Origin: Ilyonectria destructans | Lineage: Eukaryota > Ascomycota > Sordariomycetes > Hypocreales > Nectriaceae | Assembly (NCBI GenBank): GCA_020740775.1 | Contig: JAHEWK010000047.1 | Span: forward strand, 62,001-126,000 | Length of the DNA stretch: 64,000 nt | Direction of reading: 5' to 3' | Shown: positions 1-64,000 of the stretch, piece after piece | Layout: the number at the start of each line of letters is the position of its first letter | How positions within the stretch are numbered: the first letter of the stretch is position 1 | The notes under the pieces: generated by a model | Told to the model about the DNA's origin: nothing | The model's input: the letters and a program-made list of their open reading frames with translations, nothing else | Databases searched by the model: none | Position numbers and translations under genes: made by a program

Positions 1-640
1 GGCGCTAAGGAGTGTTAACAAATACAGCCAGTGTACCGTGTTTGTCTATTGTGAATAAGTATCGCGCAACTGAAACCATCCGTCCTAACAAAACTTACAT
101 GTTCAACAGCAACCTAATTTGGTAGCTTTGGAATGGGCTATCTGATTGATTTCCAAGAAGCATGTACTGCCTGAGAGACGATGAAGTGTGTGTTATCTCA
201 GTGGCGAACCTCAAGCTGACGAGTTAAGAGATACCAACCCTGCCATAACAGATAGGCGGGGTACCAGGTAACTTCTATCCAATACCTGTAGGGTAGGTTG
301 GGCTGGGATTGCATCGTCCTGAGCGAAGCTGTTGAGATGCCAATCACGCTAATCTCTTTGAGAATCACAGTCAAACTAGTGAGATTATAACCACTGGCTT
401 GCTCACAGCTTCTCTTTGGTATCGATTCCATCATAGTCTGAGATATAATGGGCCCCGAGTTTCTGCGTCAATGTGGTTCGATTACGTGACTACGTCCCAT
501 CCCAAAGCGCAGATTAAGTCAATTACAGTCCGCCCGAAAGGCTATCTATCGTTCTTATTGAAGACAGGAGCCCACGGGAGGCAGCCTGAGAGGCACGGGG
601 AGTGCCCGGCCGCAAGTGGGGCTATTATGTTCGGACTGAT
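1..640. other. No recognisable gene
   Basis: Mixed-composition sequence. I see no conserved protein motif, RNA gene or repeat structure here. Short open frames on both strands look random. Confidence 0.4.
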
Positions 641-644
641 AGTG

Positions 645-784
645 TAAACTACAGTTTGCACTGTAGTTTAGTTTCGACCTTGACGGACGGACCAATAGTT
701 CAGTTTGCGTATCTCAGGCAAACTGGCAGTCCAGTGTAGCTAAGTCAAACGGACTGGCAGTTTAGTGTGACCAAGGCAAACGTA
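645..784. repeat. Hairpin and ACTGGCAG repeats, probable hAT subterminal region
   Basis: A 10-bp perfect stem with a 6-nt loop lies at 645-670 (TAAACTACAG, loop TTTGCA, CTGTAGTTTA). It is followed by repeated AAACTGGCAGT and GGACTGGCAGTTTAGTGT units. The block directly abuts the hAT transposase fragment at 785-1115. It is most simply read as that element's subterminal repeat zone, although I cannot identify a terminal inverted repeat. Confidence 0.4.
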
Positions 785-1115
785 CTAAATGAGCAGTTTG
801 AGGCTTTCACACGCACTGGTTGCACTATTAGGAGCCCTGCCTACCGAGCTGGCTGATGGCGATATCAAGGCTTTCTGCCTCTTATCTTCCTTAAACTGGC
901 TGAACTTATTATGGAACGTTTTCCTCCTCTTCGCAACGGGCTCACCGCTCATATGAGTAATCTCAAGTTTCGAGTAGCAGTCGTCCCACACCTGTTTAAC
1001 CATCTTCTTCGCGTTTCGGACCCATTCCGGTCGAGTATCCCACTCACGCTCGACGACATTCCAACTAAACGCGGGGTGGAAGGCTAGGGCGGCGTAGAAG
1101 TTCCCAGCGTGCGCG
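785..1115 (-). pseudogene. hAT transposase fragment (central domain)
   Basis: Read on the minus strand from about 1115, the translation contains NFYAALAFHPAFSWN, RPEWVRNAKKMVKQVWDDCY and KRRKTFHNKFSQFKED. These match the segment of fungal hAT transposases between the catalytic core and the C-terminal dimerisation region (the ..LHP.. then RPEW.. then VQ.LW.EEY pattern). The N-terminal zinc finger, the catalytic region and the C-terminal dimerisation domain are all absent. The fragment ends at 785 beside a repetitive block. A different hAT C-terminus lies at 2245-2679 on the opposite strand, with a pogo remnant between them, so the original element has been broken up and possibly inverted. Confidence 0.65.
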
Positions 1116-1173
1116 GCTTCCGTCCCTACTTATCTCCCAATTAGACCCCTGCTAGCAACCAGGTAGCCCAATG

Positions 1174-2064
1174 TCACAGACCACTCGTCACATTGGCTAC
1201 ACAGAGACACATGAAATCAGGCGTTGCATGTGATCCGTGGCCATCCAATAAAAGAAGTCGCTTCTCATTGGGCTTTTCCGTCTTTGATCCCGGAATAAAG
1301 ATCTCTTTTAGCCACTCAAGGCCAATTGCATCATTAGTCCAGCCTTTATCAGATGATGTAAAGTTCCAATTGGTTAGATAGTCCATATCCTCTGGAAACC
1401 ACGGCTGTTGTGGGTTCTTGCCTTTGAAGATAACCAATGGGTTGAGGCACTTTCCTGTTGCAGAAATAGCCTCAAGAATGCTAGTCCAATGGAGGCTGCC
1501 CGGGTGTTTCTTAATAGTTGATCGTAGCTCTGATTAGCCAAGCACAAGCCTGTTAGTTCCGATTCCTTGGAAGATCCCAGTTTCATCCCAATTCCAACGG
1601 TTACGCGGAGGGATATCGCGGATACCTGGTTGGCCCAATATATCGAAGAACGCGCCAATAGCATACGGATTGGCCCCATTTATCTTGTTTGAGTCAATTC
1701 CCTTGGCTCTGAGTGTTTTTATTCGCGGATTGCGGCGTAAAAACCCAGTCATCCAACTTTTTCCAAGTGGTCGGTTATCGCCAGCTGCGCCCAAAATGGA
1801 AATGACCAACTTCCGGATCTGGGCATGAATCATAGCCATACCCAGCTTGTCTTGAAAGATAAGCCAGTCACAGAGCTGCCTTTCTTGATGTATAGAGAGC
1901 CGTTGCTGCCATTGGTGGGCTTCATGACGGGCTTCTGTGCCGTTGACTCGATCGCGTAGGATTCCATAGGGAAGACTGTGATGATTGGCAGCTTTTCGCA
2001 TCGATACACCTTCAGCAACCTCTTGGATGGCCAATTGAAGGTTATTTTCAGTGTAATTGGGCAT
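1174..2064 (-). pseudogene. Fot1/pogo-like transposase, nonsense-mutated and truncated
   Basis: Cut-and-paste transposase of the Fot1/pogo (Tc1/mariner superfamily) group. The likely start is the Met at 2064 (MPNYTENNLQLAIQEV), followed by a psq/CENP-B type helix-turn-helix (VSMRKAANHHSLPYGIL). Next comes the WMTGFLRRNPRI region and the first catalytic Asp in NRWNWDETGI. A TAA at 1534-1536 (GGC TAA TCA) stops the frame, but the same frame continues through SILEAISATGKCLNPLVIFKGKN and the second catalytic Asp motif LLLLDGHGSH. It diverges after FMCL and lacks the third acidic residue and C-terminus, about 150 residues short of the family norm. The stop could be a C-to-T change from CAA. I cannot identify terminal inverted repeats. 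Confidence 0.75.
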
Positions 2065-2244
2065 GCTGAATAGCCCAAAGAGGCCGAATTGCCCAATGAG
2101 GTATTGTGAAAGGAAGAAACACGTGTGGCGCAAGACGCGTTGTCGTCAACGCGGGTTAAAGTGGGCCGGTCGGACGGTGGTTGGTCGGTTACTAGGGCAG
2201 TTGACTTATAGCACTACGAGCATCGTGAGACCAGCTTTCTTCGA

Positions 2245-2679
2245 ATGCCGTCAATGACGAAAAATCAGCTCCCAAAGGGCGGAAGACGTACAGCTCCGTT
2301 CCAAGAATACCTTGAAGAGAACCGCTGCGCAGCACTAGTAGCACAAGGTGACGACAGCCTGGAGCCGTTTGAAGACGAGTATCAACAATGGATTTCGAAC
2401 CATGAGAGTGGTGATGCCCAGGTTCGTGACCCTCTTACTTATTGGCACGAGAAAAGGTTCAAGTATCCACGCCTGTCACGAATGGCCCTTGATTTCTTCA
2501 CGATCCAGCCCATGTCCGCTGAGTGTGAACGTCTTTTTTCAGCAGCAGGGCGGATGGTAACACCTCTGCGGAGTCGGCTTGATGCACAGGTTATTGAGAC
2601 CTGTCAGGTCTTGCGTTCATGGCTCAGGGCGGGTATTGTTCGAGACTTAGACCCTTTCTTTGTCTCAGTAGCAGAGTAG
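2245..2679 (+). pseudogene. hAT transposase C-terminal dimerisation domain, orphan fragment
   Basis: The reading frame encodes the hAT C-terminal dimerisation domain: DPLTYWHEKRFKYPRLSRMA, then DFFTIQPMSAECERLFSAAG, RMVTPLRSRL and CQVLRSWLRAGI. These are the hallmark blocks of the family (WW/YW..., A.D.L.IP..S...ER.FS..., R..L......). Nothing upstream on this strand encodes a catalytic domain, so this is a terminal fragment of a larger element. It is followed by a TCCAC-rich repeat zone ending in a CAACCCTG terminus at 3033, the expected right end of such an element. The Met at 2245 is unlikely to be a natural start. Confidence 0.75.
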
Positions 2680-2879
2680 CAGGACAACCTCAAGATGGCT
2701 CACATGACGGACGACGAGCTTCAAGAGTGGGCAACAGCGTGGCTTGAGAATGTGGTAGAGCCCCACCAAGAAGATAGCGGTTGGGAATAGCTAGACTATC
2801 ACGAACGGCGGTACTTAATCAGGCCAGGGCGTTGGGATAACTTCACTCTTAACAACTGCTGGCTGCTGACCGCTGACGT

Positions 2880-3033
2880 AATGGACACATCCACTCATCC
2901 ACTACATCCACTACGTCCATTCCACTCCACGATAGCTTCGAATGGATCCACTACAGTGATGGGCTCCGTGGATTAAGGTCCATCCACTCCACTGCCTCCG
3001 CGAGTGGATTTAGTGGAGTGGATTGCAACCCTG
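2880..3033. repeat. hAT right end: TCCACT subterminal repeats and TIR
   Basis: Dense copies of ATCCACT, TCCACTCCAC and AGTGGA in both orientations end in GGATTGCAACCCTG at 3033. The reverse complement begins CAGGGTTGC, a typical fungal hAT terminus. This is the 3' end of the element whose C-terminal coding part lies at 2245-2679. I find no matching left terminus in the window. Confidence 0.6.
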
Positions 3034-3160
3034 TCTGAACATAATATTTGTATTTTATTATTTTTGACCTGCCTGAGCACAAACATTCTAACGCGTAGTG
3101 GCTTTTACGAACAAATGTTCAGAGTAGCAAACGTTCTCATGGACAAGTGCAAATAAACAA

Positions 3161-3561
3161 CTAAAAGAGTGACTGAACGCGCTCGGTGGAGGTAAAAAAA
3201 GCCTCGGAACTCCCACCCTGCTGGTCGGCCGACGCGAGACTCACGTTGGACCGGTCAAAATAGTCCCGGACAACTTGACGAAGGATGCCACACAACGACT
3301 CCCATGTTTATGGGGTTCCTGTGTCCGGATCGACATGGGTCTCGGTGTGGCGCCGAGCTGGCCCTTCATCTCAATCACGGCGACGCTAAGGCCATCGTCA
3401 ATGAGACGAACCGCCGCGTACGTTCCCGAAGAACCCCCGCCGATGATGCAGACGTCTCGCTCAATGACTTTTAGACGCGGCTTATCGCGATTTTTGCAAC
3501 CGTAAGGGTCAGCCAATGCGGCAGCCGCAAGGAGCGGAAGGACGGTGGGAACAAGCCTCAT
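3161..3561 (-). pseudogene. FAD-dependent oxidoreductase N-terminus, frameshifted remnant
   Basis: Starting at the Met at 3561, the peptide opens with a secretory signal-like segment (MRLVPTVLPLLAAAALA). The dinucleotide-binding fold follows: DVCIIGGGSSGTYAAVRL (GxGxxG) and then an acidic end of beta-2 (VAVIEMKGQLG). After GQLG the frame slips. The next frame reads GHTETHVDPDTGTP, a second slip gives INMGVVVW, and a third gives VVRDYFDRSNV. These blocks occur in that order in fungal secreted FAD/amine-oxidase-like proteins, so at least three small indels have accumulated. Nothing of the substrate domain or C-terminus remains. Upstream 3562-3660 shows no clear promoter signal. The assignment to the FAD-oxidoreductase fold is firm; the subfamily is not. 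Confidence 0.6.
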
Positions 3562-4813
3562 GATGAAAGCATCTTCGGGAAAAAGTGATTGAGCCGCAGC
3601 GATGAGACCTCCCATGCGGGCTTGGACTGGGAACGATAACTCCCGCCGACACTGCGTTTACTGGGATCCAATCTTGTACATTTTATCCCCATCTTGCAGG
3701 CTCAATTACCACATTCTGAATGCGTGGGTCTTGGTAAGCTGACGTCGGTCGCATAAACCATCCGGAAAATGGTCGTCTATGGAGCCAAGTATAGATCGCC
3801 CGATCTAGTGTCACAAATAAAAACACCGGTACGGGCTCGAACTTGAAAGGTTATCTAGTAAGCGGGCAGCCAAGAAGTTCAACTGTGCCTTCGCGGGCGG
3901 TCCGTAACGTGCCACGGAAAAAGGGGTTTTATTATTACGTTTGTGTGGCTCTGAAAGGATATGTGGCGGAGTAAATCCTTATCACCAGACCATCCAGATG
4001 GTCGACTTCGACCTTCATCTTGGCGACCATTCTGGCTCTTTTCACAAAGTAGCACAGGCACGACGATAACGCCGAATGGCTGGCCAGCCTCTGTAACATT
4101 GAAAATGTATGTGAAGCATGTGAAGCATGTGAATGCATGTGAATGCATGTAATAGGTACGTCATAGCTCCTTTGGTCCAAAAGGTAAGTTAGCCGCTTTT
4201 CCGAGTTTGTCAGATCAGCGGTGGATGGCGTGATTCGTGAATCATGTCTTTTTTATTGCTAGCTCTGAAGTTTCTTCCATCATGATACAATGTAAGATGA
4301 GTGTTGACTGTACAACGTTACCCTATTCTAGCACCTGATTCCTTCCTGGGGTTGGGAATCACCGTTTCCCAAAGCCCGTGTGAGCAGCTATCCAGTTATT
4401 TAGGAGAAGCTAAGTTTCTATGCAGGGTGGAAAGCCGAGGAGATAAAGGTGCCGGGCACCTACCCATGGAGGAGAGAGTGAGGAGACGAACGCTTTCTTC
4501 TTTGACTGTTCGAGTCAGGGACAAGTCGAGAACGGGTTGTGCTTAACGCACAACACTACGAAGTTATCACGAAAGGGTGAGTAATTTATTGCTGCCGGGA
4601 CGACGTAGGGATCGAGAGATCCTTGCACATTTTCACGAGTGAAGCACGATCGAGAGGGAGTGAAGTATATCTAGTTACAAGCAACGGGGATCGCTTGCGA
4701 GATTGATACTGATGGAATCAGCAGTGTATACGATATCCAGAGGGTATTCAAGTTGGGAGCGAAAAGCGATCTGGTCATAAGTTAAGAGACGAACTGTGAT
4801 TAAAAAAGGAGAG
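3562..4813. other. Intergenic; short tandem repeat at 4111-4150
   Basis: No conserved coding sequence is visible. A short imperfect tandem array (GTGAAGCAT twice, then GTGAATGCAT twice) lies at 4111-4150. The rest is unique-looking sequence. Confidence 0.4.
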
Positions 4814-5360
4814 ATGCAGTCGAGCCTCAGTATGCCACAGAGTGATCAAGATGCTTGGTATCTTGTGGTGACATTTGGCGGATGCGGAGCATTCTTTCCT
4901 GAAGCGCGGCGGGCCGGATTATTTCGACATAATGTTTTGCGATAGGCCCTTCCGGAAGGGCCGACCCGAGAGACGGCAGGGATCGTGGTGGATCCCTTAT
5001 GCTTCCAGACAGGATTGTCTGAGTGCACTGTACGGGTCAGATCCGGAGACAGTCGACCGTATACGATTCAATGGTTATGTCATTGCTGGGTGAGCAATCC
5101 TTTTTTTTTGCCCCTCCTTTTCCAAGTGTGGAAATAGAGGTTTGGGGACGGGTGTTTTGACACGGAGACGTGGCTGACTCCTTGATTAACTCGTTAGGCT
5201 GGCTATTGTGCGACCGGATGGGAGCATTGATGGTGTTTGGAGAATGCCTACGGCTGAAGGCGGCAAGTACTTGGGTCCTGCAGACAGACGACTGCCTAAG
5301 TTCGTGTCTCAGTACATGAGGGCGGTACGTGACATGAGAGTGCTGGCTGCGCCAGACTAG
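4814..5360 (+). CDS. Unrecognised small two-exon gene, possibly frameshifted
   Basis: An open frame at 4869-5089 (HSFLKRGGPDYFDIMF.., GSWWIPYASRQDCLSALY.., DRIRFNGYVIAG) ends at a good donor (GG/GTGAGC). A 108-nt intron (5090-5197) with a TGATTAAC-like branch region and TTAG acceptor follows. It joins in phase to a second exon at 5198-5360 (LAIVRPDGSIDGVWRMP.., KYLGPADRRLPKFVSQYM.., LAAPD, stop). The spliced frame has ordinary amino-acid composition. Exon 1 has no ATG in frame because a TGA lies at 4869-4871. A frame from the ATG at 4814 (MQSSLSMPQSDQDAWYLVV) runs into it only through a frameshift or another intron near 4865. I do not recognise the family. It could be a small lineage-specific gene or a decayed one. 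Confidence 0.4.
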
Positions 5361-6758
5361 AATGCCTTGTTTTTGTAGACTCGACTAGGAGGAGAGGCAA
5401 GCATTCTATGGGCCGTATTGTGCGAGGCAGTCGGGTTCGCGTAAATTACCCTTTTGAGTTTTGCAGTCGTAACACTAGCCTGTTTGAGTTTCGCTGTTAA
5501 CAGTACTTTAGCTAATTGTTGGATTGAGACCTCGTGTGGCGGCATAACATGCCTGATCCGGACTGCCGGATCCGGACAGCCTGATCCGGAACGCCGGATG
5601 TGGTAATAAGCCGGATCCGGCATCATAACAACGCCGGATCCGTCTCCCTTTAACACCCTGATCTAGATCCCTTTGAGTATAAAAAAGGGCCCCTATGACC
5701 CTCAATTAAGGGAGGACAATGACATCAATTGACATCATTTTGATCAATCACTCCTGCTATTGCATATAGCAAATTGCGTATCCAACACTAATCCAAAACT
5801 CTGCCCAGCCCTAACAGTTTCAACTCCTAAACGAGATTTGCGAAAGAATGATGCGCTTGAGGCTAGCCATTGGAAGACCCTGTCGAGTGCACAGACAAGG
5901 ATCCTGTAATTAAACGCAACAAATATGGGTACAGAGGGGCTTCCTGCTGAAAAGGGTGTATTTTGACGAAATACCAAGGGCCGTGACAGTGTGCACAAGC
6001 CCGTTTGTGTGCATCCTTGGTACAGTAGGGACTTTCGCTGGTCTGGTCCCCACTTTTACAAGAGGTAGATATCGCGGCCCTGTCTCTGAAGGTACAACGC
6101 CACTGAGTCAATACTTTGCTATGTGGCTGCCGTTATGACGCGGAAGGTGCGAGGAGGTTTGAAATGGAAGCTAGGTTCGAAACGGACTTGCTATGTGGGC
6201 GTCGGCATTAATGCCAACCATTGCAACATCGCCTAACCTACAACCAGACCTGGTCACGCGAGTGTTGCGTAGGCAACCATCGCTCGTTTAACATGTCCTA
6301 TGCCTCGCAAGGGGTCTTTTAAGGCCTTACGATCTTTCTGGGTGTTGAATCACTGATCAAACAATCTATTCTACTTGACTAATACTCTTTCGAGCAATAT
6401 CGAGTAAACTCAATGAAGACGTGAGTACTAGCTTTAGTTCATATAAAATCTCAGATACGACGGATGTCACCATCGTCGCTTAGACTTTTGACTAAATTGA
6501 AGAACTTACGTCAAGCCTACGTTTACATGCTGCTGGAGGTAGCAATTCGTCATTTATTTAGCTTCCCGCATTGACACATACTGCCATGCCACTGACCAAG
6601 GGCTTACCCACCTCTGGTGATGTTGGTGGGTTGGGGAGAAGAGGTACGTCAACGACCACTCCATAAAGTCCCCAGTGGATGGGCGAGTCTCTGATCAATT
6701 TCAGTCTTTACTTCCATTCAACTGTCTATCTGTCTCATTCCGTCTGACCCTTTGAACC
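5361..6758. other. Upstream region of the dynamin-like gene; little else seen
   Basis: Apart from the CCGGATCC block at 5540-5661 I see no supported gene. The last 150 bases are pyrimidine-rich (CTGTCTATCTGTCTCATTC) directly before the ATG at 6759, as is common in fungal promoters. Confidence 0.35.
5540..5661. repeat. CCGGATCC repeat block with hAT-like end
   Basis: Repeated GATCCGGA, GCCGGATCCGG and TGATCCGGAAC units in both orientations end in TTTAACACCCTG near 5661. The reverse complement begins CAGGGTGTTAAAG, resembling a hAT terminus with palindromic subterminal repeats, as in other hAT elements of this window. No transposase or partner end is seen nearby, so this is at best a solo end or MITE fragment. 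Confidence 0.35.
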
Positions 6759-9003
6759 ATGACTCTTTCCGCAGAGAGCGAATATGAACCCCCTGATGAG
6801 GCTTTCGGTCTTCTTCGCTCCGCAAGATTGAGCTCTCGTCTGAACCAGATAGAGCAGATCAGAGCAAATGGAGTTGGAGAATTGATCTCTTTGCCTCAAC
6901 TGGTGGTTTGCGGGGACCAATCAGCAGGGAAAAGCTCAGTCTTGGAGGGGATTACGGGAATCCCTTTTCCCAGACAAGATGGTTTATGCACTAGATTTCC
7001 TACGGAGATTGTACTGAGGCACTGCAACGCGGCACAGACCATCGTCGCTAGCATTCGGCCTCACAGCTCTCGTCCTCAACAAGTTCAACAAAGTCTGAGG
7101 GCATACCACAAGGATGTCAAGGATCTCTCGGAACTGCCATCCATCATCAATGATGTATCGAAGCTCATGGGACTTCGGGGGTTCACCGACAGCGACGATG
7201 ACAACGCCTTTGCATCGGATGCTCTCCGTATTGAGATCAGTGGACCCATCGGCCTGCATCTCAGTGTGGTAGATCTCCCTGGTCTGATTTCAGTGTCGAA
7301 CGAGGAGCAATCGGACGACGATGTCGACGCAGTCCGCGATATGGTTGCATCGTACCTACAGAATTCCAGAACGATTGTTCTATCCGTTCTTCAGGCCAGC
7401 AACGATATTGCCAACCAGGGCATCATCAAACTGGCTCGTTAGTTTGATCCAGATGGTGGGAGAACAGTTGGGATCATCACGAAACCTGACTTGATCAATG
7501 AAGGAACCGAGAGCAAAATCGCCCGCGTGGCTAAAAACTTGGATAACATCAAACTCAAGTTAGGCTTCTTTTTGTTGAAGAATCCGAGTCCTTCGGAGCT
7601 TGAACAAGGTCTGGATATGGATACGCGATCTCGCCGCGAGCTTCAGTTTTTCTCCTCGCCTCCCTGGGTGTCGCAAGGGCTCGATACTGAACGGATTGGG
7701 GCGGAGAAGCTCAGGGTTTTCCTGCAGGATCTCCTGGATACCCATATCGAAAGAGAACTCCCGAAGGTGAAAGAAGATATTAGGAAGAGCCTAGAGGCCT
7801 CAGAGAGGGAATTGCAAGTATTGGGGGAGCCACGCCCAACCGTTGGGCACATTCGCGCCTTTATGATCAGGCTCAGCATGCGATTCACAGAAATAGCACA
7901 GGCAGCACTTGACGGAAACTATCATGGAAACGACCAGGAATTCTTCGCTAACTCCGAGGATTCAAGGTTGCGTGCTCGAGTTCAACAACTCAACACTACC
8001 TTTGCCACCCAAGTGCGGGTGAACGGTGAGAAGAGACGAGTCAAAGCGACGCCTCAATCTCCAGAATCAGATAACGAATCAACTAATGATGCAGACGGCC
8101 AAATGATTGTGACCAAAGCAGAGATGATGCACTGGGTCAAGCAGGTAAGCGAATTGCCTACGTCGAGAAAAGTATTAAGGCTTACTCATTGATAAAGGCC
8201 TATACACGTACAAAAGGGAAAGAGCTCCCAGGAAACTATAATTCTGCTCTACTTGGAGAACTGTTCCTCGAACAGTCTCAGCCATGGTTACCAATCGCCG
8301 AAAACCATGTCGACAATGTCTTCAGCGCTGTGTCGAAATGGGTTGGCAAGGCGGCAGATAGGCTGTTACACGAGGAAAAGATCCGCCGAGAAATTAGCGA
8401 ATTACTGCAAGACTGGATGCAGAGAGCGAGAGAGCAAGCGTCAGATGAGCTTAGCAAGCTTATCCAAGACGAGAAACGAAGCCCGCTGACCTACAATCAC
8501 TACTACACCGACAATGTGCAGAAGGCGAGGCTGAATTTCCAGAGAATGGTAATAAAAGACGTTGTGGCTGAGGTTACAGAAGAAGAATGGCACGGGAAGT
8601 TGCACATCTCCAATCGGCCCGTCGAGATCGAGAATTTTGTTTCCGCACTGCAATCGAGGATCACTGTCAACATGGATGAGCAAGCGTGCAATGAAGCTCT
8701 CACGGAGCTGCATGCCTATTACAAGGTGAGTATGATCTCTTTTTGCTCAACAGCTCTTTCTCGTTTGCTTATTGTTACAAGGTTGCCATGAAAACATTCG
8801 TCGACAACGTGGCCCGACAAGTCATTGAACGGCATATTATATCAAGTTTACCAGCCGCATTTTGCCCCAACAATGTATCTCAAATGCCTGACGAAGCTCT
8901 CTTGAACATCGGCTCGGAGCCCGAAAAGCAAATTCTGCAAAGACAAAAACTTGCCGAAATAACTCAAGGGCTGAGACAAAGCCTTGCTGCCCTACAGAAA
9001 TAG
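6759..9003 (+). pseudogene. Dynamin-like (Mx-type) GTPase with one internal TAG
   Basis: Dynamin-superfamily large GTPase, expected to bind and remodel membranes by GTP-driven self-assembly. Three exons are inferred: 6759-8144, 8198-8725 and 8782-9003. The introns are 53 and 56 nt, both GT..AG and phase 0, giving 711 codons, normal for fungal Mx-like proteins. The G1 loop is GDQSAGKSS (residues 52-60), the switch-I Thr is in GLCTRFPTE, G3 is DLPG (172-175) and G4 is TKPD (241-244). The middle/stalk region and a C-terminal effector-like helix (about 640-711) follow. The only defect is TAG at 7440-7442 between LAR and FDPDG, inside the G domain. Everything after it stays open and spliceable. 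It may be a young pseudogene (CAG to TAG), a locus repaired by mRNA editing, or a sequencing error. It has no evident operon-like partners. Confidence 0.8.
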
Positions 9004-9428
9004 AACCCGTGAAACAGCAAGCTATTCTGTACGTGGATGCGCTTCGCACTACCCCATCATTTTTGCCCTGGTTGCGGTCATTTGGCCGACCGCCTCATTA
9101 GTTGACTCGTTATCTGATTCTGGAGATTGGGACGTAACTTTGGTTTTTGTCGGATTTCCTGGTAAGATTTTGCTTCATGGGCTTCAGGCAACCTTTTGGT
9201 AGATGAGTCCCTCGACATTGGTTTTCCCACAGGGTTTTCCCAATGCTGTTACGCAAATGCGGAGGGAAGATGTTCGTGTATGTAATGTGGAATATAAAGA
9301 TTTCTACTTCATGGTTTATATATCCGTTCTCGATATGCTCGACGGGATCGAGGTTTTAGGTACTAAAGTCTAATTCGCAGCCGAGTATATCTACTCATTG
9401 CCTTCAGCTTCCGTCATCATTTTCACTT
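9004..9428. other. Intergenic between convergent genes
   Basis: This is the shared 3' flank of the plus-strand GTPase gene and the minus-strand ORF ending at 9429. No repeats or coding motifs are recognised. Confidence 0.4.
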
Positions 9429-10538
9429 CTACTGCCTGGCTCTCCTAAGTGGACCCAGGAGCCTCCTAACTTCCCACATAACCGTCCCCTCCTTCCCTCC
9501 GAGCCATGCTTCTCCTTCCTTTCCAAGATGCTCTAGCATCATTTTCCACCCTGGCGTTAGGCACGTTCGCCTCTCCAGCCGGCTGTCCGGCCGCTGTCCG
9601 TCTTCTTCATTGAGCCATTCGTTGTCCACCGCGTTCAGATCCCGCTGTACCTCCTCTAACCAAACCTCACGACCAACTCTTCCTCTTTGCCACCCTTGAA
9701 ACGCCTTGTCTAGGATCAAGACCTTGCTGTAGTGCACGATGGCCTCTATTCTGTCCCTGATATCCACATCCATTGGCAAAATGTTCATGCTAAACTTCCC
9801 TCGACTGATGTAGTCTTCCTTACCCTCCTCCGAGATAGCTGACCGTATCAAGATCGCCGTCCACCAGAGCAGCAGGTTACTCTGCGCCTTCGCAGACCGG
9901 TCTGTGAGTGCTTTGGCGAACAACCCTTGAAGGGCATCTCCTGGATCATCATTGTCCATGACCCAGCCCCGCCCTGGCGTTGCCGCCACCATCACATCCA
10001 ACACATCTTCCATGTCCTCTTCGTCCAGTTCCAACCCCATCTCCTCTAGACTTTCATCGTCTTCCTTGATACACCACACCAGAAAGCATGCCAATCCTGT
10101 CCACATGGACTGAAATCGTCGCCGCCTTCCCAATAGCCACCTCGCCGCTAGCGACTCGAACGGTCTAGCATCGGGCCCCTCCGCGCTTTGATTGAGCGTC
10201 AGGCGTGCCTTTGCTGGCCAACGCTCGGACAGTGCTTCGAGCCCATCTATCCGATCCCAGAATGTTTGCTTGATTGCCTCGCGCTGTTTGGCATCCGCAC
10301 TCTGCACGACTCGACGGGCTGCGCCCGAGCCTGTGATCCTCGTCTTGGTTGCCTTGAGGAACCGCTCCCAGTTCCGGAGAATCGCCTGCCACACTTCTTC
10401 GTCCTCTCCCGGTGCAAGAAACCCGATTGACCGAAGCCACTCCTCGCATAACGGTCGCTCCTCTGCCATGATCGGTACCACGTCCTCGGCTACCAGCATC
10501 AGGATCTGGTTCGGTCGCTCGTTGATTCCGGCGGCCAT
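9429..10538 (-). CDS. Uncharacterised 369-residue protein
   Basis: A single uninterrupted frame from an ATG at 10538, noticeably richer in GC than its flanks. The protein is acidic and Trp-rich. Visible features are a helical N-terminal half (ERPLCEEWLRSIGFLAPGED, VWQAILRNWERFL), an acidic stretch (EEMGLELDEEDMEDVLDVM), a hydrophobic segment that could be buried or membrane-associated (NLLLWWTAILIRSAI), and a basic C-terminus (VRRLLGPLRRARQ). I find no catalytic motif and do not recognise the family. It ends 425 bp from the convergent GTPase gene. The flank upstream of its start (10.6-11.1 kb) is AT-rich with short inverted repeats, so it could be transposon cargo or a lineage-specific gene. 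The frame's length argues for a real gene. Confidence 0.5.
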   Translation of the reverse strand: MAAGINERPNQILMLVAEDVVPIMAEERPLCEEWLRSIGFLAPGEDEEVWQAILRNWERFLKATKTRITGSGAARRVVQSADAKQREAIKQTFWDRIDGLEALSERWPAKARLTLNQSAEGPDARPFESLAARWLLGRRRRFQSMWTGLACFLVWCIKEDDESLEEMGLELDEEDMEDVLDVMVAATPGRGWVMDNDDPGDALQGLFAKALTDRSAKAQSNLLLWWTAILIRSAISEEGKEDYISRGKFSMNILPMDVDIRDRIEAIVHYSKVLILDKAFQGWQRGRVGREVWLEEVQRDLNAVDNEWLNEEDGQRPDSRLERRTCLTPGWKMMLEHLGKEGEAWLGGKEGTVMWEVRRLLGPLRRARQ

Positions 10539-11909
10539 GGTGCGATGTCAAGACTCAAACGAGCAATGCATCCAGGGTCGCTTTATCGAGGAAGAAAATG
10601 GCTGGAAACGTATTCGCTAGTAGATCGCTATACTCGTAGTTTTTATGGGCTCTACCCACAGCTGCGATGATGATAGTATTACAGTGAGGTTGATGAAGGC
10701 AGTGTTAGATACGCAATGTGTATTTAAGATAGATTAGGGATAGTCAGATAGATGTGGATGAAATCTTGATGATATTATTGATTGTTCTTGACTCTCGTCT
10801 CCTCTTTTCTCCAGAGCGGGGTTTTATCGTCATCTTACACCCCTTAACCAGAAACACGGGTATTTCAATATCCCTCTAGAAGAATGACGTCTTAATGCAT
10901 TCTGATGGATCCAATACGCCTAGGTCAATCAAGAGATGATGAATTGATCAAATGATCTGACTTCAATGATGATTGTATTGATGATCTTGGGTCCTTCCGG
11001 ACCCCTCTTTCTGTGAGGGATTTAACTGTCAATCTCACCCCCCTCTATGACTAAGATCAGGATATTGAAATATGAGAGGATTGCATCAGCCGAGGGTCAA
11101 TCCAACACATTCCCCAGTGTCGTAGACAGCGATGGAGGCCCAATAAGCGCATATAATAGAGATAATGTTGGATCCGTCACGGTTAAATTGATCAAAATGG
11201 ATACTAGGGGGGTCAAAGCAGTGATGATGATGTTGATGATTGCTTGTGCCGGTCATCCGGACCGGCTGGAAGAGGGGTTATTACGGAAGGCCATAAGGGG
11301 CAGTGTACCAAAACCCCAAACTTTCAATCTTTCCATTACTAGGCTAACGCCAATGTCGCTTTATGTTATCTACCTTACCGCCCCATAACAGCGCTCGCAT
11401 GCAGAACGATACCTCAGGGTCAGCCAAAATGTTGTTCCCAGTTACTCCTCGACAACCAGAGCCCAGGCCAATGTGACCACGGCAGAACACGAGACACCCG
11501 CTACTTAGCCCGGCTCCTGGACGCCGACCAGCTCCTTTCTCGCGGGTTGTAGAATTGACAACGCAATCAATCACAAGTGGGATTGGCGTCGGGCAGGCAT
11601 GCCAGGATTGATCAGCTGAAAATGGTGAGCCAGCAAATCACTGCGTCTCATCACTAACTCTGTGCGGCAAGCCGTGTGTGCTCATCACCTATCATTATGC
11701 CGCTGGTGTCGCCTGGCGGAACGGCAACAGCGGCTGTCTAAGCGGACGGTTTTATGTGTTATGTCGACACCACCACAGGTAGCACCTACGTCTCAACAGA
11801 CGATGGCCGACAATCCGCAATGCAGAGGCGAAATGGGAACCCAGCAGAGGTCGGTATTCGCCACCGTGCTCTCCGTCGCGATCCCGTTTGCAGCTAACAG
11901 TTCTGCAAA
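10539..11909. other. AT-rich intergenic DNA with short inverted repeats
   Basis: GAT-rich, low-complexity sequence. The motif ATTTCAATATCC near 10862 recurs in inverted form (GGATATTGAAAT) near 11061, a possible trace of a small inverted-repeat element. I see no supported coding sequence. Confidence 0.35.
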
Positions 11910-12304
11910 CAGGCTCCTCCATTCTCCATCCGGCTCCTCGAGCACGAGAACGAACACGCCGGCGAGCTGCGTCTGAGTCGTCTGAACAAGATATACGAGT
12001 TCTCGCAGACCCCGCTGCGCGGCTACATGCCCCGCTGGAATCAGTACGGCACTTTCTTTCACGATAATTTTGCCTGGCTGGCCAGCGCAACAGCCTACAT
12101 CGTCATTGTCTTGACCGCAATGCAGGGCTCGCAACAGAGTCCCTCGCCCGTAACGACGCGTTCCAGTCGGCGTCGCATGGCTTCACGGTCTTTTCTATTT
12201 TGGGGCCCCTCGTTGCCGCCTCGTTCATTATGCTTGCATTCTGCTCTATTTTTATCCGTAACTGGATTAAGGCCATTAACTGCGTGAAGAGACGTCTTGG
12301 TTAG
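11910..12304 (+). pseudogene. C-terminal fragment of a fungal two-TM membrane protein
   Basis: The frame starting at 11910 reads SIRLLEHENEHAGELRLSRLN, then YMPRWNQYGTFFHDNFAWLA and a hydrophobic segment ATAYIVIVLTAMQ. It then needs a 2-nt frame correction to continue GLATESLARNDAFQSASHGF and a second hydrophobic segment (TVFSILGPLVAASFIMLAFC), ending IKAINCVKRRLG and stop at 12304. The LRLSRLN..., QYG..F, two-helix layout is typical of the C-terminus of uncharacterised fungal membrane proteins resembling DUF6601. The N-terminal part is missing because upstream frames are closed, so this is a truncated and frameshifted copy. The family name is from memory and tentative. Confidence 0.5.
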
Positions 12305-12940
12305 GGTTGCCAGTGGAATTAGGCTCAGTGGCGGCACAGGCACGAGCCTACCCGCTAGTAGTCGCCCGGCACGCCAGATCCCAGCGTGCCATTGAGGTTG
12401 GTCGCGTAACCCACACTCGCCATATCCATAAAGTCGGCGGGTCTCCTACAAATCTGCTCCAAGAAATGTCTAGCAATACTCCTTCAGCCCACGCGATGGC
12501 AGCTGCATCGCATGTTATAGCGCTCGCTACTGCGGTCGACCCTATACCCCGGGCTCGCGGTAGTTGTCGACTGTCACGAATCCGTGAGAGCGACCGATGG
12601 CCAGCCGTGAGTAGCCGCTATCGCGATCCCGTTATCATAATACTACTTGTGCCAGCAGGCGTAGCAGATGTAGATAGAGCTCCAACTCAATCACATAATC
12701 CTCTAGTAGAACCTCTATCAGACGATGGAATATATAGTCAGAAAGGGCATCACTCTTTAAATAATATCAGCTTCGACTAACAGCCAGTATTTAAGGCCCC
12801 TTCTTCAGCGAGGAATCAGCTCTGAGATGCGACTCTGACACGTTCATCCTCGTGGTACCTAGTACTGCGGTAACCAAGTCTTGAATACTGTTTGGAAATA
12901 CAGTTATATGACCCTTTACATAGCGTGCATATGCCATACT
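12305..12940. other. Intergenic; no feature recognised
   Basis: A plus-strand frame of 157 codons runs across most of this stretch, but its composition and lack of motifs suggest chance. No repeats of note. Confidence 0.35.
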
Positions 12941-14560
12941 CTATTTGGTGCTTTTTGTGACTTTGATTCTTGCAACGAAGCCGAAATGGGTGTTGAGTGC
13001 AATCAGCTTCTCCTCAACCAATATCAGGTCTCTGAGAGCATCCGGGTACATATGCTCGCAACTAAGTGCTTGATGTAAGTTCCCGCCCCGCGCCATATTG
13101 CATTCGCGGATCTTCATTGTACAGTTTTTGCAGCTCGGTATAGTCATGCCAACAGGGAAGCAATCGGAATATGAATATGTGCGGCAACTATTCATCGCTG
13201 CGCTATTTGTCCACTCTTCCCAGCTAAACTCTTTTATCTCCATCGTGCTGATCTTCTGACAGCATATCATACATGTGTGTATAGGTAGGGTGTCCATATT
13301 GTGAAATGCTTAATAAAAGTCCATGACTGTGGATATATTCCTCTTACGGGGGACCGGCTTACACCAATCCTTTGTGTACGATATTCTCTTCTTCTCTGTA
13401 AATTCGTCTTCCAGATGCTTAATGGCCCTCTTTAATGCCTCGGTTTGCTCTTTAAGGTTGCTGTTCTTAACTTGTCTTCGATTTTGCCTTTTGTTTTGTT
13501 CTTATCCGTGTTGATCAGGCTTGCGTTTTGCGCCAACTTCTTGTTGGCCATCTTGAAACCTCAGTCTTGCCATACATCCACGTCGATCCACTTTATCCTC
13601 TGGGTGAGATCTGCCTGTATTGCTCGTCTCTACTACCTCTGTAGGCGTTGGAAATGTTTCTGAGTGTGATTCTTGTTGATTGTTTTGTCCATGTTTGTGT
13701 TGATTAGCTCCACGCCTTGGATTGCCATGTTGATCCACATCTGAAATGCTTAGAATGCTCATACATTGCTGCATGCCCAGTGCATTGTGCAGGTGATATT
13801 GGCTGGCGTTGGTTATCTCTGCAACTTGTGTGGGGTTTGGTGCTATGAGCCGTTGCGGTGGAGCATTAGAGGGCAACTGGGAATTGGCTGGAGAGGTCCC
13901 CGCGGCAGCCAGTGGTCTTTGCTGTTGTGTTTGTCTCCTTTGCCGCCAGTTTCTTTCCCGGACATCTTTCCGTCTTAATGCACGAGAAGTTCGCGGCTTG
14001 CCTCTTGATCTTGGAGGCGCTTGTATTGGTGTCGTATTCCTTGGCGGCGGTCGACTCATCCAGCTTTCAGGTCCCTGTACTTGAGTGTTGATGGTGTCGG
14101 CTTGGTATCCACTTGGCTGATGTTCCTGCACCAGATTTCCTTCTTGGACATCTCTCCGCCTTGGTGCACGAGAACCTCGCGGTCTGCCTCTTTTTCTTGG
14201 AGGCACTTGTGTCGGCGTCGTGCTCCCTGGTGGTGGCCGGCTCATCCAGTTTCCTGCCGCCTGTGTTTGCGCATTGGCATTGTCGATTTGATTTACACTT
14301 GATCGGTATTGTTGGTGATTGCCTGGTTTGCTTGATTGGCCAGTTGATTGTGATCCGTCTAGTGCCGGGTCTATAGGTACGGTTTCTGGAATATCACCAG
14401 GTGTACTCAGTTGGACAGTAGAGTGTGACTTCCTTAATACAGGCCCACAGGCTGGACATCCGGAACACGATCGGATATGCTTGATTGGACAGTAGAATGT
14501 GATTCTCTTGGTGCTGCGTTTGTATTCCAGTTTGCCGCACCAAAAATATCATTGTATGTC
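12941..14560 (-). pseudogene. Helitron transposase N-terminal remnant with AT-hook repeats
   Basis: Read on the minus strand, a low-complexity, Gln/Pro/Arg-rich leader (14560-13502) contains a duplicated unit: PPRKRGRPRGSRAPRRRD and, about 65 residues later, PPRSRGKPRTSRALRRKD. Both resemble AT-hooks (RGRPR). After a frame break near 13400-13300 comes the cysteine-rich block CMICCQ...CKNC...LSCEH and YPDALRDLILVEEKLIALNTHFG. This parallels the (L/Y)TPMEERLIGLYIP segment of the Helitron at 41473 in the region just before the Rep domain. The HUH nuclease and helicase are absent. One frameshift lies around 14430 and another between the leader and the Cys-rich block. It is a decayed 5' piece of a Helitron ORF. 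Confidence 0.55.
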
Positions 14561-14686
14561 TTCAGCCTGAGACTGCTGACTGTGCTGCTAGGTGTTTGAC
14601 CATGCAATCTTTCAAGTAGAGCAGATAATGATGAATCTATTATAAGATAGGGTATGTATGAATATTCTTAGGGTGTATATTTATAT

Positions 14687-15593
14687 GGGAATTGATATAC
14701 AGGCATGACATTTTTGATACACGGGCATGACTCTTACACGGGCATGACTTTTATGACATCTGATTCGCTACATTTCCGTCGACCCATAGATACATCCTCG
14801 CAAAGGCGGTAATACTAGCTCTCTTAACAAGCTCTTATTTCTAGCACCTAACTAACCAGATCAATCCAGCTCTCTAGAATAGGTCTGTGCAGGACGTCAA
14901 AACAAGATCTAGTTTTGAATATAGCATAAGATCAGTTCCATTGCGCCTTAGAGGGCAGCTATCTATACGTCTATTCTCTAACTACTATAGAAGGAAGAAT
15001 CTCTTCGTCGCTGTCGCGGGTGTATCTCGTGATCGAAACGGAGCTCCTATGGTGGCTCATGGAGCCCCTGCGATCCATGAGGCCGTAGAAAGCTTGTAAA
15101 CGTCTGTGGATAAGATGCGAAGAGATTTTCGAGCACATGTTCGTCGTCGATACCGTAATACTCGCCGATACTCGCGGTGCTGCGAGCTGACTGTGGTCTA
15201 TCCGTACGTAGCGGTGGGCTGAACCCGGCTTGTTGGCACTGTCGCTGTCGTTTTCGAGGACGTGCTTGATCGCTCGGGCTAGACCTCCGGGTCTGGCGTC
15301 TTGAATTGCTCTCTGAGCTAGGAGGAGACTCGGATTGGGACATAATGAGGGTCTTTGTCGTCAAGGGTTTGGAGACTGGCAATGGATTGCTATCTGATGG
15401 AGAGCTGGATGGCGTCGCGTCAGTCACTAAGGGATGATTATGGACAGCTAAACTCTGGGTACAAATTAGAGCTGTCGGCAGAACCGGATGTACTAACAAA
15501 AGAGGGTCCTATCCAATCAGATGTCATAAAAGTCATGCCCGTGTAAGAGTCATGCCCGTGTATCAAAAATGTCATGCCCGTATATCAATTCCC
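14687..15593. mobile_element. 907-bp inverted-repeat element with 8-bp TSD
   Basis: The termini GGGAATTGATATAC and its inverse GTATATCAATTCCC delimit the element. Each terminus continues for about 75-80 bp of near-identical inverted repeat with three spaced copies of the motif GGGCATGACT/GGCATGACAT (for example ACACGGGCATGACT). Both sides are flanked by ATTTATAT (14679-14686 and 15594-15601), an exact 8-bp target duplication. The TSD length suggests hAT or another 8-bp-TSD superfamily, but the GGG termini are unusual for hAT. Its interior holds only a possible 98-codon minus-strand ORF, so it appears non-autonomous. Confidence 0.75.
15047..15343 (-). CDS. Possible 98-aa ORF inside the 907-bp element
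   Basis: From the Met at 15343 the frame begins with a Ser/Arg-rich stretch (MSQSESPPSSESNSRRQTRR, then RPRKRQRQ) resembling a nuclear localisation signal. It continues with SIGEYYGIDDEHVLENLFASY. I recognise no domain. It might be a transposase N-terminal remnant or chance. The same frame is open further upstream to 15499. Confidence 0.3.
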   Translation of the reverse strand: MSQSESPPSSESNSRRQTRRSSPSDQARPRKRQRQCQQAGFSPPLRTDRPQSARSTASIGEYYGIDDEHVLENLFASYPQTFTSFLRPHGSQGLHEPP

Positions 15594-15826
15594 ATTTATA
15601 TATATTAAGCCAAATAGTATTATAAATATAAATGATAAAGGTTGATACTATTTATAATGCTCTCCCACACCAGCCGGTCCTACTCTGCTCTTGATCCGAT
15701 TCTATTCCGAAAGTTTCACCTGAAAGAGGACACTCAATATGGATGCCCTGACCTATTTTCATTACATTATAAGTTACCCTTGATACAGTAGGCTCGTCAT
15801 AGCCGTGTTCCTCCTTTCTCCTGAAA

Positions 15827-16762
15827 TCAATCCCCTTTCGCTATCCTCAGTTTATGAGCTGGGTCCACCATGCTATAATACTTTTCACATAGCTGCCTTC
15901 TCTCATATCTCTGACTTGGAGTAATGACTCCTTGAACTTGTATTCCCACTCCCAATACCTCCGTAATGTCGTCCACAAGATCTGCAATTCGGAGGTAGTA
16001 CCCATTCCAACAATTTCGTATGATATGATCGATGGGGTCTTGCGGGTCGGTGGTGGGAAAGTTGCCATCGAGCAAGCGGTCTACTTGGTCAGGTCCTTCC
16101 AGCTCAGAGTACAGCTCAGAGCCACGTGTCATATACCAAAACACTGAACCTAGAGCGAACTGCTCCGTGACTGGACCAGCAATCCCGTAGACACCACCGA
16201 TTATTTCTCTGTGTTGTCGGACATAGGGTTCGTAGCCAACGTCAAGCATATCACCGACCATAGGCGAATGGTCAAAGTCGATAAGTTTGACCTGGTCATT
16301 GATGTCGAATAGGATATTTTGTGGGTTGATATCACCATGAGCATAACCCAGGGCCTCCAAACACGCGGCTGCGCATGACAGTTGTAACATCCATTGCAGA
16401 ATTGGCCGAGGCTTGCTGATGCTCATTCGGTCGTAAAGCGTTCCGTTCGCAATCAATTCGAGAAAACTGACATCAACGCCGCGGAACAAGCATTGGATAA
16501 CCTGTTGGCATTCTGATTGATCGAGCAATTCGAATATCTTTTGCTCGTGACATAAGCGCTCGTCTCCTGACTGGAGGGACACCTTTGCCGCTATATCGGG
16601 GGAGATCCAGAGCACGACAGAGTGGCCGCCAATACCGAAGACAGATGAACCAGGACAAGTCACGAGCAGTTGTTTTATGATTGGGTTGAGTTTGCCGTGG
16701 GGGAACGAAGACTGGTCAAGGTATTGGGCCAGTTGTTCAAATGTCCAGTCCAGACCAGCCAT
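15827..16762 (-). CDS. Protein kinase-like protein, intact single exon
   Basis: A 311-residue serine/threonine-kinase-like protein. The start is taken at the Met at 16762 because 40 codons of open frame upstream look like 5' leader. Kinase landmarks are a glycine-rich loop-like GIGGHS (43-48), the AxK lysine in IAAKVSL (Lys60) and a helix-C glutamate in EQKIFELL (about Glu73). The catalytic loop is YAHGDINPQNILFD (HGD at 142-144, Asn149), and the metal-binding DFD stands in place of DFG (LIDFDHSP, 162-164). HGDINPxN with DFD marks the fungal-expanded small kinase-like families and suggests retained phosphotransfer ability. The substrate is unknown. It sits alone between two transposons and has no frameshift or stop. 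A CCAAT box in reverse orientation lies near 16914. Confidence 0.75.
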   Translation of the reverse strand: MAGLDWTFEQLAQYLDQSSFPHGKLNPIIKQLLVTCPGSSVFGIGGHSVVLWISPDIAAKVSLQSGDERLCHEQKIFELLDQSECQQVIQCLFRGVDVSFLELIANGTLYDRMSISKPRPILQWMLQLSCAAACLEALGYAHGDINPQNILFDINDQVKLIDFDHSPMVGDMLDVGYEPYVRQHREIIGGVYGIAGPVTEQFALGSVFWYMTRGSELYSELEGPDQVDRLLDGNFPTTDPQDPIDHIIRNCWNGYYLRIADLVDDITEVLGVGIQVQGVITPSQRYERRQLCEKYYSMVDPAHKLRIAKGD

Positions 16763-17310
16763 TGTGTACAATGAAGTAAAAAGTTGACAGAGTAGTGAGT
16801 GAGCGTGATGAATATTGAGAAATGTAAAAACGGGGTAGGAGGTGATGCAGGAGATTTTAACTATCCACGAACTTCGCCCCACCGCTTTTTATTGCCGTCA
16901 AGCCTTCTTCCATTGGCCAGCCACTCTAGTCGCATGGGTCCCTCTTTCTTGTGCTTGCCCTGAAACGAAGAATGAGTGGAAGGGTTTACTACCGCTCCCG
17001 AGCTGCCAGCGAATTTTGGCTGCCGTCACACTGCCAAACTCCGCGCCAAGACTCCCTCTGATTGGCTTTGCTGATTTGTACGGTAACGTGATTTGCCCCG
17101 CCTTTGCCCCGCCGAGCTGCCGTGGGGTTAGGGGCGTGCTCGTGCGCCCCAGTGGCTTGCTCCTTCCTTACCCCTGGCCACGTTGCCTGCCGATTGCCGA
17201 TTGGCTGCGTTGCCTGGCATTTTGACATACAAATGCCGTCTTTTCCAAACATGGATATGCCTGCTGTTGGAAGATGACCCTGTATTACGAAACCTCTGAT
17301 AGTCTGATAT
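16763..17310. other. Intergenic between kinase gene and MULE
   Basis: Probable promoter of the minus-strand kinase gene. It contains several CCAAT/ATTGG motifs (around 16913, 17060 and 17199) and is relatively GC-rich. No coding motif recognised. Confidence 0.35.
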
Positions 17311-17440
17311 GGCGACCCATACCTGCACGGGTACCCGTGCAACTAAGGTCACATGACATTTACACGGGTAGCCGTGCAAGTAAGATTCCTTATGTAAGTA
17401 AGGGCATCCGTAGCTGCATTACGTGGCCTTATTTGCACAC

Positions 17441-17530
17441 CAATTCAACGGTCAACAGCTTCTATCACGTCAATTCAACGGTCAACAGCTTCTATCACGT
17501 CAATTCAACGGTCAACAGCTTCTGTTACAT
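17441..17530. repeat. 30-bp tandem repeat, three copies
   Basis: Three head-to-tail 30-bp units (CAATTCAACGGTCAACAGCT then TCTATCACGT) lie between the left TIR and the transposase ATG. The third has minor changes. The placement suggests a promoter or 5' UTR element, or a transposase-binding array. Confidence 0.8.
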
Positions 17531-17563
17531 CAATTCAACTTGCCACGCCTTTCTTCTGCTATT

Positions 17564-20059
17564 ATGGACCCAATTGGCGTCCCCCGAACTTTCCCTGACG
17601 ATGCCCTTCCTCCTGAAGGCGAATTCAACTCACGGGAGGAATTACGTACAGCAATCAATGCTTGGGCAGCGCCACGAGGTTATGCCTTTGTGGTCTTACG
17701 ATCTTCGATAAGTAAGAGTGGAAGAAATACCGTTACATTCAACTGTGACCGTGGAGCAGGGCGCAGGCCTCCTTCGGTCTCAGCCTCAAAGAAACAGACA
17801 GAGTCACGTCGTACAGGATGTCTCTTCTCTGTCATAGCAAAGGAAAGTCTATGTAAGACTAAATGGAGTCTGGGGCATCGTCCTGGGGTTGGCTTTGATC
17901 AACATAATCACGAACCAAGTGCCGGTCAACGGTCACATCCCGAGCTTCGTCGGCTATCACGCCCACAGCAAAAAACATTCCACCAACTCACTAATGCTGG
18001 TGCTGCGCCAAAGGCAATTATATCCTTTTTACGCCTGACGTCAGACACACTTGCTATCAATCAAGATGTCTACAACTGCATTGCACAGGGCAAACGGGAG
18101 CTTGCTCGGGGTCAAAGCAACATGCATGCCCTTGCTGACCAGCTTAAGAGTGAGGGCTTCTGGAGCCGAATTCGCCTTGATCAGAGCGAGAGAGTTGTGG
18201 CAGTGTTATTTGCACACCCGAAGTCACTGGGATACCTCCAGTCATATCCTGAAGTGCTTATATTGGACTGCACATATAAGACCAACAAGTACAAGATGCC
18301 GCTTCTCGATATAGTTGGTGTTGATGCTTGTCAACGATCCTTCTGTATTGCATTTGCATTCCTTAGTGGTGAGGAAGAGGAAGACTTTATCTGGGCTCTT
18401 GAAGAGTTGCGGTATATGTATGAGCTTCATGGAGCAGCCCTTCCATCTGTGATAATTACAGATCGCTGCCTTGCTTGTATGAATGCTGTTTCCTCTCCCT
18501 CTTGTTTCCCTGAGTCAATCTTGATGTTATGCTTATGGCATATCAACAAAGCAGTCCTAAGCTACTGTATGCCTGCATTTACTAAAGATAAAGACAATCC
18601 TCAAGGGTATGAAGAGTGGAAGGCATTCTATGGATATTGGCATGAGATTGTAGCCTCACCGACTGAGGATATCTACAATGAGAGACTTGAGAAGTTCAGG
18701 AAGCATTATATCCCTGACTATATCAACGAAGTGGGCTACATCATGGAGACCTGGCTAGATCTCCACAAGCAGAAATTCGTGAAGGTATGGGTCGGCCAAT
18801 ACCTTCACTTTGAGCAATATGTCACATCAAGGTGTGAGGGCATTCACCAGCTTATTAAGAGTCACTTGAAAACCTCACAAGTTGACCTCTTTGAAGCATG
18901 GCGGGTCATCAAGCTTGTTGTACGGAATCAGCTTATTGAACTTGAGGCAAATCAGGCCAGGCAGCATATCGCTATACCTCTTCGGCTCTCCGGGGTATTG
19001 TACAGTAATATGCATGGTTGGATCTCACATGAAGCCCTACGGAAGGTCGAGACTCAACGGGAACGACTACTGAAGGAACATCCTGCATGTACAGGGGCCT
19101 TTACTAAGACTCTTGGTCTGCCTTGTGCTCATGCCCTTCAGCCTTTGATAGGGCAAAATCAGCCCCTTCAACTGCATCATTTCCATTCACATTGGCATCT
19201 TCAACGCTCAGGAATTCCCCGGCTTATTATTGAGCCTCACAAGCAGTTTGATCGTCTAGCAGCTCGTTCAACATTGCCACCAACAAGCACACAGCGGGAG
19301 CCCTGTACATTTGAACAGGTTGAGAAGGCAGTACAACCAAAGGCTCTGCCAACGTGTTCGAGATGTCATGAGAAAGGCCACACAATGAGGTCTAAAGCAT
19401 GCCCTTTACGCTACGAACATCTATTGCCAGCTCCCGCCCAAACCACTACAATAACGCATACAACAACACACACATCATCTCGCTCTGTAACCCGCTCACT
19501 ATCCCCATTATCCCAAGCAGGATCCTCTACAGTATCTGAGACTGTAGCCTACACAACGACACACACAACAACACATACAACTCAGGTAGTATCTCCTTTA
19601 GCAGCCGGACTTATAACTGTCACAGTGGCACAGGCAGCAACAGTGTCTGAACTACGAGTTGATGACCCCCGTGCTATCTTCCAACGATACAAAGAAGCAC
19701 GAGAGGCCTGGTTCAATACGTTGCCTCGGGGAGCCTACAAGACCAATCAGCAATACCGCAAGGCTATCGGACTGCCTCTACGCTACAGCAAAGCAGAATA
19801 TGACTGGTGCCTTGACTATAAGCAAATGGGGAGCCGTTGCAGGGCGGGAAATGGCATCAGAGACTGGACTAAGGAGGAAATGATGAGTTATCTTGATTGG
19901 GATAAAGCTGAGAATGAGCGAGTTGAACAGAATGTAGGGATTGAGATGGCAGAGCAGCCTTTCTCAGGGCGGCGAGGCATGCAAGATATTTGGGATGCGG
20001 CTGAGAGAGATCTTCAATTACAGGAGAGATTGTACGGCGATGAGAACCCCCCCTGCTGA
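17564..20059 (+). CDS. MULE transposase (DDE, FAR1/WRKY-GCM1 type)
   Basis: An intact 831-codon transposase that would excise and reinsert the element through its TIRs. The start is placed at the Met in the context TATTATGGACCC (17564). The frame stays open 47 codons upstream, but only through the tandem repeats. In order: an N-terminal C2H2-type WRKY-GCM1/FAR1-like zinc finger (Cys in TFNCDRG, Cys in RTGCLF, and HNH in DQHNHEP); a helical region; the MULE catalytic core with the first Asp in LILDCTYKTNKYKM (about residue 235) and the second in VIITDRCLACM (about 300); CLWHINKAV after it; and a zinc knuckle, CSRCHEKGHTMRSKACPLR. A Thr-rich linker (ITHTTTHTSS) and a C-terminal extension with DWCLDYK follow. 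The length matches fungal Hop-like MULE transposases. It converges with a second ORF in the same element. Confidence 0.85.
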   Translation: MDPIGVPRTFPDDALPPEGEFNSREELRTAINAWAAPRGYAFVVLRSSISKSGRNTVTFNCDRGAGRRPPSVSASKKQTESRRTGCLFSVIAKESLCKTKWSLGHRPGVGFDQHNHEPSAGQRSHPELRRLSRPQQKTFHQLTNAGAAPKAIISFLRLTSDTLAINQDVYNCIAQGKRELARGQSNMHALADQLKSEGFWSRIRLDQSERVVAVLFAHPKSLGYLQSYPEVLILDCTYKTNKYKMPLLDIVGVDACQRSFCIAFAFLSGEEEEDFIWALEELRYMYELHGAALPSVIITDRCLACMNAVSSPSCFPESILMLCLWHINKAVLSYCMPAFTKDKDNPQGYEEWKAFYGYWHEIVASPTEDIYNERLEKFRKHYIPDYINEVGYIMETWLDLHKQKFVKVWVGQYLHFEQYVTSRCEGIHQLIKSHLKTSQVDLFEAWRVIKLVVRNQLIELEANQARQHIAIPLRLSGVLYSNMHGWISHEALRKVETQRERLLKEHPACTGAFTKTLGLPCAHALQPLIGQNQPLQLHHFHSHWHLQRSGIPRLIIEPHKQFDRLAARSTLPPTSTQREPCTFEQVEKAVQPKALPTCSRCHEKGHTMRSKACPLRYEHLLPAPAQTTTITHTTTHTSSRSVTRSLSPLSQAGSSTVSETVAYTTTHTTTHTTQVVSPLAAGLITVTVAQAATVSELRVDDPRAIFQRYKEAREAWFNTLPRGAYKTNQQYRKAIGLPLRYSKAEYDWCLDYKQMGSRCRAGNGIRDWTKEEMMSYLDWDKAENERVEQNVGIEMAEQPFSGRRGMQDIWDAAERDLQLQERLYGDENPPC

Positions 20060-20294
20060 TACTTGGAAGAGTAATAGGGGATGCAATCAGAATATATCAT
20101 TAGAAAGAGAAAGAAAAGGAGAATCTCCGAGTATAGTTATAGTGACCCAATGGCTTAGTTTGATCGAGTTGTGGCCGAGTTCCTATGTAGAGTTAAGTAG
20201 GCTTAGTGGTTGCCCATAAGATAACCAGAGATACTGCAAAAATAACACAATAGTGTATTTATTGAACTCTTCTATAGTATTACTGCGTTCCCTG

Positions 20295-20909
20295 CTACAT
20301 CCACATAACATACCCATTCTGATCGACATTCCAAATATGCATCCCTGACCTCTCTGCTGCCCGGAGTGCTGGTAGGTTAGTAGTCATCCCTACAGCAGCT
20401 GTTGGCCAGTTTGTGCCTGGGACCGTGATGTTCATATTACGATATTCATTATCGATATTTCGAAGCTGATTGTAATTCCACATAGGAGTTACATCCGGAT
20501 AAGGGCGCTGTTGCCCTTGGTAAAGAACATTATTAAGAAACCCAATATGCCACTCTCCAGTAAGCTGATATCCAAATGGCATCACCTCTGTAGTAACAGA
20601 GCGCCCTTGAGGAGGATATTGAGTAGCTTGAGCTCTTATGAGTGCTTGGGGGTCTGCATAGAGCGTGGTGGGAGACATTGGATCCGTTGGCAGGGTCGTA
20701 GTAGCCCTCCAATACTCAACTGGGAATGGTACCGTTGTTGGATGAACAAGGCGGGCTGGGGGCTGCGTTTGTTGGTTATTGGCAATAGGCTGTAGGATAA
20801 ATTGGTTATTGGTGTTGACTGGTAAAGCCCCAGCTGGTGTTGCTGAATGATCTACGAAGATAGGGATATCCCGGGGGTTCTGACGCTGACTTTGATTGCG
20901 GTTGTACAT
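20295..20909 (-). CDS. Accessory ORF of the MULE, unknown function
   Basis: A 204-residue protein encoded opposite to the transposase and wholly inside the TIRs. Its ATG is about 300 bp from the right TIR, and its stop lies 236 bp from the transposase stop, so the two genes converge. The N-terminal half is rich in Asn, Gln and Pro (MYNRNQSQRQNPRDIPIFVD, then NTNNQFILQPIANNQQTQPP). The C-terminal half is aromatic and looks folded (PFGYQLTGEWHIGFLNNVLY, MWNYNQLRNIDNEYRN, MHIWNVDQNGYVMWM). There is no signal peptide, TM helix or recognised domain. The layout recalls maize MuDR, whose second gene mudrB converges on the transposase gene mudrA, but I see no sequence similarity to claim. A 33-bp tandem repeat sits between the ORF and the TIR. 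The function is unknown. Confidence 0.65.
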   Translation of the reverse strand: MYNRNQSQRQNPRDIPIFVDHSATPAGALPVNTNNQFILQPIANNQQTQPPARLVHPTTVPFPVEYWRATTTLPTDPMSPTTLYADPQALIRAQATQYPPQGRSVTTEVMPFGYQLTGEWHIGFLNNVLYQGQQRPYPDVTPMWNYNQLRNIDNEYRNMNITVPGTNWPTAAVGMTTNLPALRAAERSGMHIWNVDQNGYVMWM

Positions 20910-20972
20910 CTTGATAGTGTTGCTTAATATAGAAAGAGGGCTTCTTCCAAGAGGAAGAATTCTGCTTTATAT

Positions 20973-21043
20973 ACTGCAGGCGTTGAAGTCATTCACTTAC
21001 ACATGACTGCAGGCGTTGAAGTCATTCACTTACATATGACTGC
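20973..21043. repeat. 33-bp tandem repeat upstream of the MULE accessory ORF
   Basis: Two full 33-bp units and the start of a third (ACTGCAGGCGTTGAAGTCAT then TCACTTACACATG). They lie between the right TIR and the start of the minus-strand ORF, mirroring the 30-bp array at the other end of the element. Confidence 0.75.
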
Positions 21044-21321
21044 TGTGGTGTTATGACCAAGTATCGTGTGTTATTCACGGCCTTGCGCAGACTGGTACGT
21101 TGCCAACGGATCAAACGTAATACATTGAATAGCTGTATGTACACCAAATCATCGTCTTCCTTCAATCACATGTAAATACGGCTTCTGCAGATAGAAAAGA
21201 GATATCTCTCTCACGCAGCTACGGATGCCCTTACTTACATAAGGAATCTTACTTGCACGGCTACCCGTGTAAATGTCATGTGACCTTAGTTGCACGGGTA
21301 CCCGTGCAGGTATGGGTCGCC

Positions 21322-21489
21322 CTTTTCCCGCCACATTAGCTAAACGCTTACAAATCCCGGGCGTCCCGGGCTGCGAGGAGATAATGGGGAATGGCTTCAG
21401 GATTTATAAGGGTGACAGGGCAGGGCCTCTTCAGACTTTTAGTCTATGCCGTAGTTTTCATAACGTCCCGGCTTTAGTAGATCTGGATT

Positions 21490-21520
<31 letters not shown>

Positions 21521-21679
21521 ATCGCCATCGCCAAAAAATATTGTTGGTTATAAAATTGACAACGAACACGAGCGCATGAGCATTCCACGCCAGCCACACC
21601 AACAACCTATCATAATCCCTAACATCACCCGCTACACACACATCTGCAACCCACACACACATACAGCGCAGACGCCGCC
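21322..21679. other. Promoter/5' flank of the NmrA-like gene with (ATC)n
   Basis: Contains an ATC/TCA trinucleotide microsatellite of about ten units at 21490-21521. The leader just before the ATG at 21680 is rich in CA. Confidence 0.5.
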
Positions 21680-22275
21680 ATGGACATGAAAGAAATCGGC
21701 ATCTTCCCGGCCTCGGGCGGCCTGGGCGGCAGCGCCTACCGGCATCTGCTCAAGCTGGTGCCCAACGACCACGTCACGCTCATCAGCCGGCACCCGGAGA
21801 AGGTGGAGGCCGAGTACCGCGACGCGGGCGTGAGGGCGCTCAGGGCATCGTACGAGTCGTCGCCGCAGGAGCTGGAGACGGCCTTCAGGGGGCTGGACGT
21901 GCTGTTCCCCGTCTCTTATCCCAGCTAGGTGCACGAGTATCGGGTGAAGGTGAGTTGTTACCAGACCGACCATGCAGAAGATGTGATTGGGGAACGTGAA
22001 TGCATGCATGCATGTGAGGAGGAGGAAGGGGGGGGGGGGAGAGGGGAGAAAGAACATAACATGGCTAACTTGAGGCACCACTCTCCGTCAACAGGTGCAA
22101 CTCCCAGCAATAGAGGCGGCCAAGCGCGCGGGGGTGAAGCATATCTTCTACAGCAGCTTGGGCTTCGCCAGCGACGCCGCCGCAAAGTCCCTCAAGTCGG
22201 ACTCCAAGGCGGCGGTGATGCTGGCGCACCTCGACAGCGAGGCGCACCTGGACTCTGTCAATATCAAGTCGCTCG
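21680..22275 (+). pseudogene. NmrA-like NAD(P)-binding protein, stop-containing and truncated
   Basis: Exon 1 (21680-21949) encodes a Rossmann start with IGIFPASGGLGGSAYRHLL (GxxGxxG) and VTLISRHPEKVEAEYRDAGV, then LDVLFPVSYPS. A TAG at 21926-21928 interrupts the frame, which otherwise reads on through VHEYRVK to a donor (AAG/GTGAGT). Intron 21950-22094 (145 nt) ends CAACAG. Exon 2 continues VQLPAIEAAKRAGVKHIFYS and SLGFASDAA. Order and spacing fit NmrA-like/quinone-oxidoreductase-type NAD(P)-sensing proteins. Similarity is lost after HLDSEAHLDS, where about half of a normal ~300-residue protein is missing. The break coincides with the start of a Copia-like element. The stop is compatible with a CAG to TAG change. 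Confidence 0.65.
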
Positions 22276-22299
22276 CTCACAAAATGAGGCAAGAATCAC

Positions 22300-22593
22300 G
22301 ATCATCGTGAACAAGTTCACGATGAGAGTGAACGACCACAACTAGCATCAGGCAGCAGCCTGCTGCCTATGACATCGGCAGATTGAACATAGGTATAAGA
22401 GACCGACCTTCGTCGCTCCTTTAGATAGAAAATCAAGAGTCTTTCGTTGCCCGATTCACAGGGGATCTTCTTCCCGATCGTTGTTCAGTCATCCAAACAA
22501 TCGTGTCGTGCGACAGTTACCGGTATGAGCCCGGTTTGCAAGCCGGTTTTCTGTCCACGAAAGCTTCCACTGCAGTGAACGCCACCGATTACA
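22300..22593 (+). other. Probable 5' LTR and primer binding site of a Copia-like element
   Basis: GGTATGAGCCCGG at 22522-22534 is complementary to the anticodon stem-loop of initiator tRNA-Met, as in Copia elements that use a cleaved half-tRNA primer. The preceding TGCGACA could be the LTR end (22515). The LTR start is uncertain and a second LTR is not visible. Confidence 0.4.
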
Positions 22594-22938
22594 ATGGCCG
22601 CTGACGACCTCGAAGTTTCTTCCCGGGTCATCCTCAAAGGATTCGGTAACTGGGACGTGTGGATCAGCATAATCCGCAAGTTCGCAAAGACCCAGGATGT
22701 CTGGGAACACATTGACCCTGGCACGGCTAACAAGACGGCTCTGACTCCACCAGCTGAGCCAACCGCAAGTGAAGCCAAGGCAGGTGCAACCAACTTGAAC
22801 GAGCTAAGCGGGGATGACCTACGTAAGTACGAGATTCTCCAAGCCCGTTACCGCAGCCAACTTCACATCCACAAGGACAAGAAAAAGGCGCTTGTTACAT
22901 TACAGGAGCACATCGTCAAGACCGTTGGCAGCTACTAA
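22594..22938 (+). pseudogene. Copia-type Gag N-terminal fragment
   Basis: A 114-codon frame, MAADDLEVSSRVILKGFGNW then DVWISIIRKFAKTQDVWEHI, matches the start of Copia-type Gag polyproteins (a short hydrophobic N-terminus, the GNW/WxxW core and an acidic linker). LRKYEILQARYRSQLHIHKD and LVTLQEHIVKTVGSY follow, then TAA. The rest of Gag, the protease and Pol are missing: a hAT element begins 128 bp downstream. The position 60 bp after a tRNA-Met-type primer site supports a retroelement origin. The terminal TAA could be a point mutation, since related Gags continue with the next helix. Confidence 0.6.
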
Positions 22939-23065
22939 GAGAGTGCTCTTCTTCTTATACTTGAACTTGAACTGAAATCACTCTTCCTCCCATTCTTATC
23001 TACAGGTAAACCTTCTGTCTCTTTTACACAAGCCCATCATGCCTTCTACTTTGACTCCATTCTGA

Positions 23066-26000
23066 CAGGCTTGGAAATCGATCGTATAGATCGATTCTGA
23101 GCCCTGATCGATCGATATCGATCGAGCGGCCCTCTCAGTCGATCGATATCGATCGATCGTCAATTAAAATCGATCGATCGATATCGATCGACGATCAAAT
23201 CGATCAAGGCCGGTCCTCCTTATCCATATCTATTGTGATTCTGCCAACCACTTGAAGAACTTGCCTCCAATTGTCACCTTCGAGAAGACCAAGAGGAAGA
23301 CTCGGCTGATAAATGCCAGCTTTACTCCAGGAACGAAGGCATTGAGCCATGGCCACAACATGCCGTCGTAGGCGAGATCTGAGTGGTGTTACCATCCTCC
23401 CGCAACTACTGAACTCTCTCTCCGTTTCTGCTGAAGACGAGGGGATAGTAAGAAAGTCAACAGCCATATAAGACAGCCGGGGAAAGCGCACAACGCCGAC
23501 GTCCCTCCACCAAGCAACCGGATCTGCTTTGTATGCCATGTTATCCACCGGTGGCTCAGATAGATACTGGTCCAGCTCGTCCTGTTCCGGCGACTCGATT
23601 GACTGCCTTGGTCGTTTGCTTTGTCGCCCTTCAGAGTTGGGACAAGTCAATGACCGACTAAATGCCAGTCGACGCTCAATGTAGTCCAAACCACTATTGC
23701 TCCCGATTGCTGAAGCGGCATTGCAAGCTGCCTCGCGAGCCATGCTCTTGTACCTCTCTTCCCATACTCCTCTTAAGCTCTTCTCATACGTCTTCTTCCA
23801 TTCTGAGGTTTGGCGAGACGGGAGTTGGTTCCAAAGCCGCTCTAGAGCTCGCCATTTCTTGCCGGGTTTTCGGATCCATATCATCGAACAATTGAATCTC
23901 TTCCATCATCTGGTCGTCATTCTCTTCGATTACCACTCCTTGAACTGCAAGCTCGAGATGGTCAAGGAGCATCTCCACCACCTGGAAGTACTCATCGAAT
24001 CCTCCTGCGGTTGAGCGGAGACCAGCAACACCTTCACCCTGGAGTTGCTTTGAGGCAACCTTGAACGGTTGAAGGACCTTCTGAATCGCGGCAACAACCT
24101 TCCATTCCTCAAGCGAAAGCTTATCTTTCAGTATAGCTGATTTGTCTCGCTCTTTGCCGCCTTCGCTAAGCCATCGTTCTTCGATGGTGGACAGCATCCT
24201 GTTCAAAGCTGCACGTTTCAGCAGAGCGCGTGAGGCCATTGCCTCATCGGATTGCCAGCGAGTGCAGACGTTTTGAACCCAAGCAAGGACAGGTTCGGTC
24301 GGGGCGGTTTGCCGTTGAGCTTCATAAAAGTCCTCGAGAAGTTGACTGCTCGTTCGAAGAGCAATGCCAATATTGTGTAGCTTACCAAACGGCCCAAACT
24401 TGCGGTACTTGTCCACTTCCTCCGCGTTAATCGTCTCGGGGACTGGGTACTGGTTCTCGCCCTCCTCAAGGCCTATTTCGAGCTCGAAGTCTTCCTCCAT
24501 ACTCGGCACACCGAACTCGTCGTCGGTCGCCAGCTCGTTGATAGCGTCAGACAACTGGCGTTGCTCCTCTTCGGTCATGAAGTCCTTATCGCCCCAGTGA
24601 GCAAGCAGCTCGTCGAAATTGTCTCGTTTGCTCCCGTACATCATAGCTCGAACTGTCAGATTCAGAAAATGAGGGCCACAGCGAATGCGACGCTCATGTT
24701 TGTCGAAATCGAACTCGGCAGCAAGCGCTTCCATTGCCGTATCATTGTTCGTAGCGTTGTCAAGTGTGAAGTATCCTATTCTGAAACGGAGTAATACTGT
24801 CAGTTTGCCGGCCAGTGCAAGAGTTGACGCGCGGGCCGGTACTTGTCTTCAAGACCAAACGTGCATATTGTATCTGCAACTTCATCCGCCAGCGCGGCTC
24901 CAGTATGACGTTTCCTGAGGGCTGGCAGAGCCAAAAGGATTCTCCATTGTTTCCAATCTCGGTCGATAAAGTGGGCGTTGATGCCAAGGAATGACGTGTT
25001 TTGTCGAGAAGTCCAGCCATCGAAAGTAAAATGAATCATACTTCTTGCATTTTGAAGGAGCGTGCGAAGGGGACCAAGGGCTCGTTCGTACTCGTTCGAT
25101 AGCAGATTCACAAGCGTCTTGCCCGTTGGTATCTGGCCTTCCTGAAGAGACGGGTTGTTGTAGAGAAGGAGTCGTCTGAAACGGTCAGAGTTTACGAGGT
25201 TGAACGGAAGGTTATCGTGTGTAAGCCAGTCGAGCAGGAGCAATTGATTCATCTTCGGATCGAATAACGTATGCAGATTGCCGAGAAGGGTCTGGTCTCG
25301 AGGGTTCGTTGGGTCGGCGTGAAGCATATCAAGTAGGTTCCGTTCTGCACCGGCAGCTGGGCCTGCCCTTTGTCTAGAAGGCGGCTGACAAGTTAGCGCG
25401 CATCATCGAGCGACGCGAGACAGGGCGCGGAGAGATGGCACAAACCACGACCTTATGCTCCCTGCTCAGATGCCGGACAATGCCTCCTGCAGTGGAAGCG
25501 ATGAAGACATAATGTGTAGTCTTCAGCCTGTTACGGAGGAAGCATCTCTCGCATATCCATACGATCTTGTGGGGTTGCGACCTGTTGTCCTTCATTCTGA
25601 ATCCGAATTGCCACCACCATGTCCGCTCTCGAGAAGGGTCGTGACATATCGTGAAACCGGGGAAACGCTTGAATTTATCGGTCGTCCAAGCCTCATAGTC
25701 TGGAAACCTGCTGGGTGCAGATTTCGTCGAGGCCGAACTGGTTGACGGCTCGGAGGGCGGCGGCGGCGTTGAGGCGATATCCTCTACCTCTTCATCGAAC
25801 GAGTCCATGGCGATGGCAAATGCCCCGCAAAGAATGCAGAGACCAAATCGAATGCTGCGAGGCTGGTAAGGGTCCAACCTTTGAGGTCGACTTGGACAGG
25901 TTGTTTTGTGAAGTCCATTGAGCAGAGCGGAGGACCAGCAGCCAAGGACCATCGCGCAAGCGCAGGGAGTTCTCTACCCCTGAATTGGCCGCTCGCCCGA

Positions 26001-26217
26001 CGCCTTCTTCGAGACGTGTCTCGCGTCGCGGTCGACGCGGCGACGCATCTAGTGATAGAATAGTCCGCACCACCGCTACCTACCCAGGACACTCTTAGTG
26101 CATGTGGCAATCGACGATCAAATCGATCGATTGAACGTTTGATCGATCGATCGAAATCGAAATCGAATCGATTAATCGAATCGATCAAATCGATTGGTCG
26201 ATCGATTTCCAACCCTG
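23066..26217. mobile_element. hAT element with GATCGAT subterminal repeats
   Basis: The left end is CAGGCTTGGAAATCGATCG. The right end, reversed, is CAGGGTTGGAAATCGATCGA, so the TIRs differ at one base. Both ends carry dense ATCGATCGATATCGATCG arrays (23080-23205 and 26105-26210). The element is 3,152 bp. The flanking octamers (CATTCTGA and CATGGGCT) do not match, so no TSD is present. The right end adjoins a pogo C-terminal fragment exactly, and a Copia fragment lies to the left. Confidence 0.8.
23204..25811 (-). pseudogene. hAT transposase, internally deleted
   Basis: The N-terminus from the Met at 25811 ([14 protein letters not shown]) contains a BED-like zinc finger: [12 protein letters not shown], then [20 protein letters not shown]. 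The catalytic part (24800-25327) carries [21 protein letters not shown] 62-nt intron (24781-24842) joins it to [20 protein letters not shown], which holds the second acidic residue, and [11 protein letters not shown]. The middle part runs to [13 protein letters not shown]. About 50 residues, including the usual LHP block, are then missing, and the frame changes to [19 protein letters not shown]. The C-terminal dimerisation domain is intact (DPVAWWRDVGVVRFPRLSYM, SSSAETEREFSSCGRM). The joint around 25330-25400 has no clean splice pair. The deletion makes it defective, although the ends could still be mobilised in trans. Confidence 0.75.
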
Positions 26218-26940
26218 CATGGGCTCCAACCGTTGGACAATGGAGTATTCAATGCCTCCAAAGCCGCATATCGACGAGAGTTGGAAAAGTTCGCTTCGTT
26301 GACTGATTCCTGTCCAATGGACAAGGTTAATTTCATCAGGGCCTACGCCACGGCTCGTCGAGTTGGAATGACTGAGAAGAACATACTCTCTGGCTGGAGG
26401 GTTACTGGAAATTGGCCGACCTCACGTGCCAAAGCGTTGCGGCACCCAGAAATCCAAGAAGATAGGCCAAAAGGCAGCCCAAGAGCGACTCCCGAACCCA
26501 CGCCGTATTTTGACTCGGACGATACACCAAAGACGAGCCGTCAAATTCGTGATCTTGGGCTGAACAAAACACCAAAGACACGAAGGCGGTACAACGTAAT
26601 AGCCAAGGGCTTTGAGGCTCAACAGCAGACGGTAGCGGCGCATACTGTGAGGATTGCTAGCCTAGAGGAGGAATTGGCTCGCCTGAAGCGAGGGAAGAAG
26701 AGGAAGGCGGTGCCGAATCCTAACAAACGTTTTATGACTCTTGGTGAGACTCTAGCTGGTGGAGAAGCCATACCAGAAGAGGAGACTGAAAATATGCCTG
26801 TTGTGGTGGAAGGTGGCTATTCAGGCGAGCAGGAGTCAGAATCGGAGGCTGGCTCGGTCATTGAGGTCAGAGAGGAAACCATACCCCATCAACCAACCAC
26901 GCGATCAGGGCGGCTTATCAAAAGACCCAGAATTCAATAG
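26218..26940 (+). pseudogene. Fot1/pogo transposase C-terminus, truncated by hAT
   Basis: The frame starts exactly at the hAT border with HGLQPLDNGVFNASKAAYRR, equivalent to the SHxLQPLD(V/N)GVF block that follows the second catalytic residue in Fot1/pogo transposases. FIRAYATARRVGMTEKNILS and GWRVTGNWPTSRAKALRHP follow. A coiled-coil, basic tail comes next (LEEELARLKRGKKRKA) and an acidic end (EEETENMPVVVEGGYSGEQE). The N-terminal helix-turn-helix and the first catalytic residues are absent from this strand and from the far side of the hAT. This fragment is not the missing half of the pogo remnant at 1-2 kb, since strand and context differ. The Met at 26194 lies inside the hAT end and is not a natural start. 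Confidence 0.75.
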
Positions 26941-28435
26941 ATATGTGCAATTATTATTTATAAGACGGACAATTTTGCGTATATCTATCATTTTGGTCAA
27001 GCTCTGTGTAAGTAAAGTTGCTGATTTTTGGTGGTGCTTTTTTTTTTTTGCGTGGCGAAAGGGTGGGGTTGGCGAAAGGGTGGTTGTGCATGGGTAACCG
27101 TTGGACGCCGCGGACGAATGAGTCGAAACTGAGATCGGAAGAAGAAATTTACACAGAGCGAAAGAGTTTACTTTCAGCGAGGAAAGATGCAGAAAGGTTC
27201 ATTTCATTGGTGTTCCGAAGCGATGATAAGATTTGGGTTGATCGATGCTCTTCAATAATTCAAGAAGATAGTTTAAATCAGTAGCGAAGTCAACCTTCTT
27301 TGCGATGAAAATAACCCAGTCGCAGGGCCTATCAATCTCAATATAGTATTCAGGGGAGTAGTTAAGACGACTAGTTAAGACGCAATTCGTCAAGGCAATG
27401 TACGTAGTGAGTGTGAAGGCGAACATTACTACTAAAAAATTTCGTAGACATCGAGCGTCGGAAATGTCAAAGAGGATACGTAAGTGGCACGAAAGGGAAT
27501 AGAAAATCCGGCGCCCCGCTTAAGGCAAACAGCATGAAATAGGTTAACCAAAATTAGCAAGAGGGAAAAAAAAAAGGAAAAAGGGGGGGGGGGAGGCATG
27601 GAAAACAAATGATGAGTCGAGATGACGAGGGTGACGGATAAAGAGTCTGTCGGAGAGCCGACATGAAAACGCACTGACACTCCAACAAGAGGCGGCCAAC
27701 TCCGGTCGGATGCCTTCGCAAGTCCTCAAGCCCAATATTGGATCTTAAAAGTTTCCATGCCAGCTCATCATCGTGTCTCTGCTACGCCTGAACTTCCTTG
27801 AGAGGAAAAAAAATGCCCGAGTCCCGCCTCTTTCTCTGTGCTGGACCGGAATCACCACCGTTCTGCCGCGTAGTTTTCCTAGCCCTACAGATGCTGTAAC
27901 CTCAGAACTCTAGTAGAGTTCTGAGGTTACAGCATCTGTAGGGTATCACGAAGGCCGGAGGCCCTGTCGAGCTTCATATCTTTGCCGATGCGCCGCACGG
28001 GTTCGCGCTAGACACCCAAGGTCAGCCTGTTTCCAACTGGCCTTTGCTTTGCGAAACATGGCTGAAGCAGAACAAGTGGGTAGAATAGATCATTTAGCGA
28101 ACCATGAGTCGAGAGAAAACGGCTGCCTTAAATTATCCGGTTTTCCGGCCGCGAGAGACAGAAAACACTACGCGCGCATTTGGCCATGAGCTCTCATAAA
28201 ACTGCACAGCAATCGACAAACATGACCTAGTACTTACCAAGACATACCAACCTATAGATTTGGTCAAGGCTCAGGCCCCATTATAGCTCATCATTTCTTC
28301 ATTTAGATAACTAGATACAACTCATTATGTATTATTCGTGATGTGCGAGACCAGTCGACTGAGGCGAGATTGACTTGCATCTCTATCACACACTGCGGAA
28401 TGTGTCGCTTCACGACACCCACATATTAACCTGGC
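26941..28435. other. Intergenic with homopolymer runs and a palindrome
   Basis: Contains a T10 run near 27040, A10 and G11 runs near 27567-27593, and a 61-bp palindrome listed separately. No supported coding sequence. The region near 28340-28435 is the 3' flank of the GPCR gene. Confidence 0.4.
27883..27943. repeat. 61-bp perfect palindrome (30-bp arms, 1-nt centre)
   Basis: The arm CCCTACAGATGCTGTAACCT continues CAGAACTCTA to 27912. A single G follows, then the exact inverse to CTGTAGGG at 27943. No mismatch was found. It could form a cruciform or a strong RNA hairpin. No flanking target duplication is obvious. Confidence 0.85.
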
Positions 28436-29838
28436 CTATGTCCTCCCTCGTCGCTCGAATGTCCTCCTTGTTTTGAGTACCGCAGGAGTCAAGTACATGA
28501 CTTTTAGTCTATCCCTCAAGTGGTGGTTAAACCCGTATGTCAAGGCGTTGGCGAACCCCACAAACTGTGTCGAAACCTGCAGAGCAGCCATAGTGGTTGG
28601 CGACGGCTTGTGGCCGGAAGCTTCCATCAACCTGTTGACAAGCCCTGGAATCCACAACAACACGTACATGAGAGGATATCCATTGAGGAGCATCATTCGC
28701 TTGATCTCACGCTCGACTTGGCATGCTTGTCGGCGCATCGGAAACTCGCTCTGGTAGGTCTGCAGCACATTTCCTTGGTGCTTCGTATCCTCGTGTTGTG
28801 TCTGCAGATTGGCAGCGTTGGGCTGAGCGGTTGTTGGTATTGATGACTCCAAGTCTCTCACAACAACAATGGAGTGATTCTTCGAGTGCCCAACGGTGTT
28901 TCCATTTTTTATTTTGTGACCTTGAGCTCTGTTCTCCATGTCAGAGGCGCCGCTTTCCTCCTTGCGGCCGTCCATTGACTGATCCCTCTCGATTTCGTCA
29001 GGACGCTGGCTTGTTGCCAGTAAATCCTGCGCTTGTGGTCGCCTTGCGGCCTCTAAAGATGGCCGCTTTAGCTCATCCAGCTCGTCTTCTTCATCGTCAA
29101 CGGCCTTGAATCCCGATCGTGTTCCAAAACATGAGTAGGCAGAATTTGTCGTGGGCAAGCCGTAGGATGATGAATTTTGGTCGCCATTGTTCGACCACAA
29201 ATGCTGCCGTAAGTAGAGCCAGATGTAGAGGTAAATAACGATAGCAGAGAAGATGACGAAGAAGCGCCAACCATGCGTCAGGGCGTATCGTAGATCTGGC
29301 CGGCCGGCAGAGATCCAGCACCAATTACCACCGACTGGCGTCATCTGCCCCATCGCAGTCGCGACGATACTGGTTACGGCCGGGATAAACCAGATGGCGA
29401 TGCAACTGAGTAGCTTCCTGTTTGTTGAAAGAGTCGGCGCGTACAGTACACGTGTTACGGTGAGAAGCGTGACCACAGCAATGGCAAGAATGGAGAAATC
29501 GGCGGCTTGCACTGAAAGCTGGCCGACCAGCCCATTGACGACGCATGCGGCACCTGGTCGCAACTCGCGTTGGCTGATGAAAATGGCGCCCGAGATGGAG
29601 TTATTAAGCGAGTTGATGAACTCTTATGGGAGACATCATCAGTAAGCGGCAGAGGAGAGAGGCAAACGAGGAGGGGCTTACCGGCCACGGACAGGTTCAA
29701 AACGAGCACATGACGAAAACTGTGCAATTGACGACGATATACAGTAAACGAGATGAGAACAAAAGTAGTCGCAAGACATGAAAGAAGACTCCCCACCAGC
29801 GTCACAGCGGCAACCGCTTGGTCGACATCTACTGTCAT
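28436..29838 (-). CDS. Git3/GPR1-type G-protein-coupled receptor
   Basis: Seven-helix receptor of the fungal Git3/cAMP-receptor-like class, expected in the plasma membrane and coupling to a G-alpha protein. Two exons: 29838-29682 and 29622-28436. The 59-nt intron (G/GTAAGC...ATAAG) falls inside helix 2, and splicing gives 447 residues. Landmarks are TM1 (VGSLLSCLATTFVLISFTVY), then RRQLHSFRHVLVLNLSVAEF; INSLNNSISGAIFI in TM2; ACVVNGLVGQLSVQAADFS before and into TM3; and WRFFVIFSAIVIYLYIWLY in TM5. A long charged third cytoplasmic loop follows (about 190-345). The Git3 C-terminal part has MLLNGYPLMYVLLWIPGLVN in TM6 and QFVGFANALTYGFN in TM7. No stop or frameshift is present, so the gene looks functional. 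The ligand is unknown; relatives act in nutrient sensing. Confidence 0.8.
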
Positions 29839-30819
29839 CGCGTCACCATTGCAAGTCTGGTAAACTTGAGATGATCCAGACCAATTCTCATGTGGCTCGA
29901 AAAAGCTTGATGAGGGAAGACACGGACGCCCTACGTTATAATGACGCTCTCAAGCGGGGCGGCAATACTATTATGTCCTGGGGTATACGACAAAAGTAGG
30001 GATGCCCCTAATGAGAGTGTGGGGGCCGAGACCCCTTATCAGATGGCGTATCCACACATTGCCATTCTAGGAGGCCAGCTCCATGGTCAGACGCGGCTGT
30101 GGGGCATGCCAGATACGTTGGAACTCGCTAGTTGGGATCAATGCTCTTCTGGTAAGGCAAGTCTTTCCTAGTAGGGCATTTCTTTCCCCGTAAGGCAGTT
30201 CATTCCCCATAGGGCAGTTCATCCCCCGCAGTACTAACAGGCTAGACAAATGGCAGGACTTGCTTCGTTAGTCACTGGCTGCTTGGCATGAGGCATGTCA
30301 GTTTCTCTGCTGGAACGCAACACGATTCAAGATGTTTTAAGTACCCACAAAGAGTGGCAGGTAGGAGAGGTACTCGTACATTCATTACATACCTTTGCGA
30401 GTCAGAAGTCAAGGACTTGGCCGAAATTTAGAGTTTTTCTAAACCTGTGCCCTGTCAATTAGCGAGTTTGAGGTTGATATTGCTGCAAGGGTGCATGAAC
30501 GGGACGAACGGAATAGTGTTCCAGATGGGGTTTCATCTGCCAAGAAATTGAGATCCTTGCATCACCGGCAGACTCTCGGGTTTTGTGCCGCCCTCTTACC
30601 GTTACGGACAACAATTCACCGCCCGGCCAAGGAGCGTCACTACTCTCACCGAGAAGCGTATGGCTCAGAATCTCGGTGTGTTCATCTTGAACGCGGGGCC
30701 AACGGCCTGTGGGGTATTGGTCTATCTTAATCTGCATTGGAAAATTTAGATAAACACTCGGTCTTCGCAAAAGCAACTTATCCTGCAAAGTTGTGAGATG
30801 CATGCCGTGGCCTGTTGCT
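29839..30819. other. GPCR promoter flank and short repeat array
   Basis: Upstream region of the receptor gene. At 30168-30238 there are about four imperfect copies of an 18-20 nt unit like TAGGGCAGTTCATTCCCC. A minus-strand frame at 30459-30803 shows no motif and is not called. Confidence 0.4.
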
Positions 30820-33609
30820 CAGCGCTGCCCTCAAATCAAACAAATCAAATCCAGAGTCATATTTGAAATATTTGATGGCATGCAAAGCCAGATTTGTTGT
30901 TTGGAATATTTGATCAAATATTTCAAATCCCAACATCTGTGCTCTCCATACTACTCTCCATGTCCCAGTGTAACCCATCTCTCCCAGGTGCAGTAGCGCC
31001 AAGCTTCACGGCACCATGCCTAATCCAGTTCTTAAGGCACTGCAGCCTCTCCAATGTTTCCGGACTCATCGAAAGTCTCTGCGACGTCAACGTCAACTTA
31101 GCAAGGCTGAAAGACCTCTCACAATCAGTTGCCATCGCCGGGATAGCAAGTATATCAAGAGCCAGCTGGCTGAGCACCGGGAATGGTACCTGGTGAGCCA
31201 TCCACCACTCGATTGGATCCTCAGTTTCTTGTGGTTCCAGCCGCAAATAGCGCTCAAATTCGCTGCCTGTCACCGTTGCTCTCGCTCTCCTACTTTTCAC
31301 CCATTGCTTGAACTCACTATCCTCGTGTGTTTTCCGTGGCACGCATGACGACGCCGTAGTCTCCACAATTGCCTTTTGTTGATCATCCGTTGCTGTTAGC
31401 CGGCTGCAGCCATACCAGCGGTCAAGATAGTCAGACAGACCCATCTTGGCGTCTCTCACCCATACGAGCTGCTCCTCTGTAGCCCAGTTCGCCTCGAGAT
31501 AACTCATGCCGAGAGCCGGGTGCAGAATGATGGATGCGGCGAACAACGGGGACTCCCCTAGCTCAGTGTAGTACTCATCGAGCTTCCGCCAGGCAGTCGT
31601 GATTGAGAGCCTTAGATAATGTCGATGATCTTTTCAAATGTCTTCGATTTTCGATAGTCCGGACGGCTTGCCCCGTCTCGCGTATTCTCCTCGGACGTGG
31701 TCTGGCGAGGTCCTCTCCTGTGGCTTTCGGGGCGGCGTGTCCATCTCACAGTCTTTGAATCGAGCAGGAAGTTGGCGGGTTCGGTCTGGTCGCCCTCGAG
31801 GCAGCCTCACCTGCGGGCTGGCATTCTCCTCCGCCGTCTCTTCTGGGACAGCATTATAGAACAGCTTCCAATCCTCCAAATGTTCCAGCAAGTATTCTAT
31901 GCCTGTCATCACCTCCCAAAGACTTCCATGACCTCCTTCACTGCCCCACCCTTGGGTCCTCATGGTCTGCAGATAGAATGGCTCAAGAACATGCTTGACT
32001 TCCAGCAAAAGCCTCCAGTCATCAGCCTTCAAGACATCGGCTTGGGGGAGGCATCCCTCGACATCCGGATGTATCAAGAAGGCCCTGATATCTCCCTGCT
32101 TAACAAGTGCTCGAGAGATCATGAGGTAGGTGGAATTCCATCTCGTGTCATTATTCATGACAACCTCTAGCTCCGCCGTAGACTCCCCTGCCAAGAGAAA
32201 ACCTTGTGCTTCATCGTTCTCACGTGCGATCCTCTTGAAAAGTTCGCATCTCTGAGGGGACGATCTGATAAACTTGACAACGTTATGAAGCTTTCCTACC
32301 GGCCCTTTCTTTCTCCAGTGCCGTAAATCTTCCTCGTGGCGGCCGAGAAGGTTGAAAACCTGCGACTCGGCCTCGAAAGCCTCAAAATCTTCCCCGTAAA
32401 GGAACGCACGAGCTACCAAGTTCAAGATATGTCCATAGCAGCGCATGCGTCTGGCACATACATCCGCCAATGTCATCTCTGTGTCGAGACTTCCATAGAA
32501 ATGCTGGAGACAGTTATCGTTAGAGGACGCGTTGCCCGAGATCACTGTTCCAACTCGATCCTCTATTTTCCACTCTTGGACGATTTGCGAAGGCTTTACG
32601 GCGAGGTTGTCTCCGTTATGACACCCGAGCTGGCGTCGAAGTGCAAGTAAGCGTGACTGGTGGTGGCCCTGGCGGTCAAGGAAGTGAGCTGTGACTGCCA
32701 TTATAGCGTACCGATTGGGCGAGGTCCAGAGGTCGAACCCGAGATGAATTTTGGTGAGGGCATCCAAAAGCTCCTGCTTGACCTGGTCTCTCTTGGACTA
32801 GTACACGTCGTCCAGCAGACGGCTCATTGATTGCCGGCTCCATGGTATCTGGCCTGACAAATGAGGGTCGAGCTGCCATACGAGTTGTTCGAAGAATGGA
32901 TCCGTGAAGAAAGAAAAGGGAACGTCGGCGTTGATCAGAAGTCCTAGGCTTAGTTCTCGGACAATCTTAACCTTGGCTCGTGGGATGGCGCTGTAGTGTA
33001 AGCGTGGTCGCTTGACACGATCGGAGTCGTCGGTCGATGGGTCAGTATCGGCGCCTTGGCTGCTTTCGAAGATCCGGTGTGACCTGCACTTGTCAATGAT
33101 GCTCAAGCTGACGATGCTTCACGTGTGACGTACTTGCGGAGGTGGTCAGCTGCCGAACTGGTAACGGCAGCGGCGAAGAACTCGGGCTGGCCCTTCGCAT
33201 CGCATAAACGGCAAGCCCAGTAAGGGTTCGACGGGCTGTCGTTGGCATCTAGTTCAACAAGAAATAAACCATGGCGCTTGATCCAGCTCTTCCGGCCCTT
33301 CAAGCCCTTTCTGGATAAGGACTCGTCCAGAACATATCGTTTGTTCCTCCATACCGCTTGCGGGAGATCTGCAACGGTGGGATGGTCTGGTAATGCCGTC
33401 TGCGTCGTCGATTCGAGTTGACTTGCCAAGTTCCTCGGCGGTCGGAGAAGAGCAAAGGCGGAGGGTGGAGAAGGAAGCATGATGTCGTTGGGCATGCATC
33501 AGTCCGCACTGGCACGCGTTGAAAGCAGGTAAACAATTCCCCAAACGCGTGCTGATCTTGTGGGGAACAAGGATAATAAGAAGCGACTTTTAGTTCCGGG
33601 CCTCTCAAT
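30820..33609. mobile_element. hAT element remnant, same family as the 54-kb hAT
   Basis: The left terminus CAGCGCTGCCCTCAAATCAA at 30820 resembles the TIR of the hAT at 54013 (CAGCGCTCATCATAAATCAA). A subterminal zone rich in AAATATTTGA and CAAATC motifs follows (30836-30930). The transposase remnant is closely similar to the one at 54178. The other terminus is missing: the sequence runs directly into the MITE at 33610. Confidence 0.65.
30923..33495 (-). pseudogene. hAT transposase, multiply broken
   Basis: Pieces in order from the N-terminus: 33495-33133 with the cysteine block ACRLCDAKGQPEFFAAAV and SAADHLRK. An intron of about 50 nt follows (GTACGT...GTGCAG) at the same position as in the 54-kb copy. 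Next is 33106-32798, with IPRAKVKIVRELSLGLLINA and ending SRLLDDVY, then a TAG. The frame from 32767 resumes with IHLGFDLWTSPNRYAIMAVT and continues to the NDTRWNSTYLMISR block, ending near 31634. Finally 31546-30923 has the C-terminal dimerisation domain (DPIEWWMAHQVPFPVLSQLA, ATDCERSFSLAKLTLTSQRL). At least one stop and two frame breaks are present, and the helix joining the third and fourth pieces is damaged, so it is inactive. Confidence 0.75.
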
Positions 33610-34030
33610 TAGGGATGCGTTTTTGACGTCATAAACCCCAAGTTACCAATTGACGTCATAAACCCCAACTGACGGGTAATTTACCGTCATAAACCTCCTT
33701 CCTAACTGGGTTTAGTGAGTATCCCAAAAGGGGTTGGAGCGGGGGAAGACCATGAGTTGTTGCGACCCCTGAGGAGGCTTCATCACCCCCCGATGCTTTG
33801 CTGTTGAGATTTCTTCACCGACAACAACTATTTATGGTCATTACTGAGTCAATATGACCAATCAGGGAGGCCGTCCTAAACTTCATGGCATTGACGAATA
33901 TTTCCGTAGTCACCAAATAGTGCTTGGAAGCACGTGATAAATGACGGTCATAAACCTCGGGTTTATGACAGTCATTTACCTAGGGGTTTTGGTAATTTAC
34001 CTCCTGGTAATTTACCTCGATGCATCCCTA
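33610..34030. mobile_element. 421-bp MITE, deletion derivative of the 37.7-kb hAT
   Basis: The termini are TAGGGATGCG at 33610 and, reversed, TAGGGATGCA at 34030. The left 297 bp match the start of the hAT at 37722, including GACGTCATAAACC repeats, the ATG and the first codons. The right 124 bp match its end. The internal junction is at TTTCCG (33901-33906), a 6-bp microhomology present at both breakpoints in the full element (38013-38018 and 40108-40113). The flanking octamers CTCTCAAT and GCAGGAAT do not form a clean TSD. A hAT remnant lies to the left and a cut Helitron to the right. Confidence 0.85.
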
Positions 34031-36958
34031 GCAGGAATGTCATCTCTATGCTTAGGGGATCTACGCTCAGCGGATTACCCTCACCCTGAGGCATAGTCCT
34101 ACTCGGCTCGGGGTTAATGGCAGTGACGTGGAATCCCCACGTGCGTGCAAAAACATCACGAGCGGCTTCGTCCTCCATGTCGGCTCCGGGGCAATTTTCC
34201 ATCCAGTACAGGCCGTGGTTGTGTGGACTCCCACGCCCTTGCCATTCATAACGATCCCAGTAATCCGTGATGCTGAACTTCTTGCTTAGCACGATATCCC
34301 GAAAGAGGCAGTATCGGTGGTAGAAGTGGAAAGCAGCAATGTGAGGGTTCTGCCGCAATAAACGGCGCGATAGAGCCATCCTCTCCGGCTCGGTGGCGGC
34401 TAGCCAGTCGTCATACTGGGACATATGCTGGTAGAGACTCCGCCAGTGTAAATCTGCCGGGCTAAACGTGATGAATGCACCAGGACAACCAAGGTTATAG
34501 GCATAGGCCTCGAGGTCCTGCCTCTTTTTGTTCCAGAATGGACGCGTACCGCGAATAGAAACCGCATGCCTTGTGATCGAGTTGATCAGCGCCTGCGCCT
34601 CGGGGTCCTCGCTGTGTTCGAGCGCCTGAATAAGTTGCTCTCGCGTGAGCGGCTGATGCCTTCCATCATGTTGCTTCACGAAGAATCTGGACCTTGAACG
34701 TGCCTGTGACCGCATTAGTGTGTTGAAGGCGACGAAGCGGAAGGTCGGGTGGCGTGCAAAACGCCCGTCGTGCCAGCGCATCGCGTGCTCGACGTAATCC
34801 TTGTAATCAATGGAGCGTAATCGAGGTTCAACAAAGTCGGCTCTACCGTCAGGAAAGAGGCAGGGAAACGCCAAGGAGAGTAGGGCATGAGAGCGATTGA
34901 ACTCATTAATGGGTGTGTGTCGTATATTCGGGAGCCGCAGCTCGTGTTGCGCCTGCACCTGGAAGCTTGTGGAAAGCCCTGAATCAACTTCTGATTCTCC
35001 GGCGAGAATAGACCGCAGAGCATCGAGCTCCGTGTCCTTGGCCAGCAGGTCTGGCACTGCAGCCTCGTCCTCCAGGTCAGGCTCTGCCTCCTGATCTTCC
35101 TCGGGTCCAATATCCGCAGCCTCCACCTGACTTTGGGGAATAGCATCCAGGACATTGCCATCTTGGGGCAATTGATTCAGCCTCTCTTCGTCGATGACGA
35201 TGCATCGATAACCAGGATGATGGCGGCGGAGGTAGTCTAGCCATATGACAACCGGCTGGCGGCGGACACGGAACTGGCGGGTGAATTGCCGGCTAAGAAT
35301 TGCGTGGGACGACGTATTGGCAGGACGTAGTAATACAATGTTCAACTCCTGCGGCAGAAGCGGGAGCTGATTGTACACTAAGCCAACCTCACGGAGAAAG
35401 TGAACTACGTGCCCCCGATACTTGTACTGCTGCCCTCGCACAAGCATAATGTTCACGTGGACGTGAACACGAGCAATCAAAGACTCTTCGGTAGGCGTAA
35501 GCTGGGGCAACCGGGCCGGTACAGGGCCAAAGTCGAGCTGATTATCCGCAGAGAAGAAATACGGCTCGTCGGGGCGGCGTTTCTCATCTTTTCGATAACA
35601 ACGCGCACAAATGCCATCGCAATCGATCTTCATCTGGAACCAACTCTCTTGGCATCGACCGCAAAACTGCATTTGGTCATTGTCCAGCTTTGTCCAGAAC
35701 TCGCGGAGGATTGCCTTGTCGCGACTAGTCAAGGCGCAAGCCTCGAGGTCTCCATTCCACACCGGGTCTTGTGCGTGAAATACCGCCGAGTCTTCCGGTG
35801 GAATCATCACTGGGCTCCGATACCGTCGTGGCGGCCTCGACGATCGAGTTTGCCTTCGAGATTGTCTCGGCCGCCCCCCTGTACCAGGGGCAGGACCACG
35901 GCGACCACGCCTTGGCTGTGTGGAAGGCTGCGGCAAGCGATGGCGAAGAGGGCTTCCATCCACGGAGTTATTATCGTCGTTCTCGTCTTCGTCCCCTGGA
36001 TCGGAATCACACTCCACCCCTAATTGTTTGAGGTACCTCCGTGGTCGAGCAGGCGAAAGAAGTAAGTTGAAATAGTCCTCGGCGTCAATATCAGATTCCG
36101 AGAACTGTCCCCTGTCATTTCCATCCTTGGTTACCCCATCCCCGTCTTGAAACCAACTCGGTTGTAGTCGATCTCGACTCCCATCTACGCTCCGTGGTTA
36201 GCCTGAACAACTTACCAGGACCACAGCACAAGGATACCTTCTCCAGGACCCTCAGACCCACCAAAGACGCCGAGTTGAGATATTGCAGGAGTCAGTGACA
36301 CAGTCTCCCCTGCACGGCGTCGTGAACGATGGTCGCGCTGGACAGCGGCCAGCTTGGCCCTCGCCCCGGCCTTGGAAGGATCATCTTGCGAGTCCTTCCC
36401 AGGCCTGTGGAACCTAGCAGCCAAGTAAGAGTAATCCAAACCAGTTGCGCTGCTTCGGACAGTAGATGGATCGGAATGTGAGGCGATTGGATGGGCCGTT
36501 GGCTGCACGGGAGGTGAGGGAGCTAGAGCACGGAAACGCCGCGTGCTTTGTTGGGTTGGTGGAATTGGCGTCCCCAGCACAACGTGCGGCTGGCTAAGTG
36601 ACTCTCGGAATAGCCTCCTAGCTGCATGAAGTTGCCGTAGTTTCTCTGGCGACGTAGGCTGGGTTCCGGATCTCTCGTTAGGAGGCGATAAGCCAGCATC
36701 TCCGTCGGTTCTCTTCGGGGCACGTCTCTCAGCTGAGGCTAGGTTCCTCAGCGTCAAGGTCGCGTCTCTGGATCTGGAATACTTCATTTAGTTAGTATTG
36801 ATCTTACAGAGTGAGGAGACAGAGCTGACATGAGAATCGTTCTTATTACGACAATCAAGGCAGTTCTTCGTGTTCCCAGCAGATTTCCTTTTGCTGACGA
36901 AGTCGCCCGCCGGTCTCTCCTCGCCACAGCGGGCACAGACAATGGAAATTATGTCCAT
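34031..36958 (-). pseudogene. Helitron transposase, Rep part only, cut by the MITE
   Basis: The inferred start is the Met at 36958. A first exon encodes a C-x2-C..C-x2-C module (IVCARCGEERPAGDF...NCLDCRNKND). A likely 48-nt intron with a TACTAAC branch site (36786-36833) leads into a Pro/Arg-rich segment (36785-36212). A donor GTAAGT near 36211 leads to a long frame open to 34031 (EDYFNLLLSPARPRRYLKQL, DNQMQFCGRCQESWFQMKID, then TPTEESLIARVHVHVNIML). The Helitron_like_N rolling-circle nuclease shows FVKQHDGRHQPLTREQL, LGCPGAFITFSPADLHWRSL and the HUH-type motif GRGSPHNHGLYWMENCPG. The PIF1-type helicase half is missing: the frame runs into the MITE at 34030. It is therefore a non-autonomous or dead 5' piece. 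Confidence 0.75.
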
Positions 36959-37361
36959 TATAGAGCTCCCGGGAAGTAGATTTAGGACCTATTGCCTAAC
37001 GAAAAGAATACACGTAGAAGCGTTAAAGCGGACGAAATGGCTATCTTCAGCCAAGTGTAACGTAAACAAATCATCTTCTGAGTAAACAAACGGCGACATG
37101 GTGCAGAGGGGCTGGACCCACTTCTCTGGAGCCGTCAGCCAGTTGTCGAACGATTTGCGGCTGGCAATACAAAATTTGGGCCAATCAGAGCCCGAGAAAC
37201 TTATTACCCTTGTCTGCACCAAACCCTCATTACTGGGGAGCAGCCGCCTCACCGGCTTGCTAGGAAGGCCTCCCGTTCGGAATAGGAAAAGGAGTGCTTT
37301 GTATCAGGACGCCTACAGGCAGAGAGGGTCATGTGCTCGGAGGGAATGGCCATGCGTCTAC
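36959..37361. other. Upstream of Helitron ORF; nothing else recognised
   Basis: 5' flank of the minus-strand Helitron gene up to the solo LTR. Frames on both strands of up to about 89 codons show no motifs. The Helitron 5' TC terminus could lie here but I cannot place it. Confidence 0.35.
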
Positions 37362-37487
37362 TGTTGAGATCCGTGGTTTAACGGATCAATGGATATTCCG
37401 ATCCATTGGTGGATGATGTCTTATCAATAGCTTCCGCTGTTTAGTTTTCTTCTTCTTCAATAAAAACACAACATGCTCATTTCAACA
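37362..37487 (+). mobile_element. Solo Copia LTR with 5-bp TSD
   Basis: A 126-bp sequence starting TGTTGAGATCCGTGG and ending GCTCATTTCAACA. It is flanked by TCTAC on both sides (37357-37361 and 37488-37492). It is clearly related (roughly 85% by eye) to the 129-bp LTRs of the Copia element at 47156-53586, in the opposite orientation. It is the product of LTR-LTR recombination after an insertion. Confidence 0.9.
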
Positions 37488-37721
37488 TCTACAACTTGCT
37501 CTCGTCCGTGCGATCCACTAACAAGGTCACAGCAATTTTACCTGTATGCAAGATATGTCTACCCAGTCCTGAGCACATCATTATGATCAATCAATCCTTG
37601 ACACGGGCCTCCAATGTAGCGGCTCGGGCGAAAGCCTAAAATGTGCTAAGTTGCAACACAACCAAAGCTAACTCTCATCACCTGATTCTTGGGCAGGGAT
37701 CATGGGGGGAGACGTCGCCTC
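37488..37721. other. Unique spacer between solo LTR and hAT
   Basis: Short spacer without recognised features. It ends in the octamer GTCGCCTC (37714-37721), the left copy of the hAT target duplication. Confidence 0.4.
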
Positions 37722-40237
37722 TAGGGATGCCTTTTTGACGTCATAAACCCCAAGTTACCAATTGACGTCATAAACCCCAACTGACGGGTAATTTACCGTC
37801 ATAAACCTCCTTCCTAACTGGGTTTAGTGAATATCCCAAAAGGGGTTGGGGTAGGGAACGACCACGAGTTGTTGCGACCCCTGAGGAGGCTTTATCACCC
37901 CCCGATACTTTGCTGTTGAGATTTCTTCACCGACAACAACTATTTATGGTCATTACTGAGTCAATATGACCAATCGTGGAGGTCGTCCTAAACTTCATGG
38001 CATTGACGAATATTTCCGACCGGCTTCAGGAGAGGGCTTTACGCTGAACCGTGTAGTCTGCAAGCTCTGCACAAAGACTATGGCAAAGCACACCTCCAAA
38101 CAACTTCGACACCTTCACACGCAATGCACCGCATATCGACAGCTTCATGAAGTCATTCCCAGCCGACAACCGCTCATCAACACTAAGTTGGATAGTGTTA
38201 GCAAAGCATCTAAGGATGCATTGGACCGTCAAGCTGCTGTTGCAGTCTTTACCTCTGGCAAACCCTATTCCCTCTATGAAGAGCCTGAGACACTGAAACT
38301 ATTCCAAATGCTGAATTCGGCATATAAACCTCCAGATCGCAATCTAATTGCCTCATTCCTCGACCCTGTCTACCTGGACTATCAGCAACGTGTCAAGGCT
38401 CTTCTGGACGAGGCCCCGCATCTCAACGTCATATTCGATGCCTCCGATGATATCTCCAGCAACCGAATTATCAATATATCTATTGAGATTCCTAGTTCAG
38501 TTGCATTTTACTGGACGACATTCGATACCAAAGATCATGATCACACGGCATTGACGACCTTGAGCCTTATCAAGCCATCTCTTCTTGACATATTCGGACA
38601 CGATTTCTCGCGGCTGAATGCTATCTGTACAGATACATGTAGCACAATGAGAAAGCTTCATCGAGAAATGAAAGAGCTGCCAGAGTTCAGCCACTGCCTT
38701 TATATCTTGTGCGATTCTCACGGACTTCAATTACTTATCAAAGACATTGTGGAGTCGAAGCGGTGGATGCCAATCCTTGGGAAGGCTGCTTTTCTCATTG
38801 CCTTCTTTAAGAAAGCCAAATTGCAGTTATCAAGGCTTCGCATTCATCAGCAGGAATGCTACGGGCAGCGCAAGGCGTTCATCACTGCTGCAATCACACG
38901 CTGGGGAACACAACTTGCTGCTGTTAAATCTGTGTTTGACAACAAAGACGCCCTTCGAGCTTTCGCACGCGATCCAGTTGTTCTCAACGGAATGAAGCAG
39001 GTAATTGTCAAAGAGAGGAACAAGTGACACAATCAAGTCTAACTCAGGTGATATCATATATCAATGATCTCGAATTTTGGGCCAATCTGGAAATGTTATT
39101 CAAAGTTCTTCAGCCGATTGGCCATGCCCAAGCCAACTCAGAACGCGACCGCGCGGGTCTTGGCGAGGTCATTCCACGTTGGCTATCCATTCAGGCCTCA
39201 TGGGACGCATTGGAAGAGGCTGGTCAAGACCCACTAATAAACTACCAAGAACTGAAAGCGTTACGAAAGCAACGGTTTGACGTGCAAACGGACGACATAC
39301 ACTACCTGGCCTTTGCTTTGGACCCTGCCACTACCGACCCGAAGCACCATTTGTTGACCACAGACATTGTCAGAAGAGCTCACAACTTTCTTGAGGATAA
39401 CACCAACGCTGAGGAATACGGCAATATCTTCCGGGAGTTTTGTCAATTCAGGGCTCGGGAGGGCAACCTCTTTGGCCCAGGAAGTCGCATATACAGAGCA
39501 GCATCCGAGGGCACTCCACACCACCAACACGTCCTTGACAGTTGGCGGTATCTTCATTCTATGAATGTATCACTCGCTGCATTGGCCAAACGAGTCCTGG
39601 GCGCTTTGGCTAATTCTGTACCTTCTGAGAGATCTTTTTCCTCGATTAATTTCCTCCACAACAAGATTCGGAATCGTCTTACTGTCACTAGCACCAATAA
39701 ATTGACATTCATATATATGAATAGTCGGGTGTTAAGAAGACTTGAGACGGCCCAAGAGACACCTCGGAGAATGCCGAGCGGCCAATCCTGGGAGACGGCT
39801 GACGTGAAAAAGCTCTTAGAGCTCGAGGACGACTTCCAGGACTGCATTTTTGTAGCTGCAGGCACGGACGCAGAGGCAGAGTCTGTTATTCACGTCGAAA
39901 TGTAAATAGGTCGACTTTTGAGATATATAATACTACCATATTGTAGTAGCAAATCTGGGAGTTTTGGCGAAGAAACGAACACGGGGCTGCTGCAGTGGGT
40001 ATGGACCTCTTGTACCCCGCACAGCAAATTTTGGTGTGGTCGGTACCTCATCCCCGACGAATAGCAATGCACCGGACTGTATGTGCGTATATCATTCCGC
40101 CGACGCCTTTCCGTAGTCCCCAAATAGTGCTTGGAAGCACGTGATAAATGACGGTCATAAACCCGAGGTTTATGACCGTCATTTACCTAGGGGTTTTGGT
40201 AATTTACCTCCTGGTAATTTACCTCGAGGCGACCCTA
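37722..40237. mobile_element. Full-length hAT element with perfect 8-bp TSD
   Basis: A 2,516-bp element starting TAGGGATGCC and ending GGCGACCCTA, flanked by GTCGCCTC on both sides (37714-37721 and 40238-40245). Subterminal motifs are GACGTCATAAACC and AATTTACCGTCATAAACC on the left and ATGACCGTCATTTACC and GGTAATTTACCTC on the right. It is the parent type of the MITE at 33610. It inserted about 90 bp upstream of the MYND gene start. Confidence 0.9.
37966..39905 (+). pseudogene. hAT transposase with a single frameshift
   Basis: The first frame (37966-39027, 353 codons) starts MTNRGGRPKLHGIDEYFRPA, with a BED-like zinc finger (VVCKLCTKTMAKHTSKQLRH, then LHTQC). The hAT catalytic fold includes LNVIFDASDDISSNRIIN, AICTDTCSTMRKLHREMKEL and LYILCDSHGLQLLIKDIVES. 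It stops at TGA 39025-39027, and a frame one base back carries on (39024-39905, 293 codons). That part holds IHYLAFALDPATTDPKHH and the C-terminal dimerisation domain with YLHSMNVSLAALAKRVLGAL and NSVPSERSFSSINFLHNKIR. Together they make about 646 residues, the usual hAT size. One missing base near 39022 explains the break. Ribosomal frameshifting is possible but there is no classic slippery heptamer. Confidence 0.8.
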
Positions 40238-40333
40238 GTCGCCTCGTCTCCTCAAATACTTCTCACTACGTCATCTTGACACAAGACATGTTTTCACATT
40301 CTACCTCCGATTGTGAACAGTTATAACGTCAAA

Positions 40334-41089
40334 ATGACAACAACACCCGTTCGGTTCGATTTCCTCTGTTATCGTGTAGGCGTCAAGTTCGATGAGTCCT
40401 ACGATATCCCCCTTCGCATCGTCAGGGCAGGAGACCATTCAGACGAGGAGAAAACCGAGGACAAACCGTTGTGGAATGCGGCGATGAATACCATTATGGA
40501 GCATAGCGAGGCGACATGCCTCCGGCGTGCCAGTCCGGCCCCGTGCGTGTGTGGGTTACTAGCAACGGCCACCGAATACCTACCACCGATGCCGTTCCTT
40601 GATGCTCCGAAACCTCACGTTGTGGCGATCGTGGACCTGTTCTGCGGGAACCTGAAATGTCGGACGCGGACACGCCAGAGCATGCTGCAAGTCATGTCGC
40701 GGAACCGCTCGCCAGATGGCGGCCTTCGTGGCCCGGACCCAGGACTCTTCGCAGAGCTTATGTCGTGTAGAGTATGCAAGAAAAGGGAGGGGCTGAGGGA
40801 ATGCGGGGTCTGTCACGTCGCGGGGTATTGTGGGCAAGAGCACCAAGAGGAGGACTGGCCAAACCACAAGGCAGAGTGTATGCCATGGCCGACGTCGACA
40901 TTCGATTCAAGGCGCCCCCTGGACGAGGCGGACGCTGACTCCGACACCAAAGTGACCTACAGCGCCGTCTTTAATGTCGCGGGACCTGGCGAGCCGCCGC
41001 GGTTCAGGGAGATTAGTCGAGAGGAGGTCGTGAGACGTTTATTGATGGGAGCAGCTGGAATGGAAGAGCTGGAAGTCGAGATGAAGTAA
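40334..41089 (+). CDS. MYND-type zinc-finger protein
   Basis: A 251-residue protein starting at ATG 40334 (context CAAAATGACA). An N-terminal region of about 130 residues (FDFLCYRVGVKFDESYDIPL, RASPAPCVCGLLATATEYLP) is followed by a MYND finger. Its cysteines and histidines are in SCRVCKKREGLRECGVCHVA and GYCGQEHQEEDWPNHKAEC (C-x2-C..C-x2-C..Y-C..H..H-x3-C). MYND fingers mediate protein-protein contacts. The tail is acidic and basic in turn and ends ELEVEMK. There is no intron or stop, and the gene looks intact. A hAT has inserted 96 bp upstream of the ATG, so its promoter has been altered. The decayed Helitron ORF begins 384 bp downstream on the same strand, so capture by the Helitron is conceivable but unproven. 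Confidence 0.75.
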   Translation: MTTTPVRFDFLCYRVGVKFDESYDIPLRIVRAGDHSDEEKTEDKPLWNAAMNTIMEHSEATCLRRASPAPCVCGLLATATEYLPPMPFLDAPKPHVVAIVDLFCGNLKCRTRTRQSMLQVMSRNRSPDGGLRGPDPGLFAELMSCRVCKKREGLRECGVCHVAGYCGQEHQEEDWPNHKAECMPWPTSTFDSRRPLDEADADSDTKVTYSAVFNVAGPGEPPRFREISREEVVRRLLMGAAGMEELEVEMK

Positions 41090-41472
41090 AATGAGTTCAG
41101 AAAGCGAGTGCAGGTCCGCGCACAGATTGTTTCGAAGAAATTGTGAACTTCCCATGAAGTTTCCAACAAAGTGGGACCCTTACGGTGACGAGGGCAACGG
41201 CAAGTGACCTATCACCCCATGAGCAGGGAGATCCCCGGCAGGGCCACTCGATCACATATCATGCCCGCTGCCGTAGATGCGCGTGACAGATCGGCACAAC
41301 GGAGTTCCCGGGGGCTATTGTGTGTTGGTAGGCCGCTTGGGAATAGGTGATGAGGAGACCGTGACTGTACCATGGCACTCTGGCAAGAAAGAACAAGAGA
41401 TATTCTGGCAACACTAGAGGACTCCAGCTAACCAAAGGCGCTGCTGGATTGTCATAGATCACGCCGAACGTC
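41090..41472. other. Spacer between MYND gene and Helitron
   Basis: No coding motif recognised. The Helitron 5' end is expected here or further upstream but cannot be placed from one copy. Confidence 0.35.
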
Positions 41473-44400
41473 ATGGGCAGAAAGCAGAGGATCTACCCAC
41501 TGAGACGGCCGCTGGCCCGACTCCTTCCCAAGACACCGACCACACCACCAATTCAATGTCCTCCTATCGTTGTGACACCGAGTCTTAAGCGGCACGGTCC
41601 CAGACCAGGGACCCCTTACCGCATCCGCAGGAAACATACGAGACCAGTCCCTACCGAGAAAGATGCGCGGGTGGGCCAACCAGCACGGCCAGCAGCTCCC
41701 TCAATCTTTCCGATAGTGGATACTCCAGCCTCTCCGCTATTCCAAGAGCGAAAGAAGTCGTTGCATGAGGTCCTGAAGGCGATGGATGAACGTTGGGAGC
41801 AGAGGGTGAGAGATTCGGCGGGCCATACATGGAGTGAGCCGAGACCGCGCGAGCTCGGGCTGGAGACCGTCTGTGACTTGTACAACAAGATGCATGACGA
41901 AAACACCATGGAGCTGACACACTGCGTCGTCTGCTATGAGCAGAAGGCATCCGTCGACGTCTCCGACTGGAAGTGGACGGTGTTCGAGCCGTTGTATCGG
42001 CAGGCGGAAACGCGCCTCACGCGTCAGGATCGGGAACATTTCGCATGCCGACAATGCTTCCCCCGTGAAGGGCCGGACGGGTTCCCTGTCTGCCAAGACT
42101 GTAGTCATGCCTTAGAAGCGGGTAAGCTCCCGCGCGCTTGCCAAGTCAACAACCTCGGCCTTGGATGCGTCCATAGATATCCGGCGGCACTGCGATACTT
42201 GACTCCAATGGAGGAACGGCTCATTGGCTTGTACATACCTTGTGGTTGGATCACCAAGTTCCAGATCGACATCGAGAAGGCTACCAACGGCCGATATCGT
42301 AAGCACAAGAAGGGCCACATTACCGTATTCCCCAACGACGTGGAGAACTTGGTGTCGAAAGTGCTCCCGCACCCCATGATGAACGAGCTGGAGAGGATCC
42401 ACGTGTGCTTCGTAGCACCACGGAAGCCGGTGCCTACCGACATTGCCTGGATGATGTCGGTGCGTCCCCAGCGGCTGAAAGGCGCGCTTACCTGGCTGAA
42501 GCGGTATAATCCGTTATTCCGAGATATTTGTATCAGTGAGGAGAACCTCCGGAGTTGGGGGGACTGGTGTTCCGGTACCGAGGTGCCGCAAGCTATATTC
42601 GACAGCATGGTCCCACACGAGCTGAGCGCGGAGGACCAAATCCGGACTGGATACTATGTGTCGGCCGTTGAGCGTGGTCGTGCAGAGCAGCCTATTCGTA
42701 CGGCCGAAGAGGTGCTAGCTATGCTGGAAGACCGCGAAGACGATGCTGTGCGACAAGAGAACGAAAGCAACGCGAGACTAGGCGGCCTGCAGGGGCGCCA
42801 TCTCCAGAGAGAGGAGCTGGATCTTCGGCATATAGAGGAAGAGCTAATCGAGATGGTTTCAACAGGGATGTTGGGACTCGACGAGACGGCGGACCACGGC
42901 CCTAGAGAACGGCTTCGGTGGGTCCAGGCCAGCCTGGACCAGACGGATGGCCGCCATCGGGGCAAGAAGCGCAGGCGGAGCGAGGGTGGAATCGGATACT
43001 TTGCCGGCACTACGGAACCCTTTATTATCAACCAGCGGGGGGAGGAGTATGTCGACAGCAACGACCCCGATTTCTTTCCCAAGACCTTCCCCTGCCTCTT
43101 TCCGTGGGGCCGAGGAGGCCCTAAGTTGGCGGAGGATGCCGGTGTCGGATTCACGGACGTCCATAGTAGCTGCGGCCAGGACCGTAACTTCACCCTACGG
43201 AGTTGGGCGAGATTGGTGCTCCAGCGACACGGTATGTACCCGCCGAGCTGGGAGATCAGACGGAATTGACCAGTAGTAGGCGGCCTTTTCGCGACGCACC
43301 CGGCCTTTCCCTTCCTCATATACAACATGCTGGTCCGCTCGGAGAACCGGCGGATCAGCTATATTCGCATGCAGAAGCGGTCCTTCGCTCGGGTGGAGCA
43401 GATCCTCCGCGCGCTGACTGCCAGCGAGATCGAGGCCGCGGAGGGAGAATACCGCCAGACCAGGACGACTACGAACGAGGACGTCTCCTTCCTGCTTCGA
43501 GAGCTCAGCGCCTTCGGGCATGGCCAGCATATGTCGAACGAAGAGAGACTCGGTCACCGTCGCAAGATCAACTCCCTCAGCTTACTGCTAGGGATGAAGA
43601 CAATTTGGTTCACGCTGAATCCAAACGACCTGACCAACGAAGTAAATATGAAGCTGACTGCCTACCGGGCTGTGAGCGGAGAGCTGGCCAGGCAGCGGGT
43701 GGACCAGTTCCGCAAGCACATCGGTCGGGTACAGCATGTAGTGCGAGATCCTGTGAGCTCCGCCAAGTTTTTCGACCGCGAGATTCGTCTCTTCTTCCAA
43801 CACTGCGTACGCGTAGGGGGGCCATCGATATTCGGCAAGGTCTCTGGCTATTATGGCTGCGTCGAGACGAACGAAAGGGGGGCGGAGCACCTACACGGAT
43901 TCTTGTGGCTCGACGCCAACGTGGAAATGCCCACTGTCTTGGACGATATGCAAGATGACGGGGCGTACGCGGAGCAGGTGTGTCGATACCTTGATACCCT
44001 GGTGAGTGAGGTAAGCGTATTGTCTAGCTAGACGCGGTAGAGAGGGAAGAGCCGCTCACCCAGGCACGGTAGTGTTGTGACGAACGAGGGGCGAAACGAT
44101 ACCGACGGTGGGACAGCGTCTTCCGTGATATAAGCGACATAGTGAACGATGCTGACAAGCTGGCCGATGTGTTCGAGAGCGAGGCGAACTGGGTGGCGCA
44201 TCGTTGCCAGATGCACAGCTGCGGCGCAACATGTGTCAAGTATAGCTTCAAGGAAAAGGGCCGGACAAGAAATCAGTACCCGTGTCGTTTCCGAGCTCCG
44301 TGGGCGCTGCGGGAACAGACTGAATTCACACCGAGCGGCCTGCTGCACGTCAAACGCAATCACAGCCGGATTAGCCGGTTCAACAAGGCCCTAGCGGTTG

Positions 44401-47155
44401 CCTTGCGGCACAACCACGACATTCGACTCCTCGTCACGGTCATCCCAACCACTACTCCAGCGTGGAGAGATGGCAGAGCATTCACCTCAATACGCTGTAC
44501 TGGGCGGTCTTCAGGAGGTGGCGGGGTCTACAAGACGCAGCCGGACCGGAGGCTCGTCTGCGAGCGGCCCCGGAGACGATCAACATAGCGCAGTCTGGTG
44601 TGCATCTTCCACTGCTGGAGGCATACGCCGGGCGTGGGGCTCTATTGGAGGACCTCTGCTTCTACGACTATGCTAGCGTGATTCAAGTGCGTCGGGTTGG
44701 GAAGCGGACGAACGTAGACAAGCCGCAGTATTTCCCCTTCGACCAAGACCTTGTCAATGGAGAGAGATGGATCCAAGAGCTCCTGAAGGCAGGGGCGCAG
44801 TACGTCCCGGTGCTCACCGGCCCCCTCAACCACGACCTGGATAAGCTAGACCCAGGATATTACCAACGGTAGGAGAGGTGAAGAGAGAGAGAAGGCTCGT
44901 CGAAGAACTAACGGCATACAGAACCGCGGTGGTCCTCCTAGCACTCTTTGTACCTTGGCAACGCTTCACGCGCCTGGACGAGCTCTACGGCTACCGCTAT
45001 GCATCTGGTGAGTACCCCTCAGTCAAAGACGTGTGGCAAAAGCTGTCGGAAGCCATACCGGACCGGGTGAAGGGGGTGGTTAGCAACATTAAACTTCTGC
45101 ACAAGAGCGCCGAAGATGCTAAGAAAGACGCGGCGTTGTGGGCTAGCCGCAGCGAAGGTGACGAGGAGAAAGAGCACGAGCCGGCGGAGGAAGGAATAGC
45201 CCCTGGCACCCCGTGGCGACCGCAGAACACGGACTTGAGGTACACATTCCATGACGCGGTGTATAACCTGCACGGCGATCAAGGCATTGCCAAAGACTTC
45301 CCCACACTGGCAAGGCTGCTACAGGCGCTCGAGAGAGCCAGCTTCTCCGACCCCGAACCGGACCCGTGGGGCGCGGACACGCAGTCCGAACATCAAGCGA
45401 CAGTAAAAACGATGACGAAGCCCGAGATTGGCATGGTACGGGCGGCCCAGCTGCGGCTCCACAGAGCCAGAGTGCTAGCCATCGAAGGGGATGATGAAGT
45501 CGGCGAAGACAAGAACGGCGACGAGGCTGGTTTCGGTCCCGGCGATGATCAGTATTTGTTCCCACCTATCCCGGCGCCCAACCTACCCCCCGCTCCAGCT
45601 CATACTTGGGTAGATATAGCACCTGGCAGCAGCTTCCTCCTGGTCGGGAACATGATAGGCAAGCAGCGAACGCTAAACCGCATGCAGAAGATCGCCCTCG
45701 GCCTCATCTGTGAGGCGATGGACAGAGCGGAGGAAGTGTCAGATATAGCCGCTGACGGCAACGTAGGACACACGGTGTGGGAGCAGCCACCTCAACATCT
45801 CCAATACATAGGCGGAAGCGGCGGCACCGGGAAGTCTTGGCTCATCGAGACGCTGAAAGAGGTATTCGCGGCGAAAGGGTCGTCGAAACGTATTGTCATA
45901 ACAGCTACGTCCGGGACGGCGGCGGCAGGGATCGGCGGTAACACCATCCACTCCGCGCTGGGGCTAGCCTTCAAGGATCAAGACGGAGCCGCGATGGAAA
46001 GCCTACCATCCGCGAACCTGGAGAGGAGCCGGCAGCGTTGGAGAAGGCGTGACGTGCTTGTGGTCGACGAGGTAAGCATGTTGGGACTTAAGACGCTCTA
46101 CGAAGTAGACCACAAGCTGCGGGCGCTCCGCGGCTTCCCAGACAGGCCGTTCGGCGGGATACCGGTGGTGGTCTTCACGGGCGACTTCCTCCAGTTCGGA
46201 CCAGTACTGCAGAAGGGTCTGCTGAGCCGGGTCGACCCCAGCGACAGCGGCAAGGGGCTACGGAACCTCTCGGATCGTGCGACGCAATATCGATGGCAGC
46301 AGATCCAGGCCAAGACGACATGGGAGCTGTTTACCATCGTGGTGATCCTAGAGGAGCAGAAGAGGGCCGAGGGCGACGAGGAACTGATAGGGCTCTTAGA
46401 ACGCATCCGGACAGGCCGACAGACAGCGGCCGACCTGGACAAGCTCAACTCGCGATACATCCCAGACGAGAAGCTCGACTTCACGGGAGGCCGGCGCGCC
46501 ATTCTCCCGCTCAACCGACACAGGTGGGACCTCACGCTCTGTGCCGCCCTGGCCTTCGGCGAGGAGCACGGCAGGAAGGTGTCCCTGTTCATGTCCGATC
46601 ACCAGTGGAAAACCCGCGTGCCCAGCGAGGAAGAGATGGAGGCCGTAGTGCTGCTCGGAGATGACGCGCAGCTCCCCATCCCAGGCATCTTTCCGTACGT
46701 CGAGGGCATGCCCGTCATCGTCAACCAGAACAAGTACCTAGGGCTGAAAGTAGTCAATGGAGCAGAGTTCACGGCCGCTGGCGTCGTCGCAGACGGAGAG
46801 GTAGAAGAACGGGTGATCCACGACCGGCTGTCTGTCTTCCTCGGGCCGCCAAGCGGCATTCTTCTCCAATCGCAGGACACGGAGGGGCTCGCGTTCCCGC
46901 ACATACCTCCGGGTACCCTCATGCTAGGGACAGAGACTGTGCAGCTTGACAAAGAAAAGCACGGCAAATACGTCTGTCCGCGACTTGCAGCCAAGCGGGA
47001 GTTTAAGATGGGGCTGACGCGTACGGGGCTGCCATGCACGCCGGGCTTTGCGCTCACTGACTATAAGGCGCAGAGCAAGACCCTAGAGAAGGTCCTGCTC
47101 GGGCTCTATGGGAGAAAAGGGACGAAGGGATACCCGAGCATGGAGAAGTGCGACG
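41473..47155 (+). pseudogene. Helitron Rep/helicase transposase, decayed, 3' end cut by Copia
   Basis: Rolling-circle transposase in pieces. Part 1 (41473-43269) has the cysteine-rich N-terminal domain (THCVVCYEQKASVDVSDW, HFACRQCFP, VCQDCSHAL) and LTPMEERLIGLYIPCGWITK. A TGA at 43267-43269 is followed in the same frame by VVGGLFATHPAFPFLIYNM. The Rep nuclease (43327-44031) has the HUH motif ERGAEHLHGFLWLD. A short intron-like gap (about 44013-44070) and HRCQMHSCGATCVKYSFKEK follow. A frameshift near 44470 and a break at 44870 precede the PIF1-type helicase (44878-47155). There the Walker A is GGSGGTGKSWLIE, the Walker B VLVVDEVSML, and later motifs are VVFTGDFLQFGPV and FALTDYKAQSKTL. It ends at the Copia LTR before the final helicase motif and the Helitron 3' hairpin. 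At least three lesions, so inactive. Confidence 0.8.
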
Positions 47156-47284
47156 TGTTGAAATGAGCATATTGTGTTGATTGAAGAAGAAGAAAACTAG
47201 CGCTAACCAGCGGAAGCTATTATAGGAAGACATCCACCAATGGATCGGAATAGCCATTGATCCGTTAAAACACGGATCTCAACA
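47156..47284 (-). repeat. Copia 3' LTR
   Basis: 129 bp, TG..CA ends, identical by eye to 53458-53586. The polypurine tract GAGTGGGAG (minus strand) lies immediately inside at 47285-47293. Confidence 0.9.
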
Positions 47285-47399
47285 CTCCCACTCGAGCCAT
47301 TGGTGCGAGATGTTTCTGCGTAACAGAGCGTGGCCTCATTAAAACCTCAAAAACACCTTCGTGGGTGAAAAACAGGAAAGAGCTTCTATTACCACACTT

Positions 47400-47815
47400 G
47401 CGTTGGATTGTTCGGTCACTGGGGCCTTAGCACCCCAGGTCTACCAGGTAGTTTGATGTTTGATTGATGTTTGAAGTTTGAATGAAGCCTTGGATTCTTC
47501 GATCACTGGAGCCTCAGCACTCCAGATCACCTACTTCATCCCAAGTTGATGTTTGATGTTTGTTTGATGTTTGAATGTTTAAATGAAGCCTTGGATTCTT
47601 CGATCACTGGAGCCTTTGCACTCCAGATCACCTACTTCATCCCAATTTAATGTTTGATGTTTGTTTGATGTTTGTGAGGCGAACAGCCTTGAATTCTTTG
47701 GTCACTGGGGCCTTAGCACCCCAGATCTTCCAGATTGTTTGATGTTTGATGTTTGAGTACAGCCTTGGATTCTTTGGTTACTAGGGCCTTAGCACCCCAG
47801 ATCTCCCACTTCATC
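47400..47815. repeat. About 100-bp tandem repeats in the Copia 3' region
   Basis: Four imperfect units. Each contains GCCTTGGATTCTTCGATCAC (or a close variant), an ACTGGAGCC..GCACTCCAGATC inverted motif, CCTACTTCATCCC, and a run of TTTGATGTTTGATGTTTG. They lie between the pol stop and the 3' LTR. The paired CTGGAGCC/CACTCCAG segments could form RNA hairpins. Confidence 0.75.
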
Positions 47816-48447
47816 CTAGGCCTATATTTTCCGAAGTAAATGTAGAGGACATTGATCTTGTCCTTTTTTGGTATTGCTGACTGAGTACCATAGTCAGAGT
47901 TGTTTTGTTTTCTTTGACCGGATCCGATTGAAGAGGTTCCGTTGCATGCCTCGTAGGACCGTGGTTATTAACGCTGAAGAAGCCAATCCAGCAGCGTTTG
48001 CCATGTTTTGTAGTTTTGTAGAATTTTGTGATTGTCTCGAGCATGGGCATATGCCATGGGATTCTTTCCAATCGGTATGTGTGATGCCTCTCTGAATGAA
48101 ATGGCTCTCGAATATACGCAAGGAGCGTTCAGTATAGTTGAAATTATTGTAGAATTGCTGTAAGAAGCCGAAGAATTCCGAGCTGAGGACCTGTGGGTCG
48201 CTTGGAGGTTCGATGAGCGGCATAGACTGTTGGGCACCCATTTTCTCCCACTTGGGGCATAATGAAAAGGGTTAAAAAAAAATCGTGTGAATTTGATATC
48301 ATAGACTTTCGACGCCGTTGCTTCCAAATCCCAAGTCAGTTTGTTGGTAGGTTACTTGGTTGTCGAGAGATCGCGGAGTGTCAGTTGGCCAGGTGTTCCC
48401 GGCCACCTCCTTTTCTCATGACCCATACTTGCGTGACCAACAGTGAA

Positions 48448-51400
48448 TCATGGGTTGGAGAGGCCCAGCGCGTTGCGAAACACGATAAAACGGTCTTTTG
48501 GAAGGGCTTTCGTAAGTCCATCAGCAATTTGTTGCTCGGTTGGGACATATTGAAGCTCAACGTCTCCATCCGAGACCCGCTCTCGAACGTAATGCCATTG
48601 AATGTCAATGTGCTTAGTCCTGGCATGGAACTGTGGATTTTTGGCCATTGCAATTGCCCCTTGATTGTCCCCGTAGAGGATAGTTGTTTGAAGGTCTCCA
48701 TGTTTGTATTGGGCCAGAAGTTCGCGCAGCAACCCTCGTAGCCAGATCGCTTCTTTGGTGCATTGTGTTTGTCCCATGTACTCCGCTTCGCAGGATGATA
48801 GTGCGACCGTTGGTTGTCGTTTGGAGCTCCAACTGATGGCGCCTGTGCCGACGTTGAAGACATAACCAGCCGTTGATCGTCTGGTGTCGTGGTCGCCAGC
48901 CCAGTCTGAGTCGGTGTACCCAACTAACGGTCTGAGTGGTCCGCTGAAAACGAGTTCCAAGTCGATCGTTCCTCGCAAGTACCTCATGATGCGCTTGACG
49001 GCTTGGGCGTGTTCGTTGGTTGGGTTTCCCAGATATCGGCTGCAGAGAGAGACGGCAAATGCGATGTCTGGGCGAGTGCCAAGCATGGCGTACATAAGTG
49101 AGCCAATTGCCTTTGCGTACCATAGTTTCGTCGTTTCAGACGCTTTGTATTCGTCTGGGACAGGTTGGAATTTTGACGTGCTCAGGGGAGTTGTGACTGG
49201 CTTGCTCTCCCACATGTCAAATTCCCGTAGGACCTTCTCGACATATGCTCGTTGGGAGAGGAAGATGGCCTTGTTGCGTCTGTCTCTCCGGACGGACATT
49301 CCCAGATAGTACTGACACGGACCAAGGTCAGTCATTTCGAATTTCTTGCTCAAGGCGGCTTTGATTTGGCCGATTTCTTCCTTATCGGGACCAGCGATTA
49401 GGAGATCATCCACGTAGACGGCGACGTAGGTTGTGCCGCGGATGAAGACGCCAACATCGGCGTTGAGTGGTTTGAAGCCGAGGGTTTCCAGAAAATCAGA
49501 TAATGTCTGGTACCAGATTCGGGGAGATTGTTTAAGGCCGTAGAGAGCTTTCCGCAGTCGGAAGACTCTGCCTGACTTGTCGTCGAAACCCTGTGGCTGA
49601 GTGACGTAGATTTCTTCTTTGACACCACCGTAAAGGAAGGCAGTTTTGACATCCATTTGTTCCAGTTCAAGGTCCAGGGCCGCAGCGATAGCGAAGATCA
49701 TTTTATAGCTCATCGGCTTGACCACGGAGGCAAACGTCTCGTGGTAGTCGATTCCCTCTCTTTGTTCGAAGCCCCTGACGACGAAGCGAGCTTTGAATCT
49801 GGTAATCTCGCCATCTTTTCCTCGCTTGAGCTTATACACCCATTTGCCTTGGAGAGTATGTTTTCCTGGAGGTAGGTTGACTGGTATGAAGGTGCCATTT
49901 CTCATTAAGGAGTCGATTTCGTCAATCATGGCTTGCATCCATTGTTCGCTATGAGGCGAGTTCATTGCTTCGGCAAAGGTTTTGGGTTCGGTCGGTTCAA
50001 GGTTGTTGGCGACCATGGCCAGATGAATGGCAATCATGGTGAAACGCCATTGGTTTTGTTGAGCTTCTGGGTCTTGTTGAGCTAGGACTGTGTATCTTGA
50101 TGGCATTTGTCCTCGGGTTTCCCGTACTGGAAAGCGTAGTTCGGGATGATGATCGGCTGCTTCCGTGGCGACTCGGTGTTCATCGACTGCACCGTCGGGG
50201 CTCTGTGTTCTTTCTGGAGTCCCCAATTCCACATGGATGCTCGGTTCATCTTGATTGGATGGATGGGATTGGTTGGGAGCTGTCTGTATCTCTTCGTCTA
50301 TTCTGGTGCTTTCGGTTATAGGTATAGTTGGAAGAGATGGTGTGAGATCCATCCGTTTTGCGTTGGGTTCATCAGTTGGTTGCTCCGATGCAATTCGTTT
50401 TCTCAGCAGGGATTTCTCATCGAACACAACGTTATTCGCAAAGAATATTCTTCCATCATCGTCGACTAAGGTGTAGTTTGTGCTCCCTTGATAGCCGAGG
50501 AGTCGGCAGGGGATTGTCTTGTCGTCCATCTTCTTCCGTTTGGCTGAAGGCATTTTTGCAAAGCCTCGGCTGCCGATAACTCGGAGATGGGAGAGATCCG
50601 GCACTTCCTTGTGCCATGCTTCATAAGGTGTGATTTGACAACCCGAGGCTGGTGAGAGGTTTCGTACATATGCCATGGCTTTGAGGACGTATGGCCAGAA
50701 TTTCTTTTCCAGTCCTGAATGAATGAGAGTTGTCGTGAGTTTCTCAAGTAAGATACGGTTTGCAACTTCGGCCACCCCGTTTTGTTCGTGCTGTTCGGTG
50801 GCAGAGAAGATCATCTCAATCATCTTGTTTTCGCAGTAGAGAGTGAGTGTATCAGCTTGGTTTTCTCCCGCCCGATCGAGGCGAAGGTAACGGCAGCGAC
50901 GGGTTGGCGTCTCAGCTTGTTCCAGAAGTTTTCGAAAGCAGTTGCCAAATTCGGACTTTTGCCTGATTGGGAAGACCCATGTCATCTTGGTGAAATCGTC
51001 TATGAAGCAGGCCCAGTATCTATGGCCGTCGATGCCTTCGTCTGGGAAGGGGCCAGCGATATCGCCATGAAGGCTCTCCACTGGTCTTGTTCCTTTTCGA
51101 ATGCATCCGCGGTGGGGCTTTTCCTTCATGCGTCCTTTTACGCACGCTTCACAGACGTTGGAGTCAGATAGAGGAGTGATGCCCGTGGACATCTTCATGA
51201 GTCAATGTAAGTTCTGTTCTCCCAAATGGCCGAGCCGGTCATGCCAGATCTGCAGTTTGGGGTCGCTGACGGAGTAGGCGGCCATAGCAGTGTGCAGTTG
51301 TTCGTCATCCTCGTCGATCACATATAGACCGAATTTCCTAGTGGCGCTGAGGATGACTTTACCGTGGTTTGTAATGACGGCTCGTCCTTTTCGAAATAGA

Positions 51401-52653
51401 ATAGTTGCTCCATCTTCCTCAAGGGCTGAGACTGAGATGAGGTTGCAGTGAGCGCCTGGCACGTAAAGTCCCTTATGAAAGGTTGTCGTTCCCTTGGCAT
51501 TGTTCCGTATGGTTTTGAGGGTGTATGTGCCTTGCCCCTCAGGCATAATGGCCGAGCCAGCTATGCCGTTGATGGCAGAGCCGGTGAATTTCTCGAGTGA
51601 CGTAAAGTTCTGTCGATGGCAGAACGTGTGGGAGGAGGCGCCACTGTCTAATACGTGAATTCGCTCGAGCAGTTTGGACGGTTCTGATGCGGCCAGGCCA
51701 AACTGGGGTTGAAAGGATAGAAAGGCCGTGTTTAAGAAGGCGATAGCGGCAGTGTGATCCTCGTCAGGTTGCAGTGACAAGGTGTTCTCCTTTCTCTTCT
51801 CAAGCTTGGTTTCTCGTCGTTCACTCCGAAGTGCTCGGTTTCTCCTGAACTCCTCAAGAAGGTCGGGATGTAAGCCAAAACATCCGGCCTTGGTGTGGCC
51901 TGGTTTCTTGCAGTGGTCGCATGTCTGCGTCACTCGGTCTTTGCCAGTACCACGCGTTCTAGCCAGCAGAGCTGTTTGTGTCTTGGCCTTTTCTCGTTGT
52001 TGAATGTTCATCTCCTCTTGCTCTGCGGCGGCAAGGGCGATTTCGAATGTGACGGCAGGTTTGATTACTTCTCCGTTGGAGCCTCGTTCGGGTAGCAAGT
52101 TGTGGTTTTGGTAGAAAGCAGTGAGGAACACTTCGTATTCGGGGCCAAGTCCGGTTAGGAACTTATTGATGAATTGAGGAGTGCCGATTTTGCATGTCTC
52201 GTCTAGTTGCAAGAGTTCAGATTGAGCTTCTCGCAGTCTTTCCGCAAAGTTCATGACTCCCGAGCATTGGTCTAAGGCCAGGTTGTTGTATCGTCGGTCG
52301 AGCTCTTGGAAAACCGCACTCCCCTTTGGTTTGAAGCGCTTTTCAAGCTCCCCGAACATCTCCGTGACGGTCTCCTTGCCCTTTACCTGCTCCCTGGCGT
52401 TGTATCCAAGTCGATTGAGGACTGCTCCGCACGCGCGTTCCTGCTTGGAGAGCCAGTTGTCGATCTTTTCAACGGTCGCGGCGCTGGTGCCGGTGGGTTT
52501 GTCCTTGTTTCGTTTGAACAAGTCTCCATATCCCGACATCGTGAGATGGTCCTTCATTTCTCGGCTCCAGTTGATCCATCCCGCTGTTGATTCTAGCTTC
52601 GGGATGTTGGCTAAGTTGCCAAGTGTTCCCGTCGATTCCTTCGAGGCCGACAT
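48448..52653 (-). pseudogene. Copia Gag-Pol polyprotein with one in-frame TGA
   Basis: Retrotransposon polyprotein for particle formation, reverse transcription and integration. It starts at ATG 52653 and runs about 1,400 codons to 48448. Gag (about 1-240) is followed by a zinc knuckle, CDHCKKPGHTKAGC. The aspartic protease site is VLDSGASSH (Asp336), and the GAG-pre-integrase block is WHDRLGHLGEQNL (about 470-482). The frame meets TGA at 51202-51204 and resumes in the same frame. Next come the integrase zinc finger and core (CEACVKGRMKEKPHR, HGDIAGPF, FIDDFTKMTWVF, EHEQNGVAEVANR). The Copia reverse transcriptase has MDVKTAFLYGGVKEEIYVTQ and the catalytic YVDDLLI. RNase H contains VGYTDSDWAGDHDTRRSTAG and ends near LTKALPKDRF. 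The order integrase before RT defines Copia. The TGA is compatible with a CGA change; readthrough at this Gag-Pol boundary is a weaker alternative. Confidence 0.85.
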
Positions 52654-53443
52654 GCTTGAGGATGGATTCCTTGATGGCTGGACAAGAGAAGGCGTGGGAC
52701 GAGTGTAGGGCAGGTTCAGGTGAATCTTCCCTCTTCAGCCTAGCGACGTCTCTTGCGAGCGCAAAGTCGGAATCCTCGTTGTTGTCGATGGTGTCGGTAA
52801 CGGATGAGTCGGAGCTCCCACTGGATGTGACGTGGGTTTCTCCTGGTTCTGATGAGGCAATTGATGCAACTTCAAGGCCCCAAATGTTGGTTGAACTTGC
52901 GTCTGAAAGTGAGTGGTCGGTGTCGAAGTGGGTTGCCCAGGACTCAAAAGCTTAGAAGGAACCACTCGAAGATACAAGGCCTCAGAGGTCCTTTTCTATG
53001 CGATGTGGAATCAACTAGAATAGCTGCTTTATCATCCTGTGGCGATAGGTGGCGATATTCCTGTGGCAAATTCCTTCCTTTCCAGCAGCTTCCAATAGCT
53101 TCCTTTTGCCACATATTCAACCAGAATTCAACATCAGAATTCAGCAACAGAACATCCGTCAAGGTCAGCGACACGATGAGGAAATGTTGCTTGTGGAGGA
53201 AACAAAGGAAGGTCGGTTTCTAGAGGGGTCGAGCTCTCAAATTATAGTCATGTGAGGCCATCGTGAGGTCGAGAAGTGTGCAAAATCCGGTGCTTGATTC
53301 CTAAATCACGCGGCTAGCGGTATTCGGTTAAAATTTCGGGTAAGGTGTGATGAGTATCTTTGTCGCAGTGGAAGGAGGCGATTAGACCTCGAGTTATGTT
53401 GGAAATCATGATTAGGAGGATACTCAGCTGTATGGTGGCTTTT

Positions 53444-53457
53444 CCGGGCTCATAACC
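53444..53457 (-). promoter_or_regulatory. Copia primer binding site (initiator tRNA-Met half)
   Basis: Plus-strand CCGGGCTCATAACC abuts the 5' LTR. It equals the anticodon stem-loop sequence of initiator tRNA-Met (GGGCTCATAACC), so its complement GGTTATGAGCCC pairs with that tRNA. A cleaved half-tRNA primer is the known Copia mechanism. Confidence 0.7.
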
Positions 53458-53586
53458 TGTTGAAATGAGCATATTGTGTTGATTGAAGAAGAAGAAAACT
53501 AGCGCTAACCAGCGGAAGCTATTATAGGAAGACATCCACCAATGGATCGGAATAGCCATTGATCCGTTAAAACACGGATCTCAACA
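53458..53586 (-). repeat. Copia 5' LTR
   Basis: 129 bp, identical by eye to the 47156 copy. Its plus-strand end (ACGGATCTCAACA) directly abuts the Zn(II)2Cys6 coding sequence at 53587. Confidence 0.9.
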
Positions 53587-53587
53587 A

Positions 53588-54012
53588 AATGACCCGGATC
53601 GTACGACTCCACGCGAGAGGTGGAAGGGCCATCGCGCCTGTTTCGAATGCAAACGGCATGTGAATCATGCATATGTTCATCTCTCTCTGCGTTGCTACTT
53701 TCCATCCCGGCTGCACTGCTATTGATCCGAGTGCCGTCTCTCTTGCTGACGTCCACTCTCTATCATCTACAGAAAGAAAACAAAATGTAAGTAGGCGGAG
53801 CCTGTGCTTGATACCTGCCGTGTAGGACCGTACTGACCGCCTCTCTCTAATCACTGTAGGCGATATGAGACAGCCAACTTGCGGGCTTTGCAAGAGAACC
53901 GGAGGATCTTGCACGTTTCCCACCAAAAGAAAGACACCCGAACTGCGCCGACCGTCAGCCAGCCGCTAGAACAATCACAGAATCGATCCACGGAATCTTG
54001 GTAATGTCGATG
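53588..54012 (+). pseudogene. Zn(II)2Cys6 regulator, DNA-binding half, 5' end lost
   Basis: DNA-binding part of a fungal transcription factor. Exon 1 (53588-53655) reads NDPDRTTPRERWKGHRACFECKR. A 117-nt intron with a GC donor (CG/GCATGT, 53656) and CTACAG acceptor follows. Then come a 14-nt exon (53773-53786) and a 73-nt intron (GTAAGT...CTGTAG). The next exon, from 53860, completes the cluster. The assembled cysteine spacing is C-x2-C-x6-C-x6-C-x2-C-x6-C (CFEC, KRKKTK, DMRQPT, CGLC, KRTGGS), a perfect binuclear zinc cluster, followed by the basic linker TFPTKRKTPE. The initiator codon and upstream exons are missing because the Copia LTR ends at 53586. A 1-nt frame discrepancy near 53940 separates the cluster from the frame that continues past the hAT at 54013. 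The target motif and regulon are unknown; the TRI12-like pump gene at 60 kb is a neighbour. Confidence 0.75.
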
Positions 54013-57000
54013 CAGCGCTCATCATAAATCAATCAAATCAACTTTGGGGTAAAAGTTGATTTGTTTGATGGGCTTCCGATCCAAAGTTGATTTGTTTGAT
54101 TTGATTGGCCACTCTCAATCAACTGTATGGGCGACCTATATACCTAGTATGTGAAGGTATTTCGCCGACCCCAAGTCTCAATTACCTACCCAACTGCCTA
54201 GCTTTACCCCGCCGTGTCGGACCCAGTTCCTCAGGCAATGAACTCGCTCCAGCGTATCCGCGCCCATTGAGAGCCTTTGAGATGTTAGCGTCAGCTTGGC
54301 CAGGCTGAACTGTCTCTCGCAGTCAGTCGCCATCGCCGGAATGGCAAAGACGTCCAAGGCAAAGCTGCTTAATATCGGGAATGAAGGCTTGTGGTCTCTC
54401 CACCATTGGATCGGCTCCTGCGTATCTTGTGGCTCGAGACGGAGGTACTTGTCCAGCTCGCTGACAGTGCCGCCCGTTGCAAATATCTTTCTCGTTCTGC
54501 TGTTGATCCATTGGGTGTATTGGTCATCCTCCTTACCCATTTTCATTGATAAAGGAGCGGACTTGGACTGTTCCTTGTCCTTCTGCTGGCTTGTATGATA
54601 CCACCGCGCGAAGTAGTCCTTTATGCCTGCCTTCGCATCGCGAACCCAGGCCAATTGCTCCTCAGTGACCCAAGTAGCCTCCAACCAGCTGATGCCGAAT
54701 CTCGGATGAAGGATGACTGCTGCCGCGAACAAGGGAGACTCTCCGAGCTTGCTGTAATACTCATCCAGCTTCTTCCAGCCGTTGTTGATAGATGCCCGGA
54801 TATATGCTCGGTGATCTGCTGGTAATGAGCTCTTCTGGGAGACCTCATACGCCAGTGACTTATCAAGCGCCGCATATTCAGTCTGAGAGCGCTCTGGCAA
54901 CGCAGACACCGTGAATCTTGACATTTGGCTTCGCTGTTGAGATACATAAACCTCATCGTCATCGAAGCGAGCAGGGCGACGACGGGCACGGGTCGGCCGG
55001 GTTTTGGACTCCGTCAGAGGCGTAGACGCTATTCCAATCGGCTCAAGGTCATCTAGATTCGTCACCCTTATTGTCTCGGCTGTAACCTCATTGTAGAAGC
55101 CCTTCCAGTCCTCAAAATGCTCGAGCAGGTATTCCATCCCTACCAAAACTTCCCAGAGGCGCCCGTGGCCGTCGCCTTTACCCCAGCCTTGGGTTCGCAT
55201 CGTCTGAAGGTATAGAGGCGTAAGAATCTCGTTGACCTCGCCCAGAACGCGCCAATCCTCGTTGGATAAGATGTCATCAGCAGGGATGCGTTTTGCTTCG
55301 TCTTGCTCGCCTTCGAGTGCAAAGATGAAGGCCCTGATGTCAGTCTGCTTCCGCAGAGCCCTCTCAATCATCATATAAGTAGAATTCCACCGCGTGTCAT
55401 TGTTCAAGACGACCTCAAGCTCGGCAGTTGATTCCTCGCAAAGACGGTATCCTTCGTACTCCTGCTCGTGAGCAATGCGCTTGAAATATTCGCTGCGCTG
55501 AGGTGACGATCTGATGAACTTGACGATATTGTGGAGCTTCCCAATTGGACCCTTTGAACGCCAATGGCGAAGATCTTGCTCCGGAAGACCTCTCATGCCG
55601 TTAATATCTGACTCTAGCTCGAAAGAGTCGGCGTCTTTGCCGAAAAGAAACGCACGGGCAACAAGGTTAAGAACATGGCCGTAGCAACGCATCCGACGGG
55701 CCTTAATATCAGCAGGCCTAATCGAAGGGTCAAGCTGCCTGTAGAAGTAGTGCAGACAAGTATCATTCGTGGCCAGGTTGTCAGAAATGACAGTCCCAAT
55801 CTGTCCTCGAATCTCCCACAGTTGAACGACGTCGAACAGTGTATCAGCAAGGTTCTCACCACTATGAGTACCTAACTGACGACGTAGAGCGAGCAACCTG
55901 GACTGTTGGTGCCCGAGTTTGTCGATGAAGTGTGCAAAAACAGCCATTATCGCAAGGCGGTTCGGTGATGTCCAGAGATCAAAGCTGATGTGAATTTTCG
56001 TTAGGGCACTGCCCAGCTCCGCTTTGATGATATCCCTCTTAGAGTCAAAGATCCTCTGTAGCTCTCTGGTAATAGAACTGCTACTCCAAGGAATCTGAAG
56101 CGCTAATTCATGGTCGAACCGATAAAAGAGCTCCTTCAGAAACCTGTGCTCAAATATTGTAAATGGCACGTCACTGTCAATGACAAACCCAACACTTAGT
56201 TCTTGTACAGCTTTGACCTTTGCCCTTGGTATCATGCTCTGGTCAAGCCGCGGTCGTTTGGGGGTTGCTTGAGAGTGGAGATCGATCGCGCCATCGTCGC
56301 TGGGGCTTGACTGGCTCGCTGGGGTGATCCGGTGAGCTCTGCGCAAGTCAGTAGATGGATACAGTATGTCAGTGTAGGGGACGAATACATACTTCCGAAG
56401 ATGATCTGCTGCAGAAGATGTAGCTTGTACTGAGAAAAATTCCGGTCGACCCTTCGTGTCACATCGACTGCAGCACCACACATGACCGATTGGCTGCTCC
56501 CGGTGATTCAATTCGACGAAGAACATGCCGTGCGATTTGATCCAGCTTTTTCTGCCTTTTGCACCCTTCCGAGCTAGTGAAGCTTCTTGGACGAAGCGAC
56601 GGTTTTTCCAGACGACCTTCGGTAGGTCCTCAATAGTCGGGTTAGCAGGCAGCTCTCCGACGGCAGCCTCCTCGAGCTGCTGGGCCACAGTCCTTGGTTG
56701 TGATAGTCGCGAGAACGCAGAAGGAAAGAGTGGCGTGGGGCAAGGCGTTGAAATCTCCGGCAGAAGACTCGCCGGTGAAGAGAGCGCTGGCGAGTCCGGC
56801 ATCTTGTCGCTGGTGTCATGTGGTGTTGATGGCGAAGTTGACGCGTCGCGGTAGGATGCAGGGCGTGTCAGCTGGTCCAGGATTTGGTGGGGTTAGCCAG
56901 CGATAGTGGGTACCAATCAGGCTACGACTTTATATGGGAGCAAGAAGTATCACCTATCTGTGACCATCTTGTACAGGGTAGGACCGGCGCAGGGCACGCC

Positions 57001-57168
57001 ATGTTAATCTTTTTGGACAGTTCAGATGTAGTATAGCACATATCAACTTTATCAAATCATGTCAACTTGCAAATCGCTGGAATTGATTTGATTGAAGCGA
57101 GGAATCGGCTGGGTTGATTGATTTGATTGGGGTGATTGATTGATTGAGTTGATTTATGATGAGCGCTG
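54013..57168. mobile_element. hAT element inserted in the regulator gene, perfect TSD
   Basis: A 3,156-bp element with termini CAGCGCTCATCATAAATCAA and its inverse. It is flanked by TGTCGATG on both sides (54005-54012 and 57169-57176). Subterminal zones carry many AATCAATCAAATCAA/GTTGATTTGATT motifs (54020-54125 and 57030-57155). Its transposase frame is fully open. It belongs to the same family as the remnant at 30820. It splits a Zn(II)2Cys6 gene between its zinc cluster and its regulatory domain. Confidence 0.95.
54178..56802 (-). CDS. hAT transposase, intact and probably active
   Basis: An open frame of 874 codons from ATG 56802. An in-frame 54-nt segment (56339-56392) bounded by GTATGT and GCGCAG matches the intron position in the related copy at 33.1 kb, so the spliced product is probably 856 residues. 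A BED-like zinc finger (WCCSRCDTKGRPEFF...SAADHLRK) is followed by IPRAKVKAVQELSVGFVIDS. The RNase-H-like catalytic fold starts at TKIHISFDLWTSPNRLAIMA and holds a second acidic block in VISDNLATNDTCLHYFYRQL. Then come RMRCYGHVLNLVARAFLFGK, VLNNDTRWNSTYMMIERAL and FAAAVILHPRFGISWLEATW. The C-terminal dimerisation domain has EPIQWWRDHKPSFPILSSFA and MATDCERQFSLAKLTLTSQR. There is no stop, so the enzyme could mobilise this copy and defective relatives. Confidence 0.9.
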   Translation of the reverse strand: MPDSPALSSPASLLPEISTPCPTPLFPSAFSRLSQPRTVAQQLEEAAVGELPANPTIEDLPKVVWKNRRFVQEASLARKGAKGRKSWIKSHGMFFVELNHREQPIGHVWCCSRCDTKGRPEFFSVQATSSAADHLRKYVFVPYTDILYPSTDLRRAHRITPASQSSPSDDGAIDLHSQATPKRPRLDQSMIPRAKVKAVQELSVGFVIDSDVPFTIFEHRFLKELFYRFDHELALQIPWSSSSITRELQRIFDSKRDIIKAELGSALTKIHISFDLWTSPNRLAIMAVFAHFIDKLGHQQSRLLALRRQLGTHSGENLADTLFDVVQLWEIRGQIGTVISDNLATNDTCLHYFYRQLDPSIRPADIKARRMRCYGHVLNLVARAFLFGKDADSFELESDINGMRGLPEQDLRHWRSKGPIGKLHNIVKFIRSSPQRSEYFKRIAHEQEYEGYRLCEESTAELEVVLNNDTRWNSTYMMIERALRKQTDIRAFIFALEGEQDEAKRIPADDILSNEDWRVLGEVNEILTPLYLQTMRTQGWGKGDGHGRLWEVLVGMEYLLEHFEDWKGFYNEVTAETIRVTNLDDLEPIGIASTPLTESKTRPTRARRRPARFDDDEVYVSQQRSQMSRFTVSALPERSQTEYAALDKSLAYEVSQKSSLPADHRAYIRASINNGWKKLDEYYSKLGESPLFAAAVILHPRFGISWLEATWVTEEQLAWVRDAKAGIKDYFARWYHTSQQKDKEQSKSAPLSMKMGKEDDQYTQWINSRTRKIFATGGTVSELDKYLRLEPQDTQEPIQWWRDHKPSFPILSSFALDVFAIPAMATDCERQFSLAKLTLTSQRLSMGADTLERVHCLRNWVRHGGVKLGSWVGN

Positions 57169-59202
57169 TGTCGATGCGCCCCGTGACCCATGTTTGTGGG
57201 CCTTCAGCATTAATTCTTGAGGCAGAACGCCTCGTTGATCTGCTCGAGTCGCGACTCAGTGACGGACAAGATGTCGATATGCTGGCGCAGCTGTCTCAAA
57301 CGGAGCATTTGATTGGTCGTTCCAGAGACAATGACTTGCATACACCGGCCTCGCTCGATTATAAGAAGCGGGATCAACAGATGAGGGACGGTAGCACTGA
57401 TGAATCTGGGTCCACGACCAGAATCCCAACCAGTGTCTTGGACAGTGCCTGGGATAACCACAACGCCGACGACTGGACCTCTCCGGCTTCATCCCTTCGC
57501 TCCATGAGAGATGAACATGTAGATGGAGATGAAGATGCTGGCTGGTGGCTGGCTGTCCCTGAACAAGTTCTTACTGATCTTGTTCATCTGTTTTTTGACA
57601 AGATCCAAGCCTGGCTCCCGCTTCTCCATCGACCGAGGTTCTTCGATCGCTACATGAAGAACGGCGTCTTCGACAAAAGAAGCCCGCAGTCGTTCTCCGA
57701 CACCGAGTCACTGATTCTCTGCGGCGTATTTGCCCTGGCCGCCCGGCACTCGTTAAGCCCATGGTTCCAGGACGTTCCGGCACCAGACCGTGGACAGCGC
57801 TTCGCAGACGATGCCAACAGGTATTATGAGATGCCTCATCCATCCGATCAAGGGCCCACGCTCGAGTACTTTCAAGGCTGTATCTTACTGGCTTTCTACC
57901 AGTACGCTTCCGGCCCTTCCCACCGCGCCTGGATTCTTGCCGGTGTCTGCGTTCGACTACCCTACGATCTGAACTTGTGCAACATGGACGAGCAACAAGA
58001 CAACTGGGAGGACTCAAAAGACTGGTCGTATGTAGAGGAGAAACGACGAGCGTTCTGGCTGGTTTGGGAAGTCGATACTTTTGGTTCCGTCATGTCCAGA
58101 CGCCCAAGCTCTATCAACCGTTCAATGATGGCCGTACGGCTGCCCGTTGGCGACGCGGCCTGGTTCGCCGACAAGCCGGTCAAGTCTCCGGTCATTGACC
58201 CAAGGCCGTCCGAGGTCTGGAAGATTCTACTCGACCCACCGAATCAGGACGAGCGAGCATGGTTCCTCGTGGCCAACGTCCTTATGAGTGTTGCGAGTGA
58301 ATTCGCCGCGGGTCGGCACACTTGTCAGCGCGACAGGGATGAGCTCGTTGACGCCATCACGTGTTTCTCTCTCCTTATATCTCAGCGCTTCAACCTTGAA
58401 ACACTGGAATTCTCGGGTCCCTCAAACAATGCTGCAAGACACAACTGGGTCATCGGCATGCACCTGATGCTGACGTGTGCTCGTGCTACCATATAGGTCA
58501 GCTTCACAGCCCAACGCCCGAGAGTGCTGAGCTTGCCACGACACATGTCTCGCATCTTTTACCAATGGCATCCAGAGTACATCACTTTGAGCCAGCCGTT
58601 TCTTGCATGCTGCCTGCTATCAGATCGAGCATACCCCTCCGAAGAGACTGCGCAGGCTCCGGATATGCCCTACCACAGCAGTGAAATGGTGAATCTAGTA
58701 TTGTCTCAATATGCCTCGGTCTGGAATCTTGCTTCGGTTTTATTAGGTATGTTCGCTTCACCCACGAATTCTCCATCGGCTGTACTGAGACGTAGTATTC
58801 ATAGACTTGAGAGCATCCTTGATCCGTCTTGACCATCATTCCGCCGACTCCTCGTTTGAAAAGCGTTTTGCCTTATACTTCCCTCCTCGTGTCTCCCTTG
58901 GGCGCTCCAACAACCACAAAGATGGCCAGTCTAGCTTGATGAGAGGGAGTGTTGGAGAGGAAACGAGAGGCGACAACAGAGTTGTCGACGAGAACGGCTC
59001 CGGCCGTGTTGGACTGCAGCAGCTTTCCCAACCTTCCGGCGAACTAGAGGATGCAGAGGCGGCAATGGTTGAGCTTGCCAATATGCCTGGCCGAGAGCTG
59101 TCCAAATTCGTACGCTTGGATGGCCAAAATGACTGGAATGCACGTCTCTCGCTCGATTACCTCGGTGACGATAACCAGCAATTCAGCTACCTACAGTTGT
59201 AA
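57169..59202 (+). pseudogene. Zn(II)2Cys6 regulator, Fungal_trans half, with TAG
   Basis: Continuation of the regulator beyond the hAT. The frame crossing the reconstructed target site reads into MRPVTHVCGPSALILEAERL, a dimerisation-type helix. The fungal-specific regulatory domain follows: VLTDLVHLFFDKIQAWLPLL, HRPRFFDRYMKNGVF, SLILCGVFALAARHS, GCILLAFYQYASGPSHRAWI, LAGVCVRLPYDLNLC and EKRRAFWLVWEVDTFGSVMS. A TAG at 58494-58496 breaks the frame, which continues unchanged through MSRIFYQWHPEYITLSQPFL. A 58-nt intron (58747-58804) leads to DLRASLIRLDHHSADSSFEK, ending FSYLQL and stop at 59202. The TAG fits a CAG change. With the lost 5' end, the 1-nt frame discrepancy and the hAT insertion, the gene is dead. 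Confidence 0.8.
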
Positions 59203-60146
59203 GGAAGCTGAACATGGCTGGTAATGCGCCTAGGTCAAGGCTGCGACAAACTATTCGGGCCAATATGCACTTGCATTGACGATGAGAAGAAGCCAAGAGG
59301 ACAGCAACGACTTGTTTATCGCTATGCTGTGTCTCTGTCGATGCTTGAATCTGTACCAAATGCCTTACTACTGTATCAACTTGAATCCCTGCGCTCTGTC
59401 TTGCGAGCTTCACATAGGTAGGCATTATAATAACGAGTCTGATTGAAAGCTACCTATGGCGTTAATCTTTGGCCATGGTGGAGCTAGCGATGCACTCTGT
59501 CCAATACTAACCGACAACAAGGAGTGTTGTTGCGACGACCATGATCGCAACGGACTCAGAACCGCGGTCATGAACCGCATCATCGACAGTCCGATGCGGC
59601 AGCCTTGTTTCCAACCTCTCTCAATGGCGTCTATCGTGTACGTCGTCTCCATTTCTTGGAAGGATGCCATATCTCACCATTACCAACAAGCTCGTCAGGA
59701 GTCGATGCTTCGAGAGTCTCGCCGGCGCTGCAGATCGTCTGCCTGGTGTGTTTTTTCAAACGACAGTCTCGCTATCAACCATACTAGAATCCCATGTGGT
59801 GCTTTCAACGATGAAACACTTTGATCGACACCCTGTGGTCACTGATAGTGTTCTCATCGATACTTGAGATTTTGTTCATGCGTTGTTGCTATACACTACA
59901 TCTTTCAACCAACCTCTTGAACCAGGACAGTGTCAGCCAGTTAATTTCACGTTTACATCAAGCTTTTCTGAAGAAAGAGACATAGTTCTCTTCTTAAATC
60001 CCATATTCTTTCGAGTGACCAGTCTGGAAAGATCCAGCAAAACCAGGTGCTATAATGCGGCCAAAGGTGTGGCTGGACCTCAAGCTCTAAGCTGCGCACC
60101 ACTTCCTCCGGATAACCGAAATATCTCGTCGAATTACAACCATCAG
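59203..60146. other. Intergenic between convergent regulator and MFS genes
   Basis: Several plus- and minus-strand frames of 60-120 codons occur but none shows a recognisable motif. It could hold a badly decayed gene. Confidence 0.35.
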
Positions 60147-62020
60147 CTAAAGTCGGGAGTTCTCTTCGTGATTCACTTCTGCCTTTGTGTTACTATGATT
60201 CTGGACAGACTCCTGCATATTGGCGGGCGACAAACTTTCATTGCCTTCCAAACTGACCAATCCAGCCTCAACAGGTGCATCAATGCGCTTGTCAAAGTCG
60301 GCTCTTTGTTCTTTGATGGAACAAGTGGCTGTTTTTGGTAAGAGTCCATGTCAATACAAATGGTAGGAGGGAAGACTTACATATAACTAAGAGACCACAA
60401 AAAGCGGCTGAAACAATCCAGGCGTTCTTGAAAGCAACCAAGTATGCTTTTTTCATCGCTTCAACTGCAGCCTGCGCAATTTCAGACGAAACACCAGGCA
60501 CAGCAGCGACCGCTTCCCTGCTCTATGAAGCCAGAGCATCAACCAGTGCAGGCAAAGATGAGGGAGGCAGTCCCAGTGAAAGCGCTGCTGCACCGACTTT
60601 CTTGGGCAGTTCCTTTTCCAAGGTGCTGTTGAGAACGGCATTGTTGATCGCTAGGCCAATTGCGCCTCCAAAGCTCCTGACTGCGGTCATCAATGCTGAT
60701 GTCAGAGCGATTAGCTCTGGGGTTGTTGCCAACTGAGCAGAGACCATGGAGAGTGGCACGATAGAAACGAGGGCGATGCCAGAAAGAATTGGGAATATCC
60801 AGAAAGCATAGCGAGGAGTGTCTATCTTGACCGTTGCCAGTAGGACAAAGAACACTAGAAGAAGGACAGAACCGAGGACGAGTGGTGGCCGGATGGACTT
60901 GCGCTTCGAAGACCACAATCCAAACACAGGGGAGAAGACCAGACCTGTAAAAAACATGATGGCGAAGTTTGCACCGGCTGAAAGAATGCTAGCATCGTAG
61001 ATGAGGGTGATTTCAAAGGCAAAGTAGGAATTGGCTGCAAAGAAGGCAATTCCTTCAACAAAAATGACAAACAGGGAGATGGCGAAGTTCCTGTGGCGCC
61101 AGAGTTCATGGTGAAGCATGCCGTCCTTCTTGAAGTGCCACTCATAGATGACGAAGAGTATCATGGCGACGACGCCGATGATGAATGGACCAAGGATGTT
61201 GGCACTGCTCCAAGAATATGGATTGTCGGACCACGACAGGGCCATAGAGAAAAGGACAAGCGCCGGGGCGAAAAGTAAGTATCCGACCCAGTCGAGATGC
61301 TTGAGCTTTTGAGACATGTTGAGAGATACTTGTAGTTCCCGAGGTGGAGGATTGTAGCCTACAAAGCAGCCCACAGTTGCAAGAGCGTAGAGACCGGCCT
61401 CGACATACCAGTAAATGCGATAGTTTGAGAGATTCCCATCTTGGAGCAGTCCACCACCCATCAAGAGGCCGCCCGAGAATTGCCCCAAGACTGGCTGCTA
61501 TGCTGCCAGATGTTTGACCCATGGGCCTATAACGGCGGGGAAGAACTTCAGAGATAACAGCTAGGAGGACTGACTGGCATCCAAAATTTAGTGCCAGGAT
61601 GGCGAAGCCGGCGATGAGGGTGCCGGAGCTCTGAGCCCCGGACACAATGATGGAGCCGACAATACCGGTCAGAGGCAATGCGACGAGGATGGGTTTCCGA
61701 CCCCAGTAATCGGCGGCCTGGCCGATGGGCGGATTCAAGGCAACTGTCATGATGGTAATACAGGACGAGTACCAGACGGTTTGCCCTGTACCGCCAACAA
61801 CTTGGGACATTGACTGTGCCAAGAAGCCCGATCCAATGATAGAGCTGAGCTGTGCCACGTATATGAAGTTGACGGCCTAGATAGAGGTATGGTGAGTTTG
61901 AAGCTGGCCAGCGCAAGCAGACGGTCAACCAACCACAAGACAGATAATTGTTTTGGAGTGAATACGGGTTGTTGCTTCTCCTAGCACCGAGGGCGCATCA
62001 AAGGAAGAGTGTGAAGCCAT
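60147..62020 (-). pseudogene. TRI12-like MFS transporter with frameshift and TAG
   Basis: Major-facilitator pump of the TRI12/siderophore-transporter class (14 helices), normally exporting toxins or moving siderophores across the plasma membrane. Exon 1 (62020-61934) encodes MASHSSFDAPSVLGEATTRI. A 57-nt intron (61877-61933) joins AVNFIYVAQLSSIIGSGFLA. The loop-2/3 motif is PIGQAADYWGRKPILVALPL, then PRRYRPMGQTSGSIAASLGA. Near 61460-61490 a 1-nt frameshift is needed to reach LLMGGGLLQDGNLSNYRIYW. The C-terminal half is clear up to LPALVDALAS, where TAG (60523-60525) intervenes. The same frame goes on as SREAVAAVPGVSSEIAQAAV and MKKAYLVAFKNAW. A 52-nt intron (60329-60380) leads to a cytoplasmic tail ending EENSRL at 60147. 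The expected length is about 587 residues. The TAG fits a CAG change. It is convergent with the broken regulator gene. Confidence 0.8.
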
Positions 62021-64000
62021 GGTGGCGGATGAGAGGTTCAGTGTTTGTTGTCAAATGCTGTGCAAACATGGGTGCTTCGATACTTGAAGAAAAAGGAGTG
62101 TGAAGCCTGAGCTTGATTATATATCTTTTGATAAAGCTGTATGTAAAGGCGAGCCGCCTCAACTGCCGGCAGCTAGGGAATTGGAGCTTATGTGATCCTG
62201 TATACGGTATTCGAGGCAGAGGTGGCTTAGCAGAAGGGGGGAGACAGACAGTAGTGCGTGTATGGCGAGGAATGTCTCTAGCCGAGGCTTACTGCAAACA
62301 AGGCAGCGTTTGCCCCCAACTTTACCCCAGGTTCCCAGGTTCCCAGGTCTTTCAGATCCGCATCAAGATCTGGGAGACTGTCGACAGGCCTCCTCCTCGT
62401 CCTCAATGCCCACACTCCATCTTCTAAGGTAGCGGAGTCGGGCTCCACGGTGACCGGGGGCTCCGGTTCTACCCCGGAATTGTATTGATTTAGTGTTGGG
62501 TGGTGCAGACCGGTCTTCCGGCAGATCGGTCTTCCGGCAGCGCCGTTCTGCCGTCAGTCCCAGGGCTGACAAGGGACGTTAGCAGCAGTGTGTCATTACG
62601 GCTATTAGCACATGCTTCCGTTCTCAACCAATGGATTTAGTTGGTCACCAGGGCTAGAAGTCCATTAGTACGCCTCTTTCTACGCGCCTTTGGCCAACCA
62701 TCCAGACCCTCTCGTTCTCCACACCACCTGTCAAATTGTCAAATATTAGGGTGAAAATTGTGTATTCTCTCCTATGCCCCTATGTCTTGAGGTTTCAGGG
62801 CAAGCTTTATATACCCTTTCTCTTCTGTATAGAATCAGCTAGAAGCTGATTGCTAAGCCTGGTGGCAATACGTGGCAATAGGTGGCAACTTTCGCCTCTG
62901 ACATATCTGACACAAATTACCACTGGAACACCCCGTACTGCCTTGTCAGCCCCAACAATCAAAATTGCACCCGTCGTCCTCTCAGTTATCCTGAAGGGGT
63001 ATGCGCGCTGTACCAAGTTGAGCCATCAAGTCTGAACACATCGTCAAAGTGTGTCAATCTTGCGCGAAAGTCAATGTTCTAGGGTCGGTCGGGCCTGGCT
63101 GCTATAGCTGTGCTTGCTGGAGCATCCACCAAGATACCTTCCTGATCGACTTGGTGACTAGGCAGAGAGCTCACTGCAATGCTCTTCACGCTGCATGCAA
63201 AAGTTTTACTAATAGCGAGCAGCAGCAGGCAAACACATTGATGCATGTCGAGATGCTCTACCGAGGGCATGCAGGCAAAAGCAGGATGTTCACCGAGGAA
63301 CCCGCGCTGGAAGACGGAGCCTGGAAAATTTCCTTGCCCGATGTTTCATTTAATGACAAATGGGTCCCACGCGGAGAAGCAGACACGGACATGGAATGAT
63401 GGATTAACCCGACTTGTCCGAATCATATCAAATCTGTTCTGAAGTAGTCTAGTGTCGGAACTTGCCTTAAAGGTCCACCACTGAATCACCTCCTGGAGCA
63501 ATCCCTTTCGAGATTGCGGGGACTCTGGTACCAACTCTCTTTCAATGTTAAAGGCAAATGTCGGCAGAGGGTTAGTATCCAGCCAAGATTGTGCAACGAA
63601 ACCGAACTCAGATGACCGCTAGCCAGACGTCTACAATGTCATCAGTTTTAAGTTAATAGGTTACGACGTCTTCTCCACGCTTGCGGATCACCTAGCAGTA
63701 ATCCACTACTATGCTTGACTGTGATAGAACTAGAGGCTTTGATGACCACTGACCCATATCTCCTTGTATGTTGAACAATGAAATGCCACGGAAGCTTCCA
63801 GATCTGGCCCTAAAAGCCCAGAGTGACACTTTAATTGGCAGAGAGTGAATGGCTTCCGAATCAACGTTTCGAACGTCAAGCCTGCAGCACCGGGCCTGAT
63901 TCCGGTATTGAAGAGAAGCCGATTCGGTATAATTGCCTCGGTCTTTCAGCTCGGCTCAACTTGACAAGATACACGAGAAACTACATGAGACAATACCCAG
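62021..64000. other. MFS promoter flank and featureless end of window
   Basis: The first few hundred bases are the probable promoter of the MFS gene. A 14-bp motif, CGGTCTTCCGGCAG, is directly repeated at 62511-62524 and 62527-62540. A GGTGGCAATACGTGGCAATA-like stretch near 62860 resembles part of the 5' leader of the Copia element at 53 kb and may be a retroelement trace. No supported coding sequence, rRNA or tRNA. Confidence 0.35.

What the first reader, a model, noticed from the sequence alone, without database searches (positions are those of the whole stretch)
17311..21321. Fungal MULE with a convergent second gene, like maize MuDR in layout
Between identical 107-bp TIRs there are two open frames facing each other. 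One is the DDE transposase; the other is a 204-residue Asn/Gln/Pro-rich protein with an aromatic C-terminus that I do not recognise. Each gene starts near its own TIR behind a private short tandem array (30 bp x3 on the left, 33 bp x2 on the right). In maize MuDR, mudrA and mudrB have this convergent arrangement with TIR promoters. To my knowledge fungal Hop-type MULEs are described as one-gene elements, so the accessory protein could be a new transposition helper or a captured gene.
Basis: partly seen in the sequence, partly recalled or inferred. Interest (0 to 1): 0.75.

Follow-up and report, generated by a model that had tools for sequence, protein, structure and literature searches.

The report
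Two-gene fungal Mutator-like jumping gene
A fungal jumping gene carries, facing its transposase gene, a second small gene that evolution keeps working and whose protein is almost free of the amino acid lysine, so it is probably a helper of the transposon whose exact job is still unknown.

Summary
17311-21321 is a Mutator-like element with identical 107-bp inverted ends, an 831-aa transposase and a convergent small gene (ORF2), each behind its own tandem array. ORF2 is a real gene: 22 of the 27 close transposase loci found have it. Seven own-genome copies keep the full 209-aa frame; the window's copy stops five codons early. Diverged copies give dN/dS 0.33-0.52. Homologues occur in Ilyonectria, Cladobotryum and Fusarium. 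A TATA box lies 62-72 bp before its ATG in 20 of 21 copies, and the 33-bp repeat abuts it. One-gene relatives in the same genome lost ORF2 by at least two different deletions. New here: the protein is nearly lysine-free (3 lysines in 19 outside homologues), and the ORF2 half has been exchanged between subfamilies. Two-ORF Hop-type elements are already tabulated, uncharacterised, so this is a new variant of a known kind. Best reading: a trans-acting helper of transposition. Integration help (like MURB) and anti-silencing (like VANC) are not yet distinguished.

The parts
17311..21321 (.). whole element, 4011 bp
   Evidence: three further near-identical complete copies in the genome
17311..17417 (+). 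left TIR, 107 bp, with a perfect 18-bp palindrome at 17324-17341 and an imperfect 14-bp one at 17363-17376 (possible transposase sites, inferred)
21215..21321 (-). right TIR, identical to the left in inverse
17441..17539 (+). 30-bp tandem array before the transposase gene
   Evidence: unit present once or more in relatives
17564..20059 (+). transposase gene, 831 aa; MULE domain at about 18254-18550; zinc knuckle at about 19355-19441 (bits 21.3, just under the Pfam cut-off of 22)
20280..20909 (-). ORF2 gene; the family's 209-aa extent. In this copy the frame closes at 20295-20297 (204 aa)
20962..20973 (-). TATA box TATATAAAGCAG of ORF2
   Evidence: TATA motif at -62 to -72 in 20 of 21 ORF2 copies
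20973..21043 (-). 33-bp tandem array abutting the TATA box; each unit holds TTCAACG in ORF2 sense

Best explanation
A recently mobile two-gene MULE of the fungal Hop type. SHOWN: ORF2 is an old, transposon-borne, protein-coding gene under purifying selection, convergent with the transposase, with a conserved TATA box and a multiplied upstream unit; it can be lost by deletion, and its half recombines between subfamilies. Its product has a disordered N-terminus, a compact C-terminal domain of unknown fold and almost no lysine. INFERRED: the transposase acts on the palindrome-bearing TIRs; the ORF2 protein acts in trans as a helper of transposition, most likely at insertion as reported for maize MURB; members that lost ORF2 are served by others; lysine avoidance protects the helper from ubiquitylation and degradation.
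For: Pairing with the transposase in 22 of 27 close loci. dN/dS 0.33-0.52 in 9 of 9 usable pairs, coding frame lowest of six frames in 9 of 9. Homologues in other genera down to 40% identity. Conserved promoter. Two ORF2 deletions with different breakpoints on both sides; one such element (L064) has 80-bp TIRs at 100%, a 9-bp duplication and an open 831-aa transposase. Lysine absence. MURB is reported as needed for insertion (passage).
Against: No functional, transcript or binding data. No sequence or fold link to MURB or any known protein. ORF2-less members with good ends, and more distant one-gene MULEs (L062), may mean ORF2 is simply not needed. L061 and L064 may stem from one insertion, and the ORF2 deletion in them may postdate it. 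The window's own copy lacks the conserved C-terminal residues and a target-site duplication.
Confidence: 0.5

Rival explanations
1. ORF2 is an anti-silencing factor that works like Arabidopsis VANC: it binds the tandem units at the element's promoters and keeps the family active against host silencing.
For: Both genes have variable-number arrays at their starts; [quoted passage not shown] Old copies bear dense TAA/TAG stops, so the host attacks repeats. A TTCAAC core occurs in both units, though a shared short word can be chance.
Against: No Pfam domain and no basic or zinc-binding DNA-binding signature; 0 Lys, 0 Cys, pI 6.9 in the C33 copy. The arrays also read simply as multiplied promoter units. 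No binding or methylation data.
Confidence: 0.22
2. ORF2 is a self-limiting regulator that damps transposition of its own family.
For: A separate TATA promoter would allow independent dosage. Only four complete elements carry the window's TIR.
Against: Elements that lost ORF2 should then have out-multiplied the others, but 22 of 27 close loci found still have it.
Confidence: 0.07
3. ORF2 is a host gene captured by the element, a passenger with no role in transposition.
For: MULEs are known to pick up host genes (passage).
Against: No intact copy outside a transposase-bearing element was found in this genome; purifying selection across elements; promoter and position kept at about 48% protein identity.
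Confidence: 0.07
4. ORF2 is a chance open frame.
For: None beyond its lack of a known domain.
Confidence: 0.01

Closest known systems
Hop of Fusarium oxysporum and the Ascomycota Hop sub-group of MULEs
   Same: Passages of PMC2725143 and PMC6446971: Hop is 3299 bp, TIRs 99 bp, 9-bp duplication, 836-aa transposase; the sub-group has TIRs of 85-99 bp, 1 or 2 ORFs, CCHC finger. Here TIRs 107 bp, 831-aa transposase, CCHC-like knuckle.
   Different: Hop is described with one gene. The table says nothing about what the second ORF of the sub-group is, so whether it is ORF2 is unknown. Hop's own sequence was not compared.
MuDR of maize
   Same: Two convergent genes, transposase plus a small protein of unclear action, long TIRs, 9-bp duplications (passages).
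   Different: MuDR's genes are driven from promoters in the TIRs; here the ORF2 TATA box is inside.
Mutyl of Yarrowia lipolytica
   Same: Fungal MULE with two ORFs, grouped with Hop in the survey.
   Different: 7413 bp, 22-bp TIRs, second protein of 459 aa; the survey gives its orientation as 'same' in the text and 'antisens' in the table.
VANDAL21/Hiun of Arabidopsis
   Same: Accessory gene plus tandem repeats in non-coding parts (passages).
   Different: No VANC sequence was compared; ORF2 matches no Pfam family.
Abermu MULEs of grasses
   Same: Second ORF in opposite orientation between the transposase gene and the 3' TIR, with one-gene members in the same family (passages).
   Different: Plant elements closer to MuDR; the second proteins are unrelated to MURB by that paper, and were not compared with ORF2.
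Lysine-desert proteins of the ubiquitin-proteasome system
   Same: Conserved absence of lysine, with intrinsic disorder (abstract of PMC10169902).
   Different: Those are cellular proteins; a link of ORF2 to ubiquitin is inference only.

Membership tests
MULE (Mutator-like element) superfamily | MULE-type transposase domain | tested here: met
   PF10551 E 9.6e-25
MULE (Mutator-like element) superfamily | long terminal inverted repeats | tested here: met
   107 bp, 100%
MULE (Mutator-like element) superfamily | 8-11 bp target-site duplication | tested here: inconclusive
   absent at the window's copy; present at 8 of the 21 elements (one read by eye) and at L061 and L064
Hop clade (group 35) | transposase groups with Hop | not tested
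   Hop's sequence was not identified among the hits; transposases of Fusarium solani and F. oxysporum at 71-76% identity fall in the same 21-row clade, support 89/92
Hop clade (group 35) | CCHC-type knuckle in the transposase | tested here: inconclusive
   PF15288 E 0.00024, 21.3 bits against a cut-off of 22; above the cut-off in L064 and L062
MuDR layout | two convergent genes | tested here: met
MuDR layout | promoters inside the TIRs | tested here: inconclusive
   TATA box of ORF2 lies inside the TIR in the sequence; transcript starts unknown
MURB family | sequence homology to MURB | not tested
   MURB sequence not at hand
MURB-like function | needed for insertion | not testable with these tools
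   needs an assay
VANC-like function | binds tandem motifs of its own element and removes silencing | not testable with these tools
   needs an assay; arrays present
Pack-MULE | lacks its own transposase and carries host gene fragments | tested here: not met
   open 831-aa transposase
Lysine-desert protein | long, conserved lysine-free stretch | tested here: met
   0 Lys in 8 of 10 own copies and 16 of 19 outside homologues, one each in the rest
Lysine-desert protein | absence of lysine protects from ubiquitylation | not testable with these tools
   needs an assay

The most novel reading that the evidence does not exclude
ORF2 founds a new class of transposon accessory protein: a lysine-free, trans-acting factor that works at or against the host ubiquitin system, itself staying undegraded, to license integration or to remove a host silencing factor; one-gene Hop-type elements, perhaps Hop itself, would be its deletion derivatives.
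Probability: 0.14. Interest if true: 0.82.

Novelty: new variant of a known kind. Interest (0 to 1): 0.55.

Why it matters
Why some MULEs need a second protein is still unclear (mudrB's product is called of undetermined function in the passages). Here one genome holds open two-gene elements beside natural one-gene deletion derivatives of the same clade, in a fungus, so the need for the second protein becomes directly testable. The near absence of lysine, if it means escape from ubiquitylation, would be a concrete and unusual clue to how such a protein can work.
Full report
WHAT IS THERE. The element 17311-21321 (4011 bp) has 107-bp TIRs that are 100% complementary; each holds a perfect 18-bp and an imperfect 14-bp palindrome. 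The transposase gene runs from an ATG at 17564 to 20059 (831 aa) and has the MULE domain. ORF2 runs the other way from 20909 and its frame closes at 20295. No duplication flanks this copy.

COPIES IN THE GENOME. The window lies in a 71.7-Mb assembly of 74 contigs. Four complete elements share its TIR: the window's (C42) and those on C13, C33 and C40. An alignment of the four shows 24 variable ungapped columns, and they sit at different sites, so the family moved recently. Of the four, only C33 has a 9-bp duplication (GGGTATGAT, seen by eye). The transposase search scored 54 of 245 candidates, so counts are lower bounds. Of the 27 loci in that list at 64% identity or more (two pieces on C32 counted as one), 22 have an ORF2 match beside them on the opposite strand and 5 do not. 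Of those 5, sequence was read for four (L059, L060, L061, L064) and an ORF2 profile found nothing; for the fifth (C26 near 319 kb) only the absence of a match is known. Ten ORF2 matches cover residues 1-204 without a stop, and all ten lie with a transposase facing them. Seven of the ten are open over the full 209 aa; three, the window's among them, stop four or five codons early. Both frames are open at six loci: C13 near 502 kb, C16 near 173 kb, C19 near 148 kb, C20, C25 and C38 (the C19 transposase match starts at residue 4). Other copies carry 153 TAA and 94 TAG against 4 TGA stops (from the rows), as repeat-induced point mutation would leave them; RIP was not tested beyond this.

ORF2 IS UNDER SELECTION. 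Among five ORF2 copies (10 pairs, one without synonymous change), dN/dS is 0.33-0.52 in the 9 usable pairs; bootstrap values of 1 or more occurred in 0 of 500 for eight of them and 1 of 500 for one. The coding frame gave the lowest ratio of six frames in 9 of 9; the next lowest (0.44-0.59) was always the same antisense frame, so part of the signal leaks there. The copies stand for four lineages, so the pairs are not independent. Two pairs with a heavily stop-ridden copy (L036) had intervals reaching 1. The transposase gives 0.29-0.38 in 10 pairs. The protein searches found 11 and then 23 relatives, the 23 including the 11. The named ones are from Ilyonectria, Cladobotryum and Fusarium; identity to the C33 copy is 40-85%, two rows (P0142, P0143) matching over 13% only.

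ITS OWN PROMOTER. In the 21 loci where the ORF2 start was found, a TATA motif lies 62-72 bp before the ATG in 20. In the other (C13, L039) it is at -237 because of extra sequence between the two. TTCAACG or TTCAATG stands 14-16 bp before it in 19 of 21. This holds in L049 and L050, whose ORF2 is about 48% identical. Several of the 21 are near-copies. The 33-bp unit ends at the TATA box, so the array reads as a multiplied upstream promoter unit, present once to about five times. The transposase side has conserved units too but no clear TATA box by eye.

LOSS AND EXCHANGE. L064 (3304 bp, TIRs 80 bp at 100%, 9-bp duplication, open 831-aa transposase) lacks the stretch matching window 20191-21062; L060 lacks 20290-21182 and keeps the last codons of ORF2. 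Different breakpoints on both sides mean at least two deletions, so these forms derive from two-gene ones. L061 and L064 are 98% alike over 2992 bp and sit in the same target sequence in opposite orientation, so they may not be independent insertions; the deletion may also postdate insertion. A more distant MULE (L062, 3384 bp, TIRs 71 bp at 100%) shows one transposase and no ORF2. In a transposase tree of 40 rows, 10 of 11 ORF2-bearing rows form one supported clade (95/90); the wider clade that also holds the deleted forms and Fusarium proteins is weakly supported (89/92), and 24 of the 40 rows have no label because their DNA was not seen. ORF2 of the window type is close to the C19 type (dS 0.17) while their transposases are far apart (dS 0.54). 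Their DNA identity is 68-86% in 17561-19810, 92% in 19811-20060 and 95% in 20311-20560. I read this as exchange of the ORF2 half between subfamilies.

THE PROTEIN. The C33 copy is 30% Asn+Gln+Pro (41% in residues 1-61), with 12 Arg, no Lys and no Cys. Lysine is absent in 8 of 10 own copies, in 10 of 11 full-length and 6 of 8 partial outside homologues, with one lysine in each exception; 4 of the 23 outside rows (P0140 to P0143, short or fused) were left out. The 120 listed transposase homologues average 5.0% lysine (3.5-6.6%), and nine other long ORFs of the window have 2.2-6.1%. Shuffling the coding sequence gave a mean of 8.5 lysine codons and no lysine-free case in 2000. There was no proteome-wide control. 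The fold model has residues 1-61 below pLDDT 50 and a mixed helix-strand domain at middling confidence, with no credible match.

MECHANISM. Shown: a selected, separately promoted second gene of a mobile MULE, which can be lost. Inferred: it acts in trans, because ORF2-less members keep good ends and an open transposase beside many ORF2-bearing ones. MURB-type help at insertion is the leading guess; a VANC-type anti-silencing role is the main rival. The absence of lysine suggests avoidance of ubiquitylation; the abstract of PMC10169902 (all I saw of it) reports such deserts in ubiquitin-system proteins.

KNOWN WORK, all from passages. Hop: 3299 bp, 836-aa transposase, described with one gene. 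Mutyl: two ORFs. MuDR: two convergent genes driven from the TIRs, MURB needed for insertion. VANC binds motifs that form tandem repeats. Survey table: an Ascomycota Hop sub-group with 1 or 2 ORFs and nothing on the second. Verticillium MULEs: single transposase genes. Hence a new variant of a known kind, with an uncharacterised protein, not a new kind of element.

Noticed in passing
L061 with L040; L064; L060 about 4350-4450: Two ORF2-less elements (L061, L064) share a 9-bp target sequence in opposite orientation, the C40 copy of the window's element sits directly against the duplication of L061, and the same flanking sequence appears beyond L060: several MULEs seem to have landed in one other repeat.
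   Followed up: partly
L045 right flank and L046 flank: The 9-mer beside one end of L045 recurs beside the other-side end of L046 (element orientation), as if ectopic recombination or misassembly had exchanged flanks of near-identical copies; seen by eye.
   Followed up: no
L039, between TATA box and ORF2 start: About 170 bp of extra sequence lies in the ORF2 leader of the C13 copy, which also has a longer 33-bp array (4.2 units).
   Followed up: no
window 33972-56802: A stretch rich in other mobile elements: Helitron-like (33972-35807, 45412-47166), Copia-like (48448-52653) and hAT (54178-56802) frames.
   Followed up: no
window 21680-21928: A frame with a weak NAD(P)H-binding match (PF13460, under its cut-off) begins about 360 bp beyond the right TIR, so the element may lie in that gene's upstream region.
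   Followed up: no
window 14676-14770 / 15510-15604 and 8042-8129 / 9055-9142: Two further inverted-repeat pairs (95% and 82%) with 0.7-0.9 kb between, possibly small non-autonomous elements.
   Followed up: no
P0142, P0143: Fusarium vanettenii and one unnamed gene model carry only the first ORF2 residues within other sequence: a fused gene model or a fragment of ORF2 in another gene.
   Followed up: no
P0020, P0044, P0073, P0091, P0092, P0126: Public records name these MULE transposases of Fusarium oxysporum 'PKS-NRPS hybrid synthetase', which looks like a propagated misannotation.
   Followed up: no
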